Positions 1 to 40,280 of a DNA stretch of 40,280 nt are shown one piece after another. Each line of letters opens with the position of its first letter. Within the stretch, counting starts at the first letter, position 1. The stretch is taken from assembly GCA_902575815.1 (NCBI GenBank), contig CACGTA010000010.1, positions 1 to 40,280 on the forward strand. The letters are read 5' to 3'. The notes under the pieces are model-generated. The model was not told the DNA's origin. It made no database searches and saw nothing but the letters and a program-made list of their open reading frames with translations. The position numbers and the translations under genes were made by a program. The DNA comes from an uncultured Alphaproteobacteria bacterium. GTDB lineage: Bacteria; Pseudomonadota; Alphaproteobacteria; HIMB59; GCA-002718135.

Positions 1-548
1 AAACCAATCGGTCCACAACCTGCAATTAATATTTTCTGATTGTTCTTATTTTTTATAAAGGATGATGCATGTAAAGCAACCGCAAGAGGCTCGGCAAATG
101 CTGCCTCTTCAAATGAAGTATTTGTATCGATCAAATGACATTGACTTTTATCAACAATGATTTGTTCCCTAAATGCACCTTGAGTATGTGGCATTTTAGC
201 AGCACTTCCAAAAAATAATACATTTTCACAAAGGTTAAATTTTTTTATTTTACAAAACTTACATTTATAACAATACAACGCAGGATTAATAGAAATACGA
301 TCATCTTTTTTGAATTGTTCTAGATTGCTTCCAACTTCTAGGATTTCTCCTACTGCCTCATGGCCTAGCATTAGAGGTTCCATAATTTTTCTTCCACCAT
401 TTTCACCATGTAAGTAATAATGAATATCGGAACCACAAATTCCACAATTTCTCATTCTAACTCTTATTTGATTTGTTTTTAGATTTTCAGAATTTTTTTC
501 TTCTTTCACAGAAAACCTTAAATCACTATTAAAGTAATATTTTTTCAT
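1..548 (-). CDS. Zinc-dependent polyol/idonate-type alcohol dehydrogenase (3' end outside window)
   Basis: Medium-chain (MDR) zinc dehydrogenase that would oxidise a sugar alcohol or sugar acid with NAD(P). The first 182 codons are present. The catalytic-zinc region NCGICGSDIHYYLHG lies near residues 34-48 and GHE at 62-64. The four structural-zinc cysteines are at about 93, 96, 99 and 107, followed by FAEPLAVALH. The Rossmann glycines (AGCGPIG) begin where the window ends. The GSDIHYYLHG signature is typical of L-idonate 5-dehydrogenase, sorbitol dehydrogenase and xylitol dehydrogenase; I favour idonate-type but cannot decide the substrate. It is divergent from the transporter A operon across about 160 bases, so the two may share a control region. 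The family is seen directly; the substrate is inference. Confidence 0.85.
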   Translation of the reverse strand, partial: MKKYYFNSDLRFSVKEEKNSENLKTNQIRVRMRNCGICGSDIHYYLHGENGGRKIMEPLMLGHEAVGEILEVGSNLEQFKKDDRISINPALYCYKCKFCKIKKFNLCENVLFFGSAAKMPHTQGAFREQIIVDKSQCHLIDTNTSFEEAAFAEPLAVALHASSFIKNKNNQKILIAGCGPIG

Positions 549-698
549 TTCTAAAATTTAATATAAACAATTTATAATAATATTTCAAAAATATCTTAGA
601 ATTAAAGGATTTTTTAAATTTGAATTTTGTATTTATAGGTAAATAATTATTGAACAGATATAAGAACTCTATAGGATATTTCTTAATTTCATTAAAAT

Positions 699-704
699 GG
701 GAGG
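699..704 (+). promoter_or_regulatory. Shine-Dalgarno GGGAGG that fixes the start of binding protein A
   Basis: GGGAGG ends five bases before ATG 710. A longer open frame from TTG 650 has no such site and would put 20 residues ahead of the signal peptide. The same GGGAGG with 4-6 base spacing precedes binding proteins B and C and the first SMP-30 gene, so it appears to be the strong initiation signal of this genome. Confidence 0.75.
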
Positions 705-709
705 TTATA

Positions 710-2080
710 ATGGAAAAAATTAAAAAAATATTAGTAGGTATAATAAGCGCTAGTTTATTAATACCATTCAGTATTGCTAACGCTTTGCCTCCACTAGCAG
801 CAGGTTCTGACTGGCTTAGAGATTGGAGTGGAACTACTTTAGTTTTAACTTCACATACTGGACCGACAACAGATGCTGCAAAAGTTATGGCAAAGGAATT
901 TGAAGCAATAACTGGTGCAACCGTGGAAGTTATTGACGAGTCTTGGACTGATCTTTTAGCAAAACACCAAGCAGATTATGCTGCAGGTAACGGAAGTTAT
1001 GATGTTGTAACTTGGGCTTACCTATGGGGTGGAAACTATGTTGAAGGTGGACTTGTTGATGACATGGAACCCTACATGAGCAGTGAACTTGCAGATCCTA
1101 ATTATGATATGGGTGACATTCCGATGGCAGTTCAAGAAGTATATGGTAGGTATAGATTGGCTAGCTCACCAAACCCTGATGGGTTATGGGCTCTACCATA
1201 TAAGTTTGATGTATATTTAGCAATGTATAGAACTGATCTTTTTGAAGAGGCTGGTTATGACTCATGCCCTTCAACTTATGAGGAGTTATACGAAGCAGCA
1301 GGTAAGATTAAAGCAAATCATCCTGAAATGGATCCATTAGCGTTTCCAATGGCAATGGGTGGTAACTTCTTATCAAGCTTTATGGCTATGAATTCAGGAT
1401 ATGGTGCTGGTACTCCAGACTCATGGACTGATGGAAATTTATTTCCAAAAATGCATCAAGAGCCAACTGTAGAAGCTGCAAAAATGATGAAGAAACTAAT
1501 GGAGTACATGCCAGCTGATGCTTTAGATTATGATTTTGATAAAGCAAATACAGCTTTCGCTCAAGGTAACGCTGCATTTACAGTTAACTGGAATGCATAT
1601 ATGCCTTATGTGCTTGATCCAAATTCATCAGCTGTGAGTGATAAAGTTGCATTCTGTGCTACTCCAGGTGGACCTGAGGGTCGCTATTCAGCACTTGGTG
1701 GTTGGGTACAAGGTATATCTTCACAATCTGAGAATAAAGATGCAGCTTTCCAGCTAATTCAATTCTTGTCTGGGAAAGATAGAGGTGTTGATTTTGCAAT
1801 GAACGGTGGTTCAGTTGCAAGATTCTCTACAGCTAATGATCCAGCAGTAGTTGAAAAATATCCTTTTTATCCATTACTTATGGATATTTTAAAAGGATAT
1901 ACTGGTTTTGGTGTTTACAGACCATGGCCTGAAATTGAAAAAACTATGGAGACCTATTTTCATAAAGTTATGCTAGGAGAAGATCCTGAGTCTACTTTGT
2001 TAAAGGGTGCTCAACAAGTTTACGTTCAAGCTCAAAGAGGTGGTTATAACCCAGGAGCAACAGGGCCTAAACCAAATTAA
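710..2080 (+). CDS. Extracellular sugar-binding protein of CUT1 ABC transporter A
   Basis: Periplasmic solute-binding protein (SBP_bac_1 family, 456 residues) that captures a sugar or oligosaccharide for the two permeases downstream. The N-terminus is a clear Sec signal peptide: a Lys-rich start (MEKIKKILVG), a hydrophobic core and probable cleavage after IANA. The mature part has the family layout, with a conserved SYDVV-type segment, LWALPYKFD in the hinge and a C-terminal helical region. It is first in its operon, behind a strong ribosome site. No lipobox cysteine is seen, so it is a soluble periplasmic protein. Substrate specificity cannot be read from sequence; a di- or oligosaccharide or polyol is usual for this family. 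Confidence 0.9.
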   Translation: MEKIKKILVGIISASLLIPFSIANALPPLAAGSDWLRDWSGTTLVLTSHTGPTTDAAKVMAKEFEAITGATVEVIDESWTDLLAKHQADYAAGNGSYDVVTWAYLWGGNYVEGGLVDDMEPYMSSELADPNYDMGDIPMAVQEVYGRYRLASSPNPDGLWALPYKFDVYLAMYRTDLFEEAGYDSCPSTYEELYEAAGKIKANHPEMDPLAFPMAMGGNFLSSFMAMNSGYGAGTPDSWTDGNLFPKMHQEPTVEAAKMMKKLMEYMPADALDYDFDKANTAFAQGNAAFTVNWNAYMPYVLDPNSSAVSDKVAFCATPGGPEGRYSALGGWVQGISSQSENKDAAFQLIQFLSGKDRGVDFAMNGGSVARFSTANDPAVVEKYPFYPLLMDILKGYTGFGVYRPWPEIEKTMETYFHKVMLGEDPESTLLKGAQQVYVQAQRGGYNPGATGPKPN

Positions 2081-2093
2081 GATTTGGTTTTTA

Positions 2094-2993
2094 GTGTCTA
2101 ATAAATTCATACAAATTTTAGATATAAAGCGGGTAAAAAATTACCCGCTTTATATGGTAATACCAGCAGTTCTAATTCTACTCTTATTAACAATATATCC
2201 TTTTATTTATTTAATTTACGTAAGTTCACATATTTGGCCTATCTCCCCGACTCTACCAAAAATTTATTTGGGATTTGGTCAGTTCACGTATTTATTTCAA
2301 GATCCAACATTTATAGAATCTTTAAAAGTTACAGTAAACTTAATGGTTGTTGGAGTTACAATTCAGATTTCTTTAGGAACACTTTTGGCTATTTTACTTT
2401 CTACTAAAACAAGAATTACAAGTTACTTTACCTTGCCATTCATGATACCTGTTTTTATTTCGCCAGTTGTTGTTGGATTAATTTGGAAATTTATGTTTAA
2501 CTATGACTTGGGCATACTTAATTATCTTTTGGAAAGCATTGGGATTGGAGCAGTCAATTGGTTAGGCACACCTCGTAATGCTTTTTGGTCTGTAGTAATA
2601 ATCGATACATGGCAATGGACACCCTTTACAACTTTAATCATCAAAGCAGGTTTAGATAGTGTAGATCCAACTCCCATTGAAGCTGCAACTGTTGATGGCG
2701 CGAATAGATTTCAAATCTTTAGACACGTAACATTTCCCTCTATAGCACCTATTTTCACAGTCGCTCTTCTATTTAGAACTTTAGATGCCTTCAAAGCCTT
2801 TGACATTATTTATATAGTAACAAGAGGTGGTCCAGGCGGAAGTACATACGTATTAGGATACAATATTTGGAAAACTGCTTTTTATCAGAATCAATTAGGA
2901 TTAGCAGGTGCCATGTCAGTTATAATGATAGTTATAGCAACAATATTGGCATTTATATTGGTAAGAATCATGAAAGGACTATTAGAAAGATAA
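2094..2993 (+). CDS. CUT1 ABC transporter A permease, MalF/UgpA type
   Basis: Inner-membrane permease with about six transmembrane helices. The cytoplasmic EAA loop that docks the ATPase reads EAATVDGANRFQIFRHVTFP. The start is uncertain. GTG 2094 gives a short basic N-terminus before YPLYMVIPAVL, which matches how family members begin. ATG 2154 would begin inside the first membrane helix. Longer starts would overlap the binding-protein gene. Neither candidate has a good ribosome site, and a strong RNA hairpin lies between them. It follows binding protein A by 13 bases and overlaps the next permease gene by one base. The fold and role are secure; the exact start is not. Confidence 0.88.
   Translation: MSNKFIQILDIKRVKNYPLYMVIPAVLILLLLTIYPFIYLIYVSSHIWPISPTLPKIYLGFGQFTYLFQDPTFIESLKVTVNLMVVGVTIQISLGTLLAILLSTKTRITSYFTLPFMIPVFISPVVVGLIWKFMFNYDLGILNYLLESIGIGAVNWLGTPRNAFWSVVIIDTWQWTPFTTLIIKAGLDSVDPTPIEAATVDGANRFQIFRHVTFPSIAPIFTVALLFRTLDAFKAFDIIYIVTRGGPGGSTYVLGYNIWKTAFYQNQLGLAGAMSVIMIVIATILAFILVRIMKGLLER
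2124..2153 (+). promoter_or_regulatory. 13-bp perfect stem-loop after the binding-protein A gene
   Basis: ATAAAGCGGGTAA (2124-2136), loop AAAA, then the exact complement (2141-2153). It begins 44 bases after the binding-protein stop codon and has no T-run behind it, so it is more likely an mRNA-stabilising or partial-termination hairpin than a full terminator. It directly precedes ATG 2154 and lies within the permease coding frame if translation starts at 2094. Equivalent hairpins follow the other three binding-protein genes. Confidence 0.7.
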
Positions 2994-3820
2994 TGATAGG
3001 AAGAATTTCAAGAACTGAACTCATTATAAGAGTATCTTTATTAGTAATATTTTTTCTATTCTTTATGTTTCCAATTTATTGGATGGTTGTGACATCTTTG
3101 AAAAATACAGTAGATATTTTTGCAATACCTCCAAAATGGTTTTTTTCAATTTCTTTTGAGAATTATTGGTACATCATGAGTGATGACTCAGGTTTTTTGA
3201 AAAAAATTTTAAATTCTGCAATTGCTTCAACTTTGAATGCAATATTTACTTTATTATTAGCATTTCCAGCTGCTTATAGTATGTCAAGATATAAGACTGG
3301 TGGAATCAATTTATTGATGTGGTTTTTAAGTATAAGAATGATACCCCCTATAGTCGGTGCAATACCTTTGTTTATAATTTTTTCAAAATTAGGTTTAGTT
3401 GATACATTTATAGCTTTGCCAATTTTGTACATAATTATCAATCTTCCATTTGCGATATGGATGATTAAATCCTTTATGGATGAAATACCAAAAGAAATAG
3501 ATGAAAGTGCTTATGTGGAAGGTTGCTCAACAACTGGCGTAATTTTTAAAATAATTGTTCCATTAATTAGACCGGGAATTTTTGCAACATTAGTATTTTG
3601 TTTTATTATGTCTTGGAATGAATTCTTGATTGCATATATATTTACAAGAAAAGAAGCTATTACTGCGCCAGTAGGAGTTGCAAGATTTATTACAGAAAGA
3701 CAAATACTTTGGGGTTATATAACTGCTGGTGCAACGTTAGCTTCAATTCTACCTATGTTGCTGTTAATAATTTTCCAAAAAAATCTTGTTAGAGGACTCA
3801 CTTTAGGAGCAGTTAAATAA
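2993..3820 (+). CDS. CUT1 ABC transporter A permease, MalG/UgpE type
   Basis: Second inner-membrane permease of transporter A (275 residues). After a short basic N-terminus come FPIYWMVVTSLK-like first-helix sequence and about six membrane spans. The EAA loop reads DESAYVEGCSTTGVIFKIIVP. The C-terminus LVRGLTLGAVK is the classic MalG ending. ATG 2993 shares one base with the stop codon of the preceding permease, indicating translational coupling. No ATPase gene follows: the next gene is on the other strand with its stop codon directly abutting. Transporter A therefore needs an ATPase from elsewhere, plausibly the one at 29060-30154. Confidence 0.9.
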   Translation: MIGRISRTELIIRVSLLVIFFLFFMFPIYWMVVTSLKNTVDIFAIPPKWFFSISFENYWYIMSDDSGFLKKILNSAIASTLNAIFTLLLAFPAAYSMSRYKTGGINLLMWFLSIRMIPPIVGAIPLFIIFSKLGLVDTFIALPILYIIINLPFAIWMIKSFMDEIPKEIDESAYVEGCSTTGVIFKIIVPLIRPGIFATLVFCFIMSWNEFLIAYIFTRKEAITAPVGVARFITERQILWGYITAGATLASILPMLLLIIFQKNLVRGLTLGAVK

Positions 3821-4678
3821 TTAATTCCAATTTGGTTTTCTTTGCCATGGAGTTGGGCTAGCTGTTTCCTTGTCAGGAGCAAGAAAATTTATTTTATCTT
3901 TATAAATATCTTCCCAATCATAAGGAGTTAATCCTCCTGCATCAGTTTCAACCTCGTCTTCACTTTTTCTTGCATACAAATGATAAACTCTTGATCTCAT
4001 TTCATCAGTCATTTGATTATAATGCGGATGATACCATAACGTTATTAAAGATCGTTTATTATCTGAGTTATTTTTGTTTGCTGCATGAAGAACTCTTGCA
4101 TCACCAACTACAACATCACCAACTTTTGTAGGCACATCAATTTCATCTTGTTCATTAAGAAATAAGGGGTCATTAGGATTGTCTACTCTAGCTAATTCTT
4201 CAGAATGTGCATTTTTACTTTCATGAAATTTATGTCTTTTTCTGTGAGATCCAGAAAGGTATTTAAGACATCCATTTTCTCTTGATGTGTCTGTAAGATA
4301 GACCATTATAAAAATTTGATGTATGAAATCTGTATAAGAAGACTTATGCTCCCAACCCCACCAGTCTTGATGCCAAAAAAGTGGTGGGCTTTTCGGTGGC
4401 TTACTTATTAAATAACCAGAACTAAACCTTAAATCACTAAAATTAAAATTATTCTCTAATGATTTCATTAACTCTGGAGAAGCGATGAGATCACTATATT
4501 CTGGATAATCAGCTAAATGGATCATGCTTCCTTGAGACTTGTTTCTTTCTCTATGATCGCTTGATAAATTTTCTAGTGCTTTATTTGAAATATCTATGCA
4601 TTTCTTAGTTAATTTTTCAGGCAAAACCTGTTCTAATACACAACAACCATTTTCTGTTAATTCTTTTAGTTTGCTCAT
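3821..4678 (-). CDS. Phytanoyl-CoA dioxygenase (PhyH) family Fe(II)/2-oxoglutarate oxygenase
   Basis: Cytoplasmic non-haem iron oxygenase of 285 residues that would hydroxylate a small molecule using 2-oxoglutarate and oxygen. The facial triad is visible: H103-x-D105 in the FWHQDWWGWE segment and H198 in the ARVLHAANKN segment. R209 (KRSLITLWYHP) is in place to bind 2-oxoglutarate. Length and motif spacing fit bacterial PhyH proteins. The substrate is unknown; relatives act on fatty acyl-CoA, ectoine, phosphonates and other compounds. It is divergent from a fatty-acid-hydroxylase-like gene 46 bases away, and its stop codon abuts the transporter A operon from the other side. Confidence 0.85.
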   Translation of the reverse strand: MSKLKELTENGCCVLEQVLPEKLTKKCIDISNKALENLSSDHRERNKSQGSMIHLADYPEYSDLIASPELMKSLENNFNFSDLRFSSGYLISKPPKSPPLFWHQDWWGWEHKSSYTDFIHQIFIMVYLTDTSRENGCLKYLSGSHRKRHKFHESKNAHSEELARVDNPNDPLFLNEQDEIDVPTKVGDVVVGDARVLHAANKNNSDNKRSLITLWYHPHYNQMTDEMRSRVYHLYARKSEDEVETDAGGLTPYDWEDIYKDKINFLAPDKETASPTPWQRKPNWN

Positions 4679-4724
4679 TTTGTCATCTTTACTAATTACA
4701 ATATTTAAATATATTATACATTAT

Positions 4725-5681
4725 ATGGAAAGGGATAAAAGAGGTTACTGGAAGCCAGTTGATAAAATTCAATATCAACCGATATTCCAATGGCCACTTA
4801 ACTTTAAGAAAATATTTGGTTATTTTTTTAATCTTCCTGGTTTCTTTTGGCCATGGAATACATTCTACTTTTTATTAGCTTTTGCAACCTGGTATGTTTT
4901 TTCCCCAGAATTAATAAAATGTATTAATTTTGAGTTATCATGGATGTCACTATTTTTTTTTAGAAACCTGGGTATCTTAATTGCAATTGCTGGGATTCTA
5001 CATTTACGATTATTCATTTTTAGAAGTCAGGGTGAAAGATATCAATATAACTCCAACAAACTTGATGAGTCAGGCAAGCAATGGATGTTCAATAAACAAA
5101 CTAGAGATAATATTTTTTGGAGCTGTATTAGTGGTTGTTCTGTTTGGTCAGCTTACGAAATTATCTTTCTTTGGGCTTATGCAAATAATTATCTTCCTTA
5201 CTTAGATTTTTATCAGAACCCTATTTGGTTTTGCTTATGGTTTGTTGTGGTTCTTTTTTGGAGAGAGTTTCATTTTTATGTTACCCATAGAATACTTCAT
5301 TTTAAACCACTATATAAATATGTACATTACCTGCATCATAAAAATGTGAAAGTTGGACCTTGGTCTGGTTTATCCATGCATCCTGTTGAACATGTAATTT
5401 ATTTTAGCGTTGTATTAATTCACTTGGTTGTCCCATCTCATCCATTACATTTTATTTTTAACTTACAACATACTGCACTATCACCAATACAAGGTCATTC
5501 AGGTTATGATCAAATTGAATTAACTAAAAAAACTAAAGTTCCTCACTCTTCTTTTTTTCATTACCTTCATCATAAAAATTTTGAATGTAATTATGGGGAG
5601 TCAACAATACCGCTAGATAAATGGTTTGGTACTTTCTATGATGGGTCCGAGGAATCTTATAAAAAAGTATTTAAGAAATAA
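4725..5681 (+). CDS. Sterol desaturase/fatty acid hydroxylase superfamily membrane protein
   Basis: Integral-membrane di-iron oxygenase (318 residues) of the fatty acid hydroxylase superfamily, which hydroxylates or desaturates lipids. Several hydrophobic spans fill residues 40-180. The metal-binding histidine clusters follow: HFYVTHRILH (183-192), HYLHHK (201-206), HPVEH (219-223) and HYLHHK again (279-284). This is the expected HxxxxH / HxxHH / HxxHH pattern. ATG 4725 is chosen because the longer open frame would run back into the divergent dioxygenase gene. Its 3' end lies two bases from the convergent glycosidase gene. The lipid substrate is unknown; its presence among sugar genes is unexplained. 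Confidence 0.82.
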   Translation: MERDKRGYWKPVDKIQYQPIFQWPLNFKKIFGYFFNLPGFFWPWNTFYFLLAFATWYVFSPELIKCINFELSWMSLFFFRNLGILIAIAGILHLRLFIFRSQGERYQYNSNKLDESGKQWMFNKQTRDNIFWSCISGCSVWSAYEIIFLWAYANNYLPYLDFYQNPIWFCLWFVVVLFWREFHFYVTHRILHFKPLYKYVHYLHHKNVKVGPWSGLSMHPVEHVIYFSVVLIHLVVPSHPLHFIFNLQHTALSPIQGHSGYDQIELTKKTKVPHSSFFHYLHHKNFECNYGESTIPLDKWFGTFYDGSEESYKKVFKK

Positions 5682-5683
5682 TT

Positions 5684-8320
5684 TTACTCTATTCTTATAA
5701 CTTTCCACTCATTTGGCTTAAATGAAATTTCATAAGAACCTTTTGAATTTTTAATTTTTTTCAAAAGTTTACTATTTAAGTTCTCTTCAGTTACTTTTTT
5801 GATTTTTATATAATTTGAAGATAGCTTCAAAACTTCTTTTTCCGATGAGTAATTTAAGACAAATAATCTTGAAATATTTTTTTCTCTTGATGCATCAGTT
5901 AAATAAAGATTTTTTGATTTAACATCAAAAAGTTTTATTTTATCTAATTTATGTTTCCCTCTATCAATATAATCATGGGTTATTGGTTCATGAACAAATT
6001 TCATTATATTTTGAATTCTATTCATCAAATTATTTGGTTTTTCAAAATTAATTGCAAATTCAAACTTGATTCTACCACTTTGATCAGCCAAGAAATTGGT
6101 ATTCCAATAATTATTATATAACCATGGAGTAATCATTTTATAACTTCGGTCTACATTGTGATGTTTATCAAATTTACCATAATTAAGACCTCCAACTAAC
6201 CAAAGAGGGCAATCTTTTGTTGCTATTGTAACACCTCCATCTTCGCCGTGATAGGAAACCCAATTTTGGGTTGTTACAAAATGTTTGTTTGAAAAAGGTA
6301 AATTATCTTTATCCAGCTCAACAGTTGCCCCTGCTGTCTCAGAGTGAAATTTTGGATTTTTCCCTGTATTGACTGTCATTGGTAGGTATAAAGCATGAGG
6401 ATTTGAATCAGGCTGCTTCATAATTTCAACATTAATTTTAAGAGTCTCAGAATTAGAGAATAATTTATATTCTACAACTACTTCATCATTGTTGTTCATT
6501 GTAAAACTTTCATCGACTTTTAGATAATTAGTAAATTTACTAAATGTTCTTTTATTAAACTTTCCACTTTTCTGAATATTTTTCCATTTATTATTCCATG
6601 AAGATCCCCATCCGAGTTGTCCTACGTTAATAGGTCTGAAGATTTCATTTCTAGATTTACTTTTGGGATATTCTAGTACAGGAATTCCAAACCTGTAGTT
6701 GGAATTGTTTAAAATGAAATCTTTATTTTGAGCAATGATTTTTTTTATTCCGCCTTTCTTTTCAAATATAATTTTTAAATATTTATTTTTAATTTCTTGA
6801 CCTTTGATTTTAAGATCTGTTCCTTTTTTAATTTTTCTAGATTTTATTTTTACAGCTGAAAACGCATCTACTTCTATTGGGACATAATTAATTAAATCAT
6901 CACTAATTTCTGGCATAGTCATGTCCTGTCTTTGAATAGAGTTTTCTTTGTCTTGCCGTATTAAATCGATCTCTCTATCATTCCATCTTTTCATATCAAA
7001 GAAATCAAGGTGTGATTTCTTTTTGTCCATATCTTTTATTTCTTTTGCATAAGAATAGTCTTTGTCAAATCTAGGAATTTTGACATAAGATTTAATTTTA
7101 AATGGCAGTGAATTAAAAGCTATAGTGGTAGGGCCCTCACCACCCATTTCAGAAGCAAGATTTTCTATACCATCCCTTCTTAACATTCTAGCAATTGAAA
7201 GACCTTCATATGGAAGAACTTTTTTCATTACCCATTGCATAGTTGTTTCATCAGAATTAGGTTTATTTATTGACCTGTCAGCCCCCCAAGTATGCTCTGC
7301 ATATAAACCAAGAGATTTTTTGGCACTTTCTTCTAAATTTTTTCTTCTAATATTATTTGATTTTTTTCCATTAAAAATATTTAAGATATTAGCTCTTCTA
7401 AGTGCTCGTTGACCTTCTGCACTTATTCTTGTTTCATTTGGAGTGCTACCTGCTCCAAAATTCCACCAATCTGACCAATCACCACTCATTGTAGGAAGTT
7501 TTTTTTGTTTAGATAATCTTTCAAAAAATTCAGTTATAGTTACCATCCTTATTGGAATATTATTTTTATCTTTATTCCAACTTTTGAGGAAAGGTGTTAT
7601 TTCTGCATGAGGAGGAGCATTATCATGGTGATTGATATTTGTTATTTGTGCCATAAAAAAATCGTGAGAGTAATCAATTTTTTTTAGATTTTTATGCATG
7701 TTCTTGATAGCTTTTTTCGTCTCTTTAATTCCGAAAGGTATTCTGAGAAAAGCAGAGGCAGTTGCACCATAAATTGGTCCATTATAAGCTAATATTTTTT
7801 TTCCAGACTTGGATTGCCAATAAAATCCACTTGGCCAAGGTTTTAAAGCGTGTCCATAAAATTCATTTATCGCCATACTAAATCCTTTAATGCCAAAGTC
7901 ATGCAAAGCATCTACCATTCCCCAAGGAACGCCATTGATGTCACAATCCATTGCATAATTTATTTTCATACCTTCTTTTCTTAAAATCTTTAGAGGCTCT
8001 AAATTATCTATTAGCATTTGATGATCCATTAGAGGTGTCATATGCCATTTTACTCCGGCTACATCAATTAAACCTCTTTTGTGAAATTTTAGAAATTTAT
8101 CTCTGTAACTATTGGTTGTATTTTGCCACCAATCTAAAGTTATTCCAGTTACTTCACAATTCCATTTAAATTTTGACGTAATTGGATTTTTAGAATTTTT
8201 TTCTACAAGATCTATAGCTTTCTCAATATATCTTTTATGTAACTCAAAAATAACTGGTTGAGGGGATGTATAACCAATATCTGTGTGAGTGTGATGTAGT
8301 AGTAAAATTTCCTTAACCAT
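5684..8320 (-). CDS. GH38-like glycosidase 1 (alpha-mannosidase-like, cytoplasmic)
   Basis: Large protein (878 residues) with a GH38-type N-terminal barrel. The HxHxDxG motif (HHTHTDIGYT, H12 and D14) corresponds to the zinc-binding HSHNDPGW of Golgi mannosidase II and its bacterial relatives. Asp127 in MDCDINGVPWG is in the expected place of the catalytic nucleophile. H343 in YAEHTWGAD is a candidate third zinc ligand. The C-terminal half is a beta-sandwich-like region as in the family. There is no signal peptide, so it would act on sugars already imported. ATG 8320 is preferred over ATG 8341 because AGGAAAGGG (8329-8337) sits eight bases upstream. It is the last gene of the transporter B operon. 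GH38 kinship is firm; mannoside specificity is inference, since the motifs diverge from classical GH38. Confidence 0.75.
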   Translation of the reverse strand: MVKEILLLHHTHTDIGYTSPQPVIFELHKRYIEKAIDLVEKNSKNPITSKFKWNCEVTGITLDWWQNTTNSYRDKFLKFHKRGLIDVAGVKWHMTPLMDHQMLIDNLEPLKILRKEGMKINYAMDCDINGVPWGMVDALHDFGIKGFSMAINEFYGHALKPWPSGFYWQSKSGKKILAYNGPIYGATASAFLRIPFGIKETKKAIKNMHKNLKKIDYSHDFFMAQITNINHHDNAPPHAEITPFLKSWNKDKNNIPIRMVTITEFFERLSKQKKLPTMSGDWSDWWNFGAGSTPNETRISAEGQRALRRANILNIFNGKKSNNIRRKNLEESAKKSLGLYAEHTWGADRSINKPNSDETTMQWVMKKVLPYEGLSIARMLRRDGIENLASEMGGEGPTTIAFNSLPFKIKSYVKIPRFDKDYSYAKEIKDMDKKKSHLDFFDMKRWNDREIDLIRQDKENSIQRQDMTMPEISDDLINYVPIEVDAFSAVKIKSRKIKKGTDLKIKGQEIKNKYLKIIFEKKGGIKKIIAQNKDFILNNSNYRFGIPVLEYPKSKSRNEIFRPINVGQLGWGSSWNNKWKNIQKSGKFNKRTFSKFTNYLKVDESFTMNNNDEVVVEYKLFSNSETLKINVEIMKQPDSNPHALYLPMTVNTGKNPKFHSETAGATVELDKDNLPFSNKHFVTTQNWVSYHGEDGGVTIATKDCPLWLVGGLNYGKFDKHHNVDRSYKMITPWLYNNYWNTNFLADQSGRIKFEFAINFEKPNNLMNRIQNIMKFVHEPITHDYIDRGKHKLDKIKLFDVKSKNLYLTDASREKNISRLFVLNYSSEKEVLKLSSNYIKIKKVTEENLNSKLLKKIKNSKGSYEISFKPNEWKVIRIE

Positions 8321-8324
8321 ATTA

Positions 8325-9176
8325 TTAGCCCTTTCCTGCATTCATGGATCCTAAAGTTAATCCTCTGATAAAATGTTTTTGTAATAATAAAAATATGAGT
8401 AACGTTGGTATACTAGCCATAACTGTAGCTGTTAAAATTGTGGGGCCATCCATAGACGCATATAAATCTTTCATACCTGTAAGTACTGTTGTTATAGGTC
8501 GAACTCCCACAGAACGAGATAAAACCATTCCAAATAAGAGATCATTCCAAATCCATGTAAATTGTATAAGAAATACTAATAACAGAGGTGCTTTAGCCAT
8601 TGGGAGCATAATTTTATATAATATTTGAAAGTTTGAAGCGCCCTCTATTTTTGCTGCTTCTTGTATTTCCCAAGGTACAGTCAAAAAGAAACCTCTTAGT
8701 ACAAATGTTGCAAATGGTATACAGAGGCCAACATAAACTAATATTAAACCTATTTTAGTATTATAAATTCCTATAGCAACGTAAGCTTCAAACAATGGCA
8801 GGAGATACATTTGAAAAGGGAAAACAGTTCCAGAATAAATTATCAAAAACCATATAAGTCCGTTTTTAATTTTTAATCTAACTATTCCATAAGCTGCAAT
8901 AAAAGCAAAAAAAACAGCTAGAGCAGAACCTGCAAACCCATATAATAAACTATTTAATACTCCATCGCCTATTCCTTTATTCCAAGCTGTTATTGCATTA
9001 TCTATTATTGAAGTACCCCAAATAATTTCAGTCTTATCACCTTTTGCATATTGTGAAGCTGTTTTATTAGCATTTACTACGAGAAAGAATACTGGGTACA
9101 ACCAGGCCATTACTATGATTGCCATTGCTGAAAGGCCAGTTACTATTTTTATTCTTTCAATAGTTTTATAATTCAT
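8325..9176 (-). CDS. CUT1 ABC transporter B permease, MalG type
   Basis: Inner-membrane sugar permease (283 residues) with about six spans. The first hydrophobic helix includes AWLYPVFFLVVNA. The EAA loop reads QEAAKIEGASNFQILYKIMLP and the C-terminus has HFIRGLTLGSMNAGKG. It starts two bases after the stop codon of the partner permease and ends four bases before ATG of the GH38-like gene, so the three are almost certainly cotranscribed. There is an unusually long periplasmic loop after helix 1 (about residues 33-75, with TSQYAKGDKTEIIWGTS), which some MalG relatives have. Confidence 0.9.
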   Translation of the reverse strand: MNYKTIERIKIVTGLSAMAIIVMAWLYPVFFLVVNANKTASQYAKGDKTEIIWGTSIIDNAITAWNKGIGDGVLNSLLYGFAGSALAVFFAFIAAYGIVRLKIKNGLIWFLIIYSGTVFPFQMYLLPLFEAYVAIGIYNTKIGLILVYVGLCIPFATFVLRGFFLTVPWEIQEAAKIEGASNFQILYKIMLPMAKAPLLLVFLIQFTWIWNDLLFGMVLSRSVGVRPITTVLTGMKDLYASMDGPTILTATVMASIPTLLIFLLLQKHFIRGLTLGSMNAGKG

Positions 9177-9178
9177 AA

Positions 9179-10057
9179 CTAATTACCAACATCTTCTTTT
9201 ACTAAAACTGAACGTAAGTAAAAATATGAAAAGACTAATCCCACTAAACTAATTAGAACTGCAACAGATGCTGCATATCCTAAATCAAATAAAACAAAAC
9301 CTTCTCTATACATTGTCACTGCAAGAACTTCAGAGTAACGTCCTGGGCCTCCTTGTGTCATAACCCAAACTTGATCAAAGACTCGAAAACTATTTATCAA
9401 AGCAAGAAGGGAGGCAATAACAAAATAAGGCATAATCATCGGTATTACTATTTTAAAAACTAATGTAAGACCTTTGGCACCATCAATTTTTGCAGCTTCA
9501 AGTTGTTCTTTAGGCATTCCTTGAAGACCAACGATAAATATCATCATATTAATACCAGTGGTTTGCCAAGTATAAGCACCAATCATTGAGTAGGTATTTT
9601 CAGGCGCTCTAAATAACCAATCTCTTACCAAGTGATCATAGCCAATAAGAGATAGAATTTGATTTATTAATCCACTTTTATCTAAAATAAAGCCAAATAA
9701 AACACCTGCAGCAGCTGCGGATACAGTGGCAGGTAAATAAACTAAAATTTGAAAATAATTTGACCTTGGCAAAAATTGCATTGAGTAGGCAAATAAAAAA
9801 CCTATAGCAACTGGAAAAACAGTAGCAAAAACTGTCCAAATAATTGTGTTATAAATAGGAGTTATATAATTCGGATCTAAAAATAATCTAACATAGTTAT
9901 CAAAACCAATAAATTTTGCAGGATTAAGTCCATCATTATCTGTGAAACTCATTACCAAGGTTCTAAGAATTGGATAAATACAAATTAAACCTACTAGTAT
10001 AACTGCAGGGGCAACATAAAAGTAAGCTTGATTTTTATCTTTTTTTAAAAAACTCAT
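9179..10057 (-). CDS. CUT1 ABC transporter B permease, MalF type
   Basis: Inner-membrane sugar permease (292 residues). It starts MSFLKKDKNQAYFYVAP, typical of the MalF/UgpA group. The EAA loop is EQLEAAKIDGAKGLTLVFKIV and the conserved FRVFDQVWVMTQGGPGRYSE segment before the last helices is present. It lies between binding protein B (separated by a hairpin-bearing 53-base gap) and the MalG-type permease (2-base gap). No ATPase is encoded in this operon. Confidence 0.91.
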   Translation of the reverse strand: MSFLKKDKNQAYFYVAPAVILVGLICIYPILRTLVMSFTDNDGLNPAKFIGFDNYVRLFLDPNYITPIYNTIIWTVFATVFPVAIGFLFAYSMQFLPRSNYFQILVYLPATVSAAAAGVLFGFILDKSGLINQILSLIGYDHLVRDWLFRAPENTYSMIGAYTWQTTGINMMIFIVGLQGMPKEQLEAAKIDGAKGLTLVFKIVIPMIMPYFVIASLLALINSFRVFDQVWVMTQGGPGRYSEVLAVTMYREGFVLFDLGYAASVAVLISLVGLVFSYFYLRSVLVKEDVGN

Positions 10058-10069
10058 AAAATTTTAATT

Positions 10070-10097
10070 AATAGCTCCTAAAAAGTTAGGAGCTATT
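10070..10097 (-). promoter_or_regulatory. 12-bp perfect stem-loop between binding protein B and its permease
   Basis: AATAGCTCCTAA (10070-10081), a 4-base loop and the exact complement (10086-10097). In the direction of the operon (minus) the stem is followed by TTAATTAAAATTTT, a weak U-rich tail, so it could act as a leaky terminator or as a 3' barrier protecting the binding-protein mRNA. It matches in position the hairpins after the other three binding-protein genes. Confidence 0.7.
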
Positions 10098-10110
10098 TTT
10101 TTTAAGTAAA

Positions 10111-11343
10111 TTAATTATTACTCCAGTAGTTGTCTGCAATAGTTTGTAGATTTTCCATTACATCCTTATAGCTTGAAGGATCTAAAACAAATTTAGAAAT
10201 CTCATCAACTGCAGCTTCACAAATTTCAGTAGGAGTAGCCTCCCAATATCTGTTAATTTGTCTGTATCCACCGTCATTAATTTCCTTTACTAGCTGACCA
10301 ACTTCTCCAGCTGGTAAGGCTGCGCCTAAGTTATGTGGAGGGAAGAACATTAATTCTGTCCACTTTGCTGAAGCTTCTTTAGACATCCAGAAATCAATAG
10401 CATCCATTGCAGCATCTTTATTTTTTGCATTAGCTGCTACCATAATTGGTCCAGCTTCAAAAATTACTGAAGGTTGCATTGAAGCATCTTTGTTAGGCAC
10501 AATAAAGTATCCCCACTCTTCCCCTTCAGCTATACCGCCTCCAGTTACTGTAGATGCAAACCAAGTCCCAACTAGCATATGAGCAACATCACCCTTAGAG
10601 AAACTATTGTTCATTGAATCTCCAGTAGTGAATCCAAAAGCTGCACTTCCATCATCCATCCAGCCTTTATCCATCCAAGATTTCCAAGTTAAAAATGCTT
10701 CTTCAACTTGAGGATCAGTATATTTAGCTCTACCTTCCATTAGGTCTTCATAAAAATCAGGATCAGATCTAATTAGAAATTCTTCAAACCAAATAAATGC
10801 TGGCCATCTACCTTCAATTGTTTGGCCTACTGGTGTTCTTCCAGATGCTTTAATTTTTTCAAAGTTTGATTCCATTTCTTCCCAAGTTTTTGGCTCACTT
10901 AAACCTAGTTCTTTGTAAACATTTTTATTGTAATACATTGGCCAAAAAGCGATCAAACTTGGAACAGCGTAAGTCTTACCATCAAATTGAAATGCTTTTG
11001 CAAGATCCGCTGATACCTCTCCACTTGAAACATATTTATCCCAAATAGGAGAAAGGTCCTCAACTAAACCTGAATCAACCATTTCTTTCATTCTGTATCC
11101 AGCCCACCAAGTAAATAGTCCTGGCGGATCTGCTCTCAGTGATTGTCTCACAGCAGCTTGATAGCTTGAAGTGTCTGAAAATGGAGTAATCTCATAAGAG
11201 TTATTTCCATCCATAGCAAAAGTTTCTGTCCACCAATCTTGCCATCCAGCTTTATCATGGAAAAGCGTAACGTCACCAGCTTTTGAAATATTTGCAGTCA
11301 AGAGAAGCGCTGTACTTAAAAAAATAAATAAAATTTTTTTCAT
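10111..11343 (-). CDS. Extracellular sugar-binding protein of CUT1 ABC transporter B
   Basis: Periplasmic solute-binding protein of the SBP_bac_1 group, 410 residues, with a Sec signal peptide (MKKILFIFLSTALLLTAN, cleavage near SKA-G). The mature sequence has the usual two-lobe features, including KTYAVPSLIAFWPMYYNKNV at the hinge. It is rich in aromatic residues around the expected ligand cleft (GWQDWW near the N-terminus, LFTWWAGY), consistent with carbohydrate stacking. ATG 11343 is chosen because GGGAGG lies four bases upstream; the longer frame would start inside the leader hairpin region. It is flanked by two GH38-like enzymes and two permeases, so the natural ligand is probably a substrate of those enzymes. 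Confidence 0.9.
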   Translation of the reverse strand: MKKILFIFLSTALLLTANISKAGDVTLFHDKAGWQDWWTETFAMDGNNSYEITPFSDTSSYQAAVRQSLRADPPGLFTWWAGYRMKEMVDSGLVEDLSPIWDKYVSSGEVSADLAKAFQFDGKTYAVPSLIAFWPMYYNKNVYKELGLSEPKTWEEMESNFEKIKASGRTPVGQTIEGRWPAFIWFEEFLIRSDPDFYEDLMEGRAKYTDPQVEEAFLTWKSWMDKGWMDDGSAAFGFTTGDSMNNSFSKGDVAHMLVGTWFASTVTGGGIAEGEEWGYFIVPNKDASMQPSVIFEAGPIMVAANAKNKDAAMDAIDFWMSKEASAKWTELMFFPPHNLGAALPAGEVGQLVKEINDGGYRQINRYWEATPTEICEAAVDEISKFVLDPSSYKDVMENLQTIADNYWSNN

Positions 11344-11347
11344 TTTA

Positions 11348-11353
11348 CCTCCC
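11348..11353 (-). promoter_or_regulatory. Shine-Dalgarno GGGAGG fixing the start of binding protein B
   Basis: GGGAGG on the minus strand with a 4-base spacer to ATG 11343. It decides against the in-frame ATG 11370, which lies on the far side of this site. Confidence 0.72.
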
Positions 11354-11360
11354 AAAATTA

Positions 11361-11381
11361 AAACCAACAAAAGGTTGGTTT
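11361..11381 (-). terminator. Stem-loop between GH38-like enzyme 2 and binding protein B
   Basis: AAACCAAC / GTTGGTTT, an 8-bp stem with a 5-base loop. Read on the minus strand it is followed by TAATTTT and then by the ribosome site of binding protein B seven to eight bases later. It could be a partial terminator for the upstream glycosidase gene or a leader hairpin controlling binding-protein translation. The stem is short, so function is uncertain. Confidence 0.4.
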
Positions 11382-11418
11382 ATTGAATACTTAAATACTA
11401 TACATAAATATTCAAAAC

Positions 11419-14079
11419 TCATAACATCAATTTTAAAGTTTTAATTTCATTTTCTACAAATGAAAGTTTAAAACTATTTTCATCATTTTTGACTTCATCC
11501 AGATTTTTTTCTAGAATATTTGTTTCATAAATCTTCTTAATATTAAATTTGATTTCAAATTTACATTCACAATTTTGTTTGCCCAGATTTTGTGCTCTAA
11601 TAATAATAGAATTTGAATCACTACTTGGCTTAAGAGTATAATTAATTAATTGTGAGTCACACGAAATAAATGTTTCCTCAATTTTATCTGAAACTCTTTT
11701 TTTATCTCTTAAAATAATAGGTGGAGATAATGAGTCTAATCCAAATTTAAATGAAGTAGAATTATCAAAATCATGGGAATGTGTCTGAAATCTAAAGCGA
11801 AAGGGAATTAAACCATCTTGTGATGCTTTAAAATTTACCATCCAATGATTATTTATTGCCCAAGAATAAAGATGAGGCCCTTCAGGATTTAGATCACCAG
11901 TACCAGTCCACTTTCCAGCAGTAATACCACCTAAATTTAGCAAGGGTGCATCTAAAGATGCCATTGAGATACCTTTTGAGCCATCTGATACATTAATATA
12001 TCGATGTACCGGATACCAATCTTTAGCAGCTCCTGTTAATTGATCATCATTAGGAACTGAATTAATTCCATTTAGATCTAAATTAAATTTAAAATTTTCT
12101 AAATTTAAAGGGAACGCGAAAAAAACAGCTTCTGGGTCTGTTACAGGCTTTTTATCAATAGACCAATGAACATTTAGTGCTTTTATATTTTTCTGAAGAA
12201 AAATAACACAAGTTCCTTGCATTATACCTTTAGCTTGAATTGATATTTCAATTTTTACTTCATCATTTTCAATTACTGCATCTTTAACTATGACCTTTTC
12301 AGGTTTAGATCTAATGTAAGGAGTGTCTTTTAGTCCAATAAAAAAATCATCATGCGAAAAATCAAAATTATTAATTGCTAATCTTCCTTCCTTAGAATCA
12401 ACTTCTTCATAAATATAATCTCCAAAACCATGATTGTTAACTTTTGAAGCAAAATTGTAGTCGAGTTCTTTATCAAAAAATTCTTCTATAGTTCCATTGG
12501 TAGTATCTACTTTTATTCTATAATATTTATTTTCAATTATATTTTTATTTGAAACTAGATCTGTCTGATCATCAGATTTTGAGATATCAACAAATTTATA
12601 TCCAAATGCTGGAAGCTTAGTAGAAATTTTTCTTACCGGTGTATGTGGCCTAAAACCACCCCAACTCGCTCCTCTTTCAAAAAAAGTGTCTAGCACTCCA
12701 ACAGGAGCCAAACCCCATCTGGCTTCTGGCTCTTCAATTACAATTTCTCGTTCAAACGGTAGAGTATTTATTACTAAAAGTTCATTGGAATTAGGATCTG
12801 GATAAGCAACTGATTCTTCATGATCTCCAAGATTAAAGTTACCCTCAACTTTTTGATCTGCAGAAGCAGATGTTGAATCATATAATGGATCAGATACCAG
12901 TTCAGCAAACTTGTTTGAAGATTTGGCAAGAAGATCGTGTGTTTCCATAGCAGCATTGTATGCATACCAAGATTTTTTATTCCAAATTGCTTTTGAAAAT
13001 AATGACTCTGGCATATCTATTGAAGTATAAGCTCCCCAAGTATGCTCGTCATATAAAGTCATGTTCTCATATATAGATTCGACTTTTTTGCTATTCCAAC
13101 CAGATTTCTCAAATATTTTTAAAATAGACTCAGTTGCTTCATAGGATAATAAAAGTTCATGGGTTTTTCTATTTAATCCTGTTTCGTAACTACTTGATCC
13201 TGGTCCATCAGTCCAATGATCTGTCCAATCGCCTCTTTGCGTTTGCATTTTATCTTTATAATCTTCATTAAGTTTTTTACCAAACTCAGAAACAGTTAAA
13301 AATTCCATCTTCAATTCGTTATTCTCATTCCAAGATTTTACAAAATTAGACATTCTTTCATCAGGAGGACCATTGTCTACTCTAATTGGATGAGTTGACT
13401 CACAATATAAAAAGTCATAATTATAAGAATCATCATTTTCTAATTTATTTAGAAATCTAGGTAAGAGTTTATCTGTAAATTTTTTATTACCAAAACCCAC
13501 TTGACTTCTTCCGAATAAATAATGAAATCCATTCCACGCTATAATATTTCTTTTAGAAGGTCCTTGCCAGATAAATGCACCTGGAAATGGTTTGACTCTT
13601 GCGCCTCTAATGGGATTAACTGCTATTGAAAAAAAATCTATACCTATCATTGATAATAATTCAGCGAATACCCAACTAACTCCATTGACATCATCCTGCA
13701 TCGCAGCAGTAATATCAATATTGTAATCATCTTTTAATATTTTAACTGGATACAAACTCCGAATCATTTGTTCCATACTTAATAAAGGTGTGAAGTTATA
13801 TTGCATTCCTGCTACATCAATTCTTCCTTTTTTATACCATTCAATAAATCTATCAATTTGTGATGATTTTGCATTTTTTAAATATTCGATAAATGGACCA
13901 GTTGTTTCTACAGTCCATTTGTATTTTGACTCTTTTGGATAATCATTTGTTTTTTCTATTAAATCTAAAGCTTGTTCAACAAATTCTCCGTGTTGTCTGA
14001 AACAAGCATCTTGGTAGTCAGTAAAACCAATATCGGTGTGTGAGTGGTTACATATGTAAATTTTCTTAATTTTAGACAT
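11419..14079 (-). CDS. GH38-like glycosidase 2 (alpha-mannosidase-like, cytoplasmic)
   Basis: Paralogue of the GH38-like enzyme at the other end of the same operon (886 residues). The HxHxDxG motif is NHSHTDIGFT (H14, D16). Candidate nucleophile Asp130 lies in MQDDVNGVSWV and the candidate third zinc histidine H346 in YDEHTWGAYTS. Both enzymes share GDW-x-D-x-W and NGPP/NAPP segments. There is no signal peptide. ATG 14079 is used because the longer frame begins only with TTG 14103; no clear ribosome site is seen. It heads the minus-strand operon and is divergent from the AGE isomerase gene across 73 bases, a natural place for a shared control region. GH38 relationship is strong; exact linkage specificity is unknown. 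Confidence 0.75.
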   Translation of the reverse strand: MSKIKKIYICNHSHTDIGFTDYQDACFRQHGEFVEQALDLIEKTNDYPKESKYKWTVETTGPFIEYLKNAKSSQIDRFIEWYKKGRIDVAGMQYNFTPLLSMEQMIRSLYPVKILKDDYNIDITAAMQDDVNGVSWVFAELLSMIGIDFFSIAVNPIRGARVKPFPGAFIWQGPSKRNIIAWNGFHYLFGRSQVGFGNKKFTDKLLPRFLNKLENDDSYNYDFLYCESTHPIRVDNGPPDERMSNFVKSWNENNELKMEFLTVSEFGKKLNEDYKDKMQTQRGDWTDHWTDGPGSSSYETGLNRKTHELLLSYEATESILKIFEKSGWNSKKVESIYENMTLYDEHTWGAYTSIDMPESLFSKAIWNKKSWYAYNAAMETHDLLAKSSNKFAELVSDPLYDSTSASADQKVEGNFNLGDHEESVAYPDPNSNELLVINTLPFEREIVIEEPEARWGLAPVGVLDTFFERGASWGGFRPHTPVRKISTKLPAFGYKFVDISKSDDQTDLVSNKNIIENKYYRIKVDTTNGTIEEFFDKELDYNFASKVNNHGFGDYIYEEVDSKEGRLAINNFDFSHDDFFIGLKDTPYIRSKPEKVIVKDAVIENDEVKIEISIQAKGIMQGTCVIFLQKNIKALNVHWSIDKKPVTDPEAVFFAFPLNLENFKFNLDLNGINSVPNDDQLTGAAKDWYPVHRYINVSDGSKGISMASLDAPLLNLGGITAGKWTGTGDLNPEGPHLYSWAINNHWMVNFKASQDGLIPFRFRFQTHSHDFDNSTSFKFGLDSLSPPIILRDKKRVSDKIEETFISCDSQLINYTLKPSSDSNSIIIRAQNLGKQNCECKFEIKFNIKKIYETNILEKNLDEVKNDENSFKLSFVENEIKTLKLML

Positions 14080-14152
14080 GAATTTAGTATATTTATATTG
14101 CAACTAATGACAAGGCCTTTTACTTACAAAATGAAGTTGTATATATGAAATT

Positions 14153-15334
14153 ATGGCATTTTTCTCAGAAAAATTTTTATTAGATCACATCTATAAAATT
14201 ATTAATTTTTATTATCCAAAATGTATAGATAAAAAATATGGTGGTTATATCAATCAATTCTATGATGATGGGGAAATAGCAGATTATGATACAAAGCATA
14301 TAGTTGGTACCTGCAGATTTATTTATAATTTTTCAACTTGTTATAATTTATTTAAGAATAATGATTTTGCTGAAGCAGCAAAACATGGATTAAAATTTTT
14401 ATATAATAAGCATAAAAGAAAAGATGGTTCATACATATGGGTTATGGATAAGGATCAAATCAGTGATAAAACAAGACACTGTTATGGAATGGCTTTTGTT
14501 CTTCTGGCATATGCCATAGCTACCAAATATAAAATTGAAGAAGAAGATAATAAAAATAAAATCTATGAAACATATAATTTCTTAGAAAATTATTTTTTTG
14601 AAAAAAAATTTGGAATGTATGTTGATGTAATTGATGGAGATAATTTTAATACAATAGATTCTTACCGAGGCCAAAATGCGAATATGCATTTATGTGAGGC
14701 TCTACTATGTTGCTATGAAGCCACAAGAGATACTATATTTCTAAAAAGAGCTAAAAATATCGCTAACAAAATTTGTAATGATTTAACTTATAAAGACAAT
14801 TATGTTTGGGAACACTATAATGAGAATTGGGAACATGATTGGGAATACAATATAAATGATCCCAAACATTTATTTCGCCCTTATGGGTTTTTACCTGGAC
14901 ATTTTTTTGAGTGGGCTAAATTACTAATGAATATTTACAGACATGATAATGAAAATTGGCTTATTAAAAAATCAGAGGCCTTATTTGATATTTCTATAAC
15001 TAATAGTTGGGATAAAAAAAATGGAGGAATTTTTTATACCTTTGACAGAGAGAAAAAAATTTTAGACACGGATAAATACTATTGGGTTCATTCTGAAATG
15101 ATAGCTGCAGCTGCTGGACTTCATAAATTAACGAACAATACAATGTATCTTGAATGGTACGATAAATGTTGGGAGTATGTAATACAGAACTTTTCAGACG
15201 AAAAATATGGAGGATGGTATAGGGTACTAAATGTTAAAAATGAGAAATATGACAACTATAAAAGCCCGCCTGCAAAAACAGACTATCATCCAATTGCAGC
15301 ATGTAGTGAAGCTCTATTATATTTAAAGTTTTAA
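14153..15334 (+). CDS. AGE-family epimerase/isomerase, probably D-mannose isomerase
   Basis: N-acylglucosamine 2-epimerase superfamily protein (393 residues, usual length), an (alpha/alpha)6 barrel that interconverts sugars at C1/C2. Visible active-site signatures are R55 in GTCRFIYN, NANMH (H179), PGHFFEWAKLL (H250) and KTDYHP near the C-terminus (H379). The NANMH plus KTDYHP combination is what I know from mannose isomerases and YihS-like aldose-ketose isomerases rather than GlcNAc epimerases. The setting next to mannosidase-like enzymes supports release of mannose followed by isomerisation to fructose. No fructokinase is visible in the window. It is monocistronic, divergent from the GH38 operon, and its stop codon overlaps the convergent aldolase stop by four bases. 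Confidence 0.82.
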   Translation: MAFFSEKFLLDHIYKIINFYYPKCIDKKYGGYINQFYDDGEIADYDTKHIVGTCRFIYNFSTCYNLFKNNDFAEAAKHGLKFLYNKHKRKDGSYIWVMDKDQISDKTRHCYGMAFVLLAYAIATKYKIEEEDNKNKIYETYNFLENYFFEKKFGMYVDVIDGDNFNTIDSYRGQNANMHLCEALLCCYEATRDTIFLKRAKNIANKICNDLTYKDNYVWEHYNENWEHDWEYNINDPKHLFRPYGFLPGHFFEWAKLLMNIYRHDNENWLIKKSEALFDISITNSWDKKNGGIFYTFDREKKILDTDKYYWVHSEMIAAAAGLHKLTNNTMYLEWYDKCWEYVIQNFSDEKYGGWYRVLNVKNEKYDNYKSPPAKTDYHPIAACSEALLYLKF

Positions 15335-15882
15335 ATATTTGTTGATCCAACTGCTATAACATTTTCGAGAGAAAAATAATTATCTTTATTTTCATTATTG
15401 ATACCACCAGTTGGAATGAATTTAATTTCATTAAAAATCTCTTCTAAAAACTTTAAAGATTTTACTCCACCATTTTTTTCAGCATGAAAATATTTAAGAA
15501 TGTTACAATCATACTCAATTGCGGTTAATATCTCTGACGGAGTTGAGACACCCGGAATAAATAAGAACTGATTTTTCTTTGCAAAATCTAACATTTTTAT
15601 ATTAGTGCCGGGAGATACATAGAAATCAAATTTAAATTTAGTAACTTCTTCAAACACTTTTAAAGATTTGATTGAGCCTAATCCAATAGTTATGTTTGGA
15701 TTTTGTTCCTTTAAATTTATAGCTGTTTCTAATGCATCATGACTTCTTAATGTAATCTCGATGACTTTATATTTTTCTAAAACAAGTCTATTAAATTTAT
15801 CTATTATATCTTGAGAACTTCCTTTCCCAATAATTGGTAAGATTTTTTGATTCTCAATTACTTTTATAATTTCAGTTGACAT
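15331..15882 (-). CDS. eda: KDPG/KHG aldolase, C-terminally short
   Basis: 2-keto-3-deoxy-6-phosphogluconate aldolase, a class I Schiff-base enzyme yielding pyruvate and glyceraldehyde-3-phosphate. The catalytic pieces are present: IEITLRS (E42 and R46) and the Schiff-base lysine K130 in LKYFHAEKNGG, where E. coli Eda has KFFPAE. GVST and PTGGIN follow as expected. It is 183 residues against about 205-213 in the family: the protein stops at the VGSTNI segment that aligns with GGSWLV, losing roughly 27 C-terminal residues. The Pro-to-His change beside the active lysine is also unusual. It is the last gene of the array, overlaps KDG kinase by 11 bases, and takes the kinase product as substrate. 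Confidence 0.82.
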   Translation of the reverse strand: MSTEIIKVIENQKILPIIGKGSSQDIIDKFNRLVLEKYKVIEITLRSHDALETAINLKEQNPNITIGLGSIKSLKVFEEVTKFKFDFYVSPGTNIKMLDFAKKNQFLFIPGVSTPSEILTAIEYDCNILKYFHAEKNGGVKSLKFLEEIFNEIKFIPTGGINNENKDNYFSLENVIAVGSTNI

Positions 15883-16783
15883 AGAGTTTATGGTTAAAAT
15901 TTTTTTTTGGAATTATAGCTCCTTTAAAATTAGCAACATTTTTTCCTAAACGATGTGCTAGTTTTACACAATCTTTAGTTTCACAGCCATTAAAATAATT
16001 ATAAAGAAAACATGCATTAAATGCATCTCCACATGCCGTCGTATCTTTTACTTTATTGACTAAATAAAATTTATATTTTTCAAAATTACCTTTATTAAAA
16101 ACATTAATCTCTCCATTACCTAATCGAAAAACTATAATTTTATTTTTATAATTCCTGTTAATAATTGTTTTGTGGTTTTTTAGGCCTAAGTTATTAATAT
16201 CTTCTTTTGTCATAAATATAATATCAGCTATATTACTAAACTTAATCATGGTTTGTTGTGCAATTTTTTTACTTTTCCAATTTTTTATTCTTACATTAAA
16301 ATCAAAACAGATTTTTGTTCCACTATTCTTTAATGATTTTAAAATCTTATAAAATTTACTAATACTTTTTTGCTCATATATTGATAATGAAATTCCAGAA
16401 AAATAAATTGCGTTATACTTAGAAATTTGATTGAACATTTTTTTAGAATTTACATCTTCAAATAATGTTTTGGCAGCAGAATTTGATCTCCAATAAAAAA
16501 ATGTTCTTTCCCCCTTTTTATTATTTTGGATGAGATATAAACCTAATGTTTTATTTTTATTTTGAAAAATATTATTTATTTGAACGTTTTCTTTTTTTAG
16601 GAAGTTTAACATCTTTATACTTAATTCATCTTTACCTACTGAAGAAATATATGAAGATTTAGCACCCAATCTTGATAAATATATTGCTGTATTAGCTGTA
16701 TCACCAGCAAAACTTTGTCTAAAAAAGTTATCATTCATATTCGATAGTTCAATCATACATTCGCCTATCGAACAGATATGCAT
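15872..16783 (-). CDS. kdgK: 2-keto-3-deoxygluconate kinase
   Basis: PfkB/ribokinase-family sugar kinase (303 residues) that phosphorylates KDG to KDPG. It resembles E. coli KdgK throughout. IGECMIEL opens the protein, FAGDTANTAIY is the substrate-binding region, GERTFFYWR is the diagnostic KdgK segment, YFSGISLSI follows, and DTTACGDAF near residue 250 carries the catalytic aspartate and anion hole. The C-terminal GAIIP is also conserved. ATG 16783 is used rather than the TTG one codon upstream. It lies five bases after the SMP-30 gene and overlaps the aldolase gene, so kinase and aldolase are coupled. It is the common sink for the 2-keto-3-deoxy acids the surrounding genes would make. Confidence 0.9.
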   Translation of the reverse strand: MHICSIGECMIELSNMNDNFFRQSFAGDTANTAIYLSRLGAKSSYISSVGKDELSIKMLNFLKKENVQINNIFQNKNKTLGLYLIQNNKKGERTFFYWRSNSAAKTLFEDVNSKKMFNQISKYNAIYFSGISLSIYEQKSISKFYKILKSLKNSGTKICFDFNVRIKNWKSKKIAQQTMIKFSNIADIIFMTKEDINNLGLKNHKTIINRNYKNKIIVFRLGNGEINVFNKGNFEKYKFYLVNKVKDTTACGDAFNACFLYNYFNGCETKDCVKLAHRLGKNVANFKGAIIPKKNFNHKLYVN

Positions 16784-16788
16784 CAATC

Positions 16789-17628
16789 TTACTTATATAA
16801 ACTTGAAATATCTATTTCGGTAATATGCCATCTACCTAAGTTTGCAGTATACATGGTATTGCCATCTTCAGATATTGCAATATTTGTTGGATGCGCCATC
16901 GTTGTACAATGTTTATCTTCTATTAAAAGTTTGGTATCACCTTTAGTATCAGCAATATAAATTCTTGAAGGTTCGTAACAACTTATAAATAAGTTATTAT
17001 CTTTATCAAATGCTAAACCATCTGGAACTACAGCAATATTTTCTGTAAAAATTTCTTTTTTACCAAACGAGCCATCATCGTTAATAGGCAATCTTGAAAC
17101 ACAAGGATGGAATGATTCAACCACATATAAAAAATTACCATCAGGGGATAAACACATGCCGTTTGCAAAATTAAATAACTCTTCAGAGCAAGGACCTCCT
17201 GCACCACTAGTTAAATCAAACTTATAAAGACCAATTCCTTTTTCATTAAAACCAAAACTATCTGAAACATATATACTATTTCTTTTACTATCAATTACAG
17301 GATAATTTGGTATTTTTGGACCTTTAGCAAATTCTGTAAAAGTTTTATTACTACTATCATATTTGTATAATGCAGCTTCTTTCATTTCACATGCAAACAC
17401 ATTTTTGTTTGAGTCAATAGCTATACCTAAGATAAATCCTCCACTACTCGCAAGGCATTCCATTTTAGATTTATCTTTTTCAATTTTCATTATTTCTCCA
17501 TTTTCTGTTCCACAATACACATAACCTTCATCATCCAAAGCGACCCCTTCTGGATGTTGTAATCTTGGATTAGAAAATATTCCATCATAATAAACTTTAG
17601 CTTTATCTGAATCTAAAATTGGGTTCAT
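16789..17628 (-). CDS. SMP-30/gluconolactonase-family lactonase 1
   Basis: Six-bladed beta-propeller of the SMP-30/gluconolactonase/LRE family (279 residues). It would hydrolyse an aldonolactone produced by an upstream dehydrogenase. Repeating blade motifs are seen: HPEGVALDDEGYVYCG, GIAIDSNKNVFACE, FANGMCLSPDGNFLYVVE, PDGLAFDKDNNLFISC and HPTNIAISEDGNTMYTAN. Candidate metal ligands are E20, the Asn in FANGM, and Asp in VPDGLAFD. No signal peptide. ATG 17628 follows GGGAGG with a five-base spacer, an unusually strong ribosome site for an internal operon gene. The position between a CoA-transferase-like gene and kdgK suggests lactone opening within the same route. Confidence 0.83.
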   Translation of the reverse strand: MNPILDSDKAKVYYDGIFSNPRLQHPEGVALDDEGYVYCGTENGEIMKIEKDKSKMECLASSGGFILGIAIDSNKNVFACEMKEAALYKYDSSNKTFTEFAKGPKIPNYPVIDSKRNSIYVSDSFGFNEKGIGLYKFDLTSGAGGPCSEELFNFANGMCLSPDGNFLYVVESFHPCVSRLPINDDGSFGKKEIFTENIAVVPDGLAFDKDNNLFISCYEPSRIYIADTKGDTKLLIEDKHCTTMAHPTNIAISEDGNTMYTANLGRWHITEIDISSLYK

Positions 17629-17639
17629 AAATACCTCCC

Positions 17640-19370
17640 TTAGTTTAAACTTTTAATTAACTCTTTTTCTTTCTTTATTATATCTTGAAGCAATTTTATT
17701 CTTTCTTCACCACTTGTAAACTCTAACTTTCTAATATTAAGAGGATCAACTATATTTCTTAATATTTTTAACTGCTTTGGTGTTGGTGATTTAGTTAGCT
17801 TGCAATTTTTGTGATACTTTACTTTAAAGGAAGTATTTTGTTCTATTTCTGTTTTTGAAACACCTTTATGAATACTAATAACTTCAAGTAATCCTGTTTT
17901 TTTATTTTTTTCGAAAATACAGAGATTGGTAAAAATTTTAACATATCCTGGCTGTAAGCCTGCTTTCAATCTATCCTTATCTTTAAAAACACCTCTTCCA
18001 GCACTTACATAATCTACTTTTTCAACAAAACTTAGCTTTGAATGTTTTGTAACATAACAAACAAAATGCTGATGAAGATTAGAAACATCTGCCATACCCC
18101 CTTGACCAGGTAATCTTAATGTACCTCCACTCTTTTTCTTGATTTCAATATTATTAACATCTCCATATTTATCAATTTGAGCAGCTCCTATAACTTCATG
18201 TGTAATTTGACCATTTTGATAATAAATACTGTAGGAGTCATCTCCTCCCCAAAAATTTATACAAGTTTCTCTGTCTAAAACCTCGCTAAACGATAATGTC
18301 ATTGGTCTAAAACTTACATCGTGATGGCCATATGTCATTGTAGTTAGTATTAATTTTGGTGCATGTAGTTTTTTTGCAAGAAAGTAAGAAACATTTGCTA
18401 ATGGTGAAACAGCACCAGAACTACATAAGCTATTATTATCGTATTCATTTGCTAGCGCAAAAGCCATTATTTCATCACTTGTTGCTTTACTTTTTGACGT
18501 ACTATTTTTGATATTTTTAGATAAATATTCTTTAAAAAATTTTGAGTCTAACTTATTCGATTTAGTTACAAAACTTTTATTCTTTTTAAAACTTTTACCA
18601 ATTTTTAGTGGTGTTTTAGCGAAGGCATTTTTCAGATCTTCATAATCAGTTATGTAATAAGGTACTGAAGATGTTGGATAGGCACCGTAAGGAATGTGAG
18701 CAATAGCTTTAATAAAGTTTTTTGAGATCAAACTCCCTTTTTTTTCACGTGCCAGAACGTCTCTTGGTACAACTTCATCAACTGTTACAATTACTTGCTT
18801 ACTAGCTCCTGCCATAATTGTATCAAGTGCTCGAGGGCCTAAAATTTCTACATTTCCGTCTTCATCAGCTCTACTAGCATGAAGAAGAAAACTATCAATT
18901 TTTAAAGATGGAACAATTGCAAACTGATTTTTTGAAACAGGATCTTTAAATTTTTTACAAAAATTAGTTTTATTAGGTAAATCAGACCCCCAAGGATATT
19001 GAAAGATTTCAGAATCAATATTTTGTTGTCCGGCACGTAATGCTTTGATTAAACCTAATGCAGACCAATCTATCACTTCAATTGATTTATTTTCACAAGT
19101 TTTTCGAAATAATGGAGCAAGACCAAAAATATCCAAACTTGAAAAACAAATTTGAATTTTTTTAATTGCATTTTTTTGAAGAAAAAGTTCTAAAGCTAAA
19201 CCTCCTGACCAGCTGATAAATTCCAAATTTTTTGGATTCTTATTTAATAAATTTTTTATTAAAGAAATTGGCAATCTTGCAAAGTGATGTCCCCCTATAC
19301 CAATAGACATATTGTTTTCAATTAGATCAGAAAGATAATTTAATGATTTAAATTTGGATGAAAGTTTCAT
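17640..19370 (-). CDS. Fused alpha/beta class-I CoA-transferase-like protein (GctAB/IpdAB type)
   Basis: Single 576-residue polypeptide joining domains that are usually separate subunits. The alpha-like half (about 1-260) has IGIGGHHFARLP and the SRADEDGNVEILGP segment. The beta-like half (about 295-545) has GAVSPLANVSYFLAKKLHAP, GAAQIDKYGDVNN, and SGGTLRLPGQGGMADVS. In glutaconate CoA-transferase the beta subunit carries the catalytic glutamate in VESG. Here the aligned stretch reads LTTMTYG (about 342-348) with no Glu. IpdAB-type ring-opening hydrolases also lack that residue, so hydrolase or C-C lyase chemistry on a CoA thioester is more likely than CoA transfer. It overlaps the mutarotase-like gene by one base. 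Alternatives are a non-catalytic homologue or a transferase using another residue. Confidence 0.75.
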   Translation of the reverse strand: MKLSSKFKSLNYLSDLIENNMSIGIGGHHFARLPISLIKNLLNKNPKNLEFISWSGGLALELFLQKNAIKKIQICFSSLDIFGLAPLFRKTCENKSIEVIDWSALGLIKALRAGQQNIDSEIFQYPWGSDLPNKTNFCKKFKDPVSKNQFAIVPSLKIDSFLLHASRADEDGNVEILGPRALDTIMAGASKQVIVTVDEVVPRDVLAREKKGSLISKNFIKAIAHIPYGAYPTSSVPYYITDYEDLKNAFAKTPLKIGKSFKKNKSFVTKSNKLDSKFFKEYLSKNIKNSTSKSKATSDEIMAFALANEYDNNSLCSSGAVSPLANVSYFLAKKLHAPKLILTTMTYGHHDVSFRPMTLSFSEVLDRETCINFWGGDDSYSIYYQNGQITHEVIGAAQIDKYGDVNNIEIKKKSGGTLRLPGQGGMADVSNLHQHFVCYVTKHSKLSFVEKVDYVSAGRGVFKDKDRLKAGLQPGYVKIFTNLCIFEKNKKTGLLEVISIHKGVSKTEIEQNTSFKVKYHKNCKLTKSPTPKQLKILRNIVDPLNIRKLEFTSGEERIKLLQDIIKKEKELIKSLN

Positions 19371-20386
19371 TATAAAGCGCTTATAGAAAATGAATAATCT
19401 GTAAACAAAGGCTTATCTCTATAAAGTTTCAAACTGGTTGATACATGTCTTTTAGAAATCGGATTATTTTTATTCAAAGATACATGAGTTGATAATCCAA
19501 ATGCAGAGGTTATTGGCTCAAAACCAATAGTAACATGATTGCTGTTCCAAGGATATTCTGTTCTCCCTTTATTACTTACCCACATTAGAACTGAAGAGAA
19601 ATGATTTGGATTCCAAGAAAAGTTAAATTTATAGTTTTCTTCAAAATTTTCTAAAGACATGTTTCCATCAATTCCACAAAGTTGAAAAAGGTCTTCAAAG
19701 TTTCCATCGAAAGGAGGCTGTGAAAGATCAATAGTATTACCATCAAATCCCTCAACTTTGTCTAATGAAGAAAATTCTCTCCCAATTGCTCCTAAAGTTT
19801 TATCTTTTAAAACTAAACCTGGATAATTAAGTCCAAATTTAAAATTTCCAGGATTTATTTTTATTTTAGACATTTTTTTTGGAATGCGAAACATTGGATG
19901 TAAACCTATTGGTAGTTCACAATCTTCTTTTACGTGAATCTGAAGTCTACAAAAAATGTTATGAGGTTTATCATCTTGAACCTCAATTGTTCTAATCAAA
20001 TGATCAACTAAATCATTTTCAGGATAATTAATTTTAAATTCAAGCTTATTTGATTTTTTTTCAATCAATTCCCAGTTTTTATTTGAACTATAACCATGTG
20101 GTTCATTTACAATATAAGGTTCAACAGAATAAGATGCCTTCCATTCATCTGTTATATCATCTATCGGTGAGTTAATGCCAAAAGGAACACATGGAAATTC
20201 TCCTTTAAGATTTTGAAGTATGCCGGGAAGAGAATTAAAATCATCTGAATTATCATTAAGCCAGTCGGGTTCATGAAAAGGTTTTATTTTTTTTCCATTA
20301 AGATTAAACATAGGGATCATTTTACATCCTAATGCATCAATTTCAATTTCACCACCCTTCCAGCTTAAGTAATATTTTTCATTCAT
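19370..20386 (-). CDS. Aldose 1-epimerase-like (galactose mutarotase superfamily) protein
   Basis: Galactose-mutarotase-like fold (338 residues) that would equilibrate sugar anomers before oxidation. The general-acid/base candidates are visible: a histidine in PIGLHPMFRIP and a glutamate in TIGFEPITSAFGL. An early DALGCKMIP segment corresponds to the glycine-rich start of the family. It lacks a signal peptide. It overlaps the CaiB-type gene by four bases (ATGA) and the fused CoA-transferase-like gene by one base, so it is translated as part of this array. Some members act on phosphorylated or uronic sugars, so the substrate remains open. Confidence 0.75.
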   Translation of the reverse strand: MNEKYYLSWKGGEIEIDALGCKMIPMFNLNGKKIKPFHEPDWLNDNSDDFNSLPGILQNLKGEFPCVPFGINSPIDDITDEWKASYSVEPYIVNEPHGYSSNKNWELIEKKSNKLEFKINYPENDLVDHLIRTIEVQDDKPHNIFCRLQIHVKEDCELPIGLHPMFRIPKKMSKIKINPGNFKFGLNYPGLVLKDKTLGAIGREFSSLDKVEGFDGNTIDLSQPPFDGNFEDLFQLCGIDGNMSLENFEENYKFNFSWNPNHFSSVLMWVSNKGRTEYPWNSNHVTIGFEPITSAFGLSTHVSLNKNNPISKRHVSTSLKLYRDKPLFTDYSFSISAL

Positions 20387-21615
20387 GATTTTTCTATAGA
20401 CATAATTTCATTAGTTATAAAATTATTAATTTCTTCATCTGAGTATCCAAATTCTTTCAATATCTCAAAGCCATGCTCTCCTATCATAGGAACTGGTCTT
20501 GTAACTTTTGTTGGAGTTTCGCTCAATTTTACAGCAGGAGAGACAGTTTTTACTTCGCCATAATTTTTATGGTGGAATGTAGTAAACATATTCATGTGTT
20601 TCACTTGAGGATCATCGTAGACTTGTTTATGAGTTTTTAAAGGTGCAGACCAGCAACCTTTCTCAGATAATTTTTTATCCAAAAAATCTGTAGTAAAATT
20701 TTTTGTTAAGTTTTCAATATAGTGAAATATTTCATCTCTTTTCTTTATCTGTAAATCTGAACCCATTGCACCGCTTGGGCCTTCACTATATTTCTTCAAA
20801 CCTTCATCATTTAAAATTTCTGATAAATCTTCAAGAGATGCTACAGCTATTGTTATATAATCATCCTTGGTTTTATAGATTCCAAAAGGCGCTCCAGAAC
20901 CTGGATGCCCTACTCCACTTTCAGGTCTTTCAAACTCTTGGTTCAAATTTAATACTGCAACAAATTCTTGTAATTGGTGTTGTAACAAAGCACTCATTAA
21001 ATCAACTTTAATTTCTTGCCCTCTTCCAGTCCTGTTGCGGTAATGAAGTGCTGATAAAATTCCAATTACCATGTTCAAAGAACCAAGTTGGTCTGCTATA
21101 CCAGCACCTAATTGAGTTGGAGGATATGAAAATCTACCTGTATTTTTTGCTAATCCAGTAATTCCTTGTAACAATAAATCTTGACCTGGTTTATTTAAAT
21201 ATGGTCCAGATTCTCCATAACCTGATCCACTACAATAAATTATTTTAGGATTTATTTTATTAAAATCTTCATAACCATATCCTCTCTTTGCCATAACTCC
21301 TGGGCGAAAATTTTGTATTACTACATCACAACTTTCTGCCATTTTATAAATAATTTTTTTGGCCTCAGGTTTTCTTATATCTAATGCAATGGAACGTTTA
21401 TTCCTATTCCATGCCATGTAACTAGCTGAAGAATAATTACCCACCTTCTTATTAAAAAAATTCCATCGTCTAAAATCATCGCCGACATGAATACGCTCAA
21501 TTTTATAGACCTCTGCACCATAGTCTCCTAAAATTTGAGTGGCGAACGGTCCTGCTAATAAATGACTAAAATCTAAAATTTTAACATCAGAAAGTGCACT
21601 TGATTTATCTAGCAT
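20383..21615 (-). CDS. Class III (CaiB/BaiF-type) CoA-transferase
   Basis: Family III CoA-transferase (410 residues, usual size) that moves CoA between an acyl-CoA and a carboxylic acid through an aspartyl-CoA anhydride. It begins VKILDFSHLLAGPFATQILGD, as these enzymes do. NFRPGVMAKRGYGYEDF, PKIIYCSGSGYGESGP and the active-site aspartate in PGQDLLLQGITG are all present. The C-terminal domain has the usual PVPMIGEH ending. Its presence in a sugar transport operon is unusual: it implies that a carboxylic acid, probably derived from the imported sugar, is converted to a CoA thioester. It overlaps the SDR gene by one base and the mutarotase-like gene by four. Confidence 0.88.
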   Translation of the reverse strand: MLDKSSALSDVKILDFSHLLAGPFATQILGDYGAEVYKIERIHVGDDFRRWNFFNKKVGNYSSASYMAWNRNKRSIALDIRKPEAKKIIYKMAESCDVVIQNFRPGVMAKRGYGYEDFNKINPKIIYCSGSGYGESGPYLNKPGQDLLLQGITGLAKNTGRFSYPPTQLGAGIADQLGSLNMVIGILSALHYRNRTGRGQEIKVDLMSALLQHQLQEFVAVLNLNQEFERPESGVGHPGSGAPFGIYKTKDDYITIAVASLEDLSEILNDEGLKKYSEGPSGAMGSDLQIKKRDEIFHYIENLTKNFTTDFLDKKLSEKGCWSAPLKTHKQVYDDPQVKHMNMFTTFHHKNYGEVKTVSPAVKLSETPTKVTRPVPMIGEHGFEILKEFGYSDEEINNFITNEIMSIEKS

Positions 21616-22418
21616 TATTCTTTTGAATGTGAACCAGCTCCAGGCCGTGTCCTAGGTGTAATAACTAAACCACCGTCAACTCTAAAATCAGAGCCGTTTG
21701 CAAAAGCCCCACCATCTGATGCTAAATAAACTGCAGTCGCTGCTATTTCTGAAGGTTTACCTATTCTTCCAAGAGGATGCATCAAAATGAAATCATCTAA
21801 TAAAGTACCTGTACCATCTTCTTCGACAACTTGATTAACCATTTCAGTAGCTACTGTTCCGGGTGATATCGTATTTGCTCTAATATTAAAAGGACCAAAC
21901 TCAGATGCAATATTTCTTGTCATTGAAATAACACCTCCTTTAATACCAGCATAAGCAGCCCAACCTGGTAATGGTGTATGTGCTTGAACAGATGCAATAT
22001 TTATAATTGAACCACCATTATTTTTTTTTAAATATGGTATTGAATGTTTACATCCATAGAAAACGCTTGAAAAATTTATTGCTAATATTTTTTGCCAATC
22101 TTCATTAGACATGTCTGTTATAGGATATCCACCTATTGCTACAGACACATTATTTACTATAACATCTAACTTGCCATAGGCATTAACAGTATCATCAATT
22201 AATTTTTTTACCTGATCTTCACTTGAAACATCAGTATTTAATGCAATAACATTCTGTGTATCTTTTTGAATCTCTTCATTTGTTTTGAAAAGAAGAGAGT
22301 CATTAATATCCCCTACACCTAATGAAGCGCCCTCTTTTGCAAACGCAAGAGAAATTGCTTTTCCTATTCCTGACCCTACTCCAGTCACAACTGCAACTTT
22401 ATTTTCTAATTGTTTCAT
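21615..22418 (-). CDS. Short-chain dehydrogenase/reductase
   Basis: Classical SDR (267 residues) that oxidises a sugar or polyol hydroxyl with NAD(P). The Rossmann TGVGSGIG motif is at residues 12-19 and D37 after the second strand favours NAD over NADP. NNVS replaces the usual NNAG. The catalytic serine is S143 (NIASVQ), with Y156 and K160 (YAGIK). The C-terminal FRVDGG segment is the standard SDR ending. It follows the CUT2 permease by seven bases, so it is the first enzyme after uptake in gene order. A sugar 1-dehydrogenase giving the lactone for the SMP-30 protein is the simplest reading. Substrate identity is inference. Confidence 0.88.
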   Translation of the reverse strand: MKQLENKVAVVTGVGSGIGKAISLAFAKEGASLGVGDINDSLLFKTNEEIQKDTQNVIALNTDVSSEDQVKKLIDDTVNAYGKLDVIVNNVSVAIGGYPITDMSNEDWQKILAINFSSVFYGCKHSIPYLKKNNGGSIINIASVQAHTPLPGWAAYAGIKGGVISMTRNIASEFGPFNIRANTISPGTVATEMVNQVVEEDGTGTLLDDFILMHPLGRIGKPSEIAATAVYLASDGGAFANGSDFRVDGGLVITPRTRPGAGSHSKE

Positions 22419-22425
22419 ATTCCCC

Positions 22426-23376
22426 TCAATTTTTTCTTCTTTTTATTTCATCAAAGCCAACTGCCAAAATTATTATAATACCATTAACAACCATTTGCCA
22501 TTGAGATTCTACGTTTAACATACCCAATCCATTAGAAATTACTGCTAAAATTAATACTCCTAGAGCAGCGCCTGTTAAAGTTCCTATCCCTCCTACTAAA
22601 CTTACACCACCTAAAACGACTGCGGCAACAACTTGAAATTCAAATAAATCTCCAGCTACATGATTTGCAGATCCTATTCGAGAAGCTAACAATATTGCGC
22701 TGATTGAGCTTAAAACAGAACATATAACAAAAGCAGACAGTTTAATTAATTTTATATTATAACCAGCAAGCCTAGCAACTTCTGCATTGCCCCCAATTGC
22801 ATAAAGTTTTCTTCCGTAACTAGTATTGTTCATAATATAAATAAATGTAACTAGAATTATGATTGCTATAATTGCTGCATATGGAAGAACTCCCATAAAT
22901 TTTCCATTTCCTATATAAAAGAAAAAGTCTGAATATAATTCATCTGATATTGGTCTTTGTCCTGTATATAAATAAACTGCACCCCGTAGTATAAAAAGCA
23001 TCCCTAGTGTAACAATTAAAGAACTAATGCCAAGATAAACGGTTAAAAAACCATTTACCAACCCAATCATTGCCCCAAACAATAAACAAACGATTATTCC
23101 TAAAGTAACACTCTCTGTAAAATTCATAACTTGAATAAGTGGTATTGCAACAAATGCTAATAATGATCCAATAGAAATATCAACTTCACCAGCAATTAAT
23201 AAAACTGCAAAACCAATAGATGCTATTAATATAATTGAAAGTTGACCTGAAACATTCATTATATTTCTTAAGGTAAAAAAATATTCCGATGCAAAAGAGA
23301 AAAAAACAAAAACAATTAAAAAAATTATTCCTAAAGCAACTTCTCCTCTTGCTAAATATTTTTGAATATAATTCAT
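22426..23376 (-). CDS. CUT2 ABC transporter C permease, RbsC/XylH type (second)
   Basis: Inner-membrane permease of the ribose/xylose transporter family (316 residues, eight to ten spans). Recognisable parts are LIAGEVDISIGSLLAF near the N-terminus, GLVNGFLTVYLGISSLIVTLG in the middle and VVAAVVLGGVSLVGGIGTLTG near the C-terminus, all hallmarks of RbsC. It is encoded two bases after the ATPase. Together with the permease on the other side of the ATPase it would form a heterodimeric channel; many CUT2 systems use a single permease gene. Confidence 0.92.
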   Translation of the reverse strand: MNYIQKYLARGEVALGIIFLIVFVFFSFASEYFFTLRNIMNVSGQLSIILIASIGFAVLLIAGEVDISIGSLLAFVAIPLIQVMNFTESVTLGIIVCLLFGAMIGLVNGFLTVYLGISSLIVTLGMLFILRGAVYLYTGQRPISDELYSDFFFYIGNGKFMGVLPYAAIIAIIILVTFIYIMNNTSYGRKLYAIGGNAEVARLAGYNIKLIKLSAFVICSVLSSISAILLASRIGSANHVAGDLFEFQVVAAVVLGGVSLVGGIGTLTGAALGVLILAVISNGLGMLNVESQWQMVVNGIIIILAVGFDEIKRRKN

Positions 23377-23378
23377 GA

Positions 23379-24869
23379 CTAAATTACTGAAGCCTTAAAT
23401 ATTTCTTCTTGTGTCGCTTCATTACGATCAAATTCTTTAGATATTTTACCACCGGCCATAACAATTATTCTATCGCTTAAAGTAAGTAAATCGTTCATTT
23501 CTGAAGTCATTAGTATAACTGAGAGTCCATCTTTAGCTAAATCATTAATTAGTCTTAAAATTTCTGTTTTGGCACCAATATCAACACCTCTTGTAGGCTC
23601 ATCTAATATAATTATTTTTAGGTTTCTAATTAGCCATCTACTCAATAATATTTTTTGCTGATTGCCACCACTTAGTAATGTTATTAATCTTTCAGATGAT
23701 GGGGTCTTTACTTCAAATTTATCAATATACTCATTAGAAATTTTTTTCTCTTTATTTTTATTAATAGTAAAAAGTTTCTCAAATATTTCAAGACTAGGCA
23801 AACTCATATTTTCTCTTAAGTTCATATCTTTAATAATACCTTCACCTTTACGATCTTCTGTTACATAACCTACACCATTTTTAACCATAGTTTGTGTGTT
23901 AAATTTCTTTAAGGTTTGACCATCAATATCAATAGATCCATTTGAAATATTATCATAACCGTAAATAGCTTTTGCCAGCTCTGTTCTTCCAGCACCCATT
24001 AAACCAAAAAAACCTAATATTTCACCTTTGTATAAATTAAATGAAATGTCTTTTAATTTAGATTTAGTAGAAATATTGTTTATATTCATTAAAACTTTAT
24101 CAAATGATTTAACTGGTCTATCAAATTTTTGCTCGACTTTTCTCCCAACCATATCTTGAATTAGTATCTCTTCTGAAGTATCTTTTATATCTCTATGAGA
24201 AATTAGTTTTCCATCTCTTAGAACGGTTACTTCATTTGCAATCTTAAAAATTTCATCAATTTTGTGAGTTATGTAGATGATTGCTATATTATTTTTTTTT
24301 AAATTCTCAATTACTTCAAATAATTTTTCTATTTCATTTGGCGTTAAAGAAGAAGTTGGTTCATCCATTACCACTACGGAAGCATTTTGAAATATTGCTC
24401 TGGCAATCTCTACAATTTGTTGTTCGGAAATGGATAAATTTGCAACTTTCTCTCTTACATTCAGATTAAAACCTATTTTTTTTAATAAATTATTGCAATC
24501 GTTATAAAGTTTTTTCCAATTAACAATACCAAGACTATTAACAGGAAATTTTTCAAGAAATATATTTTCTCCAACTGTAAATTCTGGAATTAAAGCTATT
24601 TCTTGATAAACTACTTTTATACCAAGATTTAAACTGTCGTTTGGATTATCAATATTTACTTCTTTGTCATCAAATAAAATTCTTCCTTGATCTTTGTTAT
24701 ATGCACCAGCTAAAATCTTTATTAAAGTAGATTTACCAGCACCATTTTCTCCCATGAGTGCATGTACACTACCAGCTTTTGCTTCTAAACTAACATCATC
24801 TAAAGCAAGAACTCCTGGAAATTCTTTTTTAATATTTTTTAAAGTTAAGGATTTAAAATTATTATCCAT
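23379..24869 (-). CDS. CUT2 ABC transporter C ATPase, double-domain RbsA/XylG type
   Basis: Cytoplasmic ATPase with two tandem nucleotide-binding domains (496 residues). Domain 1 has Walker A GENGAGKST (40-48), an LSISEQQ signature and Walker B VVMDEPTSSL. Domain 2 has a degenerate Walker A (GLMGAGRTE), which is normal for this family, with LSGGNQQK and IILDEPTRGVD. It overlaps the upstream permease gene by eight bases. It powers only monosaccharide-type CUT2 transport and would not be expected to serve the CUT1 systems here. Confidence 0.94.
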   Translation of the reverse strand: MDNNFKSLTLKNIKKEFPGVLALDDVSLEAKAGSVHALMGENGAGKSTLIKILAGAYNKDQGRILFDDKEVNIDNPNDSLNLGIKVVYQEIALIPEFTVGENIFLEKFPVNSLGIVNWKKLYNDCNNLLKKIGFNLNVREKVANLSISEQQIVEIARAIFQNASVVVMDEPTSSLTPNEIEKLFEVIENLKKNNIAIIYITHKIDEIFKIANEVTVLRDGKLISHRDIKDTSEEILIQDMVGRKVEQKFDRPVKSFDKVLMNINNISTKSKLKDISFNLYKGEILGFFGLMGAGRTELAKAIYGYDNISNGSIDIDGQTLKKFNTQTMVKNGVGYVTEDRKGEGIIKDMNLRENMSLPSLEIFEKLFTINKNKEKKISNEYIDKFEVKTPSSERLITLLSGGNQQKILLSRWLIRNLKIIILDEPTRGVDIGAKTEILRLINDLAKDGLSVILMTSEMNDLLTLSDRIIVMAGGKISKEFDRNEATQEEIFKASVI

Positions 24870-25800
24870 TTTTTTCTTTTCTTAATGTATCAAAATACAC
24901 TGCTAATATGAGTATCACACCTGGAACGACTAGTTGAAACTCTTGTGGAATACTCATTAGTATTATACCATTATCAATGACCTTAAGTATTAATATACCT
25001 AAAATTGTTCCTAAAATAGTTCCACTCCCTCCCTTAAAACTTGTTCCACCTAAAAGTACGGCGGCTATTACGATAAGCTCAAAACCTTTTGCAGATCCCT
25101 GTTGGCCGGTATCCATAAGTGAAGCTAGTATTATGCCTGCTATCCCAACCAACAAAGAAGTAATAATAAAACCAATTAACTTATATCTATTATTATTAAT
25201 TCCAGACAAATTAGAAGAAAATGGGTTACTTCCTATAGCAGTAAAATATCTTCCGTATCTAGTATAGTTCAGTAGAAAAACAAAAATAGGAAGAATTACC
25301 AACATAATAATTACTGGCATTGGGACGTTATAAACAAATCCCTGCCCAATGAATGTAAAAGCAGGTATTAAATGAGTATTGTAAATAGCTGCCATAGAAT
25401 AAATATAAACGCTTCCTTGCAAAATTAACATCATTGCTAAGGTGCCAATTAAAGAATTTACATTTAAAACTGTTCTAACCAAACCGTTTATTAGACCAAT
25501 TAAAAAACAGAAAATAAATACCGAAAAGAAACCAAGAAATAAGCTTCCACTTATATTGATGACATCCATAACAATCACAGTAACAAAGGATAGAAGTGCT
25601 CCAACAGATAGGTCTACTTCACCACTTGTTAATAATATTGTCATACCAAAAGCAACAATCATGACCGTAGAGCTTGATCGTAAAATGCTATTAATATTTT
25701 GAATACTGTAAAATTGAGGATTGTAAAAAGATAAAAATACTAAAAGTAACAAAAGTATTAAAAATAAAATTGTTTCATTTTTTTGAAAAAATTTAGACAC
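24862..25800 (-). CDS. CUT2 ABC transporter C permease, RbsC/XylH type (first)
   Basis: Inner-membrane permease of the RbsC family (312 residues). Hallmarks are LTSGEVDLSVGALLSF near residue 60, GLINGLVRTVLNVNSLIGTL in the middle and VIAAVLLGGTSFKGGSGTILG near the C-terminus. The start is GTG 25800, with no good ribosome site and no in-frame ATG nearby; the first nine bases follow an A-rich tract downstream of a hairpin. It is clearly paralogous to the second permease of the operon but well diverged. Confidence 0.9.
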   Translation of the reverse strand: MSKFFQKNETILFLILLLLLVFLSFYNPQFYSIQNINSILRSSSTVMIVAFGMTILLTSGEVDLSVGALLSFVTVIVMDVINISGSLFLGFFSVFIFCFLIGLINGLVRTVLNVNSLIGTLAMMLILQGSVYIYSMAAIYNTHLIPAFTFIGQGFVYNVPMPVIIMLVILPIFVFLLNYTRYGRYFTAIGSNPFSSNLSGINNNRYKLIGFIITSLLVGIAGIILASLMDTGQQGSAKGFELIVIAAVLLGGTSFKGGSGTILGTILGILILKVIDNGIILMSIPQEFQLVVPGVILILAVYFDTLRKEKNG

Positions 25801-25821
25801 TTTTTTTAAATTAATAATTAA

Positions 25822-25850
25822 GAAAAGCCCCTTGAATTAAGAGGCTTCTC
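25822..25850 (-). promoter_or_regulatory. Stem-loop between binding protein C and its permease
   Basis: Arms at 25822-25833 and 25839-25850 with a five-base loop. On the minus-strand transcript all 12 positions pair, two as G-U wobbles. On the plus strand those two positions are A-C mismatches, so the structure favours the operon's own RNA. A TTAATTATTAATTT stretch follows. It occupies the same place as the hairpins of transporters A, B and D. Confidence 0.62.
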
Positions 25851-25861
25851 GATTTTATTTA

Positions 25862-26881
25862 TTACAGATCAGATGCGTATTTTGTGCATTTTGTTTCTGT
25901 TGGAATATTAGCTACATTTTCAAAATTAATAGCTCTTTTTTGTCCTGCTTTATCAAAGTCATAGTATTTTGCAAAGTTATGAACAGTCAAAGCTAAAGTT
26001 GGTGTAACTTTATGTTCTGGAACATCAACACCATTGAATAAATCTACAGCTAGATTCATACCAGTATAACCAACACCTTCTGGAAACATTGCTGCTTCAA
26101 CTAGGTATGGTGTACCTTCTTTTGTCATTTCATTTAAAAATGCTAAACCTTCTGAACCAGTACCTGCAACAACAAGATCATCTTCAGGTAATCCTGCAGC
26201 TCTCCAAGCTTGCAAGCCTCCTAAAGCTGAACCATCATTGATACCGTAGATAACATTTATGTTTGAATCAGCAGCTAATGCAGCAGACGCTACTTCAACT
26301 GAGCTATCAATCATACCTGAGCCGTCTAATTCATGAACTTTAACAGCATTCACATGTTGTGCAAGAGCTTCCATAAATCCAAGAGATCTTAACACAGTTG
26401 CAGATAATAATGGTAGTCCTACATCCATTACTCTTGCTTCTGATTCTCCTCTAGATACTAGAATTCTTCCAACTGCATCTCCAGCTTTGAAACCAGCATC
26501 ATAATCACAAATAGCAAATAAAGTTGTCATTCCTTTTGCAGGGTTACCTTCTAATACAACAGGTGTACCATCTGCTTTAGCTTTTCTTAAAATTGGAACA
26601 ACACCTTCTTCATTAACTGGAGTCATCATTAACACATCAACTCCTTTTGTCATGAAATCTTCTGCTTGTTGAGTTTGTTTATTTATATCTAAATTTGCAT
26701 CCATTACTTCAAGCTCTATACCCAACTCATCTGCTCTTGACTGTAAACCAAAAATTACGTTTTGATACCATTCGTGAGTACCATAGTTTACAATGTAACC
26801 AATCCTTTTAGGATTAGCTGAGACTGAAAAAGCTAAAGAAAGAGTTATAACAGCTGCTAAAAACCAACTAACTATTTTCAT
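25862..26881 (-). CDS. Periplasmic sugar-binding protein of CUT2 transporter C
   Basis: RbsB/LacI-like periplasmic binding protein (339 residues) with a Sec signal peptide (MKIVSWFLAAVITLSLAFSV, cleavage near SAN). The mature part opens KRIGYIVNYGTHEWYQN, as in ribose/xylose binders. It contains VLMMTPVNEEGVVPILRKA and VIYGINDGSALGG, the two conserved ligand-domain segments. GGGAGG lies six bases before ATG 26881. First gene of an 11-gene array. The ligand is probably a monosaccharide, sugar alcohol or cyclitol; sequence alone does not tell which. Confidence 0.92.
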   Translation of the reverse strand: MKIVSWFLAAVITLSLAFSVSANPKRIGYIVNYGTHEWYQNVIFGLQSRADELGIELEVMDANLDINKQTQQAEDFMTKGVDVLMMTPVNEEGVVPILRKAKADGTPVVLEGNPAKGMTTLFAICDYDAGFKAGDAVGRILVSRGESEARVMDVGLPLLSATVLRSLGFMEALAQHVNAVKVHELDGSGMIDSSVEVASAALAADSNINVIYGINDGSALGGLQAWRAAGLPEDDLVVAGTGSEGLAFLNEMTKEGTPYLVEAAMFPEGVGYTGMNLAVDLFNGVDVPEHKVTPTLALTVHNFAKYYDFDKAGQKRAINFENVANIPTETKCTKYASDL

Positions 26882-26910
26882 TTCTTACCTCCCTATGAAA
26901 ATTTTAGTTT

Positions 26911-26938
26911 ATATTATGATATTATTTAGATATGTAAA
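26911..26938 (-). promoter_or_regulatory. Candidate sigma-70 promoter of the transporter C/CoA array
   Basis: On the minus strand TTTACA (26938-26933) and TAATAT (26916-26911) are separated by 16 bases. This would start transcription about 25 bases before the ATG and leave room for the GGGAGG site. It is a match by eye in an AT-rich gap, where chance matches are common. Confidence 0.35.
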
Positions 26939-27000
26939 CAGTATTTTTAAATATAAACAAAATGTTCATATTTGAATTTTGCTATGAGAAGTTCCTTGTT

Positions 27001-27029
27001 TTGTATTAATTTTCATGTCAAAATATTAG
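27001..27029 (+). promoter_or_regulatory. Candidate sigma-70 promoter very close to the epimerase start
   Basis: TTGTAT and TATTAG spaced by 17 bases, with the -10 box ending seven bases before ATG 27037. If used, the transcript would be leaderless. No ribosome site precedes the ATG, which fits, but AT richness makes this tentative. Confidence 0.28.
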
Positions 27030-27036
27030 AAGAATT

Positions 27037-28014
27037 ATGACTTTTTTAGTTACTGGTGGAACGGGGTTTATAGGTAAGAGAGTAGTTGCAAAATTACTTA
27101 GTAAAAATATTCAAGTTGTCGCAACAGATATAAATATAGATAACGAACAAAATGATTTCGAAAAATATCTATATAGTAAAAATATCTCAATAAAAGGATT
27201 AGAACTACGAGAACTAGATATGTCATCTAAGGAGAACATAAAAAATATTTTTGATAACTATAAATTTACAAATATTATTGCGTGTGGATATCAAATGAGT
27301 AATCTAATTGACAATAATCCCATCAAAGGATCTGAGGTAAATATTGTTGGTATGACAAATTTATTTCAAGCTGTACTTGATTACAAAATTAAACGAATGG
27401 TTTTTCCAAGTAGTCAAAGTATTTATGGCACAACTTCAAAATTATTTGATGATCAACCTGTTAAAGAAGATGACTATTGTGGTCTTCAACATCAATTATT
27501 TACTTATGCTGTTATGAAATTATTAAATGAATTTATGGCTCAAAAATATATGGCATTACATAATATCAGTATTGCCTGTACACGACCATCTGTTGTTTTT
27601 GGTTATGGTAGAAAACGCAGTTCACTAATGTGGGCAGAAGAATTTGCAACCAATCCTGCTTTAGGAAAATCAGTGCATCTACCTTTCCCTGAAACAAATA
27701 AAGATAATTATATATATGTCGAAGATTGTGCTGAACAATTTATTGAATTGAGTTTGAAAGAAAAATTAAATCATTTTGTTTACAATACTGGTTCTGAAAC
27801 TGTTTCAGGTATGGAATTAAAGAAAATAATATTAGAATTAATACCCGATGCAGAGATTACATTTGATGAAAATGGAAAACCTACGCCTTTTATAGATGAC
27901 CAAGATGATCAACGTATTAGAGAAGAATTACCATTTGTGCCAAAAACCCTAAAAGAGGGAATAAGGGCACATATGAATGAAGCAAGAATAGCTCATAATT
28001 TAAACCCAATATAA
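27037..28014 (+). CDS. NAD-dependent epimerase/dehydrogenase (extended SDR)
   Basis: Extended SDR (325 residues) of the nucleotide-sugar epimerase superfamily. The Rossmann motif TGGTGFIG is at 6-13. The catalytic serine region reads PSSQSIYG near residue 124, and the YxxxK pair is YAVMK near 151. DNYIYVEDCAEQFIEL in the C-terminal domain is typical. Members of this branch include UDP-sugar epimerases and free-sugar or uronate dehydrogenases; the catabolic setting makes a free-sugar or sugar-acid dehydrogenase plausible. It is followed by the MetE-like gene after 11 bases, so the two are probably cotranscribed. It is divergent from the transporter C array. Confidence 0.83.
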   Translation: MTFLVTGGTGFIGKRVVAKLLSKNIQVVATDINIDNEQNDFEKYLYSKNISIKGLELRELDMSSKENIKNIFDNYKFTNIIACGYQMSNLIDNNPIKGSEVNIVGMTNLFQAVLDYKIKRMVFPSSQSIYGTTSKLFDDQPVKEDDYCGLQHQLFTYAVMKLLNEFMAQKYMALHNISIACTRPSVVFGYGRKRSSLMWAEEFATNPALGKSVHLPFPETNKDNYIYVEDCAEQFIELSLKEKLNHFVYNTGSETVSGMELKKIILELIPDAEITFDENGKPTPFIDDQDDQRIREELPFVPKTLKEGIRAHMNEARIAHNLNPI

Positions 28015-28025
28015 AAAGGAAAAAT

Positions 28026-29063
28026 ATGTTAAAAACAACTACTGTTGGAAGTTATCCTAGAAAAGATAAACCTAAAGATACTTTGAGAAAACCTACCGTT
28101 AGTGAAGAAGAAGCGTTGGATATGGTACAATGGGCAGTAGAAGATCAATGTAGAATAGGTCTTAATTATATTACTGATGGAGAATCTTACAGAGAAAATA
28201 TGTATTGGTTCTACCAGTTAAGAATTGACGGCGTAGATAGTAAAAATAAAAAATATAAACAATTTACTTTAGGAGGATCAACTGAAGATGTTGATTTATC
28301 TAAAGCTCATCCATTAGTTAAAGAAAAAGGTGGGTTTGGAATAGAGTGCGCAGTCGTAAATGATGAAATTAAAAATCAAAGATGGAATTTAGCTTCAAAA
28401 TGGAAAAGGGCTCAAGATACTGCAAAAAATAAAGCAGTAGTAAAACAAACAATTACCGGACCTCATATGTTGTGTAGATTTTCTGTAAATGAAAGAAAAG
28501 ATCTATATAAAAATGATATTGAGTTAGCTTATGCTTATGCAAAATGTATAAAAGATGAAATTGATCAACTGCAAAAATTAGGTTGTGAAAGAATTCAATT
28601 TGATGAACCAGTTTTAACAGAATCTCCAAATGAATGTACTTGGGCAGCAGATGTAATTAATGATATTGTTGATAGCTTTCCTAATTTGTATTTTAGTCTT
28701 CATATCTGTGGTGGAAATGCGCATAGAAAAAGAGGATATTTCGGAAAGTATGACGACATGCTTGAGGGATTAAAAAAACTTAAAGTTCATGAACTTCACC
28801 TTGAGCATTGTACACTACATTATAATATGCTTGATGTTTTTAGAAAGTATGATTTTAAAGGAAATCTATCTTTTGGTGTTGTAGATCAAAGAACAGATGA
28901 ACTTGAAAGTGTTGAAGAAGTTCATAAAAGGATTAAGCCAGTAATTGATGAATTTGGATCTGATAGGATAATTTTATCTAGTGAATGTGGATTTGGACAC
29001 GTGCCACTAGATATTACAAGAGCAAAGTTGTCAAGATTGGTTGAAGCTGCGAAAATATATTAA
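28026..29063 (+). CDS. Core MetE-like (cobalamin-independent methionine synthase C-terminal domain) protein
   Basis: Zinc methyltransferase-type barrel (345 residues), about the size of the C-terminal half of MetE; the N-terminal folate-binding half is absent. The zinc ligands are visible: H226 and C228 (SLHICGG), E260 (LHLEH) and C321 (SSECGFGH). The N-terminal TTTVGSYPR and QFDEPVL segments are also characteristic. Stand-alone core-MetE proteins in bacteria use various methyl donors, and some are not methionine synthases. Pairing with a sugar epimerase/dehydrogenase gene (11 bases apart) is odd and could mean methyl transfer from a methylated substrate. Its stop codon overlaps the convergent ATPase gene by four bases. 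Confidence 0.82.
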   Translation: MLKTTTVGSYPRKDKPKDTLRKPTVSEEEALDMVQWAVEDQCRIGLNYITDGESYRENMYWFYQLRIDGVDSKNKKYKQFTLGGSTEDVDLSKAHPLVKEKGGFGIECAVVNDEIKNQRWNLASKWKRAQDTAKNKAVVKQTITGPHMLCRFSVNERKDLYKNDIELAYAYAKCIKDEIDQLQKLGCERIQFDEPVLTESPNECTWAADVINDIVDSFPNLYFSLHICGGNAHRKRGYFGKYDDMLEGLKKLKVHELHLEHCTLHYNMLDVFRKYDFKGNLSFGVVDQRTDELESVEEVHKRIKPVIDEFGSDRIILSSECGFGHVPLDITRAKLSRLVEAAKIY

Positions 29064-30154
29064 ATTATAGCTTTTTCAGTTTCTTTATCAAAGAAATGTA
29101 CTTTGCTTGGATCTACTTGAAAGGTTAATTCATCTCCTACATTAACTGCATAAGGATTATACATGCGGCTGATAATTTCTTTATCGTTAATTGTAATAAA
29201 TAACTGTGTTTCTGTTCCGAGTGGCTCAACAATATCAACATTTCTTTTGAAAGACCAGAAACTTGTATTTATATTATTTTCGACTGGCATAATATCTTCA
29301 GCACGAATGCCAAGAAAAATATTTTTTTTGTTTTGCAATTTATTTTTTTGATCTTCAGTACAGTCGAAGTAGAGATTATCATCTAATTTTATTTTGATAT
29401 TGTTATTAGAATTTATAATTTCAGCAGAAAAAATATTCATTGGAGGACTTCCAATAAAAGTTGCAACAAAAACATTTGTTGGTTTACTAAATACTTCAAT
29501 TGGTGAGCCAATTTGTTCTATATACCCATCTTTCATTATTATTATTCTATCTGCTAATGTCATTGCTTCAACTTGGTCATGAGTTACATAAATAATTGTA
29601 GTCTTTAATTTTTGATGTAGTTTTTTTATTTCAGTTCTCATTTGAGTTCTTAACTTAGCGTCTAAATTTGAGAGAGGTTCATCAAAGAGAAAAGCATCTG
29701 GCCTTCTCACTATGGCTCTTCCCATTGCAACTCTTTGTCTTTGACCCCCAGAAAGTTGGGATGGTTTTCTAGATCGTAAGTCTTCTAATCCGAGAATACT
29801 TACTGCTTCATTTACTCTTTTTTCAATCTCCTCTGATTTTACTTTTGCGATTTTAAGACTGAACCCCAAATTTTCTTCAACTGACATATGTGGGTATAGT
29901 GCATAATTTTGAAATACCATTGATACATTTCTATCTTTTGGATCTTTGTCATTCACTCTTTCATCATTAATAAAAATTTCTCCTCCTGTGATTTCTTCAA
30001 GTCCTGCTATCATCCGTAAAGTTGTTGACTTTCCACATCCTGATGGTCCTACCAAAACTAAAAATTGGTTATGTGGAATTATCAAATCCATATTCTGAAC
30101 AGCTGTTACTTTTCCATATTTCTTAGAAAGATTTTTTAATTCTACTTGAGCCAT
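29060..30154 (-). CDS. CUT1 ABC transporter ATPase, MalK/UgpC/MsmX type
   Basis: Cytoplasmic ATPase (364 residues). Walker A GPSGCGKST is at 36-44, the signature LSGGQRQR near 134-141, Walker B FLFDEPLSNLDAK near 155-167 and the switch histidine in YVTHDQVEA. The C-terminal 120 residues form the OB/TOBE regulatory domain with LGIRAEDI. It is the last gene of transporter D. It is the only CUT1-type ATPase visible, while three CUT1 permease pairs are present, so it may energise A and B too, as MsmX does in Bacillus subtilis. It starts directly next to the stop codon of the MalG-type permease. Confidence 0.94.
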   Translation of the reverse strand: MAQVELKNLSKKYGKVTAVQNMDLIIPHNQFLVLVGPSGCGKSTTLRMIAGLEEITGGEIFINDERVNDKDPKDRNVSMVFQNYALYPHMSVEENLGFSLKIAKVKSEEIEKRVNEAVSILGLEDLRSRKPSQLSGGQRQRVAMGRAIVRRPDAFLFDEPLSNLDAKLRTQMRTEIKKLHQKLKTTIIYVTHDQVEAMTLADRIIIMKDGYIEQIGSPIEVFSKPTNVFVATFIGSPPMNIFSAEIINSNNNIKIKLDDNLYFDCTEDQKNKLQNKKNIFLGIRAEDIMPVENNINTSFWSFKRNVDIVEPLGTETQLFITINDKEIISRMYNPYAVNVGDELTFQVDPSKVHFFDKETEKAII

Positions 30155-31015
30155 TTATCCTTTTACGCCTCCAAATGTTAATCCTGATACAAGATGCTTC
30201 TGCACTAAAAAGGTTAATAGTAAAGCAGGAATAATTATAAAGACCGCCAGAGCACACATACCAGGCCAGTTAATTGTAAATTGAGCAGTAAAATCCATTA
30301 AGCCAACTGTTAAAGTTTTTGAATCTGTGCTCCTTGCTAAATTAGACACTAGTGCATACTCATTCCATGAAATTAAAAAAGCAAAAATACCAGCAGAAGC
30401 AATTCCTGATTTAGATAAAGGTAATTCAATATGCCAAAAAGCTTGTAACTTTGTACAACCATCAGTCATTGCTACTTCTGACATCGCTCTTGGAATTTGT
30501 CTAAAAAAACCATCAGTTAACCAAACAGTAAATGGTATGTTTAATGCAACAAAAACTACTATGATCCCAAAGTGCGTGTCTATAATTCCAATTCTAGAAA
30601 ACAAAATAAAAATTGGAAGACTAAGAGATATTCCAGGTATGGTTCTAGTTAACATTATCATTAAAAAGTAACCATTTTTAAATTTAAAGTTATGCCTTGC
30701 AAATCCATAGCCTCCAATTGTGCCAACTAAAACTGCGACAAATGTACTAGTAAAAGATATAACTACTGAGTTATAAAGATAACTTAAAACAGGGACGGGA
30801 CTTCTTCCCATAGATCCTTCAGATCCTCCAAAAAGCATGGTTTCAAATTGATTAAAGCTCAAATTTCTTGGTATCCATACAGGTGGTTTGGCCATTACAT
30901 CTACCTGAGGTCTAAATGCTGTTAACACAACCCATAAGCCAGGTGTCATTATTAGAATTATAAGAAGTATTGCACTTGTCCAAATTAAAATATTTTGAAA
31001 TTGTTTTTTATTCAT
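30155..31015 (-). CDS. CUT1 ABC transporter D permease, MalG type
   Basis: Inner-membrane permease (286 residues, six spans). The first helix is followed by LTAFRPQVDVMAKPPVW, the usual MalG periplasmic segment. The EAA loop reads MSEVAMTDGCTKLQAFWHIELP. The C-terminus HLVSGLTFGGVKG is the family ending. It overlaps the MalF-type gene by eight bases and abuts the ATPase gene. Confidence 0.93.
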   Translation of the reverse strand: MNKKQFQNILIWTSAILLIILIMTPGLWVVLTAFRPQVDVMAKPPVWIPRNLSFNQFETMLFGGSEGSMGRSPVPVLSYLYNSVVISFTSTFVAVLVGTIGGYGFARHNFKFKNGYFLMIMLTRTIPGISLSLPIFILFSRIGIIDTHFGIIVVFVALNIPFTVWLTDGFFRQIPRAMSEVAMTDGCTKLQAFWHIELPLSKSGIASAGIFAFLISWNEYALVSNLARSTDSKTLTVGLMDFTAQFTINWPGMCALAVFIIIPALLLTFLVQKHLVSGLTFGGVKG

Positions 31016-31895
31016 AGCTAAGCTGTTGTCTTGATTGCATTAATTTATAAAAAAAGAAAAATGTAAAAGCTATTGAAAGAAATATTGAGATATAGGACAT
31101 TGCATTTGCCATACCCATTTTTGCATCAACATAACCTGTTCGAGATATTAATGTCCATAATAGTTCTGTTCTTTTGGCAGGACCACCTCCGGTCATCATT
31201 TGCACAATATCATAAGCTCTTGCAACATCTAATGATCGAATGGTCATTGCTATAAAAACAAATGGCATCAAAAATGGAAGAGTTATATTTTTAAAAACTT
31301 GCCAAGAATTGCAACCATCTACTCTTGCAGCTTCTAAAGGATCCTTTGGTATTCCTAAAAGACCTGCTAACAAGAGGATAGCAAAAACTGAAGTACTCGA
31401 CCATATTTCTGCAGCCATTATTGAAATGTTGGCTAAAACTCCGTCTACTAACCATGGTATGGGTTGTATGACACCAAATTCTCGTAAAAAATTATTTAGA
31501 AGGCCTATGTTATCATTAAAAATATATTTCCATTGGAATCCAACTAAAATTGGTGAAAACATCATTGGAAACATCATTAATGTTCTTAAAGTTCTTTGAC
31601 CATAAGTTATTTTATTAATTAATAATGCAATACCAAGTCCAAAAACTAATTCTAAATTAAGTGCAATTGCTAAAAATAATACTGTTCTTCCAAATGCAAT
31701 CCAAAAGTCAATGTCGCCGATTAATCTTTCATAATTTCTAAAACCAACAAAACGATAAAGTGTATCAGGTTTTGTAAGTTTAAATGGTGTAAAACTAGTC
31801 CATAAAGAAATTAATAAGGGAAGTAAAACTACACAAGTTAAAATTATTAAGGTTGGTAATAATAAGACCCAAGGACCATTAAGAAATTTTTTCAT
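31008..31895 (-). CDS. CUT1 ABC transporter D permease, MalF type
   Basis: Inner-membrane permease (295 residues, six spans). The N-terminus MKKFLNGPWVLLLPTLIIL is standard. The EAA loop is DPLEAARVDGCNSWQVFKNITLP and VARAYDIVQMMTGGGPAKRTE precedes the last spans. It follows binding protein D after a 52-base gap that holds a perfect hairpin. Confidence 0.93.
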   Translation of the reverse strand: MKKFLNGPWVLLLPTLIILTCVVLLPLLISLWTSFTPFKLTKPDTLYRFVGFRNYERLIGDIDFWIAFGRTVLFLAIALNLELVFGLGIALLINKITYGQRTLRTLMMFPMMFSPILVGFQWKYIFNDNIGLLNNFLREFGVIQPIPWLVDGVLANISIMAAEIWSSTSVFAILLLAGLLGIPKDPLEAARVDGCNSWQVFKNITLPFLMPFVFIAMTIRSLDVARAYDIVQMMTGGGPAKRTELLWTLISRTGYVDAKMGMANAMSYISIFLSIAFTFFFFYKLMQSRQQLSYE

Positions 31896-31910
31896 TATTG
31901 ATATCAGAAA

Positions 31911-31933
31911 CTAGCTCTGCGAAGCAGAGCTAG
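31911..31933 (-). promoter_or_regulatory. 10-bp perfect stem-loop between binding protein D and its permease
   Basis: CTAGCTCTGC, a 3-base loop and GCAGAGCTAG. It is the most GC-rich structure in this part of the window and stands out from the AT-rich background. The minus-strand loop is TTC closed by C-G. TTTCTGATATC follows on the minus strand, not a strong U-tract. It lies in the same place as the hairpins of the other three transporters. Confidence 0.72.
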
Positions 31934-31947
31934 AAAATTATTACTAA

Positions 31948-33273
31948 TTAAAAGTAACCAGCATCTTCCATAATTTCAGTTGCCTTCTTAGAAGCAGTAG
32001 CTAAAGCATCTTCAGGAGATTTATCTCCAAGAATTGCAGCCTGAAGTTCTGGATATAAAGCATTTGTGAATTCAATCCACTCAGGAATTAGTGGTGGAGT
32101 GAATGCATCTTCAGCTAATGACATTTTAAATGTTTCAAAAACCATTAGCATAAACTCATCTCCCTCAGCTTTCTTTTCAGCAATAATTGCATCCCAGATT
32201 GCAGGACGAGTTGGTGATAATCCACCTCTAGCCTCAATCATTTGAGCTTTATTACTTGTTAAAGCCCATAAGAAAGATGCAGCTGCTTCTTTATCAGGAC
32301 AAGACTCTGTCATTGAGAAAGAGTGAGATCCAGACCAACCAGTTCTTAAACCACCAGAACCCATTGGTGCACGAACAAGTCCTATGTCCCCAGCAACCTT
32401 AGAGTTTTCTGGATCATTAAAGAAACCAGCCCAACCAGCCCAATCAAGATTCATTGCGATTGTTCCACTTGCAAATCCTAAACCTGTGTCATCCCACAGA
32501 TAGTTAAGCACACCTTCTGGAACTGCTTTTGCATTATACAAATCAATGAACCATTGAAGAGCTTCAACGCCAGCATCAGAATTGAATATTGGACGATAAT
32601 TTTCGTCAAATAAAGCGCCACCATTTGCAATAACTAATTCATAGAAACGACCAGCTATAGCCTCTTCTTTTCCTACATACTGCGTTCCATAGAAATCAGG
32701 TGGATTTGAGAAAAATATTGATTGATCCTTAACTTGATCCCATGTTTCTGGTGGAGTTAAATCATAACCATATTCTGCTTTAAAGTTAGCTTTATTATCA
32801 GCATCTTCATAAAGACTTTTTTGATAGTATAAATTGCTGACATCACTATGTCTTGGCATTTGAACTAGTCTTCCATTAACTGTAGAGTGCTCTAAAATTA
32901 ATGGTGTATAGTCTGCCAACACTGATGCAGGCATGATACTATTTAAGTCTGTATAAATATCACCATACTGAGATGCAAAACTTGTATGATTTGAAGCTAC
33001 ACAAAAGTCAAGATTGCCTGATGCAATATCTTTTTTAATCTCTTTGTCTAATTCAAAGTGATTTTTTTGTGTTACGATTTCAATTTTTCCACCAGTGTTT
33101 TCTTCCCACCATGGAATTACTTCATTATATAAACCTTCGTATTGACCTCCACCGATAAGTTTAACTCTTAGAGTTACACCAGAATAATCTCCCCATAACT
33201 CAGTTTCTGCTTTTGCTGAAAATGAACCAAAGAAAGATACGGCAAGAATCAATGATAAAAATAATCTTAACAT
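31948..33273 (-). CDS. Extracellular sugar-binding protein of CUT1 ABC transporter D
   Basis: Periplasmic SBP_bac_1-family binding protein (441 residues) with a short Sec signal peptide (MLRLFLSLILAVSFFGSFSA, cleavage near AKA-E). The mature protein starts TELWGDYSGVTLRVKLIGG. NLYYQKSLYED and TGWSGSHSFSMTESC are the conserved hinge and C-lobe segments. There are two adjacent ATG codons; GGAGG lies one base before the first (33276) and four before the second (33273), so the second is preferred. It heads the transporter D operon and lies downstream of the Gfo/Idh/MocA gene after an 80-base gap. Confidence 0.92.
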   Translation of the reverse strand: MLRLFLSLILAVSFFGSFSAKAETELWGDYSGVTLRVKLIGGGQYEGLYNEVIPWWEENTGGKIEIVTQKNHFELDKEIKKDIASGNLDFCVASNHTSFASQYGDIYTDLNSIMPASVLADYTPLILEHSTVNGRLVQMPRHSDVSNLYYQKSLYEDADNKANFKAEYGYDLTPPETWDQVKDQSIFFSNPPDFYGTQYVGKEEAIAGRFYELVIANGGALFDENYRPIFNSDAGVEALQWFIDLYNAKAVPEGVLNYLWDDTGLGFASGTIAMNLDWAGWAGFFNDPENSKVAGDIGLVRAPMGSGGLRTGWSGSHSFSMTESCPDKEAAASFLWALTSNKAQMIEARGGLSPTRPAIWDAIIAEKKAEGDEFMLMVFETFKMSLAEDAFTPPLIPEWIEFTNALYPELQAAILGDKSPEDALATASKKATEIMEDAGYF

Positions 33274-33277
33274 CATT

Positions 33278-33282
33278 CCTCC
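33278..33282 (-). promoter_or_regulatory. Shine-Dalgarno GGAGG choosing the second of two ATGs for binding protein D
   Basis: GGAGG on the minus strand leaves a spacer of one base to ATG 33276 and four to ATG 33273. Other strong sites in the window use 4-6 bases, so 33273 is the likelier start. Confidence 0.6.
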
Positions 33283-33353
33283 ATATTTGTTAATTTATTT
33301 AAGTATGATGCAATTATTTGAAAAAAATACAATAACTTTAGCAAAAATTTACA

Positions 33354-34439
33354 CTAATAGTGAACAATGGTCCCAGGTTGAGAATTAGACTCAAGACAAG
33401 CATAAACTAAAGCCATTGTATTATAAGCATTATCTACTGAGTGAGTTAATTCAGTTTCTTCTCCTGAAGCATATCTTTGCAAACTAGACATAGTGCCTAT
33501 AAATGCATCAGGAAACCAAGTGCCCACGTTCTTTACTTTTGTCCAATCAGTATCTTTTGTTGATATTTCAATTTCTTCTGGCTCTCCATTTGGATAATCA
33601 AGAAGTAATCCAAATTTTATATATGCTGCACCATCTAAACCCTCTACCCTAGCATACGCATGTGAATGTTTCATCCCATGCGAAGAATTATCATGTGTAT
33701 GATTTATAGATAAACAACATCTTACATCATCTTCATATTGTAGAATTATACTTGATCTTGCATCTGCTAGATTAGGAAGATTCGGATGTTTTACAGATTT
33801 GCAATGTACGCTTTTTGGATTTCCAAGAACAGATCTTATCCAATCTAAATAATGGATTGAATGAAGAGGTACTTCCACGTTATCCAATGTTTCTAAAAAA
33901 GGCCATAAATGCCAAGGCGTTCCAACACTTAAACTTATTTCTAATTCAGTTAGCTTACCTAACATTTTTTTATCCATGGCTTCTTTTAGGGCAATCATCA
34001 TTGGGCTAAATTTTAATTGAAGATTTACACAAGCAGTAATATTTTTTTCATGAATAATACTTCTGATTTTTTTAGCATCCTCCATACTATTACCCATTGG
34101 TTTTTGTAATTGGCATATGGCATTAGCTGGGATTTTTTCAACTATACTTAAGAGCACTTGTGGTGGAACGGCAATATCAAATACCACATCTTTTTCAGCT
34201 AGTGCTTCTTCTTCACTAGAGTAAATTTTTTCAATAGAATAAATTTCAGCACATTTTTTTGCTTTTTCTGTATCGGGATCATAAATACCTCTGACAGAAA
34301 AGTTTGCTTTTTGATATGCAGGTAAATGAGCATCGCTTACTATTCCCCCAGCACCAATAATTACAATTGGTTTTTTATTTTTTGGCAGTTCCCAGACAGT
34401 ATTTAAATTTGCTATATCTTTAGTACTTATTTTATCCAT
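33354..34439 (-). CDS. Gfo/Idh/MocA-family sugar oxidoreductase
   Basis: NAD(P)-dependent dehydrogenase (361 residues). The Rossmann glycines IIGAGGIVSDAHLPAY are at about 27-42. The catalytic-lysine motif, usually EKP, here reads QKPMG near residues 113-117. The C-terminal alpha/beta domain includes VPLHSIHYLDWIR, whose histidine is the probable catalytic base. Family members oxidise sugars at C1 or C3 or act on inositols. The position upstream of transporter D, and divergent from the RhaM-dehydratase-lactonase operon, suggests it makes the lactone that the second SMP-30 protein opens. The 80-base gap to binding protein D is compatible with one operon. Confidence 0.86.
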   Translation of the reverse strand: MDKISTKDIANLNTVWELPKNKKPIVIIGAGGIVSDAHLPAYQKANFSVRGIYDPDTEKAKKCAEIYSIEKIYSSEEEALAEKDVVFDIAVPPQVLLSIVEKIPANAICQLQKPMGNSMEDAKKIRSIIHEKNITACVNLQLKFSPMMIALKEAMDKKMLGKLTELEISLSVGTPWHLWPFLETLDNVEVPLHSIHYLDWIRSVLGNPKSVHCKSVKHPNLPNLADARSSIILQYEDDVRCCLSINHTHDNSSHGMKHSHAYARVEGLDGAAYIKFGLLLDYPNGEPEEIEISTKDTDWTKVKNVGTWFPDAFIGTMSSLQRYASGEETELTHSVDNAYNTMALVYACLESNSQPGTIVHY

Positions 34440-34588
34440 GGGATATGTTTCTAACTAAATTTTTTAAAAAAGCAATAAATCATACAGTTATAAAAATTTA
34501 GATTAGAAAAAATTATGAATAAATAATGATTTTATTTCATTTCATAATAAGTTCTGTGTTAAATTAATTTAAAAATTAAGGAGGGTGT

Positions 34589-34918
34589 ATGGCAATGCAA
34601 AGATATGGAATGGCAGTTAGATTAAAAGATGAAAAAAGACAATATTATATAGAAAATCATGCAAATGTATGGCCTGAAATTTTAGAAGAATTAAAAAAAA
34701 TTAATGTTCAAAATTATAGTATCTTTTTGAAAGAAGATTTTATGTTTGGATATCTTGAGTATACAGGAAATGATTTTGATGGTGACATGGGAAATATGCA
34801 ACAAATTCCAATAGTAGAAAAATGGACTAAACTAATGATTGATTGTTTTAATCCATTTCCTAATAACGAAGATAATAATTCTTGGGTAATGATGGATGAA
34901 ATATTCCATTTGGACTAA
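34589..34918 (+). CDS. rhaM: L-rhamnose mutarotase family protein
   Basis: Small RhaM/YiiL-family protein (109 residues; E. coli RhaM is 104) that interconverts anomers of L-rhamnose or a related sugar. YYIENHANVWPEI matches the catalytic Tyr/His segment of RhaM (Y20, H24), NYSIFLKED matches the next strand and MMDEIFHLD the C-terminus. Where E. coli has adjacent Trp residues (WWKYM), this protein has WTKLM, so the binding pocket differs. AGGAGGG (34579-34585) precedes; ATG 34589 is three bases away and ATG 34595 nine, and homology of the N-terminus fits 34595 as well. First gene of the dehydratase-lactonase operon. Some family members are fucose mutarotases. Confidence 0.82.
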   Translation: MAMQRYGMAVRLKDEKRQYYIENHANVWPEILEELKKINVQNYSIFLKEDFMFGYLEYTGNDFDGDMGNMQQIPIVEKWTKLMIDCFNPFPNNEDNNSWVMMDEIFHLD

Positions 34919-34985
34919 TCATAAAGTCAAATGTACATTATTCATTTAGATAAAATAAAACTTTAGTTAAGTTTATCTGATATTT

Positions 34986-36140
34986 ATGAAAGTTGAAAAT
35001 ATAGAACTCTACTACTTATCAATGCCTGAAATTCTCGACGTTGCTGATGGTAGTCAAGATGCACTAATTGTAAAAGTAGAAGCTGGTGGTTTAGCAGGTT
35101 GGGGTGAATGTGAAGCTTCTCCATTAACATCAATTGCAAATTATATTTGTCCAAAATCACACTCAGCTGCAAATCCAATTAAAAGATCAGTGATAGATAA
35201 AAATATAAATAATCTTGATGATATAAAAAAAATTATCAATGAGGTTAAACAAAAATCTTTGATGATCGCTCAAACACCTCATACATTTTCAGGTATTGAA
35301 GTAGCATTATTAGATTTATTAGCAAAAAAAGAGAATTGCCCAATTTACTCATTATTAGGAGATAAAAAAACAACACCAAAAATTGCTTATGCGTCAGTAT
35401 TATTTGGTAAAACTCCAGAAGAAACTTTTAAAATTGGGAAATCAATCAAAGAAAAAAAATTTAAAGCAATAAAATTTGGATGGCAAAACTTTGGACTAGA
35501 TATTCAACTTGATGAACAACATTTAATTGCTGCAAGAGAAGGAATTGGAAAAGATTTGGATCTCATGATCGATGTAGGGGCTATTTGGGGAACTAATATT
35601 GATAAGGCACAAAAAAGGTTAAATATTTTTAACAATGCAAATATTACTTGGTTAGAAGAACCTTTTTATTCAGATGCGTTTTATGAATATAGTAAATTAC
35701 ATAGCTTAACAAATTTACCTTTAGCTGGGGGTGAATCTTGTCATTCAGTTGAATCAGCAAAAAACATGATAAGATTTGGTAAAGTAAAGTTTATTCAAAT
35801 AGATGCAGGTATTGCGGGAGGAATAATTGCAGGAAAAGAAATTTGTAATTTTGCTGAAGAAAATAATATTCAATATGTTAATCACACTTTTACATCTCAT
35901 TTACAATTATCAGCATCTATGCAACCTTATGCGAATTCGAAACAAAGTTTTTTCGCTGAGTTTCCTCAACAGCTAAAATCACTAGCTTGGGATTTAACAG
36001 ATAATCACATCAAATTAGATGAGGATGGAAAAATTAATATCCCTGAAGACATTGGGCATGGAATGAAAATAAATTTAAATGCACTAGAAAAATACAAAGT
36101 TGATGTGGAGATATTTGTAAATAAAGAAAAAATATTTTAA
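34986..36140 (+). CDS. Enolase-superfamily sugar-acid dehydratase 1 (mandelate racemase subgroup)
   Basis: Mandelate racemase/muconate lactonising family member (384 residues) expected to dehydrate an aldonic acid to a 2-keto-3-deoxy acid. Barrel residues fall almost exactly where mandelate racemase has them: K160-x-x-K163 (KAIKFGW), Mg ligands D196 (MIDVGAIW), E224/E225 (WLEEPF) and E250 (GGESC), and H300 (VNHTF). The N-terminal capping domain with WGECEASPL is present. It lies between the RhaM-like gene and the second lactonase, whose ATG follows its stop codon directly. Rhamnonate, fuconate or another deoxy-aldonate are candidate substrates; this is inference from the neighbours. Confidence 0.87.
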   Translation: MKVENIELYYLSMPEILDVADGSQDALIVKVEAGGLAGWGECEASPLTSIANYICPKSHSAANPIKRSVIDKNINNLDDIKKIINEVKQKSLMIAQTPHTFSGIEVALLDLLAKKENCPIYSLLGDKKTTPKIAYASVLFGKTPEETFKIGKSIKEKKFKAIKFGWQNFGLDIQLDEQHLIAAREGIGKDLDLMIDVGAIWGTNIDKAQKRLNIFNNANITWLEEPFYSDAFYEYSKLHSLTNLPLAGGESCHSVESAKNMIRFGKVKFIQIDAGIAGGIIAGKEICNFAEENNIQYVNHTFTSHLQLSASMQPYANSKQSFFAEFPQQLKSLAWDLTDNHIKLDEDGKINIPEDIGHGMKINLNALEKYKVDVEIFVNKEKIF

Positions 36141-37007
36141 ATGTTTGATTTTGATATTTTGGACTCAAAGACTCATCTAGGTGAGAGTGGTTTTTACTTA
36201 AATAGAACAAATGAAATTGTTTTTTTAGATCTCATTAAACCATCATTAATTTTTTACTCTATAGATAATAAAATTTTAACTAAATTAAATTTAAAATTAA
36301 AAAAACCTTTAGGTAATGTATATCCTTTAAATGATAATAATTTTATCATCAGTTCCTTTGAAGGGATGCATATATATAATCGCAAGAAAAAAACTCTTAA
36401 ATACTTTAATGACATAAGAAAAATCAATGAACTAGATGATATATCTTATAATGATGGAACGATTTCAAAAAATAAACTTTGGATAGGCTTGAGTCATATA
36501 AAGGAGAGTAAAAATTTAGGTTATTTTGGATATTTACAAAATAAAAACTTTGTTACAATTGATAGGGGCTTCAAAGTATCAAATGGTCCTGCCATTGATG
36601 AAAAAAAAGGTTATCTTTATTTTTCTGACTCATCAAAATCCAGTATTTATCAGTATAATTTAAAAAACTTGATGAAAAAAACTTTAATTAAGTTCAAGAA
36701 AAATCAGGGTTTCCCTGATGGAATTACTTTAGATAATAAAAATGGTTTGTGGGTTGCGCATTGGGCTGGTGCACAAGTATCAAGAATAAATTTAAATTCA
36801 AAAAAAATTGATTTTAATATTAAATTACCAGCGCTAAATGTAACTAGCGTAACATTTGTTGGAAGAAAACTTAATCATTTATTTATAACAACCGCTAAGA
36901 TTGAAACTAGCAAAACCCATTTAAAAAATTATAAATATTCAGGTTCATCATTTATTATTAAGACAGCATATACAGGATTGAAGATTCCATACTACAATAT
37001 GAGATAA
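36141..37007 (+). CDS. SMP-30/gluconolactonase-family lactonase 2
   Basis: Beta-propeller lactonase of the SMP-30/LRE family (288 residues), more diverged and more Lys/Asn-rich than the copy in the CoA array. The hallmark segments are YNDGTISKNKLWIG, SNGPAIDEKKGYLYFSDS and PDGITLDNKNGLWVAHWAGAQVSRI, which carry the expected Asn and Asp metal ligands; the initial glutamate is in GESGFY. It starts on the base after the dehydratase stop codon. It would hydrolyse the lactone made by a C1 dehydrogenase, giving the acid used by the preceding dehydratase. Confidence 0.83.
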   Translation: MFDFDILDSKTHLGESGFYLNRTNEIVFLDLIKPSLIFYSIDNKILTKLNLKLKKPLGNVYPLNDNNFIISSFEGMHIYNRKKKTLKYFNDIRKINELDDISYNDGTISKNKLWIGLSHIKESKNLGYFGYLQNKNFVTIDRGFKVSNGPAIDEKKGYLYFSDSSKSSIYQYNLKNLMKKTLIKFKKNQGFPDGITLDNKNGLWVAHWAGAQVSRINLNSKKIDFNIKLPALNVTSVTFVGRKLNHLFITTAKIETSKTHLKNYKYSGSSFIIKTAYTGLKIPYYNMR

Positions 37008-37010
37008 ATT

Positions 37011-37880
37011 ATGTCTTTAATTCAACTAGAAAATAAATATTTATTTTTAGAAATTTCTCCTGAAATGGGGGCATCAATAACCAGATTTTTAGATAAAAAA
37101 CAAAACCAGAATATATTTAGACCTTTCCCAAATAGAAAAAAAATAAAAAATAAAAACTGTTATTTTGCTGGATATTTTTTAACAGTACCATATTTTGGAG
37201 TAATTCATAAAAATACATTTTTGTACAAAGATAAATATATAAATCTTCCAAAAACTCATCCGTTAGAACCTGATACTATCCATGGTGAAGGTTGGATTAA
37301 TAAATGGAAAATTGAAAAAAAATCAAAAGCTTCAATAAGTGTTTTATTTACTCACAGTGGTAAAAGTAGTTTTCCTCATAAATACCAAGTTCATCAAAAA
37401 TTTAGTCTGTATAAAAAATCCTTAAAAATAACTGTCAAACTTATCAACCTAGATAAAATGTCTTTTCATTGTGGAATTGGTTTTCATCCTTGGTTTAATA
37501 TTTCTGATAAATCAAAAATTTTTTCCAATAATTTTACTTATATCGATAGATTCAAAGACAAATATATAGCAAAACAGCTGACCAAGAAAAAATCTTTAGA
37601 TTTGAATAAATTTAAAATAGACTCTACATTCTTAAATTGGAACGGTAAATCTAAGTTAATACTAAGTGACGATATAAAGATAGAAATTATTAATAGAAAA
37701 AATATTAATAATTTACATATTTATTCTCCTCCAAAAGAAAATTTTTTTTGTATTGAACCAGTGACAAATATTGTTGATTCTTTTAGAGTTGCAAAACATT
37801 CAAATCAATACACTGGACTAAAAAAAATAGAAAAAAATAAAAAATTTGAAGCTTCAATTGAATTTAGATTAATAAATTAG
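37011..37880 (+). CDS. Aldose 1-epimerase family protein
   Basis: Galactose-mutarotase-fold enzyme (289 residues). The catalytic histidines are in TIHGEGW and GFHPWF and the glutamate in CIEPVTNIVD, matching the aldose 1-epimerase H/H/E set. The N-terminal LEISPEMGASITRF is the typical first strand. No signal peptide. Last gene of the RhaM operon, three bases after the lactonase; its stop codon overlaps the convergent dehydratase by four bases. With RhaM this gives the operon two anomerase-type proteins, perhaps for two sugars. Confidence 0.82.
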   Translation: MSLIQLENKYLFLEISPEMGASITRFLDKKQNQNIFRPFPNRKKIKNKNCYFAGYFLTVPYFGVIHKNTFLYKDKYINLPKTHPLEPDTIHGEGWINKWKIEKKSKASISVLFTHSGKSSFPHKYQVHQKFSLYKKSLKITVKLINLDKMSFHCGIGFHPWFNISDKSKIFSNNFTYIDRFKDKYIAKQLTKKKSLDLNKFKIDSTFLNWNGKSKLILSDDIKIEIINRKNINNLHIYSPPKENFFCIEPVTNIVDSFRVAKHSNQYTGLKKIEKNKKFEASIEFRLIN

Positions 37881-39046
37881 GCTACTTGATATTTTTTTAT
37901 TGCATCTCTGTTTAATTCGATACCTAAACCAGGTTTTGATGGAGGTAAGATTTTTCCATCAACAAAATCAAAACCTTCACTTGCTAATTCTTTTCTCAAA
38001 ATTTCTACACAAAGCTGAGGTGGAAGATATTCTATAAATGCACAGTTAGCTGTATTAAATGCAAAATTTGCTGTTGCCGATATTGAAACAGAAGTTTTCC
38101 AGCAATGTGGTACTATAATACGGTTATGATCTTGAGAGAATTGAGCTATTTTTTTTGCTTCAGTTAATCCACCACATCTTCCAACATCTGGTTGCGCAAC
38201 ATCAACCTTGCCATTCAGAATTAAATCTTCAAATTCATAACGTGTACTTAGCCATTCTCCTGCAGCTATCTTCATTGGTGCTTCGTCATGCATTCTTGCG
38301 TAACTTTTAATATCATCAGTCCATACTGGTGTTTCTAAAAAATAAATATTAAATTCTGCCCAATCTTTTACTGTTCTAAGAGCTTCTTCAGCATCTTTCC
38401 ATCGGTATTGAACATCGATCATCAGTTCAATATCTGGTCCTAATGCTTTTCTTACTGCGGCAACAACTTCAGTTGTTTTGTCATCATTTTCATTAAGACC
38501 ACTATGAGCATAAGGACCATTTAATGTAACCTCTGATTTAACAGCTTTAAACCCTAAGCTTTTAGCTTTTTCTGCCCAAGCAACTAAAGAATCACGATAT
38601 TCTTCGAATGAATGGCCTACTGGTTGAAGAGATGCGTAAGGAATTACAAATTCCTGTTCTTTGCCACCTAATAATTCATAAACTGGTTTGTTTAGAGCTT
38701 TGCCCTTTATATCCCAAAGTGCCATATCAACTGCACTCATAGCATTGACACCAGCACCTCTTCGCCCGGTCATTGCCGTACCAACATAAATTTTTTCCCA
38801 AAGTAAATCAATATCGAGTGGATCTGAACCAATTAGTATCTCTTTTACACATTGATCCATTGTGTGGGTTCCAGGTGACTCAATAAATGCTTTAGCAACC
38901 CAAGGACTAGTATCACATTCACCATACCCTTCTATACCTTCATCTGTTTTAATAATTACCAAACATGTGTCTTGAGCTGATGATGTTAAGCTTGGATCAT
39001 AATTATCAGCTAGCAAAACATAAGTTTCAACATCTACAATTTTCAT
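37877..39046 (-). CDS. Enolase-superfamily sugar-acid dehydratase 2 (mandelate racemase subgroup)
   Basis: Mandelate racemase-like enzyme (389 residues). K167/K170 (FKAVKSEV), Mg ligands D211 (MIDVQYRW), E238 (FLETPVW) and E264 (AAGEWLS), and H314 (VPHCWK) are present. MTGRRGAGVNAMSAVDMALWD is the conserved capping/barrel junction. Codon and amino-acid use look less Lys/Asn-rich than dehydratase 1, so the two are distinct subfamilies rather than recent copies. ATG 39046 is used; the longer frame would run into the GMC remnant. The C-terminal PSKPGLGIELN ending is typical of aldonate/aldarate dehydratases. Specific substrate unknown. Confidence 0.88.
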   Translation of the reverse strand: MKIVDVETYVLLADNYDPSLTSSAQDTCLVIIKTDEGIEGYGECDTSPWVAKAFIESPGTHTMDQCVKEILIGSDPLDIDLLWEKIYVGTAMTGRRGAGVNAMSAVDMALWDIKGKALNKPVYELLGGKEQEFVIPYASLQPVGHSFEEYRDSLVAWAEKAKSLGFKAVKSEVTLNGPYAHSGLNENDDKTTEVVAAVRKALGPDIELMIDVQYRWKDAEEALRTVKDWAEFNIYFLETPVWTDDIKSYARMHDEAPMKIAAGEWLSTRYEFEDLILNGKVDVAQPDVGRCGGLTEAKKIAQFSQDHNRIIVPHCWKTSVSISATANFAFNTANCAFIEYLPPQLCVEILRKELASEGFDFVDGKILPPSKPGLGIELNRDAIKKYQVA

Positions 39047-39047
39047 A

Positions 39048-39263
39048 TTATTGATTACCCAATAACATATCTGTTGCATTATCAGCAATAGCCATTGCAG
39101 GCGCATTGGTATTTGCAGCTACAATAGTTGGCATCATAGAGACATCATACACTCTTAAATTCTTTATTCCTCTAACTTCTAATTTAGTATTTAAAACTGC
39201 CATTTCGTCATTATCTTTTCCCATTTTACAAGTTCCAACAGGATGCCAATTTGTTTTGATCAT
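39048..39263 (-). pseudogene. C-terminal remnant of a GMC (choline dehydrogenase-type) oxidoreductase
   Basis: Only 71 residues, yet unmistakably the last part of a GMC flavoprotein: NWHPVGTCKMG (H7 is the active-site His), LEVRGIKNLRVYDVSMMPT and ANTNAPAMAIADNATDML (catalytic-site Asn). Full-length members are about 530-560 residues with an N-terminal FAD-binding GxGxxG, which is absent. In the same frame a stop codon lies about 20 bases upstream of the ATG region, and the divergent PLP gene starts only 55 bases away, so the missing part is deleted, not frameshifted. It ends one base before dehydratase 2, suggesting the intact gene once led that operon. Confidence 0.78.
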
Positions 39264-39318
39264 TTTGAATAAAGAGTAAATGTATTATAAGCTGATATTA
39301 AATATTTAAAATAATCAA

Positions 39319-40280
39319 GTGAAAAATTTTTATAATAAAAACAATCTTACACCTGTTATAAATGTCAGTGGATTTATGACAAAAATTGGTGCTTCAATTA
39401 CCAATAAAAAATCAATTAAAGCAGCTAATGATATTTTTGAATATTTTGTTAACATAGATGAATTGCAAGCTTTAGCATCAAAAAGAATTTCTAAATTACT
39501 CAAAACAGAAGCTGCAGTTATTACTGCCTCTGCAGCTGGGGGGTTAACAGAAAGTGTTGCCAGTATGATGACTGGTAAAGATCTAAAGAAAGTTTTTAAA
39601 CTTCCAGATACCACTAATATGATTAATAAAGTTTTAATTCAAAGAGGTCATCTTACAAATTATGGAGCAGAAGTAGAGCAGGGAATCAAACTTTCTGGTG
39701 CTAAGATACTGAAATGTGGTTTAAAAAAATTTTGTACTAAAGAAAATATAGAAAAAGCTATTTCACAAAATAAAAAACAAATTGCTTGTGCTATGTACGT
39801 TGTATCACATCATTGCTCCGAATATGGTTCACTAGAATTAAATTCTTTTATTAAAATCTGCAAAAAATATAAGATACCTGTTATTGTTGATGCAGCATCA
39901 GAGGAATATATGGAAGACTTTTTTAAAATTGGTGCTGATGTTGCAATTTTTAGTGCACATAAATTTATGGGGTCTTTAACAGCTGGAATAATTGCAGGTA
40001 AGAAAAAATTTATCAAAAACGTATATCTTCAAAATTTAGGTATTGGTAGGGGTATGAAAGTAGGTAAAGAATCTATTTATTCTGCTATAATCGGTGTTGA
40101 AAATTGGTACAATAGAAACTGGCATTCAGAAATAAATAATCAAAATAATATTTTACAATATTGGTTAAAATTTTTGTCTAAAGAAAAATTTAAAGGTATC
40201 TCTTTTGAGATTGTTGCTGATCCAACAGGTAATAAAATTAATAGACTTAGAATTTATGTTGATTCAAAAAAATCTAAATA
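39319..40280 (+). CDS. SelA/DgaE-like pyridoxal-phosphate enzyme (3' end outside window)
   Basis: Fold-type I PLP protein, 320 codons present. The family start reads NLTPVINVSGFMTKIGAS. The aspartate pairing with the pyridine nitrogen is D191 (VIVDAASEE) and the PLP lysine K215 (FSAHKFMGSLTAG). This branch is annotated as L-seryl-tRNA(Sec) selenium transferase-like, but many members, such as D-glucosaminate-6-phosphate ammonia-lyase (DgaE), are catabolic ammonia-lyases or dehydratases for amino-sugar acids. That reading fits here; no selenocysteine machinery is visible. The start is probably GTG 39319, because an in-frame stop lies just upstream and the next ATG cuts into the conserved N-terminus. 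Confidence 0.78.
   Translation, partial: MKNFYNKNNLTPVINVSGFMTKIGASITNKKSIKAANDIFEYFVNIDELQALASKRISKLLKTEAAVITASAAGGLTESVASMMTGKDLKKVFKLPDTTNMINKVLIQRGHLTNYGAEVEQGIKLSGAKILKCGLKKFCTKENIEKAISQNKKQIACAMYVVSHHCSEYGSLELNSFIKICKKYKIPVIVDAASEEYMEDFFKIGADVAIFSAHKFMGSLTAGIIAGKKKFIKNVYLQNLGIGRGMKVGKESIYSAIIGVENWYNRNWHSEINNQNNILQYWLKFLSKEKFKGISFEIVADPTGNKINRLRIYVDSKKSK

Follow-up and report, generated by a model that had tools for sequence, protein, structure and literature searches.

The window (the whole stretch of DNA analyzed, 40,280 nucleotides) contains, according to its ORF list, eleven ORFs on the minus strand between positions 15331 and 26881 (Table 1). In the order of transcription, the intergenic gaps are 61, −8, 2, 7, −1, −4, −1, 11, 2, and −11 bases; the original prediction of eleven same-strand genes with a 61-base hairpin gap, and gaps of at most 11 bases elsewhere, is thus exact. 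The hairpin, located after the gene for the sugar-binding protein (SBP), had a folding energy of −17.2 kcal/mol (z −4.57, 72 bases folded), and none of 200 shuffled controls matched its stability. The hairpin probably uncouples expression of SBP from that of the remaining array genes.

Table 1. Features of the eleven-gene array, in the order of transcription.
Feature	Coordinates	Strand	Remarks
SBP, CUT2 periplasmic sugar-binding protein	25862..26881	(-)	Pfam Peripla_BP_4
Hairpin gap	25801..25861	(-)	61 bases, between SBP and permease 1
CUT2 permease 1	24862..25800	(-)	~40% identical to permease 2
CUT2 double ATPase	23379..24869	(-)	NCBIfam RbsA/AraG models, full length, under cut-offs
CUT2 permease 2	22426..23376	(-)	Pfam BPD_transp_2
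SDR dehydrogenase, proposed aldose 1-dehydrogenase	21615..22418	(-)	Pfam adh_short_C2
CaiB, type III CoA-transferase	20383..21615	(-)	Pfam CoA_transf_3, 327 bits
MutL, mutarotase-like protein	19370..20386	(-)	homologue in Rhizobiaceae cluster
FCT, fused A+B class-I CoA-transferase fold protein	17640..19370	(-)	Pfam CoA_trans
SMP-30/gluconolactonase-type lactonase	16789..17628	(-)	Pfam SGL
PfkB kinase, KdgK-like	15872..16786	(-)	Pfam PfkB
KDPG/KHG aldolase (Eda)	15331..15882	(-)	Pfam Aldolase

The same order of all eleven genes was found in four further genomes (five of five complete loci, the window included), and a sixth locus, on a contig cut at its ends, carries five consecutive array genes, both outermost ones being incomplete. 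For every array gene, dN was well under the near-saturated pS in each comparison of the window with a relative. The array is therefore confirmed as genuine and beyond chance. Among 162 genomes of the order, FCT was present in six, one being the contig-end-cut locus, and was never seen apart from its array partners. SBP (90–96% identical across the four relatives) was present in five, precisely those carrying full-length FCT. The array is an accessory cassette of some uncultured marine bacteria.

Pfam matches agreed with the identities originally assigned to the binding protein, permease, SDR, CaiB, SMP-30, PfkB, and Eda. The set of a Peripla_BP_4 binding protein, a BPD_transp_2 permease, and a double ATPase corresponds to a CUT2 sugar ABC transporter, a type that fits a small monosaccharide. 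SDR scored above the NCBIfam cut-off for NF005559, named glucose 1-dehydrogenase (231.8 vs 215 bits), and has a YxxxK motif at residue 156, while SMP-30 contains HPEG, NGM, and PDG, which we take to be motifs of its family. The KdgK-like kinase, for which TTG is listed as the start with an ATG immediately after it, contains a TACGD motif, and its top NCBIfam model was 2-dehydro-3-deoxygluconokinase (254 bits, cut-off 400). Eda contains EITLR and KYFHA motifs and scored 147.8 bits with TIGR01182 eda, slightly under the cut-off of 156. Judging from family and motif residues, with NCBIfam scores under cut-offs, the two proteins appear to be a KDG kinase and a KDPG aldolase.

The identity of MutL is less firm. 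No Pfam model matched it, a search of PDB sequences gave a single noise match (E 1.3), and its predicted structure was of low confidence (pLDDT 36). MutL aligned well with its Rhizobiaceae homologue set (hhalign 99.8%, E 2.3e-28), and residues H97, H163, and E290 were invariant in 11 sequences. Likeness to an aldose-epimerase set was weak (hhalign probability 28%), and to the window's own aldose epimerase hhalign gave 0.8%; one homologue (27% identity) is annotated as galactose mutarotase. Since Pfam gave nothing, PDB only noise, and the epimerase set a probability of 28%, the originally proposed name "mutarotase-like" is plausible but not firmer than that.

Two further genes encode CoA enzymes. 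CaiB matched the family profile of type III CoA-transferases (CaiB/Frc), and each of the five type III chains compared has an Asp aligned with CaiB Asp146, which lies in a PGQD motif; we take this Asp to be the catalytic residue of these enzymes. The best PDB matches of FCT (576 aa) were 5mzw_A, 1poi_B, and 6con_B, with further 6co6 chains also among its top relatives, and eight top PDB sequences (E 4e-13 to 5e-9) spanned its A and B halves. We take these entries to be AibA of AibAB, GctB of GctAB, and IpdB of IpdAB (6co6 also representing IpdAB). While FCT resembles class I CoA-transferases of the GctAB/SCOT type over both halves, it lacks the catalytic Glu of the B part. At the position of GctB Glu54, FCT has Thr346 in one alignment and Gly348 in the other, and Glu was absent from 16 of 16 FCT rows (the window's own and 15 repeat copies, five genomes altogether). 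Glu was kept in GctB and in 21 distinct other loci, and 8 distinct non-FCT loci likewise lacked it. Because this Glu is missing, FCT would be expected to perform enolate chemistry rather than CoA transfer; the transferase activity that its original name implied is not supported, and we propose that FCT may be an acyl-CoA lyase. AibAB, of the same fold family, presumably also lacks the catalytic β-subunit Glu. IpdAB, likewise of this fold family, is reported to have lost the same Glu and to act as a hydrolase (PMC5380842). FCT differs from both in being a fused protein encoded in a sugar operon, and is at most 34% identical to any match listed outside its genus (the matches listed among 385 genomes of the class were also at or below 34%).

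In textbook pathways, sugar acids are dehydrated by metal-dependent dehydratases (IlvD/EDD, the enolase superfamily, UxuA), and routes of the semi-phosphorylative Entner–Doudoroff type consist of SDR, lactonase, dehydratase, KdgK, and Eda. The array encodes SDR, SMP-30, the KdgK-like kinase, Eda, and a sugar importer, but has CaiB and FCT in place of a dehydratase; as originally noted, no sugar-acid dehydratase was found among the eleven genes by ORF and Pfam analysis. No relative of UxuA, MR_MLE, or IlvD was found in the 21.7 kb of loci L043, L044, and L045. UxuA was absent from the 40 kb of the window and was near the array in one of five complete loci, beside Eda (G036/L046).

It could be that the imported sugar bears an acid group (an ester, ether, or branch) that is handled by CaiB and FCT or a crotonase, while the sugar part passes through SDR, lactonase, a dehydratase from elsewhere (UxuA or MR_MLE), KdgK, and Eda. 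The UxuA gene of G036/L046, the dehydratase-type genes present in several CaiB clusters (below), and the closest solved relative of CaiB, named succinate--hydroxymethylglutarate CoA-transferase, would agree with such a scheme. However, the eleven genes include no esterase- or thiolase-type gene, UxuA adjoins the array at that one locus, and transporters of the CUT2 type are suited to small monosaccharides. We regard an acid-bearing sugar as rather unlikely.

The closest relatives found of CaiB (49–50% identity) and SMP-30 (44–45%) co-cluster on three Rhizobiaceae plasmids, together with an SDR and a MutL homologue. CaiB of the array and CaiB of the Rhizobiaceae clusters formed a 100/99 clade. 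These clusters lack FCT and contain a crotonase with both catalytic Glu present; across sugar-linked clusters, the positions that we take to be the catalytic Glu of crotonases were kept in seven of seven aligned crotonases. Sugar oxidation genes, CaiB, and an exchangeable acyl-CoA enzyme therefore make up a recurring set. The co-occurrence check of the original prediction thus went in its favor: because FCT was seen only with its array partners, and because CaiB, SDR, MutL, and SMP-30 are linked again in Rhizobiaceae, no case of CoA genes without sugar genes was encountered for FCT and the CaiB orthologues. That CaiB and FCT are bystanders, working on unrelated acids and simply co-transcribed with an ordinary sugar route, could be argued from the size of the paralogous CaiB family, which had matches at E 1e-45 in 248 of the 385 genomes of the class. 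This is very unlikely in view of the fixed gene order in five complete loci, the repeated Rhizobiaceae linkage, and the coinciding occurrence of SBP and full-length FCT.

CaiB genes were found within sugar clusters of alphaproteobacteria, an actinobacterium, and haloarchaea, and relatives of the cluster adjoin glycoside hydrolases or aldose epimerases. Clusters of epimerase, SDR, CaiB, and crotonase are present in Croceibacterium and Streptomyces, where no relative of the panel dehydratases was found within ~15 kb. CaiB clusters of Martelella, Halobellus, Halostagnicola, and Rhodococcus also contain MR_MLE or IlvD genes, and a second CaiB in the window's genus, found with MaoC and adjoining MR_MLE genes, reads as part of an L-fucose set. 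Because of these last two groups, finding CaiB together with a hydratase does not necessarily point to sugar-acid dehydration.

Assuming that the array is self-sufficient, one reaction is missing (aldonate to 2-keto-3-deoxyaldonate) and two enzymes, CaiB and FCT, have no job. Our tentative reading, held at somewhat less than even chances, is that the array serves a single imported sugar as a self-contained accessory cassette, with CoA-cycled sugar-acid dehydration. The genes present, their linkage, and the loss of the glutamate are observed; each catalytic step is our inference. The CUT2 system would, as its family suggests, import the sugar, and MutL, SDR, and SMP-30, judged by their families, would convert it to an aldonate. 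CaiB would transfer CoA onto the aldonate, and FCT would eliminate the 3-OH of aldonyl-CoA as water; because the thioester acidifies the C2 hydrogen, the product would be an enol, giving 2-keto-3-deoxyaldonyl-CoA. The next aldonate would then receive its CoA from this product, again through CaiB, making CoA no more than a catalyst. The released 2-keto-3-deoxyaldonate would be phosphorylated by KdgK and cleaved by Eda. A crotonase would take the role of FCT in Rhizobiaceae. Through such a cycle, CaiB and FCT would replace the absent metal-dependent dehydratase, in line with the original proposal that CaiB activates the substrate, the fused enzyme transforms it, and a 2-keto-3-deoxy acid results.

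Several observations speak against CoA-cycled dehydration. Ordinary dehydratases are available: UxuA on a different contig of the same genome, UxuA in G036/L046, and two MR_MLE genes that lie outside the array but within the window. Some CaiB clusters retain an MR_MLE or IlvD dehydratase, and the pairing of CaiB with a nearby crotonase is frequent where sugar oxidation genes are lacking (10 of 20 control loci). The scheme also passes through a 2-keto-acyl-CoA, which would be a reactive intermediate, and we know of no characterized dehydrating enzyme with the fold of FCT.

A different use of the same enzymes would be CoA-activated C–C cleavage. SDR would oxidize the β-carbon of the sugar acid or its CoA ester, FCT (like IpdAB) or the crotonase (like EchA20/BadI) would hydrolyze or decarboxylate the β-keto thioester, and KdgK and Eda would process a leftover 2-keto-3-deoxy fragment. 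The top PDB relatives of FCT agree with this, and in the steroid pathway the crotonase EchA20 and IpdAB are described as consecutive ring hydrolases (PMC5380842), which fits the crotonase/FCT swap. The oxidative deoxyribonate route of Klebsiella michiganensis, proposed from mutant fitness data, likewise combines C3 oxidation with cleavage of a CoA ester (PMC6365646). Yet cleavage would not easily supply KdgK and Eda with KDG, leaves the lactonase and the mutarotase-like gene less accounted for, and sits poorly with the retention of both hydratase glutamates in the crotonases; we consider it unlikely. Catabolism of a cyclitol or ring-opened cyclitol, with FCT opening the ring, could appeal to the resemblance between FCT and IpdAB, a ring hydrolase. 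It is highly improbable, since the eleven genes include neither an inositol-type dehydrogenase nor an IolD-type gene, SMP-30 and MutL indicate an aldose and its lactone, and CaiB-cluster relatives occur with glycoside hydrolases or aldose epimerases. No finding pointed to the cyclitol ring opening that had been suggested.

The CoA-cycled dehydration that we favor has a precedent in the enterobacterial cai operon, where a type III CoA-transferase cycles CoA for a crotonase-type dehydration of L-carnitine: CaiD is reported to depend on CaiB for the cycling of CoA between substrate and product (PMC2131755). Both families recur in the Rhizobiaceae sugar clusters, but the array is a sugar operon, not a carnitine one, and the cassette of the window's genus has FCT and no crotonase. 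The claim that no described monosaccharide pathway uses CoA was too strong, as the K. michiganensis route is proposed to proceed via deoxyribonyl-CoA (PMC6365646). That route resembles ours in that a sugar acid is proposed to be handled as a CoA thioester, and its cluster likewise contains a lactonase and a CoA-transferase; the route is described as using a CoA-synthetase, a β-hydroxyacyl-CoA dehydrogenase, and a thiolase to give glyceryl-CoA and acetyl-CoA (PMC6365646), whereas the array has no synthetase or thiolase and has KdgK and Eda. No published description of a CoA-using sugar-acid dehydration route was found. A broader proposal, which we hold to be rather doubtful, is that CoA-dependent sugar catabolism forms a general undescribed class, in which an oxidation block (epimerase, SDR, lactonase) and a CaiB-family transferase would be combined with one of three unrelated exchangeable acyl-CoA lyases (crotonase, MaoC, or the glutamate-less fused class-I fold) to dehydrate sugar acids with catalytic CoA; FCT would be the first class-I-fold sugar-acyl-CoA dehydratase.

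If true, the CoA-cycled alternative would be a new entry into 2-keto-3-deoxy-acid routes, would account for CaiB genes in sugar clusters of alphaproteobacteria, one actinobacterium, and haloarchaea, and would assign a function to a branch of the class-I CoA-transferase fold that does not transfer CoA. Such a route would also bear on the diet of some marine bacteria. Whatever the chemistry, the fact that CoA enzymes are repeatedly encoded beside sugar oxidation genes marks an annotation gap.

The eleven minus-strand genes recognized in the original prediction were confirmed as an array with the same boundaries. The intergenic distances are 61, -8, 2, 7, -1, -4, -1, 11, 2, and -11 bases. The 61-base gap, located 3' of the gene for the CUT2 binding protein (SBP), contains a stable hairpin (z -4.57); a hairpin after a binding-protein gene is usual where the binding protein is highly expressed. 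The host, presumably a member of the HIMB59/AEGEAN-169 marine bacterial group, is represented by a 1.07-Mb assembly (56 contigs, 58% complete).

Location and content of the features discussed. Positions are those of the window unless another locus is named; SBP2 is the name given here to a binding-protein-like protein.
Feature	Location	Strand	Content or remark
Array (transcription order)	15331-26881	minus	SBP, permease, double ATPase, second permease, SDR, CaiB, MutL, FCT, SMP-30, KdgK-like kinase, Eda
MetE-like and NAD-epimerase genes	27037-29063		upstream of array; same pair in 4/4 full relatives
AGE and GH38 neighbors	11419-15334		downstream of array; excluded from unit
Block nearer locus L046	20383-25800	minus	permease 1, ATPase, permease 2, SDR, CaiB
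GH38 region	5684-15334		two GH38 alpha-mannosidase-type genes, CUT1 transporter, AGE protein
Oxygenase-type genes	3821-5681		PhyH-type dioxygenase and fatty-acid hydroxylase family genes within sugar region
Conventional set	34986-39106	plus; minus	MR_MLE, SMP-30, aldose 1-epimerase (plus); another MR_MLE (minus)
Second CaiB, own genome	L061 (contig C7), 7832-10683		CaiB, MaoC, SBP2
Second CaiB, relative	L062, 16953-19809		CaiB, MaoC, SBP2
Second CaiB, relative	L153, 12330-15735		CaiB, MaoC, SBP2
MetE-like/NAD-epimerase pair, other genome	L155, 8435-10432		near CUT1/Gfo-Idh sugar set
Haloarchaeal plasmid locus	L075, 1-12673		alpha-L-fucosidase, mutarotase, MaoC, AMP-binding protein, GH88, CaiB, mandelate racemase family gene
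Rhizobiaceae cluster (order in 3/3)			CUT1 binding protein, two permeases, crotonase, SDR, MutL homologue, ATPase, SMP-30, SBP2, CaiB

Searches of genome contigs and of 162 genomes of the order returned the same five relatives, with identical coordinates for each. The fused protein FCT was found in 6/162 order genomes, own genome included, and the genome-contig search gave at least five loci among the matches listed, all from close relatives. Four relatives (loci L043-L046) carry the full array in the same gene order, and the contig of the fifth ends within FCT; by their records, the contig-cut locus and three of the full ones come from uncultured Alphaproteobacteria, and the remaining full one from a Pelagibacteraceae MAG. 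SBP was present in five of the 162 genomes, exactly those with a full-length FCT. Compared with each full relative, the array genes and the neighboring NAD-epimerase and MetE-like genes had dN values of 0.03-0.35 and pS values of 0.41-0.66.

These two upstream neighbors were rejected as array-specific pathway members, because the MetE-like gene occurs in 41/162 order genomes (six at >=79% identity, the others at 59-62%) and the pair adjoins a CUT1 transporter in all five genomes (incomplete assemblies) inspected without an FCT match. In one of these five, genome G443, a presumed IclR regulator gene directly follows the NAD-epimerase gene, at the place taken by the array in the window. Since its upstream neighbors also occur in genomes without an FCT match, the array looks like an accessory cassette of 11 genes. 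On the other side, the AGE and GH38 genes were left out of the unit because the downstream flank is unlike that of the window in the three relatives examined. In the five genomes inspected without an FCT match, the pair of a short MetE-like protein and NAD-epimerase adjoins a CUT1/Gfo-Idh sugar set (e.g., L155). The best NCBIfam model for the AGE protein, below cut-off, is D-mannose isomerase, and the GH38, CUT1, and AGE genes possibly serve mannoside use.

The array is a mosaic: the block from permease 1 to CaiB is nearer L046 (81-90%) than L043-L045 (62-84%), while SBP and every gene from MutL through Eda are nearer L043-L045. This pattern suggests one exchanged block, which carried SDR and CaiB together.

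The closest relatives of CaiB among the matches listed (49-50% identity) are plasmid-borne, in Sinorhizobium chiapasense, S. mexicanum, and Shinella sp. HZN7, and the closest SMP-30 proteins found came from the same three records (44-45%). The cluster genes are annotated in Shinella only; those of both Sinorhizobium loci were assigned by tblastn. MutL, the mutarotase-like protein, gave weak matches in all three records, and its homology to the Rhizobiaceae counterpart was apparent from profile comparison (hhalign 99.8%, E 2.3e-28). No FCT match was found in the three loci. In a tree of 42 sequences, the array and Rhizobiaceae CaiB groups formed one clade (support 100/99), and CaiB of the Martelella/Streptomyces type a separate one. 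Thus, judged by cluster content, MutL homology, and the CaiB clade, SDR, MutL, SMP-30, and CaiB are kept together across families, and the other acyl-CoA enzyme is swapped (crotonase in Rhizobiaceae, FCT in the array). A Rhizobiaceae-type cluster was not met again among 385 genomes of the class, where SMP-30 at E 1e-30 was found in the own genome only and the best CaiB match outside it was 39% identical.

Fifteen plasmid CaiB neighborhoods, picked non-randomly by rank and annotation from the best 25 of 79 records, were inspected. Clear carbohydrate genes surrounded CaiB in 11 of them (L069-L072, L074-L076, L078, L081-L083); two were ambiguous (Rhodococcus L079, with IlvD and LacI, and Halomontanus L084, with Gfo/Idh genes), and two lay outside sugar clusters (Thioclava L080 and Peribacillus L085). 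Aldose epimerase, SDR, CaiB, and crotonase occurred together in Martelella, Croceibacterium, and Streptomyces. The haloarchaeal locus L075 places CoA genes within an archaeal sugar cluster. As a control, we took the 21 best CaiB matches outside the own genome in the 385 class genomes, less the one at G364 (20 loci), in stretches of 9-16 kb, two of them shortened at contig ends; some of the plasmid loci (11-29 kb) are longer. SDR was found near 6/20 control CaiB genes and a CUT1 permease near 2/20. A crotonase beside CaiB is common and non-diagnostic, since one lay near 10/20 control genes, whereas epimerase and SMP-30 relatives were near none (0/20 each); sugar oxidation genes are diagnostic, in a contrast that is partly circular because the gene panel was partly built from the module loci themselves. 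Two glutamates, which we take to be the hydratase catalytic positions, were kept in all seven sugar-linked crotonases aligned and in the ambiguous Rhodococcus one; the non-sugar Peribacillus crotonase did not keep the two.

Both halves of FCT match the glutaconate CoA-transferase family, the top solved matches being 5mzw_A, 1poi_B, and 6con_B, which we take to be AibA, GctB, and IpdB. The position of GctB Glu54 falls on Thr346 in the alignment with solved chains or on Gly348 in a broader alignment, in a stretch of FCT without any Glu. Glu54 forms the anhydride in GctB, and IpdAB, which has lost the same Glu, is a hydrolase rather than a transferase (PMC5380842). None of the 16 FCT rows, which stand for five genomes (the sequence of the window plus 15 repeated entries), has the Glu. 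It was present in GctB and at 21 distinct loci of other genomes, and missing at eight distinct other loci too. A role of FCT as a true CoA-transferase was therefore rejected, there being no catalytic Glu in the alignments. As this loss is shared with the IpdAB hydrolase, FCT is better read, by analogy, as a putative acyl-CoA enzyme with enolate chemistry. Beyond the genus, FCT matches were at most 34% identical among those listed for the 385 class genomes, and at most 31% in the best 40 of 232 plasmid rows. Eight neighborhoods of extra-genus relatives (L035-L042) contained a CaiB match in two cases and SDR, MutL, SMP-30, KdgK, or Eda matches in none; with the low identity, this led us to set distant relatives aside as guides to function. 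AlphaFold models had mean pLDDT values of 36 (MutL) and 33 (FCT).

If the cassette is self-sufficient, one reaction, aldonate to 2-keto-3-deoxyaldonate, would be without a recognizable enzyme, and two enzymes, CaiB and FCT, would be without an assigned reaction. A CaiB-family transferase is already known to pair with a crotonase for the dehydration of a 3-hydroxy acid: CaiD takes the CoA ester as its substrate, and CaiB moves CoA back and forth between product and substrate (PMC2131755). Given this precedent, the one missing reaction, and the two unassigned enzymes, we propose CoA-cycled aldonate dehydration as the most economical reading of the cassette chemistry; we give it somewhat less than an even chance, and infer all its steps. 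The lyase would be FCT in the array and the crotonase in Rhizobiaceae. To our knowledge, there is one precedent for a sugar acid as a CoA thioester, deoxyribonate in Klebsiella michiganensis. That route, proposed from mutant fitness data (PMC6365646), shares the thioester-bound sugar acid but employs enzymes other than those of the cassette, plus C-C cleavage.

Instead of CoA-cycled dehydration, the CoA enzymes may carry out C-C cleavage, or the imported sugar may bear an acid substituent. Several gene findings leave room for these alternatives: the host genome has a UxuA-type dehydratase gene on a different contig; UxuA stands beside Eda in L046 (genome G036), although it was not found in 21.7 kb of each of L043, L044, and L045; two MR_MLE genes accompany a lactonase and an aldose epimerase in the window; MR_MLE or IlvD genes also occur in CaiB clusters of Martelella, Halobellus, Halostagnicola, and Rhodococcus; and the second CaiB of the genus, with MaoC and SBP2, adjoins MR_MLE genes in a presumed L-fucose set (the L-fucose, IclR, and RraA names at L061, L062, and L153 were given by reading, without a profile basis). 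SBP2 is binding-protein-like, with no signal sequence evident by eye, and its relatives adjoin or stand near CaiB in Shinella, Martelella, and Streptomyces also; it is a putative cytosolic binding-fold protein tied to CaiB.

The open-licence literature, most subscription papers being outside its scope, yielded no description of a CoA-dependent sugar-oxidation route; none appears in the available part of PMC9007349. The 2023 AEGEAN-169 genome paper emphasizes sugar use, and its available part mentions no such cassette (PMC10308909). For the cyclitol route that the original prediction offered beside a sugar-acid one, no supporting gene was found, and this part was dropped together with the transferase role of FCT. 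The original interpretation is upheld in part. What stands is the link of CoA enzymes to sugar oxidation, which is real and recurrent.

Follow-up and report, generated by a model that had tools for sequence, protein, structure and literature searches.

SCOT and YdiF are Glu-dependent CoA-transferases of family I in which the alpha and beta parts lie in a single chain. Glutaconate CoA-transferase GctAB (1poi) and a number of Glu-bearing YESG pairs, some of which adjoin thiolases, share the PF01144 fold. Non-transferases that lack this Glu have been described on the same fold. IpdAB (6co6, 6con), a hydrolase of COCHEA-CoA, carries Gly57 of IpdB at the Glu site and does not transfer CoA (PMC5380842), and AibAB (5mzw), a 3-methylglutaconyl-CoA decarboxylase, has Cys56 of AibB there (PMC7756340). 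However, intramolecular CoA transfer has been measured for ThnP, a family I protein without the conserved Glu (PMC11659651), and therefore the absence of Glu is not by itself proof that transfer has been lost.

A precedent for degradation of sugar acids as CoA thioesters is the acyl-CoA deoxyribonate pathway of Klebsiella michiganensis. The sections of that report drawn on here propose CoA thioesters of deoxyribonate and cleavage of a beta-keto intermediate, with a lactonase in the gene cluster. Their pathway uses a CoA-synthetase, a 3-hydroxyacyl-CoA dehydrogenase and a thiolase, whereas no GctAB-like hydrolase is described in them (PMC6365646).

A single-chain GctAB-type protein and its former Glu site

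The window (the whole 40,280-nucleotide stretch of alphaproteobacterial DNA analysed) encodes a protein related to these enzymes, with the following features. Residue coordinates were computed as 19370 - 3(n-1).

17640..19370, (-) strand: fused GctA-GctB-like protein of 576 aa, ATG start, no internal stop; alpha half at about residues 1-250, beta half at about residues 295-550
19059..19061, (-) strand: Ala104, at the position of catalytic Glu105 of IpdA
18318..18338, (-) strand: clade-specific GHxD loop where GctB carries Glu54, spanning residues 345-351 (M T Y G H H D), with T346, H349 and D351 of interest

An earlier note, made from the bare sequence, had placed both halves in one 576-residue chain, and the open reading frame, Pfam and phmmer all agree. 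PF01144 (CoA_trans) is matched twice. Residues 13-246 match alpha subunits, with AibA as the best single alpha match, and GctB (1poi_B) is matched by residues 297-543, so that the protein carries the alpha and beta domains of class I CoA-transferases of the GctAB type. No Rfam family was matched in the window.

Thirteen orthologues, 42-90% identical to the window protein, were aligned. Five are from low-GC marine bacteria and eight from loci for which “rhizobial-order” is our inferred label, drawn in part from plasmid-borne relatives of the adjoining genes. The closest, at 82-90%, are found in single-cell and metagenome assemblies of marine alphaproteobacteria. A phylum sample yielded three fused relatives at 44%, and the family and order samples contributed more. 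Such genes are rare, occurring in 7 of the 297 genomes that made up the rhizobial-order sample. A class sample of 385 genomes held no fused orthologue at E below 1e-50 beyond the window's own genome. The open reading frame is under purifying selection (dN/dS ~0.06 versus the marine orthologues), and 162 positions are invariant across the alignment. Because every orthologue is a single chain and lacks the Glu, neither fusion nor Glu loss is a chance event. Fusion as a unique trait was rejected, as SCOT and YdiF are likewise single-chain family I enzymes; the single-chain state is unusual only among GctAB-type proteins.

The beta-half motif reported earlier, ILTTMTYGHHDV, is present, and the catalytic Glu of CoA-transferases is indeed absent, with a non-acidic residue in the GctB-Glu54 column of all 13 orthologues. 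This column corresponds to T346 if the alignment is anchored on the transferase-conserved Gly of the ESG motif, and to M345 if it is anchored on the upstream HAP. Residue 346 is Thr or Ser in every orthologue (345 being Met, Leu or Phe), and G348, H349 and D351 do not vary. Elsewhere the column holds Glu in all eight Glu-bearing comparison enzymes, Gly or Ser in IpdAB-type proteins and Cys in AibB. Also invariant in the clade are G375-G376-D378 and THE390-392, and residues kept throughout the family in the beta half are retained, including Q398, D400, N406 and G422. Glu392, which lies just before the GAAQ strand, might on alignment grounds serve as a surrogate for the lost residue.

An AlphaFold model built from 32 sequences (pLDDT 78, pTM 0.81) has as its best Foldseek matches SCOT, YdiF and ASCT, all single-chain family I transferases, and at the level of a predicted structure this confirms the family I transferase fold. 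SCOT and YdiF nevertheless belong to another subgroup, with 13-18% identity to the fused protein. Residues 346-358 and 372-379 have pLDDT below 50 and form the active-site loop from which the geometry of a Glu or its surrogate would be read. A second model, from a family-only alignment of nine sequences, is poor (pLDDT 45).

In a maximum-likelihood tree the fused proteins form their own clade (100/100) with a long stem, which bears out the earlier proposal of a distinct subfamily. IpdAB proteins make up a clade of their own (100/100), and GctAB groups with the YESG pairs (99/98). Deeper nodes are weak, including the one joining the fused and IpdAB clades (68/79), and AibAB sits on a long branch of unsure placement. 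From GctAB and the YESG pairs, with which both halves align, the fused protein thus differs in its single chain, its T/S346 in place of Glu and its separate clade. With AibAB it shares the missing Glu and an SPLA segment upstream of the beta-half site, but Thr or Ser occupies the position of Cys56. With IpdAB it has in common the fold and a Glu-less beta site, but Thr or Ser replaces the Gly of IpdB, and Ala104 is found in all 13 orthologues where IpdA has Glu105, a residue kept in all four IpdAB-type proteins compared. The 6coj chain has A where 6co6 has E within REMDEGM; this Glu, which we take to be catalytic Glu105 (6coj being the E105A form), lies opposite Ala104 of the window protein in the alignment. 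Orthology with IpdAB was rejected on the basis of Ala104 and the separate clade.

One further locus (L031:82-3171) has tandem GctAB-type genes, two beta-like and two alpha-like open reading frames. Motifs other than ESG occupy their Glu site (for example LLAGWCI and YWGN), by which these genes are another predicted Glu-less branch.

Operon neighbours and their variation

The fused gene sits in an 11-gene run on the (-) strand, from a sugar-binding protein through a KDPG aldolase. The other genes of the run, in order of transcription, are:

25862..26881, (-) strand: periplasmic sugar-binding protein, 54-59% identity between marine and rhizobial operons
22426..25800, (-) strand: ribose-type ABC importer (permease, ATPase, permease)
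21615..22418, (-) strand: SDR dehydrogenase, glucose 1-dehydrogenase-like
20383..21615, (-) strand: class III CoA-transferase, CaiB/SUGCT/Frc-type, 410 aa
19370..20386, (-) strand: 338-aa protein with weak aldose 1-epimerase similarity (only PDB match 3nre, E = 0.08); the fused gene follows
16789..17628, (-) strand: SMP-30/gluconolactonase-like lactonase, 279 aa
15872..16786, (-) strand: PfkB kinase, best NCBIfam model 2-dehydro-3-deoxygluconokinase at 254 bits, below the cut-off of 400; marine copies only
15331..15882, (-) strand: KDPG/KHG aldolase; marine copies only

The best PDB matches of the sugar-binding protein are generic ribose and galactofuranose binders, which are uninformative on substrate. 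The CaiB-type neighbour possesses the catalytic Asp of class III CoA-transferases: its Asp175 aligns with the conserved Asp of SUGCT, its closest solved relative, and is kept in all six operons aligned. SUGCT handles dicarboxylates. By this assignment the CaiB-type enzyme would make the CoA thioester in the pathway. A role as an alpha-methylacyl-CoA racemase is unlikely, with Gln145 at what we take to be the position of the racemase His. The 338-aa protein is probably a diverged mutarotase, a weak assignment from sequence similarity. Its family matches no Pfam model at E 0.01 and is present in many alpha- and betaproteobacterial sugar operons.

All 13 fused genes lie in one operon type, whose importer, SDR, CaiB-type and fused genes occur at every locus, and this core is 42-62% identical between the marine and rhizobial groups. 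All eleven genes are collinear in four marine loci (L001-L004), and the eight rhizobial-order loci keep the importer, SDR, CaiB-type and fused genes in unchanged order, with the 338-aa gene in five and the SMP-30 gene in six. A crotonase gene directly follows the CaiB-type gene in seven of these eight; the remaining one (L059) and the marine operons are without it. The crotonase matches EchA8 at 1e-45 and retains both catalytic Glu residues. An unlinked marine orthologue was sought and rejected, the only full candidate in the window's own genome (58% complete) being 26% identical. The pairing of a class III CoA-transferase with a crotonase recalls the CaiB/CaiD carnitine module, but the sugar operons add an importer, a lactonase and the fused protein, and the marine ones do without the crotonase.

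The downstream ends differ. Marine operons finish with KDG kinase and KDPG aldolase. In two rhizobial ones (L060, L061) the fused gene or the lactonase is followed by an RraA-like gene, and in L059, close to where the contig ends, the lactonase is followed by a truncated member of the FAH family (58% identity over 101 aa to the FAH gene of L018). The substrates of these KDG kinase–KDPG aldolase, RraA and FAH modules are 2-keto-3-deoxy acids, 4-hydroxy-2-keto acids or oxidised forms of these; though different, the modules suit a 2-keto-3-deoxy acid. At L059:12660-13438 the FAH-family gene is broken after ~100 residues of homology, and an RraA-like start follows near the contig end.

In other bacteria, operons that share the 338-aa gene contain UxuA (L018, L021) or, in L019, an enzyme annotated as MR/MLE, whereas none of the classical sugar-acid dehydratases was recognised within the 13 operons, judged from the listed and annotated flanking genes. 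A UxuA-like gene lies just outside the operon of L004, on the opposite strand. In each of the eight rhizobial operons (L043, L044, L045, L050, L059-L062) the gene of the sugar-binding protein is immediately preceded by one for an IclR-type regulator. Divergent from the operon in the window, at 27037-29063 (+), are genes for an NAD-dependent epimerase/dehydratase and a MetE-catalytic-domain-like protein, a pair kept beside the operon in L001-L004 and not in the rhizobial loci.

Two large proteins of ~890 aa, at 5684-8341 (-) and 11419-14103 (-), are encoded in a sugar-rich region among several SBP-type ABC importers, the former with a GH38 N-terminal match (E 2e-14). A second sugar-acid cluster at 34986-39106 holds a further SMP-30-like lactonase together with two enolase-superfamily genes of MR/MLE type.

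Candidate functions for the fused protein

On balance, the fused protein is probably a catalytically diverged, single-chain GctAB-type member, a non-transferase that acts on the CoA thioester of a sugar acid. The earlier note had likewise expected a non-transferase working on a CoA thioester. That part is favoured by the lost Glu and by the CoA context (an adjacent CaiB-type gene, with a crotonase in seven of eight rhizobial operons), tempered by the example of ThnP. Its further suggestion was a C-C hydrolase or lyase, or a ring opener. The sequence does not indicate a hydrolase that opens a ring by C-C cleavage as IpdAB does, since Ala104 replaces Glu105 and the proteins do not group with IpdAB; the neighbours, moreover, indicate catabolism of a sugar acid and not of a ring.

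Because related operons have UxuA or MR/MLE enzymes and no dehydratase was recognised in the 13, we place, with low confidence, the CaiB-type and fused enzymes, with or without the crotonase, in the dehydratase slot, where they could carry out a CoA-dependent dehydration of the sugar acid to its 2-keto-3-deoxy form. Both the substrate and the dehydration are proposed from the gene content of the operon. The SDR and lactonase would oxidise the imported sugar to an aldonate, which the CaiB-type enzyme would convert to a sugar-acyl-CoA. In its ancestral CoA site the fused enzyme may then form or protonate the enolate of this thioester, acting by itself or, in operons that have one, with the crotonase, the candidate groups replacing Glu being the clade-invariant H349 and D351 together with T/S346. 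The resulting 2-keto-3-deoxy acid would pass to KDG kinase and KDPG aldolase in the marine bacteria, or to RraA or FAH enzymes in some rhizobial ones, with CoA being recycled by the CaiB-type enzyme or released.

The same genes can be read otherwise. If the SDR oxidised the 3-hydroxyl of the sugar-acyl-CoA or of the crotonase product, the fused protein could cleave the 3-keto thioester by retro-Claisen hydrolysis, in the manner of IpdAB, and so replace a thiolase. The CaiB-type enzyme, crotonase and SDR plus such a hydrolase resemble a thiolase-less beta-oxidation set, IpdAB has the same fold (PMC5380842), and the Klebsiella work offers a precedent in its deoxyribonate thioesters and proposed beta-keto cleavage (PMC6365646). 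We regard this route as unlikely, however, given Ala104 in every orthologue, the clade separate from IpdAB, and a lactonase and KDG kinase–KDPG aldolase that suggest oxidation at C1 and a 2-keto-3-deoxy product instead of beta-keto cleavage.

It is quite unlikely that the protein transfers CoA by another route, whether intramolecularly as the Glu-less ThnP does (PMC11659651) or through an alternative nucleophile such as Glu392 or T/S346. The invariance of Glu392 is consistent with such a role, as is the kinship of the CaiB-type neighbour to SUGCT, an enzyme of dicarboxylates, but no operon gene indicates a dicarboxylic substrate. Furthermore, a class III CoA-transferase already adjoins the fused gene in all 13 operons, with its Asp present in the six aligned, and the other characterised Glu-less GctAB-type members cited, IpdAB and AibAB, are non-transferases. 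Very unlikely, finally, is a simple thioester hydrolase releasing CoA at the end of the pathway, a step that would be needed if the CaiB-type enzyme does not recycle CoA, or a non-catalytic scaffold or sensor; against a scaffold stand the strong purifying selection (dN/dS ~0.06) and the 162 invariant positions, which take in the loop at the former Glu site.

In the library searched, neither this operon nor a CoA-dependent dehydration of sugar acids turned up in any paper, and the conserved operon, with its second CoA-activating enzyme, suggests an undescribed CoA-dependent breakdown of a sugar-derived acid. The carriers include relatives with complete genomes, in which gene knock-out should be feasible. 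If the fused protein is, as is probable, a non-transferase, it would represent, after IpdAB and AibAB, a third Glu-less line on the GctAB fold, one whose active-site signature differs from theirs. It would also place CoA thioesters in a sugar operon that looks ordinary and is shared by uncultured marine alphaproteobacteria and rhizobial-order bacteria. Should the dehydration reading be true, it would reveal a new logic of sugar-acid catabolism, one that dispenses with the metal-dependent dehydratases (IlvD/EDD, enolase superfamily, UxuA) of known pathways.
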